Shown: positions 1 to 30,586 of the stretch, piece after piece | How the letters are laid out: the number at the start of each line of letters is the position of its first letter | Numbering within the stretch: position 1 is the stretch's first letter | IMG/VR virus record: IMGVR_UViG_3300027142_000035 | Coordinates: 1 to 30,586 of that record | DNA: 30,586 bases | Source: a virus | Reading direction: 5' to 3' (one strand) | Position numbers and translations under genes: made by a program | The notes under the pieces: model-generated | Told to the model about the DNA's origin: nothing | Databases searched by the model: none | Seen by the model: the letters and a program-made list of their open reading frames with translations, nothing else

Positions 1-39
1 CCCTTCTTCCCGCCGTTCTTCCCGCCCTATTTCCCACCA
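1..39 (+). repeat. PP[FY]F-coding 12-base repeat (inverted relative to 12909-13115)
   Basis: Roughly three units of a 12-base CCN-CCN-TWY-TTY pattern, continuing beyond the left edge. Its sense orientation is the + strand, whereas the related array at 12909-13115 is read from the - strand. The two therefore form a diverged inverted-repeat pair around the oxygenase island. Confidence 0.75.
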
Positions 40-252
40 TGTTTTGCCGGTTCATGCGGTTCATGTTCCCCGTCATCATCAAATGGAACGGGAGCGCTTA
101 TCGGGTGCCAAATGCCGGGCTGTCAGACGGGTTGCCGTTACTACACAACCACAACAACATGTGGTTGTACGGGGTGCACCAATGCCTGTGGTGTTCCTGG
201 GTCGGTATCCTCTGGATGTTCAACATCCAATACTGGTTCGGTGTGTGTATAG
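1..252 (+). CDS. PP[FY]F-repeat, cysteine-rich protein, C-terminal part (5' cut by window)
   Basis: The frame beginning at base 1 is open to a TAG at 250-252 and encodes 83 residues with no start codon in view, so this is the 3' end of a larger gene. It opens with PFFPPFFPPYFPP, the four-residue PP[FY]F repeat also found at the end of the gene at 12906-13442. About 70 residues follow, rich in Gly, Ser and Thr, with 12 cysteines (residues 14, 19, 22, 36, 41, 45, 54, 56, 59, 63, 73 and 82), often as G-C or C-x-C. There is no recognisable enzyme motif. The composition suggests an extended structural or adhesive protein that could be disulfide-linked or metal-bound. ATGs inside this stretch in other frames are overlapping artefacts. 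I infer, without proof, that the repeat is a substrate for the neighbouring oxygenases. The reading frame is convincing; the function is unknown. Confidence 0.72.
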   Translation, partial: PFFPPFFPPYFPPCFAGSCGSCSPSSSNGTGALIGCQMPGCQTGCRYYTTTTTCGCTGCTNACGVPGSVSSGCSTSNTGSVCV

Positions 253-302
253 CCAATAACCGTATATGCTATTGTGACTATTAACAGAGAAAAGGACACC
301 AC

Positions 303-560
303 ATGTCAGACGAAACCCCAACACCACCAGTATTCACGGCACCAGTAAACCATACACATTACGCTTTCGTCGTAGATGGTGATTTGGGCTGGCTTCACTC
401 AATAGACAACAACCTTGAAGGTGCAAACGCTGTATTCAAGTCTGCCCCAACGATCGTTGAAATTTCAGAAGAACAGTTCCTCAATTTCCTAAACGGAGCG
501 ATCCCGCCGTACGGCAATTACAAGTGGGACGGCACGAACTGGTCGCTCGCCACAGAATAA
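303..560 (+). CDS. Small virion-associated-like hypothetical protein
   Basis: An 85-residue protein with an ATG at 303 preceded by a good AAAGGA ribosome binding site at about 290-295. It is acidic, with no signal peptide or membrane segment. The N-terminus is proline-rich (TPTPPVFTAPV), and the C-terminus ends in YKWDGTNWSL, a W-D-G-T-x-W turn often seen in small phage tail-associated proteins. Its stop codon shares one base with the next start, so the two genes are probably translationally coupled. It lies between the PP[FY]F protein and the first oxygenases, which suggests a part in the same structure or its modification. I do not recognise a family. An accessory structural protein is a guess. 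Confidence 0.6.
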   Translation: MSDETPTPPVFTAPVNHTHYAFVVDGDLGWLHSIDNNLEGANAVFKSAPTIVEISEEQFLNFLNGAIPPYGNYKWDGTNWSLATE

Positions 561-787
561 TGAGCGCATGGCAGGAATATAAAAAGAAAATGGGAACAAC
601 AACCCCATTAACCGCGCTCAACCCTGATAACTACAATTTTGACGAAACCGTATCCAACAAGCGATACGAGATATGTGAATCATGTCCTAGGTTTTTCAAA
701 CTGACCAAACAATGCAAAGAGTGTGGTTGCTTCATGGCTATAAAGACAAAACTCCGAGAGGCAGAGTGTCCTTTAGGCAAGTGGTAA
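560..787 (+). CDS. Small Cys-rich zinc-ribbon-like protein (DUF6171-like)
   Basis: A 75-residue protein. I chose the ATG at 560, which overlaps the TAA of the upstream gene (TAATG), over an upstream start at 524 that would run deep into that gene. It has six cysteines: C39 and C42 (C-x2-C), C52, C55 and C57 (C-x2-C-x-C) and C70, in a context close to CPRFFKLTKQCKECGCFM and ending near CPLGKW. This matches the pattern of small phage proteins called DUF6171, whose function is unknown; the cysteines could bind zinc. The basic stretch between the Cys clusters would allow nucleic-acid or protein binding. It precedes the first oxygenase gene by 18 bases in the same direction. Confidence 0.7.
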   Translation: MSAWQEYKKKMGTTTPLTALNPDNYNFDETVSNKRYEICESCPRFFKLTKQCKECGCFMAIKTKLREAECPLGKW

Positions 788-805
788 TTGGGGTAGTGTT
801 TATAC

Positions 806-1507
806 ATGGCTTACCTCGGGCATGAACACATTTATACTTTTGATGATTTCATCACAGAGGAAGACGCCTCAGAATTAATCAGATTCCACGATGACGAGTT
901 TCAGTGGGATAGCAGTATGTCTTGGGTTGCCCCATTGGAACAATTCAATGTTGGATCCGTTGTCCTCACAGGCGCATATGGGGAAGAGGTAAAAAGAAGG
1001 CAAAGCGAATGGAGCCCCACTTCAACGCACCCATTAAGCGCTGTTTATGGCGAAAAAATCATGAAGATAGCCTCACAGACATTTGGTAGAACTTTAGTTC
1101 ACAGGCTTATCCCTTACTACAAGAAATTTCTAGTTGGTTCAGATCATGATCCACATGCTGACAGTGAAGCGATGGACAAAGGCGTTGTTGACTTCATGCC
1201 ACGGTATAGTCCAAGCGAATTCAATACACCTGTCCTCATTGAGGTTGCCGCAAACCTCTATCTCAATGATGAATTTGAAGGTGGAGAACTTTATTTCCCC
1301 ACTCGCGATTTGGTGATTAAACCAAAAGCAAGACAACTGATTCTTTTCCCCGGCGGGCACGAGTACATTCACGGAGTCAAAACAATAACTAGTGGAGATA
1401 GATGTGTTTTGTTCAGTCCGCTAACAAGCCCGCAACGCCTACTTCTACACATGCACGCCTACAACACATGGCAGGAACTAGAGAAGGTAAAAAATGAGCG
1501 ACAATGA
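806..1507 (+). CDS. 2OG-Fe(II) oxygenase, prolyl-4-hydroxylase-like (oxygenase 1)
   Basis: A 233-residue protein with the double-stranded beta-helix signature of the P4H-like branch of 2OG/Fe(II) dioxygenases. Iron ligands are H117-x-D119 (in PHADSE) and H189, and the 2OG-anchoring residue is R199, ten residues after the distal His (HGVKTITSGDR). Between them is YLNDEFEGGELYFP, the typical GGE-L-x-FP core strand, followed by KPKARQLILFPGG. The expected reaction is hydroxylation of a peptidyl side chain using 2OG and O2 and releasing succinate and CO2; the substrate is unknown. The N-terminal ~100 residues are the usual helical/strand cap (FDDFITEEDASELI). The ATG at 806 has only a weak upstream G-run as ribosome binding site. 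The end overlaps the next oxygenase by 14 bases. Cytoplasmic, with no signal peptide. Confidence 0.9.
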   Translation: MAYLGHEHIYTFDDFITEEDASELIRFHDDEFQWDSSMSWVAPLEQFNVGSVVLTGAYGEEVKRRQSEWSPTSTHPLSAVYGEKIMKIASQTFGRTLVHRLIPYYKKFLVGSDHDPHADSEAMDKGVVDFMPRYSPSEFNTPVLIEVAANLYLNDEFEGGELYFPTRDLVIKPKARQLILFPGGHEYIHGVKTITSGDRCVLFSPLTSPQRLLLHMHAYNTWQELEKVKNERQ

Positions 1508-2555
1508 TTTGTTTAACGGCACCACGCCCGAAATAGACAAGCCAACTATCAAAGAGATCATGGATACACCCATGGAAAGTTTGGGTGGAGGGGTCGTACG
1601 ATTCCCCGGCGTAGTTAAAATTGACCGAGAAAAAGTAAGCAAATGGTGCGACGCCAATGCAAAAAAAGCCCACGAGCAAAGATGGACTTACCACAAAGAC
1701 AACGATGGCGTCACCTATGCGACCAACGAAGATGGGAACAAATTTTCCCTTGAACAGATTGAAGAAGTTCCTGTTCGTCTTTTAAACCCAGTAGAACAAG
1801 ACACAGATCCTGAAATGGTAGAAATTTTCAAGCATTGGGAAGACGAAATTTATAAATGCCTAATCAAATACATTGATGAATACCCAATGGTTCTTGGAAC
1901 CTTGTGGTGGAGAAGCCGTGGTCACTTAATGCGATACGACGAAGGAGACTACCTAGGTATTCACAATGACAACGATTCAAACTTCCGCTCCACCAAAGGC
2001 AAGCGATATGTCCCAACTGGTCAGATGCAGATGCGTCAAGTTGTTGCAATCATGCTGTACCCAAATGACTGCGTTAATACAGAAGAAGAGTACGACGGAA
2101 CGAACTATGTTGGCGGGAACTTATTCTTCCCATACTTGGGTATAGAAACCACACCAAAACAGGGAGATATTTTTATCTTCCCAACAAACTATATGGCTAC
2201 CCATGGTGTGAAAACAGTTACCAAGGGGCACAGATACGGATATCTAGAGTTTTGGTCTCAAGGTAATTCCGACGAAAGTGTTTTGATTAGCGTTGCAGAG
2301 CCTGCTGATTGTGATGGTTGGTGCCGACCGCATTGGATTGACAGCCTGTACGACGACTACAACAAGTATTGTTTGTACTCAGAGTATTTAAATCCTGAGA
2401 AAGTTGATCGCGCAAACCCTGTTTATCAGAACCGAACCCTTGAAGGCAACGAGGGGCAAATGCAACCGTATTCTCATCACAGGGTTTTTGAAGATAACAA
2501 AGACAGAGGGAAAATAAATCCAGATGTTCTCATGCCCAACATTCAAGAAAGTTGA
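1494..2555 (+). CDS. 2OG-Fe(II) oxygenase, P4H-like, 'LGGG' subfamily (oxygenase 2)
   Basis: A 353-residue protein and the longest oxygenase of the set. The N-terminal motif ESLGGGVVRFPGVV is shared with the products at 3305, 4084 and 4972 and marks a paralogous subfamily. The core has WWRSRGHLMRYDEGDYLGIH leading into H157-x-D159 (HNDND), an insertion of about 25 residues, then YPNDC...VGGNLFFPYLG. The distal His is H237 and the 2OG-binding Arg is R247 (HGVKTVTKGHR). A further ~100 residues rich in Tyr, Asp and Asn follow the catalytic core, with no motif I recognise. The ATG at 1494 has an AGAAGG ribosome binding site and overlaps oxygenase 1 by 14 bases. A role in peptidyl hydroxylation is inferred from the family; the substrate is unknown. 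Confidence 0.9.
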   Translation: MSDNDLFNGTTPEIDKPTIKEIMDTPMESLGGGVVRFPGVVKIDREKVSKWCDANAKKAHEQRWTYHKDNDGVTYATNEDGNKFSLEQIEEVPVRLLNPVEQDTDPEMVEIFKHWEDEIYKCLIKYIDEYPMVLGTLWWRSRGHLMRYDEGDYLGIHNDNDSNFRSTKGKRYVPTGQMQMRQVVAIMLYPNDCVNTEEEYDGTNYVGGNLFFPYLGIETTPKQGDIFIFPTNYMATHGVKTVTKGHRYGYLEFWSQGNSDESVLISVAEPADCDGWCRPHWIDSLYDDYNKYCLYSEYLNPEKVDRANPVYQNRTLEGNEGQMQPYSHHRVFEDNKDRGKINPDVLMPNIQES

Positions 2556-3312
2556 GTTCATTGATCTATTAGTGAATGCCTCGTATTATGGGCATCTTCT
2601 CAATGTTTATGGCGCTGTAGGTTTTAAGAAAATAAATGTTACTCCAGCACAACAGCAAGAACTATGTAGGCTTCTAGGTGATTTTGTTAATTGGATACCG
2701 AATTCCAAACATCCGACTCCAACAGTTGAACAGTACATCCAAACTTTTGAATTAGAACTCCAAAGTAAAAAGCCTAGACAAAAATTCTTGACAGAATTAA
2801 GCATGGACATAACAAGCCAGCCACCACCCGTCGGTTCAATCCTGAACAACACTGTTTTTCAGTGCAGTAAAAAATCGGGATCAACAGTCCTTATTGATAT
2901 GAGAAAAGTGTTTAGCCTCCTCAGGGAAGAGTGGCAAGATTTTATTAGTAAAATTGCTTGGCTTGATTCGGAAACAGGGATTTCGCGTCTGATGGTTGAA
3001 AAACATAGGAGCACTAATCAAAAGATACTAATATTTTCTACAGAATTTGCATTAGAATTAGAACAAGATTCAAGGTATAGATTTTTCTCAGACGGTGAAG
3101 AAATTAATCAGGAACAGAAAAAAATATTAAAAGAAATATTTGAAGAAATACTTGACATTATCCATATATGCAATCTGAACATCCTAGAAGAATGGAAATG
3201 GGACGAAAAAGACTTACTGATAATTGATGACAGTTGCATGATGCAAGCAACAAAAGGTGGATTCAAGTATGGCTCACGAATAATGATCCACCAAAAATGT
3301 TCGGCTAACTAG
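2524..3312 (+). CDS. TauD/TfdA-like dioxygenase homologue with degenerate metal site
   Basis: A 262-residue protein that aligns by pattern with the TauD/TfdA branch of 2OG dioxygenases, not the P4H branch. ELSMDITSQPPPVGSIL (residues 91-107) corresponds to the WHTDxSxxxxPPxGSxL segment, SGSTVLIDM to GGDTLFADM, and LLIIDDSCMMQA (231-242) to LLIWDNRRVLHRA. At the metal-binding positions the H-x-D has become S93-x-D95 and the distal His has become Q241; R252 (GSRIMIH) is kept. Loss of both His ligands predicts no normal Fe(II)-dependent chemistry, so it may be a pseudoenzyme or binding partner. The ATG at 2524 lies inside the previous gene (32-base overlap). The 3' end overlaps the convergent gene at 3305 by 8 bases. 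The family is fairly clear; the function is not. Confidence 0.72.
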   Translation: MFSCPTFKKVEFIDLLVNASYYGHLLNVYGAVGFKKINVTPAQQQELCRLLGDFVNWIPNSKHPTPTVEQYIQTFELELQSKKPRQKFLTELSMDITSQPPPVGSILNNTVFQCSKKSGSTVLIDMRKVFSLLREEWQDFISKIAWLDSETGISRLMVEKHRSTNQKILIFSTEFALELEQDSRYRFFSDGEEINQEQKKILKEIFEEILDIIHICNLNILEEWKWDEKDLLIIDDSCMMQATKGGFKYGSRIMIHQKCSAN

Positions 3313-4084
3313 TTATATCACCAACATAAACTTGTTTCTGATAGGAATATCCGACATCTTCGCGGAGTTTTTTCATCCAAGAGTATTGTGCATCCATTGA
3401 AGTTGATTGCGAATTGATATCAAGATGGGAAGTCAAACCATGAGCGAACCAAGACAGGTAAGCGAACCTGACACCACTCTCTAATGGTGCAACAGAATGA
3501 CACCCAATAAAAGAAGATGGGTAGATGAGGATGCTTCCTTTTGGGGGCTTTATATTTATTCCCCAAGGCGCAAAACCTATTTCTCCTCCTTCGTAATCAT
3601 CGTTTAATACGAGGCTAGAAGTAAGCGTATTGTGAATAGGGAATCTATTTACCTCAACAAAACTGTTCGGCTCATACGCAATGGCGCAGTCAGAATGCGA
3701 TCCAATATACATACCTTTGTGATACTCAATAAAATACCCACGAGTTCTCCAAGTAACCGTTTCCATCACAACAGGAAAAGATTTACAATATTCAACAAGG
3801 CATTTGTAGATTGAGTCCTCCAATAATTGTACAAAGGCTCTATCGTCATCCGAAATTCCTTGATACAGAGTGTTGGTATGGCGAATCGGTAGAGAAGAAA
3901 GATGGTCGTCTTGGAATTCGTACCCACCATTGTTTTTGACTGTTTCCTCATCTTTTGCAATACCGTAGACAGTCGGAGGGGAGTTATCGTACATTCGCTT
4001 CATAAAAGAAACAAAGAACTCAGAGTCCACATTGACAGCATCTTCAAAAAGAATTATTCCGCTACCCAGATGTCTGGCTTTCAT
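3305..4084 (-). CDS. 2OG-Fe(II) oxygenase, P4H-like, 'LGGG' subfamily (oxygenase 3)
   Basis: A 259-residue protein at the distal end of the long - strand run. The N-terminus RHLGSGIILFEDAVNVD is the subfamily signature in slightly altered form (LGSG). WRTRGYFIEYHKGMYIGSH leads into the metal motif H130-x-D132. NDDYEGGEIGF follows, then the distal H196 and R206 (CHSVAPLESGVRF). All the residues needed for Fe(II) and 2OG binding are present. Its ATG at 4084 shares one base with the stop of the upstream gene (TAATG), so translation is probably coupled. It converges with the TauD-like gene, sharing 8 bases at the two stop codons with no terminator between. The substrate is unknown. Confidence 0.9.
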   Translation of the reverse strand: MKARHLGSGIILFEDAVNVDSEFFVSFMKRMYDNSPPTVYGIAKDEETVKNNGGYEFQDDHLSSLPIRHTNTLYQGISDDDRAFVQLLEDSIYKCLVEYCKSFPVVMETVTWRTRGYFIEYHKGMYIGSHSDCAIAYEPNSFVEVNRFPIHNTLTSSLVLNDDYEGGEIGFAPWGINIKPPKGSILIYPSSFIGCHSVAPLESGVRFAYLSWFAHGLTSHLDINSQSTSMDAQYSWMKKLREDVGYSYQKQVYVGDITS

Positions 4085-4971
4085 TAGTTCATTCGCTCTG
4101 TCAAAGTAAAACCAAGATGTTCTGTATCTTTGACATTGGCAGTCAAATAGTTGCGGAAGTCTCTCCTTAGATTTGGCATGTACACGTTTGTTGATCGTTG
4201 CGCCTCTTCGGGGTCAGTTGTAGGGTCAACAATTGTTTCGTTGAGGTCAGGGTTTGGTGACCCATGTGAATACCAGCCAAGGTAACTGTAACGAGTTCCG
4301 CCAGTAACTGGTTTCACTTCGTGTGAGGCAATAAAGTTTGAAGGGAACATCAGAATGTCTCCCTTGCGAGGAGAGTAAGTTATTCCGAGATAGTCAAAAA
4401 CATGTTCTCCTCCACTGAATGCATCCTCTCCAACTTGATCTATACCGACGCAATCGTTGACATACATAACTACTGAAAGAGTATTTTTTGTTGGTAACTG
4501 CTCTTTAGGGTGGTCTATCCCGTATAGATAGTCCACACTTGAATCAGAGTGTGTCCCCAAGAATAATCCACCCTTTTGTGTTGAGTAAGAAACAATATGC
4601 CCCTTAACCTTCCACCAAATATTCTTGTATGCGAGCGGATGAATGGTCATATAGCCAAGCAAACAATTATCTCGGGCAGATTCTAAAAAATTCAATAGTT
4701 CAATTACTTCAGGTCGCTTATCTTGATGAGTGTTGGCTGCCCGCCGTGGCATCATATCAACACCATCTTTTCTGAAAATATACCCACTTCGGTTTATGTA
4801 ACAGGGTTCGCCTGTTTCAGGGTTTATCCCTTCTGTGTACATAGATTCACGTTCAGAAGCAACGAATTCTTCAAATAGATCGCGCGTTGAGCCCCAATCT
4901 ACCGTGAAGGCGTTTTTGAAGAGTATTACTCCACCACCCAATTCCTCTGGCTCTATCCCGTTGAATTTCAT
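4084..4971 (-). CDS. 2OG-Fe(II) oxygenase, P4H-like, 'LGGG' subfamily (oxygenase 4)
   Basis: A 295-residue protein. The N-terminus EELGGGVILFKNAFTVD is nearly the same as in oxygenases 2 and 5. WWKVKGHIVSYS and LFLGTH lead into H141-x-D143 (HSDSSVDY), then an insertion, YVNDC...FSGGEHVFDYLG, and the distal H217 with R227 (HEVKPVTGGTRYSYLGW). The catalytic set is complete. The C-terminal ~55 residues (STNVYMPNLRRDFRNYL) resemble in style the C-terminal tails of the sister proteins. The ATG at 4971 follows the stop of the gene at 4972 with no gap. Expected to hydroxylate a protein or peptide side chain; the target cannot be read from sequence. Confidence 0.9.
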   Translation of the reverse strand: MKFNGIEPEELGGGVILFKNAFTVDWGSTRDLFEEFVASERESMYTEGINPETGEPCYINRSGYIFRKDGVDMMPRRAANTHQDKRPEVIELLNFLESARDNCLLGYMTIHPLAYKNIWWKVKGHIVSYSTQKGGLFLGTHSDSSVDYLYGIDHPKEQLPTKNTLSVVMYVNDCVGIDQVGEDAFSGGEHVFDYLGITYSPRKGDILMFPSNFIASHEVKPVTGGTRYSYLGWYSHGSPNPDLNETIVDPTTDPEEAQRSTNVYMPNLRRDFRNYLTANVKDTEHLGFTLTERMN

Positions 4972-5832
4972 TTAAATGTGGTCTTTCGCTCTGCTTTTGA
5001 ATAGTGTGAGTTTCTCTGGAACCCCATTAGGGTACTTGCGATAAATATAGTCTTCATAATCGTCAATGAGAGTTTCAAGCCACCACTGACCACCAGAATG
5101 GTATTCGCCGTCAGACACAATAGGGTTAACCCCATGTTCAGGTGCTGGTGTGCCCTGAGCGAACCACAAAAGATATGAATACCTTGAACCCTTGGTTATT
5201 TCATGTATCTCATGGGCTCCAAGATAGTTTGCTGGCATCAAAACGATAGAGCCCGTATGAGGGACAATGTCAATATCAAAGTAAGGAATACTCATGTGAC
5301 CACCGCTGAATCCATATTCACATTGACTTCCGTCATCGGTGCACGAATTGAAATAAACAAGCGCAGAAACAACGTTCCGAGTCGCATGATCAAGTTGAGG
5401 AATAGCGCCATACCTGTAATTCACATCATTATCAGAATGAAAGCCAAGGCTGGCACCCTCGTCGTAGCAAAGAACATGACCACCAGATTTCCACCACAAA
5501 CACTGCAAAATCGCAGGGAACATCTCTATATATTCAAGAAGTGCTTCGTAAACACGATCATCACATTCTTTAAAGAATGGGTGAGTTAGGTTTTGAATTC
5601 TTACTGGTGAACGCTTGTATGCGTCAAGACCATAAATAAACCCACCCTTATTGATGGTGTGCAAGGGTTCACCGTTATCGTCATAGACAATAGTGAAATT
5701 CTCTTGACGCCACTTTTCTTTTTCCTGTTCAAGATATGAAATCAAGTCACCCTGTGGGACGGTTATCGCATTCTCAAAAAGAACAGTTCCGCCACCAAGA
5801 TGTCTTGGCTGAAGCGGATTTTTTTCATTCAC
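4972..5832 (-). CDS. 2OG-Fe(II) oxygenase, P4H-like, 'LGGG' subfamily (oxygenase 5)
   Basis: A protein of about 286 residues. No ATG fits the start. I chose the GTG at 5832 because an AGAGG ribosome binding site lies a few bases upstream; a TTG one codon earlier is possible. The N-terminus RHLGGGTVLFENAITVP, then WWKSGGHVLCYDEGASLGFH and the metal pair H132-x-D134 (HSDNDVNYRYG), YFNSC...FSGGHMSIPY, H207 and R217 (HEIHEITKGSRYSYLLWF), mark it as a close paralogue of oxygenases 2 to 4. GGH replaces the usual GGE in the core strand. It overlaps the peroxidase-like gene upstream by 8 bases and abuts the next gene directly. The C-terminal extension contains a YDDYEDYIYRKYP-type tyrosine-rich segment like that of oxygenase 2. 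Confidence 0.88.
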   Translation of the reverse strand: MNEKNPLQPRHLGGGTVLFENAITVPQGDLISYLEQEKEKWRQENFTIVYDDNGEPLHTINKGGFIYGLDAYKRSPVRIQNLTHPFFKECDDRVYEALLEYIEMFPAILQCLWWKSGGHVLCYDEGASLGFHSDNDVNYRYGAIPQLDHATRNVVSALVYFNSCTDDGSQCEYGFSGGHMSIPYFDIDIVPHTGSIVLMPANYLGAHEIHEITKGSRYSYLLWFAQGTPAPEHGVNPIVSDGEYHSGGQWWLETLIDDYEDYIYRKYPNGVPEKLTLFKSRAKDHI

Positions 5833-6442
5833 CAAAAACCTCTTTCAATGCTTCCAAAATAGTCTCCGTGCTTTGATCTGTCAGCCTCTCCGCGGCAAGA
5901 GGGAACTCACCCCAACTGAATCTGCGAATAACCCTACCAGAAGAATCAACTAGAAATTTTTCATAGTTATGAGGGACACGATGAAGAGCCTGATTCGCAA
6001 GATTATGACCATGTGACGCTTCAGCAGAGTTGTCCGCTCTGGTATCACTAGAAATTCTTTTTGCTGTTCCTTTTAGAAATGAAAATAAAGGATGCTCGTT
6101 CTCTCCGTTGACTTCAACTTTTTCTGTGATTGGAAAAGTTACCCAAGGGTACGCCTCTTTTACAAATGAGGATATTTCTTCGCTTGTTGCTGGATCCTGT
6201 GATCCGAATTGATTGCATGGAACACCGACTACCGAAAAATCCTCGTACATATCGTTGATTGTTTGCAATTCCCATAACTGCCGCGCGGTTCTCGTGTATG
6301 ACCATATTGCACTTATTTTAGGTAAGTACTTTGTTTTAGTTGCAATATTGACTATCATGCATGTCTTCCCGCGAATACTGGATAGCACATCATCTGTTCC
6401 ACCATCAGCAGAGCCAATTTTTATATCAAAAACAGAGTTCAT
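5825..6442 (-). CDS. Glutathione peroxidase-like protein lacking the catalytic Cys/Sec
   Basis: A 205-residue protein with the thioredoxin-like fold pattern of glutathione peroxidases: IVNIATK, GVPCNQFGSQDP, TFPITEKVEVNGENEHPLF and HNYEKFLVDSSG align with NVASKCG, GFPCNQFGxQEP, FPxFxKxxVNGxxxHPL and WNFEKFLVDxxG. The peroxidatic Cys/Sec is Thr here (T37, in NIATKTKYL), and the tetrad Trp is His (H158), while the Gln (Q82) and Asn (N159) remain. About ten extra residues follow the altered active-site loop. Cys remain at 28 and 76. It may be a non-peroxidase member, a chaperone-like thioredoxin fold, or use C76 differently. I start it at the ATG at 6442, which overlaps the upstream stop as ATGA; a TTG 12 bases earlier is less likely. 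It sits between oxygenases in the same run. Confidence 0.8.
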   Translation of the reverse strand: MNSVFDIKIGSADGGTDDVLSSIRGKTCMIVNIATKTKYLPKISAIWSYTRTARQLWELQTINDMYEDFSVVGVPCNQFGSQDPATSEEISSFVKEAYPWVTFPITEKVEVNGENEHPLFSFLKGTAKRISSDTRADNSAEASHGHNLANQALHRVPHNYEKFLVDSSGRVIRRFSWGEFPLAAERLTDQSTETILEALKEVFGE

Positions 6443-7032
6443 TGTAGACACCAAAACTGTGTCATAAAAAATCTGACACCAGATTCAACAGGTGTCACAT
6501 AGTGAGTGTAGATTTCCGAAGAAGGAAACAAAGCAAGCATTCCCCGTTTTGGCGAAACGCTTACGCCAAGATTGGGAAAATTTAATACCCCACCAGTAAA
6601 TCCACTATTCAGATATAAAACAGAACTCACGTCTCTACTTTCATATCCTGCGGGTGTAGGGAGATCAGGTTTTAGACCGTCATAATGAGGCTTCAACATC
6701 TCACCTTCTTGGTATCCGCAAAAATCATAGCGATTTTCCAATCCGACCTTGCGCCCCCAGATCAGTTCAATATGTTCATGAATTTTGTTAACAATGGGGT
6801 TGAAAAATTCGTCCATTTGACCATTATTCGCAATTACCAAAGATGGCTGTTTGTATTCATCACCATTATCATCTTTTGTTGACGAGTAAAAATTGACCCC
6901 ATCGTCCGTCAGTTCAGTTAAAACTTTCTTTGGATGTGCGATCAGCCTTTGTTCAATAATCTCTGCTGTTTCAACATCAATGAAATCGTCCAGAATGTGG
7001 ATTCCGCCAGTTGTTGGATGGTCAATGATCAT
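6439..7032 (-). CDS. 2OG-Fe(II) oxygenase, P4H-like, compact form (oxygenase 6)
   Basis: A 197-residue protein and the shortest oxygenase of the island, close to a minimal P4H-like catalytic domain. The N-terminus GIHILDDFIDVETAEIIEQ is the usual start of such domains. The metal motif is H116-x-D118 (KPHYDG), followed by YLNSGFTGGVLNFPNLG, KRGMLALFPSS, distal H177 and R187 (HYVTPVESGVRFF). GGV replaces GGE in the core strand, as in many members. The ATG at 7032 overlaps the stop of the upstream gene as ATGA, and its own stop overlaps the next start in the same way, so it is part of a translationally coupled chain. The substrate is unknown. Confidence 0.9.
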   Translation of the reverse strand: MIIDHPTTGGIHILDDFIDVETAEIIEQRLIAHPKKVLTELTDDGVNFYSSTKDDNGDEYKQPSLVIANNGQMDEFFNPIVNKIHEHIELIWGRKVGLENRYDFCGYQEGEMLKPHYDGLKPDLPTPAGYESRDVSSVLYLNSGFTGGVLNFPNLGVSVSPKRGMLALFPSSEIYTHYVTPVESGVRFFMTQFWCLQ

Positions 7033-7997
7033 ACTGAAATAACTCCCTTGACATTAAGCGTAGAGTAATCGTTGATCTTCATATAACCGCTCACATTCCC
7101 ATTATCTTCAACAAGGTTAAGGGAAACTTTAGCAATCATCGGTGTGGAGACCTGATATTCGGAATAGAAACAACCTTCACTAAGGGAGTATGTGATATCC
7201 GTTGAATACTTACCTTGCTCAATTTTTGCCTTTGAGTCTGTATCAAAAACTATAGATATGTTTTCGTTACCTAAAGGTGTTAAAACGGTCAAGCGGTACG
7301 ACTTCCCAAATAATGGAGAACCAGTTTCGTAGTGGAAACCATTATTGAACAAACCTTGTGGAGGGCATTCTTTACTCCAAACATTAACAATCAACGACTG
7401 TTTAACCCCAGAAGGCGCTGGTGTCGTTCCATGAAGTTGATGACCTGCATCAAATATGATTAAGCGATTACTCTTATATTTGATTCTTTCACGAGTTTCT
7501 ATTGGGCTATTTTTCAAAATCGGATCAATGAAACTTTTCTCCAAAGAACCGACTGAATCACGAACCAATAAGATTGGATAAAGTTCAAAAAAACCTGCTT
7601 CTTCTCCGTTATCCACTCCCCACCAAACAGCACCGAGAGTTGGTGTTCCTAAAGATTTATCGTGAACGTAGCGAGCAGTGTCGGCATCAATATGTGGTTG
7701 TATGTACTGACCCGGCTCATATGTTCTTGTCCAATACTCAAATCCGACCACTTCATCAATGTTTATTTTTCCCTCAAATATCTTTCGGATCAATTTCTTT
7801 TTGAGGGTATCCATTGGGCTTTTCCACCAACCATCCCAAAACATGTATGGAGAAAAAACCGAACCATTAGGGTCGTTGTACATATTCGGCACAGATGCGA
7901 CCTTCTCCCCATCACCCATGGATACAGGGAAAAATGAGTCATCATCAAATATTGCGCTCAGGGTTACTTCGTCAAAATAGTTGTCTTGAATAATCAT
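7029..7997 (-). CDS. 2OG-Fe(II) oxygenase with C-terminal beta-rich domain (oxygenase 7)
   Basis: A 322-residue protein from the ATG at 7997, which has the best ribosome binding site of the run (AAGGAG, placed over the last codons of the upstream gene). Residues 1-210 carry a 2OG/Fe(II) core: YEPGQYIQPHIDAD gives H102-x-D104, and LIIFDAGHQLHGTTPAPSGVK gives H189 with K199 ten residues on; H186 is an alternative ligand. Lysine instead of Arg as the 2OG anchor is typical of true prolyl-4-hydroxylases. The core strand is FFELYP instead of GGELYFP, so it is divergent. Residues ~215-322 form a separate beta-rich region (SYRLTVLTPLGNENISIVFD...) with no recognised family, perhaps a binding module. 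Confidence 0.82.
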   Translation of the reverse strand: MIIQDNYFDEVTLSAIFDDDSFFPVSMGDGEKVASVPNMYNDPNGSVFSPYMFWDGWWKSPMDTLKKKLIRKIFEGKINIDEVVGFEYWTRTYEPGQYIQPHIDADTARYVHDKSLGTPTLGAVWWGVDNGEEAGFFELYPILLVRDSVGSLEKSFIDPILKNSPIETRERIKYKSNRLIIFDAGHQLHGTTPAPSGVKQSLIVNVWSKECPPQGLFNNGFHYETGSPLFGKSYRLTVLTPLGNENISIVFDTDSKAKIEQGKYSTDITYSLSEGCFYSEYQVSTPMIAKVSLNLVEDNGNVSGYMKINDYSTLNVKGVISV

Positions 7998-7998
7998 A

Positions 7999-8748
7999 TT
8001 ACTCCTTAACAACTATTGTAAGTCCATAAAACAAAGGTATATGGTAGACATTACAGAAACTATTGTGTTTTAGTTCATGATGCCATTCCCACGCAGGACT
8101 TACTATCGTTTTATTGTGATACAGAAATGAGGAGTCCGAACTGTTTTGGATCAGCATCACCCCACCAGAATTGAGCCTGTCAACATAAGTTGATGCACCC
8201 AAAAACGGATTCTCCATATCCGATGACCAACCAAGAATCAAGTCATATTTAGTGTCTTCATCCAAATCTAATTCCTGTCGTGTCACCATTTTATACGGCA
8301 CATTTGGAAGAATATTTGAAGTCCCTTTAGCGAATCGTTCATAATACAAAAGTCTCTTTGAGTTAAGTATTGAAAGTTCTGCACCATACTTATTCACGAG
8401 CGTGTCATACTTGAATCTGTCCAAATATCCTGAAATTGACAGAACTGTATTCATTCTTTTCACATCAAAAATTGCAAAAACTAGTGCTAAAGAAAGCCAC
8501 TGCGGACTTGAGTATCCTTTATGAAGTTTGGCGTGAGGCTGATGAATTACGTAATCAAAATCACTAGCCCCACCAGTAGCGATATTGCGACGATCAACGC
8601 CAACGGTATTGAACATATACTCGCCAATTAAAACAGACTGTGCGCAATCTTCATCTATGCATTGGTCGGCAAAATCAGAAAGCGGTACGTCTGTAAAACT
8701 GCTCAAATCAAACAGTTGATCTAACTCGTATCTTTTGTTATCAGACAT
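7999..8748 (-). CDS. Possible SAM-dependent methyltransferase-like (Rossmann) protein
   Basis: A 249-residue protein. The in-frame ATG at 8748 is chosen over an upstream TTG; it overlaps the preceding gene by 8 bases. Residues 99-112 (MNTVLSISGYLDRF), 168-181 (YDLILGWSSDMENP) and 192-203 (LNSGGVMLIQNS) have the order and spacing of motif I, an acidic strand and the post-III strand of class I methyltransferases. The glycine-rich loop (GxGxG) is poorly kept, so cofactor binding is uncertain. A segment rich in His and Gly (YVIHQPHAKLHKGYSS, 66-81) precedes the putative fold. It could methylate a protein or sugar, or be a related nucleotide-binding fold without activity. It is the only non-oxygenase enzyme-like gene between oxygenase 7 and the small-gene block. 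Confidence 0.45.
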   Translation of the reverse strand: MSDNKRYELDQLFDLSSFTDVPLSDFADQCIDEDCAQSVLIGEYMFNTVGVDRRNIATGGASDFDYVIHQPHAKLHKGYSSPQWLSLALVFAIFDVKRMNTVLSISGYLDRFKYDTLVNKYGAELSILNSKRLLYYERFAKGTSNILPNVPYKMVTRQELDLDEDTKYDLILGWSSDMENPFLGASTYVDRLNSGGVMLIQNSSDSSFLYHNKTIVSPAWEWHHELKHNSFCNVYHIPLFYGLTIVVKE

Positions 8749-9043
8749 TTGATAACTCGTAGGATGAAACTTGAAGATCAAAGTATGAGCGACGAAGAAC
8801 CCGTGCTAAAAGTATGTTCTGACTCTTTAGATATTCATACACGGCATAGTTTTCTGTGTGCATATTTATAAGATGCGAAGGCTTATATGCATAAATCGTG
8901 CGAATACGCTCCATTGCCTCATCAAAAGAAACAGTTTTGATTTCTGATTGTTCATAACCTAAAGTCAAAAGCACGCAAGCAATTGTTGTGGAAGCATAGC
9001 CAAAATCAGAGGTGGCGTCATAGGTTTCATCCTTTGTTTTCAT
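8741..9043 (-). CDS. Hypothetical protein
   Basis: A 100-residue protein, mostly helical by composition, beginning at the ATG at 9043 (17-base overlap with the upstream gene) and ending 8 bases inside the methyltransferase-like gene. The middle reads FDEAMERIRTIYAYKPSHL, followed by YAVYEYLKSQNILLARVL. No cysteines beyond C23, no membrane segment and no recognised domain. Its overlap with the next gene suggests the two products are made together, perhaps as partners. Function unknown. Confidence 0.55.
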   Translation of the reverse strand: MKTKDETYDATSDFGYASTTIACVLLTLGYEQSEIKTVSFDEAMERIRTIYAYKPSHLINMHTENYAVYEYLKSQNILLARVLRRSYFDLQVSSYELSNV

Positions 9044-9218
9044 CAGTGCCGTCCTCTACCGTGTAGTCAATAGTATGACAATTAGTTACCCATTCACCGT
9101 TGGACAGCCATCTTCCTGTTTCGCTCTCAAAATAAATTACGCCGTCATCAAACTTTGGGAGGTCAGTATCTGACTCCCCAAATTTTGTTGGATCTTCTAC
9201 TTGCTCGTTCGGATCCAT
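9027..9218 (-). CDS. Small acidic hypothetical protein
   Basis: A 63-residue, strongly acidic protein (ATG at 9218) with many Asp and Glu and the segment GVIYFESETGRWLSNGEWV near its middle, which resembles short beta-hairpin motifs of phage fibre-associated proteins. It has one cysteine and no membrane segment. It lies 4 bases after the gene at 9223-9432 and overlaps the next by 17 bases. Function unknown; a small binding or adaptor protein is possible. Confidence 0.5.
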   Translation of the reverse strand: MDPNEQVEDPTKFGESDTDLPKFDDGVIYFESETGRWLSNGEWVTNCHTIDYTVEDGTDENKG

Positions 9219-9222
9219 GACA

Positions 9223-9432
9223 TTACGACAACTTCTTTAATGCAAAAATTTCGCTTTTCAAACATTCCCAACTTGTATGAAGTGGGTCTTGAAAATTATA
9301 AGGATTAGCCGAAGTTTCGTTAATAGAAGACGGGTCAATATCCATCATTTTAGAAAGAATAAATATTGATTCCTCTAAAAAAACCTTAGCCTTAGATCTT
9401 GCCTTCTCGTAATCAAAAACGCCTATGTCCAT
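9223..9432 (-). CDS. Small helical hypothetical protein
   Basis: A 69-residue protein from the ATG at 9432, predicted helical (DYEKARSKAKVFLEESIFILSKMM), ending in a basic tail (FALKKLS). It has no recognised family. It starts 11 bases after the stop of the DUF6065-like gene and belongs to the same run. Small helical proteins of this kind are common in phage operons, but nothing visible assigns a role. Confidence 0.5.
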   Translation of the reverse strand: MDIGVFDYEKARSKAKVFLEESIFILSKMMDIDPSSINETSANPYNFQDPLHTSWECLKSEIFALKKLS

Positions 9433-9443
9433 AGGCTTCCATG

Positions 9444-10163
9444 CTAGTTCATCGGTTCATTCAGTTTTGGCAACCCCTGAAATGACGGTCCGATCTTATT
9501 CCCGTCGGCATCCAAACCAGTTTTTATCCCTTTTGTCCAAGTCCATGGTTTTTCTTGGTTATTTTTTGATTTCATGGCACCATACTTGGATCGTTGTTCA
9601 ACAAGTTCTTTGTCATCCCACAGGCTTGACACTTCAAAAGAAGTTTCAGAAAGCACCCTATTGTCAAATAGGGTAAAAAACATGAATGGCATACCAGCCT
9701 CAAACACGACTGGTTCACCAATTCTGGTGATCATCCAGTTCATTTGGAACTCATCCGGCCACCAAGAACTTGGAATGATTGCAGATAGTGGTTTAGCACC
9801 ATCAACCATATAGTTTGGCGACCCACCAATCCAAATGTCGTAGTTTTCTTCTGTGCGAAAAGCGTATTGTGTTGAAAAGGAGATCATGCCAATAATGCTT
9901 GAATGAACAATGAGTTTGTGTGCGCCAAGCGCAGTCTGTATCTTTTCACCAGAGATGATGGTTGGTGGCACATTGCCTCCATTCCACTCAACGACCACAT
10001 CCTGCTCTAGTTGCAATTCCCACCCATAAACATTCGCATAGGTCATTGGTAGGCATTGGTAAGCATGCTTGTTATAGGTGTTGTCCATCCACTCCCGTTT
10101 GAGCCGAGACTGAACTATTTTGGGCGTAGTTGTCTGTGTTTTCAGTAATTGTATTTTTGACAT
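9444..10163 (-). CDS. DUF6065-like protein
   Basis: A 239-residue protein with the pattern I associate with DUF6065: CLPMTYANVYGWEL (37-50), VVEWNGG (57-63), WIGGSPNYMVDGAKPL (111-126) and WWPDEFQMNWMITR (134-147), then a GEPVVFEAGMPFMF strand. The function of the family is unknown. The fold looks beta-rich, with many aromatic residues that could form a ligand pocket. The last ~45 residues are hydrophilic and probably unstructured. The ATG at 10163 shares one base with the TAA of oxygenase 8 (TAATG), so translation is likely coupled. I recall such proteins occurring near 2OG oxygenases in other phages, which would point to a shared pathway, but that is not verified here. Confidence 0.75.
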   Translation of the reverse strand: MSKIQLLKTQTTTPKIVQSRLKREWMDNTYNKHAYQCLPMTYANVYGWELQLEQDVVVEWNGGNVPPTIISGEKIQTALGAHKLIVHSSIIGMISFSTQYAFRTEENYDIWIGGSPNYMVDGAKPLSAIIPSSWWPDEFQMNWMITRIGEPVVFEAGMPFMFFTLFDNRVLSETSFEVSSLWDDKELVEQRSKYGAMKSKNNQEKPWTWTKGIKTGLDADGNKIGPSFQGLPKLNEPMN

Positions 10164-10822
10164 TAATAATTTTTTTCTTGACTGTAACTTGCTTGACGGG
10201 TTAGGTCATGGTTGTTGTCGTTGTAATCAAACATTGTCACAGCAGAGTACTTCGTCCCTGAAAGAACTGGCTTAGCCGCATGGGCATATATGTATGTTGA
10301 TGGGAAAAGAACAATATCTCCGTATTCGGGCTTGAAGGACAAATCCAAATAGGGGAACCATAATTCCCCACCCTCGTAGTCATCATTCAAATACATACAT
10401 GATGAAGTAGTGCATGTATAAGAAAAACCATGATCTGTATGGACTTGAAAGTGTTGATTCGTTCCATACCTAATGTAGTTAATCGCCTCCATGTAGGCGA
10501 GATTAATGTTGTAGCGCTTCTCGTAGTCCGCGATGCACTCTTTCAGCGGGTTTTTAGTGTCATTGTAAATGTTTATCAATTCAGAGAATTGGGGAGGGCA
10601 GTGTTTGATATGGAGTTCACCCATCTTGCAATCAACGCAATCTCTGTACTCGGGCATTTTTTGGTTATAACCAACTAGCGCATCCATCCACATGTATGGC
10701 GGTGTCTTGCTTTCCCCAATTGTTTCTTCAAGACGATCTACAAGTCTTAACGACTTTGGTAAGGCGTTTTGATATAACAGGATCCCTAGACGTGGGTCAC
10801 TTAAATGAACAGGATTTTTCAT
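10163..10822 (-). CDS. 2OG-Fe(II) oxygenase, P4H-like with Lys 2OG anchor (oxygenase 8)
   Basis: A 219-residue protein with a clean P4H-like core: QHFQVHTDHGFSY gives H128-x-D130, then YLNDDYEGGELWFPYLDL, KPEYGDIVLFPS, distal H181 and K191 (HAAKPVLSGTKYSAV). Lysine at the 2OG C5-carboxylate position, where most neighbours have Arg, is the state found in collagen-type prolyl-4-hydroxylases, so of all members this looks most like a classical peptidyl-proline hydroxylase. The N-terminal part has a Cys pair (C62, C65 in DCVDC) and C75. The ATG at 10822 lies 4 bases after the stop of oxygenase 9. Confidence 0.92.
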   Translation of the reverse strand: MKNPVHLSDPRLGILLYQNALPKSLRLVDRLEETIGESKTPPYMWMDALVGYNQKMPEYRDCVDCKMGELHIKHCPPQFSELINIYNDTKNPLKECIADYEKRYNINLAYMEAINYIRYGTNQHFQVHTDHGFSYTCTTSSCMYLNDDYEGGELWFPYLDLSFKPEYGDIVLFPSTYIYAHAAKPVLSGTKYSAVTMFDYNDNNHDLTRQASYSQEKNY

Positions 10823-10826
10823 ATGC

Positions 10827-11474
10827 TCAGTCTACCTCCCATACTTGTTGCCATGAGTATCTTTCGCCAGAAGTAACACTGGTCACTTCATGACATGAAT
10901 TCTCGTCGGCAATGTTATTAAGTAAAACCATCGTATTGGCAAGTGGCTTCAGCGTGATACCGAGAAACGGAGCATGGAATTCGCCCCCTTCAAAATCATC
11001 ATTTATGTAGTAAACCGTAGAAAATGAAGCAGATACATAATCTGTTCCTATGCTCTTTTCATAAGTATCAGAGTGCATGCGCAGACCGCGCCCATCTGAA
11101 TACTTCAATAAAAAGTTATTGTATATTCCCCTAGGATGAATATCAAATGTTGACATAATAGCCTTCATTGACAAAATCTCAATTTTAAGAATAACTTTTT
11201 TTATTTGTTCATCAATCGGTTTATTGCGAAAATATGACCAGTCCATGACCGTGGGTGGGTAATCAAGATCGGTGTTATCTGTTTGAGATGGAACGTATGG
11301 TCTGAGATAAGAAACAGATGCGTCACCGCTGTGTGCAACATGTTTGAACCGCACAGCAGAAAGTTCGTCCGTTGAGGGCTGAAAATCTACGCCGCTTTTA
11401 ACATATTCAAGTAGCAACTTATGATCGTCGGCGTTTAAGAAATCTTTAAAAACATGAAAATTAGTGTTTGGCAT
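10827..11474 (-). CDS. 2OG-Fe(II) oxygenase, P4H-like (oxygenase 9; paralogue of 10)
   Basis: A 215-residue protein. I begin it at the ATG at 11474, 4 bases after the upstream stop; extending to 11564 would overlap the upstream gene by more than 80 bases and add an unrelated N-terminus. HVFKDFLNADDHKLLLEYV opens the domain. RGLRMHSDTYEK gives H134-x-D136, then YYINDDFEGGEFHAPFLG, and H195 with R205 (CHEVTSVTSGERYSW). All catalytic residues are present. VRFKHVAHSGDASVSYLRPYV matches RFHTVKHSKDESIEYLRSEV in oxygenase 10, showing a gene duplication. The substrate is unknown; the pair could act on related sites. Confidence 0.9.
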   Translation of the reverse strand: MPNTNFHVFKDFLNADDHKLLLEYVKSGVDFQPSTDELSAVRFKHVAHSGDASVSYLRPYVPSQTDNTDLDYPPTVMDWSYFRNKPIDEQIKKVILKIEILSMKAIMSTFDIHPRGIYNNFLLKYSDGRGLRMHSDTYEKSIGTDYVSASFSTVYYINDDFEGGEFHAPFLGITLKPLANTMVLLNNIADENSCHEVTSVTSGERYSWQQVWEVD

Positions 11475-11478
11475 TGAA

Positions 11479-12225
11479 TTAACTTTCGTCCAAAAGCCAA
11501 AAATGTTGGCGAACATAGCGCACACCTTTTGTGACGCTATTGACGCGATGAGCCATATCCTCATCCCATGGCGTGCAATTTAGGATTAGGGAATTTGGTT
11601 TTGGCTTAAAACTTAGCCCAATATACGGAGTGCAATGCTCTCCACCCTCATAGTCATCATTTAGGTAATAGATTGAAGCAAAATGGCATGGACGATGCGC
11701 AGTTGGTGAACTCTCATTAAAATCATAGCCATCTGTGTGCATTCTCATTGAGCGACTGTTTTCAATTTTTGTGAATACTGGCGGAAAAGTATTTTGTGCT
11801 TTTTGCCCAAACAAAGAAAAAATTTGTTCATTTATTTGAGAATCAAGTTTTGTGATTATGTCTAAGATCTTTTGTTCAATAGGTTGATGTAAGACCAGAT
11901 TCCAGTCTTCATAGTTTTCCAAGCCCTCGGGGAAAGGTTCCGCCATCTGCCCACTTTTTATTTTTTCAAAAGTTTCATCATCAAAAACTTCTGAACGCAA
12001 ATATTCAATAGATTCATCTTTGCTGTGCTTTACTGTATGAAATCTTGTCGCTGTAGGAGGTCTTTTATCCATTGATTCAGTGAATCCCCAAGTAAGTGGA
12101 TCCGTATTTCTTACATACCAATCCAATGTTGACCATGAATCGCCATCTAGAAAATCTTGATAAATAGAAATACTCGGGTATACGCTTTTCGGCGGGTTGG
12201 ACGGAGTCGGCATAGTTTTAAACAT
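11479..12225 (-). CDS. 2OG-Fe(II) oxygenase, P4H-like (oxygenase 10; paralogue of 9)
   Basis: A 248-residue protein using the ATG at 12225, one base after the upstream stop; the ATG at 12234 is an equally in-frame alternative that overlaps the upstream gene by 8 bases. The core is MRMHTDGYDF with H163-x-D165, YYLNDDYEGGEHCTPYIGL, KPKPNSLILN, and H226 with R236 (AHRVNSVTKGVRYV). It is 33 residues longer than its paralogue at 10827, mainly through an acidic insertion near residues 80-105 (VFDDETFEKIKSGQMAEPFP). The shared N-terminal segment, HSK/HSG-D-x-S and YLR elements tie it to oxygenase 9. The catalytic set is complete; the substrate is unknown. Confidence 0.9.
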   Translation of the reverse strand: MFKTMPTPSNPPKSVYPSISIYQDFLDGDSWSTLDWYVRNTDPLTWGFTESMDKRPPTATRFHTVKHSKDESIEYLRSEVFDDETFEKIKSGQMAEPFPEGLENYEDWNLVLHQPIEQKILDIITKLDSQINEQIFSLFGQKAQNTFPPVFTKIENSRSMRMHTDGYDFNESSPTAHRPCHFASIYYLNDDYEGGEHCTPYIGLSFKPKPNSLILNCTPWDEDMAHRVNSVTKGVRYVRQHFWLLDES

Positions 12226-12226
12226 G

Positions 12227-12874
12227 TCACTCATCCACAACGGTATAGAAAGCAGGAGTCGTATATCTTTCTCCACTAATCACTGGTTTAACCCCGTGCA
12301 TGTAATAGAAGTCTCCGGGGTGAAGTACTGCTAAACCCGGTTTGGGTTTTACGATGATGTCGTGCTGTGGGTAGTAAAGTTCCCCACCTTCAAAGTCGTC
12401 GTTGTAATAAAAAAGCGAATTTATGTCATATGTTGGGAACGGATTTGGGGATCCATCGTTTAATTGTTTATCGGCGTGGGGTTGTTGCTCTATCCCTCCA
12501 AACCAACGGATCAGGCATGGCGGACGGGAACTTAATTTTACATGAAAAATATCTTCCATGGTTTTAGCCATTTTGGCTATGTAGTGATCAATTAGATCGT
12601 AGATACCCGAATCAAGGCGCTTTAGTATCGTCGCCGTGCATTGACGGTCATTCCAATAGGACGCATCATAGGTGCAGACACCCTCTTCGTTGTAGGTGTT
12701 TTCTAGTTGATCGTTATGCCACTCTTTGATGTTTCGCGCAAAACCAATGATTTTTTTGACATCGTCAGAATCAATGAAGTTTTCTATGACATGAATGTTT
12801 TCTTTGCCTCGCCCAAAAGCGCCGGGTTTTACAGCCCAAGGACCATCATCAAAGTTGTGTTGTGTTTGTTCCAC
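12227..12874 (-). CDS. 2OG-Fe(II) oxygenase, P4H-like (oxygenase 11), first gene after the repeat protein
   Basis: A 215-residue protein starting at a GTG at 12874, with AGGA seven bases upstream as ribosome binding site; no ATG fits. IHVIENFIDSDDVKKIIGF starts the domain. QPHADKQ gives H133-x-D135, YYNDDFEGGELYYPQHDIIV is the core strand, and H193 with R203 (HGVKPVISGERYTT) completes the set. It is similar in size and motif context to oxygenase 1 (HADxE/Q, GGELY[FY]P, HGVK) although that gene is on the other strand. It is the first oxygenase downstream of the FN3/PP[YF]F repeat gene, 31 bases away. A short hairpin (12883-12896) lies just upstream and may affect its expression. Confidence 0.91.
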   Translation of the reverse strand: MEQTQHNFDDGPWAVKPGAFGRGKENIHVIENFIDSDDVKKIIGFARNIKEWHNDQLENTYNEEGVCTYDASYWNDRQCTATILKRLDSGIYDLIDHYIAKMAKTMEDIFHVKLSSRPPCLIRWFGGIEQQPHADKQLNDGSPNPFPTYDINSLFYYNDDFEGGELYYPQHDIIVKPKPGLAVLHPGDFYYMHGVKPVISGERYTTPAFYTVVDE

Positions 12875-12882
12875 ACAAAAAT

Positions 12883-12896
12883 CCTAGCACTCTAGG
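12883..12896 (-). terminator. Short hairpin with T-run overlapping the GTG gene's ribosome binding site
   Basis: On the - strand a CCTAG / CTAGG stem with an AGTG loop is followed at once by ATTTTTG. The 3' arm contains the AGG of the ribosome binding site for the GTG start at 12874. The stem is only 5 bp, so it may be a weak terminator, an attenuator or a translational control element between the tail-fibre genes and the oxygenase run. Confidence 0.3.
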
Positions 12897-12905
12897 GTGT
12901 GATAC

Positions 12906-13442
12906 TTATTTGAATGCTGGTGGGAAGAACGGAGGGAAAAATGGTGGGAAAAATGGCGGGAAGAATGGTGGGAAGAATGGTGGGAAAAATGGTGGGAAGA
13001 ACGGTGGGAAGAACGGAGGGAAGTATGGAGGGAAGTATGGCGGAAAAAACGGCGGAAAGAACGGCGGGAAATAAGGTGGGAAATAAGGTGGGAAATAAGG
13101 TGGGAAATAAGGTGGCGTTACTGCTGCGCTCGCTGCTGAAGCAGGACTAACAGGACCGCTACTGCTCGTAGCAGTCACAGTAAACGTATAAGCAGTATTT
13201 GATGTTAAACCAGTGACAGTCAAAGGTGAAGATGCACCCGTTGCAACATGACCACCGCTTGATGTTACCGTGTAGGAAGAAATAGTACCAGTTTTTCCAA
13301 GGTAGGCAGGAGCAGTGAACGGAACAGTAACGGTTTGCGCGGTATTACCTGCCGTATTGTTGACAACAGCATTTACGGTTGGCGTACCAACTGTCGGTGC
13401 TGCTGGTTGTTTACCGCCAGAATCTTTTCCTTTTGTTGCCAT
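12906..13442 (-). CDS. FN3-domain protein with C-terminal PP[YF]F repeat tail
   Basis: A 178-residue protein (ATG at 13442, one base after the fibre gene's stop). Residues ~17-108 look like a fibronectin type III domain (PFTAPAYLGKTGTISSYTV, then SPLTVTGLTSNTAYTFTVTA and SSSGPVSPASAASAAV), a module common on virion surfaces. From residue 110 to the end there are 16 units of PP[YF]F, then PPAFK: four PPYF, two PPFF, two PPYF, eight PPFF. Alternating Pro-Pro and aromatic pairs would favour an extended polyproline-type rod with an aromatic face. No signal peptide. It lies last in the tail-fibre cluster and directly before the oxygenase run, which makes it the prime candidate substrate. It may be an adhesin tip or decoration protein. 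The - strand frame is preferred over the complementary NGGK frame because it has a start coupled to the fibre gene and an FN3 domain. Confidence 0.85.
   Translation of the reverse strand: MATKGKDSGGKQPAAPTVGTPTVNAVVNNTAGNTAQTVTVPFTAPAYLGKTGTISSYTVTSSGGHVATGASSPLTVTGLTSNTAYTFTVTATSSSGPVSPASAASAAVTPPYFPPYFPPYFPPYFPPFFPPFFPPYFPPYFPPFFPPFFPPFFPPFFPPFFPPFFPPFFPPFFPPAFK
12909..13115 (-). repeat. Array of 12-base PP[YF]F-coding repeats
   Basis: About 17 tandem 12-base units without spacers. The four units at 13068-13115 are identical in DNA (CCACCTTATTTC on the - strand), while the others vary at wobble positions but keep the protein pattern. This suggests recent expansion at one end and purifying selection over the rest. 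The G-rich + strand has regularly spaced GGG runs. Confidence 0.9.
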
Positions 13443-13443
13443 A

Positions 13444-16038
13444 TTATGCGCTCAAGTCTCCAACGACTACCCATGTATTTTCTGCCCGTTTGATGAGTGT
13501 AACATACGACCACTGTGCGCGGAGTTTAAGACCCGGTGTTCCGTTTACCGTCACACCCGCACCAGCAGTGACGGTGCATTGACCAGTGTTTGTTTGCAAA
13601 ACGTTTATTTGACTTCCAATAGGGAAGGCGACAGATGAGTTTGGCGGTACGGTGAGCGTGTTCGCTGTAGCGACACTCATTTCAACAACCTTGTTTTTGT
13701 CAGCCAATACAAGGGTGTATGAGGCGGTCTGTGCGCTTGTTGAAACATCTGCAATCATCCCGAGTGAAACGGTTCCAGAATCTGCCGTGGTTACTATATT
13801 CCCGTATGTCGTGCCGTCGTTTGTGGCTTCCCACTTATCAGTAGTTTCGTTCCAGCGGACAAGAACATTTGCCGAGGTTCCACGCTCTACTTCAATACCA
13901 GCATTCTCAGTCGGAGTACCTGTCACATCATTATTCAAAATAACAATGTTGTCGGAGACATTTAATGTTGCCGTATTGATTGATGTGGTTGTTCCAGAAA
14001 CAGTTAGATTGCCACTCACCGTTAGGTCGTTGAATGTGACATTGCTACCAGTTCCGACAGCCTGACCGATTGCAATGGTCGGAGTTGCGGTTTCTCCAGA
14101 GTTGTTGGTAAGGGTTACACCAGTACCAGCAACGAGTGACGCAACGTAATCTCCAGTTGTTTTGGTGCCAAGAGCCACCGCGTCATTAGCAACCTTAGAT
14201 GCAGTTACTGCACCATCTGCAATTTTTCCAGTACTTACTGCGCTATCCGCAATTTTTGCTTCAGTGACTGCTGAACCACCAATTTCGTTTGTGCCAACAG
14301 AATCATCAGCCATCATTGACTGCGAAATTGTGTTTGCGGGAAGCGTTACAGTTCCCGTGAAAGTTGGTGAAGAAAGAGTTGCGTACGGAGTGAAATCTGA
14401 TGTCAAAGCAACAGTTCCCGTTGCATCAGGAAAAGTTACTGTTCGGTCAGCAGTTGGATTACCAGCGTTGAGAACCAATTCAAACTCGTCCGAGGTGTTC
14501 CCCTCCATTGTGATTCCACCTGTTAGATACAGGTTTGCGAAAGAAACATTGTCGCCAGTTCCTACTGATTGACCGATTGATAAAGTGTGGGCTGTGCTTT
14601 CACCGCTGGTTGCCGCAGATGAAGTAACACCAGTACCGCCAGTAATAGAAGCGACATAGTCACCTGTAGTTTGTGTTCCAAGTGCAATAGATGCTTCAGC
14701 CGTAGTTGATGCCGTGACACGACCATAAGCATCCGTGGTTACAGAGGTCATGAAAGTGCTTGTTGCAGAACCACTAGAGTTTGTTCGTGCCAATTCTGCA
14801 AGGTCAATACTGTCAGCGTTAATGACGATGCGCGTAGATGATGCAGTACCAATGCTCAGGTCAGAGTTGCTAGCGGCAAGACCATTACCAGCGATGATTT
14901 GGAATCCAAGACCCGTAAATTGCTGGAATGTGATGTTGTCTGTCCCAATGATATGAGCGCCATTGGTTCCTGAACCAGTTGACGAAATAGCAAAACTTTG
15001 ATAGCGGTTTACTGCTGAAGAGTTACTTAGTGAACCAACTTCAACACCCTCATCTTTAGTGATCTGTTGGGCGACAGATCCGTCCATGTCTGTTGCGCGA
15101 GTCAAAACCCAAGTTGCACTTACTGAACCTTGAGCAGTAACAACATAAACACCGTTTTGTTTTTGATCTACTTGATTCTTGATCAGGACACGCTGTCCTG
15201 TGGAGGCATTTTCTCCATCAATTACTAGACGACCGTTTGAAGTCGCGGTAAGAGTTGCACCAATACCTGTTCCGCCGTCTGCGTCAGTTGTTCCAGCAGA
15301 GTATGTAGGTGTCTGTGGAAGCACAGCATGCGTTGCGAGAACAACACTCTTATGCCAATGCTCTTCGGCAAGGCGGTTTTCAAGTTCTAGTTCGGTAACG
15401 ATAGGGGAATAAGTTGATCCGTTAACAGTCAATTCCCAAACATCGGTGGTTTCATTCCAACGGAGTTGAACATTTGTTGACGATCCGCGCTCAACTTCAA
15501 TACCAGCATTCTCGGAAGGTGCGCCAGAAGCATTGTTGTTCAAAACAATGATGTTGTCATTTACAGTCAATGTTTCTGTGTTTAAAGTGGTGGTTGTTCC
15601 AGAAACTGTAAGGTTTCCTGAAACCGTAAGATCATTAAAGGTAACATTGCTATCCGTGGCAACTGCCTGACCGATAGCAATTGTTGGTGTTGCGGTCTCG
15701 CCAGAGTTGTTTGAAAGAGATACGCCTGTCCCCGCAACAAGCGAAGCAACATATCCGCCAGCGGTGTCTGTGCCAAGATCAATGGTGTCGTTAACCCACG
15801 CAGATCCATTCCATTTCAGGAATTGACCGCTAGAAGCACTCGTAATAGTTACATCGCCAACTTCATCAAGCGATGGAGGCGCATAATAACCAAGGGAGTT
15901 CCAAGCAGTAGACCCGTTTCCGAGTTTCATCTTTAGCGTGTCAGTTTCAATACCTACTTCGCCACCAGAAAGCGTAGGGTTGGCAGATGTCCAGTTTGTT
16001 GCTGTGTCTCGTCGCAGTATGATCTTTTTGTACGCCAT
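13444..16038 (-). CDS. Large tail fibre protein with MTD-like N-terminus
   Basis: An 864-residue protein; its ATG at 16038 shares one base with the stop of the small gene upstream. Residues ~1-50 (KIILRRDTATNWTSANPTLS, GEVGIETD, KMKLGNGSTAWNSLGYY) match the N-terminal fold of the major tropism determinant and of many phage fibres. The rest is low-complexity beta-rich fibre: two copies of a ~130-residue module (86-216 and 621-757), a KNQVDQKQNGVYVV module (about 270-375), SSPTFTGTV and short KIADGAV-type repeats. Residues ~768-864 form a compact C-terminal domain ending in WVVVGDLSA, also found in the fibre at 16290. Likely a trimeric side or tail fibre that binds the host surface. No reverse transcriptase or template repeat accompanies it here. 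Confidence 0.88.
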   Translation of the reverse strand: MAYKKIILRRDTATNWTSANPTLSGGEVGIETDTLKMKLGNGSTAWNSLGYYAPPSLDEVGDVTITSASSGQFLKWNGSAWVNDTIDLGTDTAGGYVASLVAGTGVSLSNNSGETATPTIAIGQAVATDSNVTFNDLTVSGNLTVSGTTTTLNTETLTVNDNIIVLNNNASGAPSENAGIEVERGSSTNVQLRWNETTDVWELTVNGSTYSPIVTELELENRLAEEHWHKSVVLATHAVLPQTPTYSAGTTDADGGTGIGATLTATSNGRLVIDGENASTGQRVLIKNQVDQKQNGVYVVTAQGSVSATWVLTRATDMDGSVAQQITKDEGVEVGSLSNSSAVNRYQSFAISSTGSGTNGAHIIGTDNITFQQFTGLGFQIIAGNGLAASNSDLSIGTASSTRIVINADSIDLAELARTNSSGSATSTFMTSVTTDAYGRVTASTTAEASIALGTQTTGDYVASITGGTGVTSSAATSGESTAHTLSIGQSVGTGDNVSFANLYLTGGITMEGNTSDEFELVLNAGNPTADRTVTFPDATGTVALTSDFTPYATLSSPTFTGTVTLPANTISQSMMADDSVGTNEIGGSAVTEAKIADSAVSTGKIADGAVTASKVANDAVALGTKTTGDYVASLVAGTGVTLTNNSGETATPTIAIGQAVGTGSNVTFNDLTVSGNLTVSGTTTSINTATLNVSDNIVILNNDVTGTPTENAGIEVERGTSANVLVRWNETTDKWEATNDGTTYGNIVTTADSGTVSLGMIADVSTSAQTASYTLVLADKNKVVEMSVATANTLTVPPNSSVAFPIGSQINVLQTNTGQCTVTAGAGVTVNGTPGLKLRAQWSYVTLIKRAENTWVVVGDLSA
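13768..14178 (-). repeat. Fibre module, copy B
   Basis: Encodes residues 621-757 of the fibre: VALGTKTTGDYVASLVAGTG, NVTFNDLTVSGNLTVSGTTT, ENAGIEVERG and RWNETTDKWEATNDG. Nearly the same protein sequence is encoded at 17535-17945, and a more diverged copy at 15391-15783, so it is a mobile fibre module within this genome. Confidence 0.85.
15391..15783 (-). repeat. Fibre module, copy A (diverged)
   Basis: Encodes residues 86-216 of the same fibre, with NVTFNDLTVSGNLTVSGTTT and ENAGIEVERG in common with the other two copies but differing elsewhere (SSTNVQLRWNETTDVWELTV). It is the older or faster-evolving copy of the three. Confidence 0.82.
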
Positions 16039-16223
16039 TACGCGTTTCCTCCGTCAATTTCGTCCAACGGATCTGTACTGATCGTTGAGTTAGATGCTGT
16101 TCCTGATTCCCATACTGATATCCCCGCCACCCGTCGCCATCTGGTTCCAAAGCGCTGAAATACTTTATTACCTGCCGTGAACTGGTCGCCGTTCGCAGGA
16201 CTAGATGGAAAGGTAACAGCCAT
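16038..16223 (-). CDS. Small fibre-associated protein
   Basis: A 61-residue protein with the pattern FPSSPANGDQFTAGNKVFQR, GTRWRRVAG, typical of short N-terminal modules (often starting FPxSPxxGDxF) that phages place before or next to fibre genes. It ends DEIDGGNA, and its stop overlaps the start of the large fibre by one base. The ATG at 16223 has no good ribosome binding site and lies 7 bases downstream of a 15-base palindrome. It may be an adaptor for the following fibre. Confidence 0.65.
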   Translation of the reverse strand: MAVTFPSSPANGDQFTAGNKVFQRFGTRWRRVAGISVWESGTASNSTISTDPLDEIDGGNA

Positions 16224-16229
16224 ACAGCA

Positions 16230-16244
16230 ATAATACAGTATTAT
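16230..16244. other. 15-base perfect palindrome upstream of small fibre gene
   Basis: ATAATAC and GTATTAT flank a single central base: a 7-bp inverted repeat immediately upstream of the ATG at 16223. It lies in the 66-base gap 16224-16289, which holds no gene and no convincing terminator. It could be an operator or part of an AT-rich promoter, but the spacing to a -35-like TTGATG is poor. Confidence 0.3.
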
Positions 16245-16289
16245 CCTACATCAAAAAGGAAGCCCTAATTAATGAAAACACTAAATAAA

Positions 16290-18725
16290 TTATGTTAGGT
16301 CTCCAGATAGCAAAAATGTGTTTGATGCTACACAGGTGACTGTTATGAGTGAATATCGTGCTCTGGTCGTCACAGAGTTACCCGGCGAGACCATGGAAGC
16401 CGCGCCAGACACAGTGACAGAAACCTGTCCAGTACCATATTGAACAATGTCAACCTTTTCTCCGATATTGGCACTCCATGAACCAAGATCCACGCTTGTC
16501 GCAGAGGAACTGTTGAATTTGAGCAATTTACCGCTATCAGCATTCAACACCGAATAGGTGGTAGCGGAACTATCGGAGACAGTTTGTCGTGGAGCAGAGT
16601 TAACCCAGTATCCACTAACACCATCAAATCTCAAAATCTGGTTAGTGAGCAGATCGCCATCTATTGATACATCTAGCAATTCAGACAAATCAAAGAAAAT
16701 CGGGTCTTCGCTAGTTACTTGAACCCATGCACCACTGTAGTAAATGTAAAGATTAAGACCAGTGCTGTCGTACCAGAAGTCTCCTGCACCAACATCAACA
16801 GATGGTGCGGTATCGGAAACCGTCATGCCACCAAAGTTGGCTAATGCGGTCTGAATGAACTCTGTGGTGGCAACCGCTGTGGTGTTGTTTCCTAGGGTTT
16901 GAGTAACTGCCGTCGTTCCTGTTGGTAGTGACGGGGTTCCAGTGAAAGTTGGTGACGCAAGTGGTGCCTTAAGGTCTAAAGCAGTCTGCGTTGCTGTGGA
17001 AATGGGCTTATTGGCATCCGATGTGTTGTTAACATTTCCAAGACCAACCATCGTTGGGCTGATACCGCTTACAGTTCCCGTGAAGGTCGGCGAATTCAGT
17101 GGAGCCTTGGCGTCCAACTGTGTCTGAATCGCCGATGTTACTCCGTCAACATAATTGAGTTCAGTTGTTGTGAGAGTTGCGCCATCAAGGATGTTAATTT
17201 CGGCGGCAGTTGAAGTTACGCCAGTAAGATCCGTTGGTGCGATAGAGATATTCGCGGAGCCATTAAATGACTGACCAGCAATGTTGCGTGCTGTGGCAAG
17301 AGTTGTGGCAGTAGATGCATTCCCTGTCAAAGCCGCACTGATTGTTCCAGCAGTAAAGTTGCCAGATGCATCACGAGCGACAATTGCGTTAGCCGTATTT
17401 GCGTCAGTTGCCGTGGTAGCAGAGTTGGACACTTTTCCTGCGCTTGAAATGGTTCCAAGTTTTGTGTCATCAATCGCGGCTGAAGCATTAATGTCTCCAT
17501 TGACGATTGTTCCGTCAGCGATCATCGTGCTGGTGACCGTGCCCGAATCAGCACTTGTGACGATATTGCCGTAGACAGATCCGTCGTTTGTTGCTTCCCA
17601 CTTATCGTTTGTTTCGTTCCAACGTACAGACACATTGGCGGAAGTTCCGCGCTCAACTTCAATACCCGCGTTCTCTGTAGGTGAACCAGTAACATTATTG
17701 TTAAGAACAACGATGTTGTCATCAACGGTAAGAGTTTCGGTATTAATTGATGTGGTCGTACCAGAAACTGTTAGGTTTCCACTTACTGTCAAGTCATTGA
17801 AGGTGACATTGCTGTTTGTGGCTACAGCCTGACCGATTGCAATGGTTGGAGTTGCCGTTTCTCCAGAGTTATTAGTGAGGGTTACACCAGTTCCTGCAAC
17901 AAGCGAGGCAACATAATCACCAGTGGTCTTTGTCCCAAGAGCCACGGTGTTGTCGGGAATTGTTACCGTTCCAGTGAATGTCGGCGAATTGCTTGGAGCC
18001 TTGGTGTCAATCTGTGTTTGAATGGCAGAGGTTACGCCATCTACATAGTTGAGTTCTGTTGTTGAAAGAGTGGCACCATCAAGAATGTTTAACTCTGTAG
18101 CAGATGCCGTAAGGATAACATCCTCATTGATTTTTGGAGATGACAGCGTTTTATTGGTTAGGGTTTGAGTTGTATCCGTGCCGACAAGGGTGGTCGTTGC
18201 ATCAGGAATGGTGATAGTTCTGTCCGCCGTTGGGTCGGTTACGGAAAGAGTTGTCTCAAACTCATTGGCAGTTGCACCTTCAAAAACAATGTTCCCATTT
18301 AGGTTTAGGTTGGCAAATGTTGGGCTTGCCGAAGACGCGACATCTTGTCCGATAGCGATGGTTGGCGATGCACCTTCTCCAGAGTTATTGGTTACCGTAA
18401 CACCAGTACCCGCAACAAGAGATTCAACATAAGAACCAACTGTGTCGGTTGACAGGTTTACTGCATCGTTAATCCATGCAGATCCGTTCCATCGCAAAAA
18501 ATCACCGTTAGTTGCGCTGGTGATCGTGACATCAGAAAGCGCATCAAGCGAAGCAACAGAAAGGTTGGCATTGGCGTAAGAAAGACTTGTCCAAGCAGTT
18601 GAGCCGTTACCAATCTTGAATTTAGCGGTATCGGTTTCGTAACCAAACTCGCCGTTATCAAGCGTCGGGTTAAGGGACGTCCATGCAGAAGCGGTAGTTC
18701 TTTTAAGTTGAATTTTTACGCTCAT
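16290..18725 (-). CDS. Large tail fibre protein with MTD-like N-terminus (paralogue)
   Basis: An 811-residue protein; its ATG at 18725 overlaps the upstream stop as ATGA. The N-terminus (VKIQLKRTTASAWTSLNPTL, GEFGYETDTAKFKIGNGSTA) is the same fold as in the fibre at 13444. Residues 261-397 repeat the shared module almost word for word. Two copies of an ELNYVDGVTSAIQTQ[IL]D, [TA]KAP[SL]NSPTFTGTV element occur near 223-254 and further on, plus typical GNASTATTLATARNIAG fibre text. A segment DFWYDSTGLNLYIYYSGAWV is shared in style with the protein at 18722. The last ~95 residues form a compact beta domain ending LLSGDLT. Expected to form a trimeric fibre; receptor unknown. Confidence 0.88.
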   Translation of the reverse strand: MSVKIQLKRTTASAWTSLNPTLDNGEFGYETDTAKFKIGNGSTAWTSLSYANANLSVASLDALSDVTITSATNGDFLRWNGSAWINDAVNLSTDTVGSYVESLVAGTGVTVTNNSGEGASPTIAIGQDVASSASPTFANLNLNGNIVFEGATANEFETTLSVTDPTADRTITIPDATTTLVGTDTTQTLTNKTLSSPKINEDVILTASATELNILDGATLSTTELNYVDGVTSAIQTQIDTKAPSNSPTFTGTVTIPDNTVALGTKTTGDYVASLVAGTGVTLTNNSGETATPTIAIGQAVATNSNVTFNDLTVSGNLTVSGTTTSINTETLTVDDNIVVLNNNVTGSPTENAGIEVERGTSANVSVRWNETNDKWEATNDGSVYGNIVTSADSGTVTSTMIADGTIVNGDINASAAIDDTKLGTISSAGKVSNSATTATDANTANAIVARDASGNFTAGTISAALTGNASTATTLATARNIAGQSFNGSANISIAPTDLTGVTSTAAEINILDGATLTTTELNYVDGVTSAIQTQLDAKAPLNSPTFTGTVSGISPTMVGLGNVNNTSDANKPISTATQTALDLKAPLASPTFTGTPSLPTGTTAVTQTLGNNTTAVATTEFIQTALANFGGMTVSDTAPSVDVGAGDFWYDSTGLNLYIYYSGAWVQVTSEDPIFFDLSELLDVSIDGDLLTNQILRFDGVSGYWVNSAPRQTVSDSSATTYSVLNADSGKLLKFNSSSATSVDLGSWSANIGEKVDIVQYGTGQVSVTVSGAASMVSPGNSVTTRARYSLITVTCVASNTFLLSGDLT
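17535..17945 (-). repeat. Fibre module, copy C
   Basis: Encodes residues 261-397 of the second large fibre and is nearly the same at protein level as copy B at 13768-14178, including the RWNETNDKWEATNDG and GNIVTSADSGTV ends. It is a likely site of recombination between the two fibre genes. Confidence 0.85.
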
Positions 18726-19318
18726 GCCGCTATCCCTCCATCAAAGACTGCTATCACACCGTTGGTCACTTCCGCCTCGTAGAGTTCAGGTAACGATATG
18801 TTTCCTCCGTCTAGATCTGGAAGCGCGACAGCGCCACTTACAGTATCCCACGAACCACTGTCGTAAATGTAAAGGAGGTTGCTGACATTGTTATACCAAA
18901 GATCTCCGTTCTCTGGGTCTGCTGGTGCGGTTGAAGAAATGGTTACATTCGCTCCACCTCCACCGCCTTCTCCTGCGGATACCTGAGTCCAAGTTGAGTT
19001 GGAACGGTAGTAGAAAACATGGTTTGTCGTATCAACAGCAAGCGCACCGTTCGGCAGGGAGACGTTCGGGGCACCATTTGTTGTCAATGTGACCATGCCA
19101 TTAGTGGCGACAAAAACATCATCTGTTGTCAGGGTGTTTGAGTCACTCCTGTACAGATTCGTATCACCAGCGGCTGAACCTGAACCCCAAGTAATTTTTC
19201 CGCCAGCATCAATGCGGATTCTCGGAACAGCATCTGAATTTACTCGTGCTGAGAGTGCCTCATCCGATACGGTGCTAAAGCCAAACCCGCGTAGCGGTGA
19301 CCCAACAAATTTTGTCAT
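18722..19318 (-). CDS. Tail fibre/collar-like structural protein
   Basis: A 198-residue protein (ATG at 19318). The first ~100 residues read like a short fibre stalk (GFGFSTVSDEALSARVNSDAV, ITWGSGSAAGDTNLYRSDSN), followed by a short Gly linker (GEGGGGGANV). Two W/Y-rich motifs occur, HVFYYRSNSTWTQV and LWYNNVSNLLYIYDSGSWD, a pattern of phage fibre repeats that may bind sugars or the next fibre subunit. The C-terminus is acidic (ALPDLDGGNISLPELYEAEV). It is coupled by ATGA to the large fibre and may be its attachment partner. Confidence 0.75.
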   Translation of the reverse strand: MTKFVGSPLRGFGFSTVSDEALSARVNSDAVPRIRIDAGGKITWGSGSAAGDTNLYRSDSNTLTTDDVFVATNGMVTLTTNGAPNVSLPNGALAVDTTNHVFYYRSNSTWTQVSAGEGGGGGANVTISSTAPADPENGDLWYNNVSNLLYIYDSGSWDTVSGAVALPDLDGGNISLPELYEAEVTNGVIAVFDGGIAA

Positions 19319-19354
19319 AGAAACTCAGCCTCAACTGTTTTCAAAAATATGAAA

Positions 19355-19379
19355 CACCCCTCAAGGTGCTTGTTTTTTA
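19355..19379 (-). terminator. Weak hairpin in fibre intergenic gap
   Basis: In the 68-base gap between the fibre genes at 19387 and 18722, CACC/GGTG arms with a 6-base loop form a short stem. A T-rich tail follows on the + side (CTTGTTTTTT) and a looser one on the - side. The stem is short, so a terminator is only possible. Confidence 0.2.
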
Positions 19380-19386
19380 TAAATTT

Positions 19387-20850
19387 TTAACCTGTTATGA
19401 CAACAGTGTATGCACCGTTGTCTGGGGCAACCGAGAAACTCAGGGTTACTGCATTAACATTGGTTCTTACAACATCACAGATCACCGTATCGTATGTTGC
19501 AGAATCAAAAACTTGAACAGACACATTTCGTGTGTTGAAGTTGTGTGTAACAACGATTGATGTTAATGAGTTATTACCAATGACCTGTGATGTGACGCGG
19601 GAAAGAGTAGGGGTTGTGGAAGTACGGGTTCCTGTGTCTCCGCCTACCGCAAGATTCTCGCGAGCGCCAGATTCGGTTGTAGCACCAGTACCACCCTGAT
19701 CAACAGGGAGTGTTCCCGTGGTGTCATCGGATCCTTGTGCAAGGTCAATTACATTTCGGCTTAGAACACCTGCCGTGTATGTGAGACCATCACCAGCAAT
19801 GTCTGACTTGATTTTGAGACCATCGGAGGTAGTGGCAAGACCAGCAATCGCTGCGTCAAGTTTAATACCTACAGCATCTGAGGTGATTGCAAGACCAGTG
19901 CTACCACCAATGGTTACAGAAAGGACACCTGCGTCGTAACCAAGACCGTCACCAGCGGCATCTGATTTGATGCGCAAAGCGTCAGAATGGATCTCAATAC
20001 CAACACCTGTATTGACATTAAGAACATCGCCAGTTTTTGAAAGACCGTCACCTGCAAGGATGTTTCCCGCTACCGAGAAAAGTGAGAACGCGAGACCAGT
20101 TGTTCCAACGGTAATGTCGCCATCAGTGATGAGAACCCAACCGCTGTCTGCGTTCGTTGTTCCATTTTCAACGAAGGTGAACATGCCCGGTGTGACTTCA
20201 GCATTGTTGTCTGCGTCAGTTGCTCGTGAAGCAGAACCAGAAACAGAAGCAATGTAGATACCGTTTTCTGAAGCGGTACTTTGGTTCTTGACAAGAACAC
20301 GGTCACCAGCGACAAGCGTATATCCGTCAATAACATCGCCAGCCTCAAGACCTGAAGCAATGGTGATCGCTGCGGTGGTCGCAACCTTTACGGACGCCTT
20401 AACATCAAGACCCGTGCGAGCCGCGTCAACATATCCCTTGTTGGCAACATCAAGATCAGCAGAAGGCGTTGCGGCTTTAAAACGACCGTTTGCGTCGCGC
20501 AAAACAAGAGTGTTAGCAGTTTCTGTTGCTGTTGATGCATCAAGTTTTGCTTTATCAGAAGCCGACATAACACCGTCATTGGACGATGTCGCAAGATTCG
20601 GCTGAATCGTTACAGCACCATTGGCTTCAGAGATTGTTAGCGCTTCGGACTGATCACCAGTGCTGGTAATGCCGTGAAGCATCTTGCGCCATGCAGAACC
20701 CGTATAAACCTTGATGGTTTTTTCGGTACTGTTATAAATTAAACGACCTTCAAAGTTGTCGCTTGAAGGATCGGACGCTAGAACCTCAAATTTACCGTTA
20801 ATTAACTGATTTTGATTGAGATTTAAATTTGTTACGAATTTTTGTGCCAT
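19387..20850 (-). CDS. Tail fibre protein
   Basis: A 487-residue protein (ATG at 20850). The N-terminus KFVTNLNLNQNQLINGKFEV and RLIYNSTEKTIKVYTGSAWR is a common start of phage fibres, where it attaches to the baseplate. The middle has DLDVANKGYVDAARTGLDVK and DRVLVKNQSTASENGIYIAS, then regular GDGLxYxAGVLSV / SDGLKIKSDIAGDGL repeats of about 25-30 residues typical of a triple beta-helix stalk. The C-terminal ~60 residues (SIVVTHNFNTRNVSVQVFD...VTLSFSVAPDNGAYTVVI) form a domain also found in the protein at 20863. It is probably a distinct fibre from the two larger ones. Confidence 0.87.
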   Translation of the reverse strand: MAQKFVTNLNLNQNQLINGKFEVLASDPSSDNFEGRLIYNSTEKTIKVYTGSAWRKMLHGITSTGDQSEALTISEANGAVTIQPNLATSSNDGVMSASDKAKLDASTATETANTLVLRDANGRFKAATPSADLDVANKGYVDAARTGLDVKASVKVATTAAITIASGLEAGDVIDGYTLVAGDRVLVKNQSTASENGIYIASVSGSASRATDADNNAEVTPGMFTFVENGTTNADSGWVLITDGDITVGTTGLAFSLFSVAGNILAGDGLSKTGDVLNVNTGVGIEIHSDALRIKSDAAGDGLGYDAGVLSVTIGGSTGLAITSDAVGIKLDAAIAGLATTSDGLKIKSDIAGDGLTYTAGVLSRNVIDLAQGSDDTTGTLPVDQGGTGATTESGARENLAVGGDTGTRTSTTPTLSRVTSQVIGNNSLTSIVVTHNFNTRNVSVQVFDSATYDTVICDVVRTNVNAVTLSFSVAPDNGAYTVVITG

Positions 20851-20862
20851 TTATTTAAATCC

Positions 20863-21210
20863 TCACGTCAAATAAGCGAAACCAGAAAAAGGGGCTGAAA
20901 AAGATACAGTTATACTTGTGTTGCTATTATATACTACATCACCAACTACTACTGTTCCTGCACTATCCACGATGGTTACAGACGGTCTTCCGCCCAAGTC
21001 ATGTGTAATGTTCCATGTAGACGATGCACTACTTTGGGTGTGTATCTGTCTGTCGTTAAGTACCGCGGCGTCAATAGTTGCCGAAGACAAAGCGGTGAAA
21101 AATGGCGTATCCGGCCACCCTGCCTCGGTTTTCGGACCATAAAAATCGCCAGTAAGTACGTCAATATATATATCGCCAACATTGCCGTAGTCTGATGGCT
21201 GTGCGGGCAT
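20863..21210 (-). CDS. Small tail fibre-like protein
   Basis: A 115-residue protein. The first half (PAQPSDYGNVGDIYIDVLTG, FYGPKTEAGWPDT) is the GDxYxDxxTGxxYGPKT motif common in collagen-like or fibre adaptor proteins of phages. The second half (STWNITHDLGGRPSVTIVDS...SITVSFSAPFSGFAYLT) has the THxLGxRxVxVxxxD ... ITVxFSxPxxGxxY pattern of the C-terminal domain of the protein at 19387. It is thus a short fibre with the same tip domain. The start at 21210 is one base after the upstream TAA. Confidence 0.72.
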   Translation of the reverse strand: MPAQPSDYGNVGDIYIDVLTGDFYGPKTEAGWPDTPFFTALSSATIDAAVLNDRQIHTQSSASSTWNITHDLGGRPSVTIVDSAGTVVVGDVVYNSNTSITVSFSAPFSGFAYLT

Positions 21211-21211
21211 A

Positions 21212-21409
21212 TTAAATCTCTATCTCAATCGTCCAAGGCGCACCCTCGCCATAGGAAACATTCGTTCTAGAACTTGCGGCAACACCCGGAAGAACTACCT
21301 GAATAATGTTGGGCTCCTCATTGCCAATATGGACAATGTTCCGTTGATCTTCAATAACAACATTAAAATCCGCGTTGCCCATCGTCAACTGTGTGGAAAG
21401 ATCACTCAT
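21212..21409 (-). CDS. Small hypothetical structural protein
   Basis: A 65-residue protein (ATG at 21409, ATGA overlap with the upstream gene). It is beta-rich (FNVVIEDQRNIVHIG, IQVVLPGVAAS), ends PWTIEIEI, and has no Cys or membrane segment. Its place between fibre-related genes and its coupling suggest a small virion part. Family not recognised. Confidence 0.6.
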   Translation of the reverse strand: MSDLSTQLTMGNADFNVVIEDQRNIVHIGNEEPNIIQVVLPGVAASSRTNVSYGEGAPWTIEIEI

Positions 21410-21756
21410 CGTGAAACCTCTCTTTCAAGTTTGAACTCTCCTCTAACCACTTTGTGAACCGCACCAGTTGCAGTTTTAACGATCTCTAGGTCGTAAACAC
21501 CGCTTTGTGTCAATGAGGCAGTCAAATCGGGGGTTAAAGTCAGTGTTAGCGCCCCAAGAGCGGCGTTGATCGTGATTCGCCCATTGGCGGTAGTTAAACT
21601 TATAAGCGCAGTGGATGCGTCAACAGTTCGCCTTACTTCCATGCGGGCTGTATAGCCATTCAGAGAAAACACCGTTCCGTCGGCTTCTTTGATCTCTATG
21701 GTGCGCGTAAAGGTAGACCCTTGGTCGCACACCATGTTGTATTTTCCTGCAAGCAT
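21406..21756 (-). CDS. Small beta-rich tail protein (BppU-N-like)
   Basis: A 116-residue protein (ATG at 21756, with GAGG upstream). DQGSTFTRTIEIKEADGTVF, NGYTARMEVRRT, ITLTLTPDLTAS-type strands and YDLEIVKTATGAVHKVVRGE follow the pattern of a family of small phage proteins similar to the N-terminal domain of baseplate upper proteins. They are thought to be beta-sandwiches connecting fibres to the baseplate. The leader upstream contains two stem-loops. The role is inferred from pattern and place. Confidence 0.65.
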   Translation of the reverse strand: MLAGKYNMVCDQGSTFTRTIEIKEADGTVFSLNGYTARMEVRRTVDASTALISLTTANGRITINAALGALTLTLTPDLTASLTQSGVYDLEIVKTATGAVHKVVRGEFKLEREVSR

Positions 21757-21769
21757 TAGCCCTCAATCC

Positions 21770-21823
21770 GTGACGCAGCCCAAACTGCTGTCACCTATCA
21801 AGAATACATCACTTGTATCTTGA
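21770..21823 (-). promoter_or_regulatory. Two tandem stem-loops in the leader of the fibre-proximal genes
   Basis: The 79-base gap 21757-21835 is almost filled by two hairpins. One (21798-21823) has TCAAG-ATACA / TGTAT-CTTGA arms with a 5-base loop and one bulged base. The other (21770-21794) has GTGAC-GCAG / CTGC-GTCAC arms with a 6-base loop and one bulged base. No T-run follows either, so they do not look like ordinary terminators. The second ends about 13 bases before the ATG at 21756. They may stabilise or process mRNA or adjust expression between lysis and fibre genes. Confidence 0.5.
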
Positions 21824-21835
21824 GGATTTGAAGCG

Positions 21836-22078
21836 TTAAGCCTTTTTCTTGCTTTTTGCTTGAGCCTCAACGATCGCTGTGACCGCCGAGAAAATTGCTG
21901 TGGTGTTCTTGTCGCCAATCTTGGTTGATACCCAAGCAAGGGCGGTCAACGCTACAGGCATGATTACAGCCACAACTTCAGCCGAAACACCATACTTGTT
22001 AGCAAGATAGCCAAGTCCGCCCAAAATTGCGCCCTTGACAGCCTGATCGCTTACATTCGCTTTAATGTTCTTGTCCAT
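21836..22078 (-). CDS. Holin-like small membrane protein
   Basis: An 80-residue protein with a hydrophobic stretch at about 33-52 (AEVVAVIMPVALTALAWVST), a weaker one at about 14-26 (VKGAILGGLGYLA), and a positively charged C-terminus (KSKKKA). This size and layout fit a phage holin, which would permeabilise the cytoplasmic membrane at lysis. No endolysin gene is seen next to it in this window, so holin is a reasonable call and not a certain one; another small membrane protein is possible. It overlaps the upstream gene by 17 bases. Confidence 0.6.
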   Translation of the reverse strand: MDKNIKANVSDQAVKGAILGGLGYLANKYGVSAEVVAVIMPVALTALAWVSTKIGDKNTTAIFSAVTAIVEAQAKSKKKA

Positions 22079-22322
22079 TGTTTTCCTCCGTAATAGGGAA
22101 CTGATACTCGCCCGACCGCATCATATCCATCGCTGTTTCCAGCATCCCATGGGCAAGCCAAGGGGTCATGGAATCCGAAATGGACAGAACCAACTCTTGT
22201 TGTGAGTCGGAAACTACTTCTGCGATAAGCACAAAATTGGTTACAAGACCCTGAGGTAGAGCCCCACGAAGGAGTTCCTCAATTTCTGCATCCATAGAAG
22301 TTTCATTATTTTCTTCTTCCAT
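22062..22322 (-). CDS. Small hypothetical protein
   Basis: An 86-residue acidic protein (ATG at 22322 with GGAGG upstream). The middle reads LVTNFVLIAEVVSDSQQELV, then MTPWLAHGMLETAMDMM, which resembles a small phage protein type with a FVLVAEVVD strand pair and a W-x-x-x-GML helix. Function unknown. It sits between the tail protein I-like gene and the holin-like gene and overlaps the latter by 17 bases. Confidence 0.6.
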   Translation of the reverse strand: MEEENNETSMDAEIEELLRGALPQGLVTNFVLIAEVVSDSQQELVLSISDSMTPWLAHGMLETAMDMMRSGEYQFPITEENNGQEH

Positions 22323-22359
22323 GAATCCTCCAATTTTAGACTTACCTACATATTCTACA

Positions 22360-23637
22360 TCACGCAGTCAATGTGTGGGTGACAATCATTCCCAAAGGTC
22401 TTGCAGGTTCAATCAACGACAAGATAATTGAATTTGAAGAGCCCACATCTTCGGCTACTGTCCCAAAAGTTTCTGCTTGGCTTGTCGTGAAACTTATTTG
22501 ATTAAGACTGACCGTTGAATTGACCACCTTTGCACCAGTCAGGTTTCTTTGTATCGCGCTCACCATAGCCTGAAGTGTTCCAGCATTATGACCGTAATAA
22601 CCAGTTTCCACCTGCCAACGAGCAAAGGCATCAAGACCAGCAGGAAGACCACCAAGGTTTGTCGCATCATTACCAAGAACGTCATCGCCATCCAAGACGC
22701 TTGAGTTCAAAGTAAAAATTTGCCAACCGATTCCTTCCGTAGAAGGCTGATATGTGACCAAGATTGGTCGCCCTCTGAACTGTGCAAGCCATGATAGATA
22801 AGAACTGTCACAAACCTTTGGATTTACAAAACGACTCAAGGTCGCTAAGTTCGTTGGATCTCCACCTTCGCTTTTATCTAAATATTCAAAAGCAACACTC
22901 TGATCAAGAATTTCATCAGATGCAGAAGTTAGAACATCAAAAAACCTTGCCAAAGGATATGTTGGTTCATTGACGGTAAAGTCCGCTAAATCTGATTCAA
23001 GATAAATCTCTGGCAAATATTCAAAAGATTGGCTCAAGAAACCGTTTGAAAAAATTCTCTTACACTGATGTGCTGTTGGTCTAGAAATATTCAGGTATGC
23101 ATCGGTCAAGGTTGAAAAGACAACACGAAACCGTAACTGTATAGACCATCTACCTGTTGTTGGTACTTGGATTGGAACTGATCTGATCAACTGCCATCTT
23201 GGCTCATCGGTTCCTCCTAGGGCAACAGCAAAAGATCCTTCATTGCCGACTATTTGATTGAATGGGTCAACGAATGAAAAAGTTGAAGTGTTTTCGTCAA
23301 ATTCAACTTCAGACAAAATGGTTTTTAAATACACTGTGCAGTTCTTTGTGGGCTTAACCCACATGAAAGCCTCAATAAAGTCACCAGCGTCTTGATCCAC
23401 TGTTAACGAAAACTGCGATGGAGTGTCGGATGTTAAAGCGTGATAATTGTAGTAAACATAGTTTTCCAATGATGTTGGAGAAAGTTTTAGCGATCCGCGA
23501 GCAGAGTCCTGATAGTCAACCGCGTTGACAGAAAGTGTCCCATCAGAAGTCCAAAAATCACTTGTTGAAGTAGTGAAAGTTGATGACTCAAGAAAAGTTC
23601 TCTCGGTTGCATCAAGATAGTTGAATATTATTCCCAT
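22360..23637 (-). CDS. Tail protein I-like baseplate protein with N-terminal jelly-roll
   Basis: A 425-residue protein from the ATG at 23637 (2 bases after the stop of the baseplate J gene; an earlier TTG is rejected). The C-terminal half has the tail protein I pattern: PLARFFDVLTSASDEILDQ, FVNPKVCDSSYLSWLAQFRG, FARWQVETGYYGHNAGTLQA and a final beta segment ending PARPLGMIVTHTLTA. Residues ~20-190 form a separate beta-rich region (SARGSLKLSPTSLENYVYYN, FIEAFMWVKPTKNCTVYL, WQLIRSVPIQVPTTGRWSIQ) resembling a carbohydrate-binding jelly-roll. The protein probably joins the baseplate wedge to fibres, and the extra domain may bind sugars. Gene order J then I matches P2-type baseplates. Confidence 0.8.
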   Translation of the reverse strand: MGIIFNYLDATERTFLESSTFTTSTSDFWTSDGTLSVNAVDYQDSARGSLKLSPTSLENYVYYNYHALTSDTPSQFSLTVDQDAGDFIEAFMWVKPTKNCTVYLKTILSEVEFDENTSTFSFVDPFNQIVGNEGSFAVALGGTDEPRWQLIRSVPIQVPTTGRWSIQLRFRVVFSTLTDAYLNISRPTAHQCKRIFSNGFLSQSFEYLPEIYLESDLADFTVNEPTYPLARFFDVLTSASDEILDQSVAFEYLDKSEGGDPTNLATLSRFVNPKVCDSSYLSWLAQFRGRPILVTYQPSTEGIGWQIFTLNSSVLDGDDVLGNDATNLGGLPAGLDAFARWQVETGYYGHNAGTLQAMVSAIQRNLTGAKVVNSTVSLNQISFTTSQAETFGTVAEDVGSSNSIILSLIEPARPLGMIVTHTLTA

Positions 23638-23639
23638 AT

Positions 23640-25049
23640 TTAGGACGTCGCGATCGTAGTGCAATCACCAATCGGTATTGCACCCTTTTCCAGTATTGTT
23701 ACATCATCAACACTATTTGAAGCAAAAGACGTTGACCCAGAAATCGCTACAGTCATTGAATCAACATACTTAACGCCAGCAATTTTTGATGCGATTGTTG
23801 TCAAGTAAAGGTGGTTCACCGAAGTTGAAAAATCCCACCCACTGATAGACAGATACGCCTCAATGGCTGCTGAAACAGCAGATCCAACATCTGATGTTGA
23901 GTAGTTCGCTTCCACAACGATATTAGCGCTGACCGTAACATCAAAAGTATTCATGTCATGAAGATAAACATTCAAGCCAGCAACAACACGAGATTCAATA
24001 TCATTTTTTATGCTGAGTTTCTGTGCTGTGGATACTGGATCTCCAACCGAGTCACATAGTGAAATTGTTACAGCACCACCGACATTCGCTGTAGAAAAAA
24101 GCATTCCATCGCCAAGAACTACGCTTCCAACAGTTGTCACCGCAGTTGCAATGTTTGTGTTGGTTTTGGCGTAACGGAATGTTGTGGTTGTTGGGACTGC
24201 GGTTATTGTATATGTTCCGTTATAAGCAGCGGTAGCCATATCTGCGACATCAACGATATTACCTACAGAAAAACCGTGAGCATACCTAGTCGTTAATGTG
24301 ACCACATTTGATGTGAGAACAGCGTTGACAATGTCGTTCTCTTTTGCCTGAGTCAGGTCGTAAACCTTGTACCTACTTACGGTCGGGTAGTTAGTTGAAA
24401 TATAGTTTGTTAACTGTGATGCAGTTGTAATTGAACTACTGAGTGAACTAAGATAGGTAACTGCACGATTAAAGTATTCAGAGTCTGTTTCTGTGTCCGT
24501 TCCAACACTTGCTAGCGATGTGAGCGTTGCCGAAAGAATAAATGGGGTGCTTGAAACAACAGTCAGGTTAGAAGGAGTAGGCGTGTCTGGGTATAGAGAT
24601 GGGTCAGAAGCAATAACCGAAACAGAACCAGTAGTGTCGCCAGACGCAATAGTGATGTCGTTGATCGTCTCGTATAGGTACTGTGTTAAAACACCAGCAG
24701 CATCGTACACATCGTAGGAGAAAACGGTTCCAGCAACAATCGTCGCACCAGTATTCACCGACAATTCAATTTCAACAGTTGCCGTCGCTGCTGTTGCCTC
24801 AACCCGTGAAAAACCCATCAAATTCAACAAGCCTTCCATCAAACCATCAGGCAGACGGTTGATAGTTGCAATCAAACTCCCCGTGGTATGAGAAACTGCT
24901 TCAAGCAATGCGTTTTCAACCGTTCCGACACGAGGGGTGAACTCGGGCATTGCTGTCTGCGCGTACTCAATAGCCTCATCGTAAACGTCAGTAATTTCTT
25001 TATCGTTTACAGTTAAATTTACATAGTTCAAGAAGTTTGGTGAAGCCAT
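23640..25049 (-). CDS. Baseplate J-like (wedge) protein
   Basis: A 469-residue protein (ATG at 25049) with the pattern of baseplate J/gp47 proteins: DEAIEYAQTAMPEFTPRVGTVENALLEAVSHT near the N-terminus, GTDTETDSEYFNRAVTYLSS in the middle, and a C-terminal domain with KLSIKNDIESRVVAGLNVYL and STSDVGSAVSAAIEAYLSIS. A ~65-residue insertion (about 243-308: VVTLTTRYAHGFSVGNIVDV, YNGTYTITAVPTTTTFRYA) is an Ig-like module often pasted into phage structural proteins. It forms the wedge ring around the tail tube. It lies 2 bases after the W-like gene and 2 bases before the I-like gene. Confidence 0.88.
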   Translation of the reverse strand: MASPNFLNYVNLTVNDKEITDVYDEAIEYAQTAMPEFTPRVGTVENALLEAVSHTTGSLIATINRLPDGLMEGLLNLMGFSRVEATAATATVEIELSVNTGATIVAGTVFSYDVYDAAGVLTQYLYETINDITIASGDTTGSVSVIASDPSLYPDTPTPSNLTVVSSTPFILSATLTSLASVGTDTETDSEYFNRAVTYLSSLSSSITTASQLTNYISTNYPTVSRYKVYDLTQAKENDIVNAVLTSNVVTLTTRYAHGFSVGNIVDVADMATAAYNGTYTITAVPTTTTFRYAKTNTNIATAVTTVGSVVLGDGMLFSTANVGGAVTISLCDSVGDPVSTAQKLSIKNDIESRVVAGLNVYLHDMNTFDVTVSANIVVEANYSTSDVGSAVSAAIEAYLSISGWDFSTSVNHLYLTTIASKIAGVKYVDSMTVAISGSTSFASNSVDDVTILEKGAIPIGDCTTIATS

Positions 25050-25051
25050 GG

Positions 25052-25354
25052 TTATTGTGTCCGTTCAAATTTGATTGCTAGATTTGTTTGACCATTATTG
25101 TTCGGCACGACATCAACACCAGTTATTCGTATTTCTGGTATCAGGTTTCCCACTTGAACGCCGACCTGTCTTATTTGTTTGTTGTCAAAAGTCGGGTCTT
25201 TTGTTCCATAAAAAGTTGATATAGGTAATTCGCCCGGCTCTATTTGAACAGCGAAACCGATAAGTGTCGCATAATACTCATCAGAACCGTCAACTATCGT
25301 TTCCATTTCAAAAGATTCGTGCCTGAATTTCATCGGTAATCTAATCGTGTTCAT
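25052..25354 (-). CDS. Baseplate W/gp25-like protein
   Basis: A 100-residue protein whose ATG at 25354 overlaps the upstream stop as ATGA. The size and place, between an OB-fold spike-like gene and baseplate J, fit the gpW/gp25 wedge protein that links sheath and wedge. The sequence itself (EMETIVDGSDEYYATLIGFA, KQIRQVGVQVGNLIPEIRIT) is only weakly informative and lacks a clear lysozyme-like core pattern, so the call is mostly from gene order. Confidence 0.55.
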   Translation of the reverse strand: MNTIRLPMKFRHESFEMETIVDGSDEYYATLIGFAVQIEPGELPISTFYGTKDPTFDNKQIRQVGVQVGNLIPEIRITGVDVVPNNNGQTNLAIKFERTQ

Positions 25355-25764
25355 AGCGACCCAACAATCACGCCTTCATCAAGGGAATTATTCAATAATA
25401 CAACAAGAACTCGTGCACCAACCGCGGGCAGAGACAAAGTCCCACTGTAAACACCAGAAATGCTTGTTGTAGTTGCAGATAGCGACACACCAGTGACTAC
25501 GGATGATCCAGAAACAACCGCTGTAGTCGTTGTTATCGTCTGCTTGACGGGGGTGGTAACAGGAAAAGTAAAAGGTGCCATAAACTTGTACGGACCAAGT
25601 TGAGCGTCGGTATTGAGTGCGGTAATTTTAACAAAACCAGTTCTCGTAGCATCGTTTTTGGCTGTCAAAACCCCAAGGTGAATAGAGGAAAAGTCGGCGA
25701 ATGTTGGCGCAGCCGAGTCAGCACGACTCATCTGATCTATTGCATCTCCACCTATGCTTGACAT
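25351..25764 (-). CDS. OB-fold baseplate spike-like protein (gpV/gp5-N type)
   Basis: A 137-residue protein. HLGVLTAKNDATRTGFVKIT, then a Thr/Val/Ser-rich loop, and LPAVGARVLVVLLNNSLDEG followed by VIVGSL match the N-terminal OB-fold of gpV/VgrG-type spike proteins (GxVxxxxDPxxxGRVKV ... PxVGxxVLVxFxxGDxxxPVIxGxL). No spike beta-helix follows, so it is an OB-only form. It probably caps or centres the tail tube below the hub. It lies 9 bases after the hub gene and is coupled to the next gene. Confidence 0.72.
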   Translation of the reverse strand: MSSIGGDAIDQMSRADSAAPTFADFSSIHLGVLTAKNDATRTGFVKITALNTDAQLGPYKFMAPFTFPVTTPVKQTITTTTAVVSGSSVVTGVSLSATTTSISGVYSGTLSLPAVGARVLVVLLNNSLDEGVIVGSL

Positions 25765-25773
25765 AATTCCGCC

Positions 25774-26796
25774 TTACCCAATCACTGTTGTTTCTGAAAC
25801 TTTTTGGTCAATCTTCTTTTTATCCTCTGGGGATATCTTCTCTAAAGTAGCAAAATTTATCTTTACAGGCTCTGGCTCACCATACTGATATTGAACAGAT
25901 GTAATCAAATACGCTGTTTGATCAAATCCTTTTATCCCGTAAATAACCACTGTCATTCCCGCCCTCACATTGTAGGCGCTCCCGACATTCTGCTCGTACT
26001 TGTCCCCAACCCATATATTTGCCGAACCCTCTGACTCCTTCGGACTATCCATAGATCTACGAAGTTCAGGAACATCCGTGAGAAAGAAATTCATTTTCTC
26101 ATCATTTGGATACTTGAGAGGAATGTAATAAAGAGGGCGCACCTCTTTCTTGCCGTCGGTAGTAGTGAAGGTGTAGGTAGGAGTTTTCTCTATACCCCAA
26201 CGACCTATCAACCAGTTAGGCGAACCATAAAACAGTGTGGGGACAGCAACAGTTTTCCCCTCTGGTATTGCATACATCACGAAACAAAGATATTGAATAT
26301 CTTTAGCAGACCGAACCAAAACATCATAAACCGATTCTTGGTTCTTATCAGTTTTTACTTTTATCGTGGTGGTTTTAACACCCTTGGGTTCTTGACCCAA
26401 AAACTCTAAACCGAACTTTTTTGCAACCTTTTTCGCGAACTCATATCCCGTCGTAGACCTGAATGCTTGAGGCTTTTTATCTAATTTCATTTTTTGAATA
26501 GCCTCTGTACGCAATTCTAACTTAATCTTAAAATATCTTCCCTCGCCATTTGAAATCTCATGGCTCGCAATCATATAACGCTCGGTTACGGTTCCATCAT
26601 TAAACAAAACTATGTTACTTACAGCAAAATAGTTGTTATTCCACATAGCAAGATCTTCGTCTACAAGTTCAACAGTTATCTGCGATGCACCGTCAACCGA
26701 ATAACTGACAGTGATGCTGGTAACACTTTGCGCTATTTTGCGCACTGCTTGAATCTGGCTGTGCCCTACGATAATTATCGTTGAATCTGTAATCAT
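25774..26796 (-). CDS. Late control D-like baseplate hub protein
   Basis: A 340-residue protein from the ATG at 26796, which shares one base with the upstream stop (TAATG); an earlier TTG is rejected. ITVSYSVDGASQITVELVDE, a QAFRSTTGYEFAKKVAKKFG helix, and VRAGMTVVIYGIKGFDQTAY with ITSVQYQYGEPEPVKINFAT follow the order of the gpD/gp27/gp44 hub family. That family trimerises to close the tail tube and carries the spike. Length is in the family's normal range. The C-terminus is Lys/Glu-rich. Gene order (tape measure, tube-like, hub, spike, W, J, I) supports the call. Confidence 0.8.
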   Translation of the reverse strand: MITDSTIIIVGHSQIQAVRKIAQSVTSITVSYSVDGASQITVELVDEDLAMWNNNYFAVSNIVLFNDGTVTERYMIASHEISNGEGRYFKIKLELRTEAIQKMKLDKKPQAFRSTTGYEFAKKVAKKFGLEFLGQEPKGVKTTTIKVKTDKNQESVYDVLVRSAKDIQYLCFVMYAIPEGKTVAVPTLFYGSPNWLIGRWGIEKTPTYTFTTTDGKKEVRPLYYIPLKYPNDEKMNFFLTDVPELRRSMDSPKESEGSANIWVGDKYEQNVGSAYNVRAGMTVVIYGIKGFDQTAYLITSVQYQYGEPEPVKINFATLEKISPEDKKKIDQKVSETTVIG

Positions 26797-27602
26797 TATC
26801 CACAATACCCAGGTTTACCCGGCATAATAAACTTGTTGGTTCCATTTGCCTGAGGGCAAAGAAGCCCAGTTTTTCCTTTAAATTTATTTTGACCCTGACC
26901 AGCGGAAGTGTCAAATTCGTTTGTGGCAGAATCAACGGTTTTTGAAGTTTTAGTTGTTTTGCATTTATTTGGAAACTTTTTAGCAAACACGGGATCTTTG
27001 CAAGAAGGATTTGGGCGAGTGAACTTCAAAGGCGGAATAAGAGCCACATTGATATTAGGGTTCCTATTTTCCACCAAACTTATCTTCACGTTCGCGCTAC
27101 TTATTGAATTTTCCTTATTCCTACGCGTAACATCAATGCTCATCTCCGTGATAGAGAAAAACAAACCGCTAAATCTCTCTTCGCTCATATTCCTGTAAAC
27201 ATAAGGTGTTCGCGTAAAAATATCGTAATTAAGTAACTGAAAAACCTTGTCGCTACTTGAAGCCATTCTTCGCAAAGCAAAAATTTGTGGATCAACACTC
27301 TGAATAAGACCATCACCGGGATGAGCGATAAGAGCGGTGAAGTCAATAGTCATAAGATTATGAGACTTGAAGGCAACAATGGGCGTAGTTCCCGGTCGTG
27401 CTATCTGAACCATTTCATCAGAAAGTTTTCCAATATTGATCTCTCTCGGACTGTATGGGAAAACAAAATCCTCTTCCGTGGTCGCGTCAGAAGAACGCAT
27501 ACGGAGAATCAGTGGGAGAGCACCCGGGGTAGCCGACTGAAGACGGTCAGCCTCTGGTGTTGGATCTTTCAATCTCACCCAAACAGTAACAGTATTAGCC
27601 AT
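26796..27602 (-). CDS. Tail tube/XkdP-like protein (CIS tube-type)
   Basis: A 268-residue protein (ATG at 27602, 6 bases after the tape measure stop). FPYSPREINIGKLSDEMVQI, then KSHNLMTIDFTALIAHPGDG and FSGLFFSITEMSIDVTRRNK, and ANVKISLVENRNPNINVAL, follow the pattern of the N-terminal domain of XkdP / contractile-system tube-initiator proteins. The LysM that often ends such proteins is absent; instead there is a basic, Cys-containing tail (C216, C229, C250, C267 by count) with CKDPVFAKKFPNKCK. The tail may bind metal or form disulfides. Likely located between hub and tube. Confidence 0.72.
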   Translation of the reverse strand: MANTVTVWVRLKDPTPEADRLQSATPGALPLILRMRSSDATTEEDFVFPYSPREINIGKLSDEMVQIARPGTTPIVAFKSHNLMTIDFTALIAHPGDGLIQSVDPQIFALRRMASSSDKVFQLLNYDIFTRTPYVYRNMSEERFSGLFFSITEMSIDVTRRNKENSISSANVKISLVENRNPNINVALIPPLKFTRPNPSCKDPVFAKKFPNKCKTTKTSKTVDSATNEFDTSAGQGQNKFKGKTGLLCPQANGTNKFIMPGKPGYCG

Positions 27603-27608
27603 AACCGC

Positions 27609-30586
27609 CTACGAAATCTTTACTGGTGCCACAGCACCGCGCTCTTTTTGTTCACGAATAGCCTTAGCAATAGCGGCTTCAATTTGTTGAATAGTTCCAC
27701 GATCCAAAACTGAAGCATTGATCGTCGTGTTCACATATGAAGGCGATGAAGTAGTTGCGGATGGTGGAGTGTAAACAGACGGGAGACCTCTAGCGTTTCT
27801 TTCCGCTGGAGACATTGATCCACCCGCACCAACCATTGCCGTTGGAACAGCACCAGTGGTAAGCAGTGCATTGGTTTGATAAGCGGCAACGGAAGCATCT
27901 GCCGACTGTTGTGCTTCAATAAAGTTTGCAAGGAACTCTGGGTCAGAGGAAAGTCTTCCCTTAAGCATTGCCACCAGTCTTGTGCTGTCAATTGTGCCGT
28001 CTTCTTTTTTGTAACCACTCAATGCTTCGTTACCGCCGACAAGGGTTGCAAGTTCCGTTGAGTCAATGTTCTTCAACAACGCCTCGGGTGTAGCACCAGC
28101 GTTAATCAGTTCATTGCGCATATAAGTCTTTTGTTCTTCGCTAATATTCTTCAAACTTCCAGTGGTCAACTGCTTTTCCAACCCAACAAAAGCGTTAGTT
28201 ATACCACCAACATCACCGAATTTTGAGACGTTGTAATCCAACATCTGCTTAAGATATTGATCGCTTGTCGCATTAGAAACATCACCAGTAACAATTCTTG
28301 CCTGCGTAGCGTTAAGTTGCTTGCCCTGTTCTTTGGCTTGAGCCTTCTTATCAAAATAACTCATTGCCTCGCTAACAGCAAAAGCACCGATATTTGACCA
28401 AGCCACCTTGATAAGTCGTGCTTTTTCCTCAGCGGTTTTACCGACAAGATCAAGAACATCACGGAAATTCAACATTTGTGCCTTGAGATCTATGCCAGCA
28501 GCCTCAGCAAGTTTATTTAAAGACTCCGCACCAATACCAAAATATTTATCAGAAATCCCAACAGCAGTTGTATAATTCAAAATACTGGTATTAAGTGCTT
28601 TGAATTGCTCATCATATTTTTTTAAAGCCTGAGCAGCATACGCAGGGTCGGCATTTTCGTTAACGAATTTTCTGCGATCAATCTCTAACTGGTCTTTCAT
28701 ATTGATCAGGTCGTCAACGTTTCCACCAGCGATAGCCTCGTCAATATTTTTACCATAATCTTCTACCATCGTTTTTGCGGCTTCACGAGTCTTTTTTCGC
28801 TGTTTACCCGCTTTTACATAACCCGTAATACCTCCGACAATGCCACCAATAATTGCTCCTGCCGCTGTTCCGACACCCGGAAACACCGAGCCAATAGTTG
28901 CGCCAAGTGCCGCACCGGCAGTCGCACTTGCAGCAGCAGATGTTCCTCTAGATTTAACGGAGTCATCTTTAAACCTGCCAGCGATTGCGCTTCCCGCCAT
29001 ATAGGCGCTAGTAGCAATCGCAAGAGGTACGGCTGCCTTTGATGCTCCCTGCTTCAACAATCCACCGACGTTTTTCATTTTTCCGCCGAGTTTTGCGAAT
29101 CTTCCCCCCTGTTTAAACATTTTTCCAAACTTTCCCCCTTTCCCGCTTGGACCGTCTATCAAATCGGTTGCAGTAGACATTGGGGAACCGTTGATATTAA
29201 CAACACCCGCGTTCACGTTCATTGACGGAATGTTTTTCCCAAACATTGTTCCAAGAACAGTAAAAAACTTTTTAGCGATACTAAACAAAGCGTACAAAGC
29301 AACAAGATTAACCACACCGCTGATTTTGCCTAAACCAATAGACTTCAATCCGTTAGTTAGCGCCAAAACAGCCTTGCCGAAACCTGCTAACCCTTTGAAA
29401 AATAGTTCAACAACTTTCAACAACATTGCAAGAGCAGGCATCGCACCTATAAACAGTCTGCGGATCACATCGCCATATTTTCCGATTGCTACGAGAGTGC
29501 TTGCGATCTGTTCAGCGAATGCCTGAATACTTCCCTTATTTCGTTCAATCGTGTCAGCAAGACTTGTCATGCTCGTTGTGAAACTTGTTCCCAACGATGA
29601 AAAAAGCGGTTTAAAGAAATACTCGTTGATCAGTTCACCAGCGGCTTGGAACTGTCGCATCCAATCCTGCATTCGGTCAAAAGCATCACCGATTGTCATG
29701 AAACTTTCTTTAAAGAAACCAAAAATACTTGGTGTAGTACCAAGGTATTTAGTCATCAGAACAATTAACTTGTCCGCGCCTTTATCAACAGCATCAAGGA
29801 AACTTCCCATCTTCCCATTAACATCAAAATCTTGAAGAACATAGTTAAGACGGGAAATAACTTTAGAAATTATTCCCTGAAGGCGAGAAATTGCCCCACC
29901 AGTTTCACCAAGATACTGACCACCTAGATCTGTTAACTGACCTTTGATTGCAGTAATAGCCTGCTTAAACCGACCCATAACAGTATTGTTCAGTGCATCT
30001 AATGTTCCAGCATATTTAGTGGCAAAAGTTTCGCCAAGTTTTCCTTCAGCCGCGGCTTTCAGAAACTCTTCACTGGTTTTAATACCAAGAGCGCCCGCTT
30101 CTTTAACTATCTTTTCAAAGTCAGGACCCAACTCTTTAGCCGCTTGAGCACCGCCAGCAAGACTGCCCTTTTTCTGTACTGCCGCCAAGAAGTCAGCAAG
30201 TTTTTGTGAACCCTTCTCCAAATCGCCACCACTACCAGCAACAACATCCATCAACGATGTGTATGCGGCAACAGTCTCACCAGTTACTGGTTTTACCTTG
30301 CTGAGAGTTGAAAAAGAAGCCTGCAAACCTTTCGCGCCAACAACAGCAAGTTGGGTGTTATCGGTAAACATTGATAGAGCCTGTCCAGCGGCAACAAATC
30401 TATCGGTCGTGTTTACCGTACCCTGATAGTAGGCAGGTGAGTTTTGCACAGCAGAGAACTCTCTTTGCGCAGCCAAGAACGTTGTTATTGCAACAAATGC
30501 GATGCCAACCGCAGAAGCCATAGTGGACATTGCCGCTTGATACATTTTTACAAAATATGTTCCCGCTTTAAAAGCAAGACTTATTC
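27609..30586 (-). CDS. Tail tape measure protein (5' end probably beyond the window)
   Basis: At least 978 residues from the ATG at 30545. The frame stays open for another 13 codons to the window edge (ISLAFKAGTYFVK) and that ATG lacks a ribosome binding site, so the true start is probably outside. The protein is long, helical and Ala/Gly/Lys-rich, with hydrophobic segments near residues 12-28, 359-400, ~500-520 and a Gly-rich stretch at ~541-577 (GAALGATIGSVFPGVGTAAG). These are typical of tape measure proteins, which set tail length and are ejected into the host membrane. The C-terminal ~100 residues include PSYVNTTINASVLDRGTIQQ, a common tape-measure ending. Tail assembly chaperone genes would be expected just beyond the edge. 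Confidence 0.9.
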   Translation of the reverse strand, partial: ISLAFKAGTYFVKMYQAAMSTMASAVGIAFVAITTFLAAQREFSAVQNSPAYYQGTVNTTDRFVAAGQALSMFTDNTQLAVVGAKGLQASFSTLSKVKPVTGETVAAYTSLMDVVAGSGGDLEKGSQKLADFLAAVQKKGSLAGGAQAAKELGPDFEKIVKEAGALGIKTSEEFLKAAAEGKLGETFATKYAGTLDALNNTVMGRFKQAITAIKGQLTDLGGQYLGETGGAISRLQGIISKVISRLNYVLQDFDVNGKMGSFLDAVDKGADKLIVLMTKYLGTTPSIFGFFKESFMTIGDAFDRMQDWMRQFQAAGELINEYFFKPLFSSLGTSFTTSMTSLADTIERNKGSIQAFAEQIASTLVAIGKYGDVIRRLFIGAMPALAMLLKVVELFFKGLAGFGKAVLALTNGLKSIGLGKISGVVNLVALYALFSIAKKFFTVLGTMFGKNIPSMNVNAGVVNINGSPMSTATDLIDGPSGKGGKFGKMFKQGGRFAKLGGKMKNVGGLLKQGASKAAVPLAIATSAYMAGSAIAGRFKDDSVKSRGTSAAASATAGAALGATIGSVFPGVGTAAGAIIGGIVGGITGYVKAGKQRKKTREAAKTMVEDYGKNIDEAIAGGNVDDLINMKDQLEIDRRKFVNENADPAYAAQALKKYDEQFKALNTSILNYTTAVGISDKYFGIGAESLNKLAEAAGIDLKAQMLNFRDVLDLVGKTAEEKARLIKVAWSNIGAFAVSEAMSYFDKKAQAKEQGKQLNATQARIVTGDVSNATSDQYLKQMLDYNVSKFGDVGGITNAFVGLEKQLTTGSLKNISEEQKTYMRNELINAGATPEALLKNIDSTELATLVGGNEALSGYKKEDGTIDSTRLVAMLKGRLSSDPEFLANFIEAQQSADASVAAYQTNALLTTGAVPTAMVGAGGSMSPAERNARGLPSVYTPPSATTSSPSYVNTTINASVLDRGTIQQIEAAIAKAIREQKERGAVAPVKIS

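Follow-up and report, generated by a model that had tools for sequence, protein, structure and literature searches.

A virus-encoded prolyl 4-hydroxylase (P4H) like the enzymes described here is known from the chlorella virus PBCV-1 (vP4H or vCPH, PDB 5c5t), and proline-rich proteins of the virus itself were proposed as the substrates of this enzyme (Eriksson et al. 1999, as cited in PMC9301287). Viral P4H and 2-oxoglutarate (2OG) oxygenase genes have repeatedly been listed as auxiliary metabolic genes without a known substrate, and the viral use of prolyl 4-hydroxylase was stated to be one that 'remains cryptic' (PMC9301287). The closest solved sequences and folds are bacterial peptidyl prolyl hydroxylases, namely the P4H of Bacillus anthracis (3itq/5hv0) and the PPHD of Pseudomonas (4iw3). 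In phages, the same broad family is represented by the 2OG-Fe(II) oxygenases of cyanophages (PHROG 61; PMC3037559), which are found in one to five copies per genome and for which a function in DNA repair was published as a guess (PMC3037559). Analogous to what is suggested below are the P4H systems of collagen, extensin and algal walls, in which the enzyme acts on a repetitive proline-rich structural protein. A literature search, covering few subscription papers, yielded no report of a phage P4H linked to tails and none naming the protein family DUF6065.

The window analysed here corresponds to an entire IMG/VR fragment (record IMGVR_UViG_3300027142_000035; 30,586 bases), and its comparison with related viral DNA suggests that many uncultured water phages, carrying a row of P4H-like genes behind an aromatic-proline tail gene, may chemically modify their own attachment protein. 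The right two thirds of the window are taken up by a tail module on the minus strand, comprising a tape measure protein (27609-30545, minus), a baseplate J-like protein (23640-25049, minus) whose best matches reach about 30% to Gordonia and Arthrobacter phages, and tail fibres that extend down to the fibre gene at 13444-16038 (minus). Because of this baseplate similarity and the presence of WhiB in 13 of the 50 repeat-picked records introduced below, actinobacteria are probably the hosts of part of the group. The left 13.4 kb constitute the oxygenase island, for which a sequence-only reading had described eleven P4H-like genes and one TauD-like gene packed together. All twelve were recovered, but the island also contains DUF6171, a glutathione peroxidase (GPx), DUF6065 and several further ORFs that are small or of unknown function, and it is built from two converging gene rows, which meet at 3305-3312 and are each headed by a PP[FY]F-repeat gene. 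The minus-strand genes from 12906 down to 3305 form a single row in which neighbours overlap or are separated by no more than 31 bases, and the plus-strand row is located behind the first repeat gene (1-252). When 50,697 phage records were searched, neither the nucleotide sequence of the island nor the repeat protein gave a match.

The P4H-like 2OG-Fe(II) oxygenases of the island comprise g04 (806-1507) and g05 (1494-2555) on the plus strand and g07 (3305-4084), g08 (4084-4971), g09 (4972-5835) and g11 (6439-7032) on the minus strand, each of these six being identified by profile match and motif, as well as the divergent g12 (7029-8012), g18 (10163-10822), g19 (10827-11564), g20 (11479-12276) and g21 (12227-12874), likewise on the minus strand, with g21 positioned directly downstream of the second repeat gene; for g19 and g20 the true start is probably located further in. 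Upon alignment, all eleven revealed the invariant HxD and the distal His, followed by G-x-[R/K], and hence the HxD...H iron triad together with the Arg/Lys for 2-oxoglutarate. The GGEL-type core, which had likewise been ascribed to all of them, was identified as an EGGE-like core with variations in ten and is absent from 7029-8012. Profile matches to PF13640 or PHROG 61 had clear E-values in ten of the eleven by Pfam or PHROG, g20 being recognised by PHROG 61 as well as by a profile built locally, but not by Pfam; g12 matched weakly (Pfam 18.8 bits, under the cut-off) and is the weakest member, its motif being intact. The other P4Hs share just 13-29% identity with g18 in the alignment and are therefore old paralogues.

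For g18, the only oxygenase modelled, AlphaFold2 yielded a P4H fold (pLDDT 90) with TM values of 0.6-0.7 to solved prolyl hydroxylases, the closest folds being PHD2 in complex with the HIF peptide, the Chlamydomonas P4H (CrP4H) with (Ser-Pro)5, the Pseudomonas P4H (PPHD) with EF-Tu and the chlorella virus vCPH (fold match TM 0.60-0.72), whereas by sequence the closest solved protein is the Bacillus anthracis P4H (E 8e-7). This bears on the idea that small molecules, glycans or nucleobases are the targets of the oxygenases, as would be the case in DNA hypermodification, in favour of which the versatility of the 2OG fold and the PHROG names of related families, including 'DNA endonuclease (V)' and 'ferrochelatase', could be brought forward. 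However, these names, encountered on island proteins, belong to mixed families and were dismissed, as they lend no support here, and the solved structures nearest to g18 in both sequence and fold are protein prolyl hydroxylases, so that an action of this kind is considered very improbable.

The twelfth oxygenase, earlier recognised as a degenerate member of another branch, is indeed TauD-like (g06, 2524-3312, plus; PF02668, Pfam E 1e-9), and the two His of the TauD iron triad HxD/E...H are replaced by Ser and Gln. TauD-like relatives in other cassettes (intact in L026, L066 and L068) read DWHLEH...HSV, while the window's clade reads ELSMD/EWSMD...MMQAT/MLQAT, and both His ligands of g06 are therefore gone, a loss which is conserved in close relatives. 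Further neighbours are the small DUF6171 protein behind the first repeat gene (524-787, plus), the glutathione peroxidase g10 (5825-6454, minus; PF00255), which is recurrent in such cassettes, the unknown protein g13 (7999-8781, minus), recurrent in relatives, and the DUF6065 protein g17 (9444-10163, minus), the second signature gene of the cassette. DUF6065 relatives fall into two related groups (hhalign probability 98%), reside beside a P4H in 106 of 107 loci and are fused to one in a single case (L115); in haloarchaeal viruses, the neighbours of DUF6065 relatives are not oxygenases but genes for thymidylate synthase and DNA polymerase. The DUF6065 model (pLDDT 87) is weakly dUTPase-like, which would suit an action on nucleobases, but the fold match (E 4e-4, TM 0.34 on query) was too weak for a function to be assigned. 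For GPx, TauD, DUF6065 and the unknown ORFs no role in protein hydroxylation is obvious. This would be in line with linkage only, i.e., with the downstream end of the tail module being an accessory-gene hot spot in a broad aquatic phage group, whose oxygenases act on host proteins or metabolites, an explanation that we judge unlikely on the evidence from gene co-occurrence given further below.

The island is bounded by the only two PP[FY]F-repeat proteins of the window, as had been read from the sequence. The first, REP1 (1-252, plus), a putative repeat adhesin, is cut by the contig end, leaving the 3' part with PP[FY]F repeats followed by a Cys-rich tail. Its counterpart in the close relative L490 is complete and consists of FN3, PP[FY]F repeats and the Cys-rich tail; the 5 kb beyond it contain no additional P4H. 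The second, REP2 (12906-13442, minus), combines FN3 with 16 PP[FY]F units and is the putative terminal tail adhesin as well as the putative substrate. Its placement is adhesin-like, given the FN3 domain and its position at the end of the tail-fibre module, directly behind the fibre gene 13444-16038, and the same placement was found in relatives, several of which possess a Hint/intein-like domain after the repeats. The repeat unit is PP-[FYHW]-F, with Phe at position 4 in all 1194 units counted and with F (924), Y (258), H (42) or W (9) at position 3, and it does not follow the collagen-type Gly-X-Y pattern. Between adjacent units, 62, 268 and 1446 differences were counted at codon positions 1, 2 and 3, respectively; as the units thus differ mostly at third positions, the aromatic-proline pattern is kept by protein-level selection. 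The three-unit PP[FY]F pattern was identified in at least 120 viral stretches, as compared to only 11 in genomes collected from 84,980 species of bacteria and archaea.

Co-occurrence was analysed from the repeat side using 50 large records among the matches listed to the three-unit PP[FY]F pattern, the controls being 50 records selected for the tail-fibre motif GDGSTAWN and 44 selected for a random 14-mer. PF13640 genes were present in 45/50 repeat-picked records, many of which hold 5-13 copies, versus 4/50 tail-motif and 1/44 random controls (whole records), which corresponds to Fisher p values of 1e-17 and 6e-20 for records that are related and not habitat-matched. In local DNA, 306 P4H genes were counted in 1.05 Mb around PP[FY]F genes, 13 in 1.03 Mb of the tail-motif control and none in about 1.1 Mb of random viral DNA, and with such similar amounts of DNA chance is excluded. 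At 80% DNA identity, 120 repeat loci (among the matches listed) fell into 62-97 groups, and for 43-69 of these a P4H was present in the locus itself. The five repeat records without PF13640 are G017, G021, G050, G054 and G058, of which G054 is truncated right at the repeat gene. A scan of 50 control records for P[FY]FPP gave at least three matches in four of five P4H-positive records (G078, G090, G100 and G206) versus 0/45 P4H-negative ones (p 2e-5), whereby G206 (L229) had been added after local analysis had shown its P4H. In the fifth P4H-positive control, G097 (L213), the cassette is preceded by a gene for an FN3 protein that carries PPGFF repeats, an after-the-fact observation, as the P4H-negative records were scanned for P[FY]FPP and not for PPGFF.

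The association is directional, since a P4H is the immediate downstream neighbour of the repeat gene in 52/111 cases and its immediate upstream neighbour in 0/112. The co-occurrence expected from the sequence-only reading is strongly favoured, with the controls, the reverse test and the one-sided adjacency being in agreement, although the kinship of the phages weakens all of these tests alike. An accessory-gene hot spot would be compatible with the tail-fibre families common to these phages and with the minority cases found both ways, i.e., PP[FY]F without P4H and cassettes without repeat. However, control phages with similar tail-fibre motifs and without the repeat almost never carry P4H, the adjacency of P4H and repeat is one-sided, and the association is present across three repeat types and two gene orders.

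The reverse test made use of records chosen only by the enzyme motif NDD[FY]EGGE, in which at least two P[FY]FPP matches were found in 10/19 records with five or more P4H versus 1/31 with fewer (p 8e-5). Among the multi-P4H records, G158, G170 and G191 carry the variant repeat (PPGFF[AS])n directly ahead of the cassette, G163 and G196 are fragments beginning inside the cassette, and G164, G172, G174 and G199 showed no aromatic-proline repeat in the parts read. A gene resembling tryptophan halogenase was seen in G164 and one resembling WhiB in G172, and the repeat-less cassette of G174 (L496) directly follows a fibre with collagen-like GPT repeats. Upstream of the g18-type gene, a repeat gene was identified in 36/38 repeat-picked and 4/8 enzyme-picked loci (all frames; at least 3 kb of upstream DNA). 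Three of the four enzyme-picked exceptions (L403, L463 and L465) possess gene sets unlike the window's cassette, and the fourth (L468) starts within the apparent Hint tail of a repeat protein that is truncated by the end of the contig. In records holding a single P4H or only a few, cyanophage-like and others, a PP[YF]F protein may be absent; the single-cell virus MH319759, considered for its g18-like P4H, encodes just one P4H, showed no aromatic-proline repeat in the part that was read, and was set aside. Oxygenases in related phages lacking any PP[YF]F protein, earlier held to speak against the proposed link, hence do exist among few-P4H records and in a minority of the multi-P4H ones, but G158, G170, G191 and G097 carry PPGFF[AS] instead. 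The cassette of G174 would further fit with oxygenases that modify other tail proteins, such as fibres or collagen-like stretches, the repeat protein then being merely a neighbour. This is deemed improbable, as the association tracks the repeat gene and the P4H-bearing 4/50 tail-motif controls are those with the aromatic-proline repeat or its variant.

Relatives of the g18-type were found in 121 loci and those of the g21-type in 108, and two gene orders recur: (i) fibre, REP, (g18-type, DUF6065) twice, g21-type and several oxygenases, and (ii) that of the window, i.e., fibre, REP, g21, ..., g18, DUF6065, ..., g12, GPx, g09, g08 and g07. The core of REP, g18-type P4H with DUF6065, and g21-type P4H thus recurs in divergent phages in two architectures. 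Window-type cassettes accompany strict tetrads, which are Tyr-richer (mean 0.21 of aromatic F+Y), and DUF6065-pair cassettes accompany mixed PFF/PPFF repeats, which are Tyr-poor (0.05). Cassette type covaries with repeat type (p 3e-5, a statistic that ignores the kinship of the phages), whereby different enzymes reading different sites are only hinted at, as shared descent could also give this covariation.

The genes, their intact motifs, the P4H fold of g18, the directional linkage, the recurrence of the core and the protein-level conservation of the repeat rest on the data reported here. Of the self-adhesin modification system initially proposed, the linkage of repeat and oxygenases has therefore held up, while the repeat as substrate, the oxidised residues, the timing, the virion location and the benefit of the modification, be it rigidity, adhesion or host recognition, are inferred. 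The reading preferred here, to which a probability of roughly 0.6 is assigned, is that of a tail-adhesin modification cassette that hydroxylates the terminal adhesin of the phage itself along its aromatic-proline tail. According to it, the last tail gene would give rise to an FN3 stalk ending in a PP[FY]F run (in other phages mixed PFF/PPFF or PPGFF), and tail genes and the oxygenase row behind them would be read together late in infection. The P4H-fold row, encoded in the same direction directly behind the repeat gene, would then hydroxylate this run, probably at its prolines and possibly also at Phe/Tyr. Here, g21- and g18-type enzymes, together with DUF6065 as a putative accessory factor of the g18-type enzyme, may oxidise prolines and perhaps aromatics along the repeat, and GPx may protect this chemistry and may remove peroxide. 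By analogy with hydroxylated proline-rich proteins elsewhere, the modification could determine how stiff or sticky the adhesin tip is. A more far-reaching version, somewhat short of even odds, assumes a widespread tail modification system, in which divergent oxygenase arrays and DUF6065 would oxidise a Pro/Phe/Tyr adhesin tail with enzyme sets tuned to the repeat registers, making it a viral counterpart of hydroxylated structural and adhesive proteins; that the large number of enzymes for a four-residue unit reflects a specificity for sites or registers is a guess. If the preferred reading is true, phages oxidise their own attachment proteins with large enzyme sets, and as the candidate substrate is specific, conserved and adjacent, the viral use of P4H becomes directly testable.

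As compared to the systems described so far, the enzymes of the island are members of a known family, and their cassette, tied to an aromatic-proline adhesin, is undescribed as far as could be seen. The PBCV-1 P4H is the lone enzyme of a eukaryotic virus without PP[FY]F adhesin, DUF6065 or array. The B. anthracis P4H and the Pseudomonas PPHD are lone chromosomal enzymes with other substrates, EF-Tu being the one shown in the PDB entries, and the cyanophage 2OG-Fe(II) oxygenases are mostly scattered short enzymes, with which no repeat adhesin was found here. Unlike the collagen, extensin and algal-wall systems, the island shows no GXY or Ser-Pro motif; its unit is PP-aromatic-F, and many enzymes are present per candidate substrate.

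In several of the compared loci the repeat protein, the putative terminal tail adhesin, carries a Hint/intein-like domain at its C-terminus, following the repeats, as found at L505 14574-15887, L500 10841-12202, L216 4051-5271 and L213 7219-8532 as well as in L014, L058 and L083, whereby Pfam Intein_splicing matches the L505 protein weakly. The domain suggests self-cleavage or ligation of the adhesin past the repeat. A few bacterial genome contigs also hold several PP[FY]F matches, namely L513, L517 (Gammaproteobacteria MAG SP183) and L510 (Verrucomicrobiales MAG), of which L510 encodes both a g18-type P4H and DUF6065; all of these could be phage sequence that was assigned to MAGs during binning. 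Within the window, an open frame of GGKN repeats runs antisense to the repeat (12862-13074, plus strand), and such frames can mask short repeat genes from ORF callers.

In record G174 (locus L496) a fibre with collagen-like GPT repeats (L496 1-1338) lies directly ahead of a cassette of the window's type that lacks the PP[FY]F protein in the sequence covered. In record G164, a phage of another kind, a flavin tryptophan halogenase-like protein (L494 2273-3910) adjoins a row of short P4H genes.

The TauD-like protein of the window (2524-3312, plus strand) has lost both His ligands. Since its close relatives share this loss, the gene may encode a conserved pseudo-enzyme and not a decaying one.

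A single ORF of L115 (4727-6013) fuses a DUF6065 domain with a P4H domain, which points to a joint function of the two. DUF6065 relatives are likewise encoded by haloarchaeal tailed viruses, HSTV-2 (L519 3848-4717) and others, at about 28% identity, where they adjoin not oxygenases but thymidylate synthase and DNA polymerase genes.

Follow-up and report, generated by a model that had tools for sequence, protein, structure and literature searches.

The window analysed in the present study is a 30,586-nucleotide stretch of viral DNA (positions 1 to 30,586 of IMG/VR virus record IMGVR_UViG_3300027142_000035). One of its genes encodes a small protein that ends in a highly regular run of Pro-Pro units, and genes for prolyl-hydroxylase-like enzymes lie beside it. 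The locus raises the question of whether this repeat is a genuine, maintained protein feature, and whether the neighbouring enzymes act on it.

Structure of the array gene

The array gene (12906..13442, minus strand) starts with ATG and encodes 178 amino acids. A fibronectin type III (FN3) domain was found at residues 32-99 (13146..13349, minus strand; PF00041, E 3.5e-6), with 27.6 bits against a gathering cut-off of 25, and this part formed beta strands in the AlphaFold2 model. It was followed by 16 PP[YF]F units at residues 110-173 (12924..13115, minus strand), 6 PPYF and 10 PPFF in the Tyr/Phe order YYYYFFYYFFFFFFFF, and then by a C-terminal PPAFK (12909..12923, minus strand), which consists of a PPAF unit and the last Lys. 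Translation and the PF00041 match confirmed the preliminary description of an FN3 protein with a C-terminal run of 16 PP[YF]F units and one PPAF unit. No other tandem repeat in the window was as strong as the array, whose period is 12 nucleotides. Its first four units (13068..13115, minus strand) were identical in DNA (CCACCTTATTTC x4), and the remaining variation between units was limited to third codon positions or Tyr/Phe swaps. The same description had noted four identical end units; their identity held, but they lie at the N-terminal end of the array, not at the C-terminal end.

A collagen-like identity of the array was considered and ruled out, as the period is 4 and Gly is absent, whereas collagen has Gly at every third residue (Gly-X-Y); the repeat had rightly been called unlike collagen. 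The protein itself had no PHROG match, and the array peptide had no match among solved structures. In the AlphaFold2 model, the array showed a pLDDT of about 52 and no secondary structure. The model thus speaks neither for nor against the rigid rod suggested in the preliminary description; a rod of polyproline-II type is assumed here by analogy with other proline-rich peptides.

Selection on the array

An array with a 12-bp tandem period and four identical units might be a repeat at the DNA level without protein function, or an artefact of assembly. To judge this reading, we compared the gene with its relatives. An identical gene was present in three independent contigs (L140-L142), which spoke against an assembly artefact. 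Other relatives had 17 units (YYYFFYYFFFFFFFFFF + PPVFK) or 18 units (YYYYFFYYYFFFFFFFFF + PPRFK), so that the comparison of repeat number proposed earlier gave 16, 17 and 18 units. Orthologues with 17 units differed from each other by 21-45 silent changes in 72 codons, without a single replacement, and two 18-unit arrays differed by 13 silent and 0 replacement changes. The Tyr/Phe order was kept among orthologous arrays of equal length. Thus, the peptide and its Tyr/Phe order were maintained while the DNA was thoroughly rewritten. The codon evidence, together with the identical genes and the at least 146 distinct array ORFs described below, ruled out the DNA-level and artefact reading, whose probability we consider negligible.

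Judged from these codon patterns, the array reading frame is evidently translated, and the lack of translation that would have spoken against the preliminary description did not apply. The arrays are old and under strong purifying selection that includes the Tyr/Phe order, and the copy number alters, but slowly. The recent copy-number change that had been proposed therefore stands only in part: the number does vary, but among arrays that are old and strongly constrained.

Distribution of arrays in other genomes

The viral metagenome search for (PP[YF]F)n that had been suggested yielded at least 146 distinct array ORFs in the gathered loci, nearly all from phage contigs. A three-unit DNA pattern matched viral contigs in at least 120 places; counts from the large pattern scans are lower bounds, with at least 120 matches listed in each. 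Among the 146 array ORFs, the residues between Pro runs were FF (1571), YF (403), HF (58) and WF (7), and position 4 of the unit was almost always Phe. The N-terminal parts of the proteins consisted of FN3 repeats, PASTA-like domains (PF03793, E 0.005, below the cut-off), tail-fibre domains or long tail-like proteins. Some arrays were internal in long tail proteins, part of them without an oxygenase nearby. The array-bearing contigs reached 206 kb.

The search of 84,980 bacterial and archaeal genomes returned 11 matching contigs, all of them metagenome-assembled. A cellular origin of the arrays was rejected; several of the 11 matches were in other frames or unrelated by eye, and about four of the loci look like binned phage. 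The same arrays were seen on MAG contigs of Verrucomicrobiales, Gammaproteobacteria and Chitinophagaceae (L131, L134, L138 and L139), which are probably binned phage. Since psbA was absent from 24 phage contigs (22 with arrays; many are fragments), cyanobacterial hosts found no support.

Neighbourhood of the array gene in the window

The array ATG directly follows the stop of a tail-fibre gene on the same strand (13444..16038, minus strand), which carries an Mtd_N domain (PF18454, E 2.4e-13) and matches a PHROG tail fibre family and phrog_21510. A second tail-fibre gene with an Mtd_N domain (16290..18725, minus strand) was recognised by domain and PHROG matches. In the array protein of L106, the repeat stands behind a phrog_21510/phrog_18179 domain; phrog_21510 is also matched by the window's tail fibre, which lends some support to a tail location of the array.

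Downstream, the array gene adjoins the 2OG-Fe(II) oxygenase at 12227..12874 (minus strand; PF13640; H133, D135, H193, R203), hereafter the partner oxygenase. Further oxygenases on the minus strand were found at 11479..12276 (phrog_61, E 2.8e-13; HxD...H...R motif), 10827..11564 (PF13640, E 2.1e-8; motif), 10163..10822 (PF13640, E 1e-11; bacterial prolyl 4-hydroxylases first in a phmmer search of the PDB), 6439..7032 (PF13640, E 1.2e-12; motif), 4972..5835 (PF13640, E 3.9e-8; motif), 4084..4971 (PF13640, E 4.8e-11; motif) and 3305..4084 (PF13640, E 1.7e-7; motif), together with a divergent member at 7029..8012 (PF13640, E 0.003, below the cut-off, and 9.9e-6 in another scan). Two more lie on the plus strand, at 1494..2555 (PF13640, E 5.5e-8) and 806..1507 (PF13640, E 1.2e-5; motif). 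In all, ten PF13640 matches fell between 1241 and 12487, in addition to 11479..12276, which was recognised through phrog_61, and the HxD...H...R/K motif was kept in the catalytic region of nine window ORFs. A TauD-type oxygenase, a glutathione peroxidase (5825-6454, minus strand; PF00255, E 6e-22) and a DUF6065 protein (9444..10163, minus strand; PF19541, E 8e-47) are interspersed in this battery. The glutathione peroxidase perhaps gives protection from peroxide formed by uncoupled oxygenase turnover.

At 1..252 (plus strand), the window edge cuts a second array gene, of which the C-terminal part (PFFPPFFPPYFPPCF + Cys-rich cap) remains. The gene is complete in the sibling contig G058 (L264 5124-5783) and encodes FN3, about 12 units and the cap. 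Two convergent array genes, each beside a tail-fibre-like gene, therefore enclose the oxygenase battery.

Identity of the partner oxygenase

The partner oxygenase belongs to the 2OG-Fe(II) superfamily, as indicated by the PF13640 match, the HxD...H triad and the distal Arg/Lys. The iron and 2OG ligands H133, D135, H193 and R203 were invariant in an alignment of 29 partner oxygenases. A profile of the partner family gave prolyl 3-hydroxylase 1, a Bacillus prolyl 4-hydroxylase and the lysyl hydroxylase LH3 as its first matches. The AlphaFold2 model of 12227..12874 (mean pLDDT 91.5) was closest to the viral collagen prolyl hydroxylase of PBCV-1, followed by P3H1, P4H and PHD2; the TM-scores of these matches were moderate (about 0.5-0.67), and the rmsd was high for several. 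By predicted structure and by profile, the closest relatives of this enzyme thus appear to be prolyl hydroxylases of the P4H/P3H/PHD type.

Linkage between arrays and oxygenases

We examined the linkage from both sides. On the array side, PF13640 genes were present on 46 of the 50 contigs found by their array. In 17 contigs, 70% of the PF13640 genes lay within 10 kb of an array, compared with a mean of 32% under random placement; none of 20,000 trials reached the observed clustering, and the median nearest distance was 1.1 kb. A 2OG oxygenase was located within 4 kb downstream of 40 of the 50 testable arrays, often less than 100 bp away and on the same strand, whereas the same was true of only 4 of 43 collagen-like (GPX)n control arrays (Fisher p 3e-12) and of 7 of 725 other ORFs in the collagen-like loci. 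Of 49 testable arrays, about 10 had no oxygenase within this 4-kb distance; most of these belonged to long tail proteins or had the enzyme slightly farther off. On the enzyme side, we examined 80 viral loci that encode relatives of the partner oxygenase, 57-100% identical to it; an array was present in 72 of them, and several of the eight loci without one were truncated near the oxygenase gene. The association held for carriers with FN3 and with PASTA-like domains, and in either relative orientation. The linkage counts are not independent, because the arrays are related by descent; when the N-terminal parts were clustered at 60% identity, 14 of the 20 clusters showed linkage. These results demonstrated a specific linkage of the array to these oxygenases. 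The recurrent pairing in many uncultured phages suggests that phages chemically modify repeat tails, and the earlier hint at hydroxylation is thereby backed, at the level of gene order, by a strong linkage to prolyl-hydroxylase-like enzymes.

As a separate observation, the proportion of collagen-like phage arrays with a downstream oxygenase exceeded that of the other ORFs in the same loci, and a minority of these collagen-like arrays may also be hydroxylated.

The raw number of oxygenases was dropped as evidence, as cyanophages without arrays have as many; only the linkage and the specific oxygenase family were used. With three array proteins as queries, tblastn gave no match among isolate phages, but its low-complexity filter masks the array, and this result does not indicate absence. 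Isolates were instead reached through oxygenase matches and then searched for the pattern. No two-unit PP[FY]F was found in the 15 phage or marine-virus isolate and single-cell records chosen in this way by tblastn, and 13 of them, scanned for PF13640, had 2-13 genes each. These cyanophage enzymes bear on another explanation, in which arrays and oxygenases hitch-hike together in a shared hot spot of the tail region and the enzymes act on something else, be it the large tail fibres, a host protein (EF-Tu, for example), glycans or the level of 2-oxoglutarate. The excess of oxygenases (about ten) over array genes (two) would fit this explanation, as would the many such enzymes that cyanophages carry without PP[FY]F arrays, the 2OG-lowering role proposed for them (PMC3037559) and the solved bacterial P4H that acts on EF-Tu (5v7y, by title). 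We consider it unlikely nonetheless, given that a single oxygenase family is tied to the arrays across varied carriers and in both orientations, that collagen-like phage arrays are less linked, and that arrays of other composition keep the linkage.

The last point came from two related contigs without PP[YF]F, G051 and G057, in which the second array gene has a homologue with (PPVT)n or (PPSF)n as its repeat. In G051 and G057, these genes adjoin a tail-fibre-like gene and have oxygenases downstream. In a scan for these two repeats, an oxygenase lay within 4 kb downstream of 5 of 5 PPSF arrays and 18 of 37 PPVT arrays, and the oxygenase-linked arrays of both kinds mostly end in Cys-rich caps. 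Across lineages, the constant feature is Pro-Pro, as expected for a prolyl-hydroxylase substrate, and the aromatic residues are not essential to the system, as (PPSF)n or (PPVT)n can stand in the same place.

This substitution also bears on a simpler reading, in which the array goes unmodified: as a hydrophobic proline-aromatic spacer or sticky tip, it would attach to the cell envelope, particle or membrane by hydrophobic contact, and the neighbouring chemistry would be irrelevant. The selected identity and order of Tyr and Phe, with Phe almost always at position 4, would mean that the bare side chains matter, and the reading also fits the arrays inside long tail proteins, part of which lack a neighbouring oxygenase. 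The reading leaves unexplained both the oxygenase linkage and the retention of PP when FF becomes SF or VT, and we regard it as very unlikely.

Proposed function of the array protein

We consider it probable that the protein is an appendage of the tail and that the enzymes encoded next to it hydroxylate its Pro-Pro repeats, giving a modified adhesive spacer or tip. The protein would be a small accessory of the phage tail or fibre. Its FN3 domain would dock it beside the tail fibres, leaving the C-terminal (PP[YF]F)n stretch to project from the particle. During infection, the adjacent prolyl-hydroxylase-like oxygenases would hydroxylate prolines of the Pro-Pro pairs and possibly some aromatic residues too. 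The product would be a modified, probably extended, polyproline-II-like adhesive spacer or tip that is more soluble and more hydrogen-bonding. The data establish the gene, its selection and recurrence, its linkage to the oxygenases and the fold class of the enzyme; the substrate, the modified residue, the location and exposure in the virion and the adhesive or other biological role are inferred.

Some of the oxygenases may act elsewhere, because about ten exceed the seeming need of one simple repeat. Alternatively, the paralogous oxygenases might each modify a different atom or residue (Pro C3, Pro C4, the Tyr/Phe ring or the beta-carbon), producing a tunable tail adhesive that resembles mussel glue or extensin, with the pattern encoded by the Tyr/Phe order, the repeat number and the end cap. 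This elaborate version of the hydroxylated appendage seems quite unlikely.

Comparison with known systems

Extensins, which are hydroxyproline-rich cell-wall proteins, and mussel adhesive proteins contain short Pro-rich repeats with Tyr that are hydroxylated post-translationally, and they serve structural or adhesive functions. They differ from the array in using the eukaryotic secretory pathway, and the likeness is one of description. Collagen and its prolyl 3-/4- and lysyl hydroxylases likewise combine a periodic Pro-rich protein with 2OG-Fe(II) enzymes of the same fold, but the Gly-X-Y period of 3 contrasts with the aromatic-rich period of 4.

Among viral enzymes, the PBCV-1 prolyl 4-hydroxylase (vCPH, 5c5t) is also a small single-domain enzyme encoded by a virus, and it was the best fold match. 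In contrast to the present system, PBCV-1 is a virus of eukaryotic algae, the identity to the partner oxygenase is about 17%, and no tandem enzyme battery was reported in the literature found. PMC7019647 describes this enzyme as having an unknown role in replication and reports no hydroxyproline in PBCV-1 virions, a result that counts against the hydroxylation proposed here. The 2OG-Fe(II) oxygenases of T4-like cyanophages (phrog_61) belong to the same superfamily and occur in many copies per genome, but in the genomes examined they were spread over the genome, and the 15 records searched had no two-unit PP[FY]F. They have been tied to 2OG and nitrogen signalling (PMC3037559) and structurally resemble human EGLN3 (PMC12774648). 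In Baltic viruses, few auxiliary genes are as frequent as P4H, whose use has been called cryptic (PMC9301287).

In the searched literature, which covered few subscription journals and preprints, we found no link between phage P4H-like enzymes and a (PPxx)n protein, and the string FFPPFFPP occurred in no paper. With its very regular Pro-Pro repeat and its linkage to such enzymes, the array protein offers them a concrete candidate substrate, and the substrate question therefore becomes testable. If the proposal is true, hydroxyproline chemistry would be built into phage particles, and the locus would offer a new self-contained repeat-plus-enzyme cassette for biomaterials.

Chain ends of the arrays

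Of the 146 array ORFs, 58 finished with a PPxFK-type terminus and 25 with a Cys-rich cap; 3 had a Hint-like domain, as assigned by a crude rule, and the remainder ended otherwise. PPxx array proteins running into an intein/Hint-like domain were seen at L083 8066-9304, L111 5882-6847 and L106 3560-6478, and also in L371, L397 and L403. Several of them end in ...HNK, and their Pfam matches were below the cut-off; the Hint-like part possibly cleaves itself, so that the end of the array is released or capped. Variable Cys-rich, knottin-like caps that differ from phage to phage stood behind the arrays of L125, L128, L031, L105, L269 (16672-17388) and L271 (13273-13983), and these caps are candidate receptor-binding tips.
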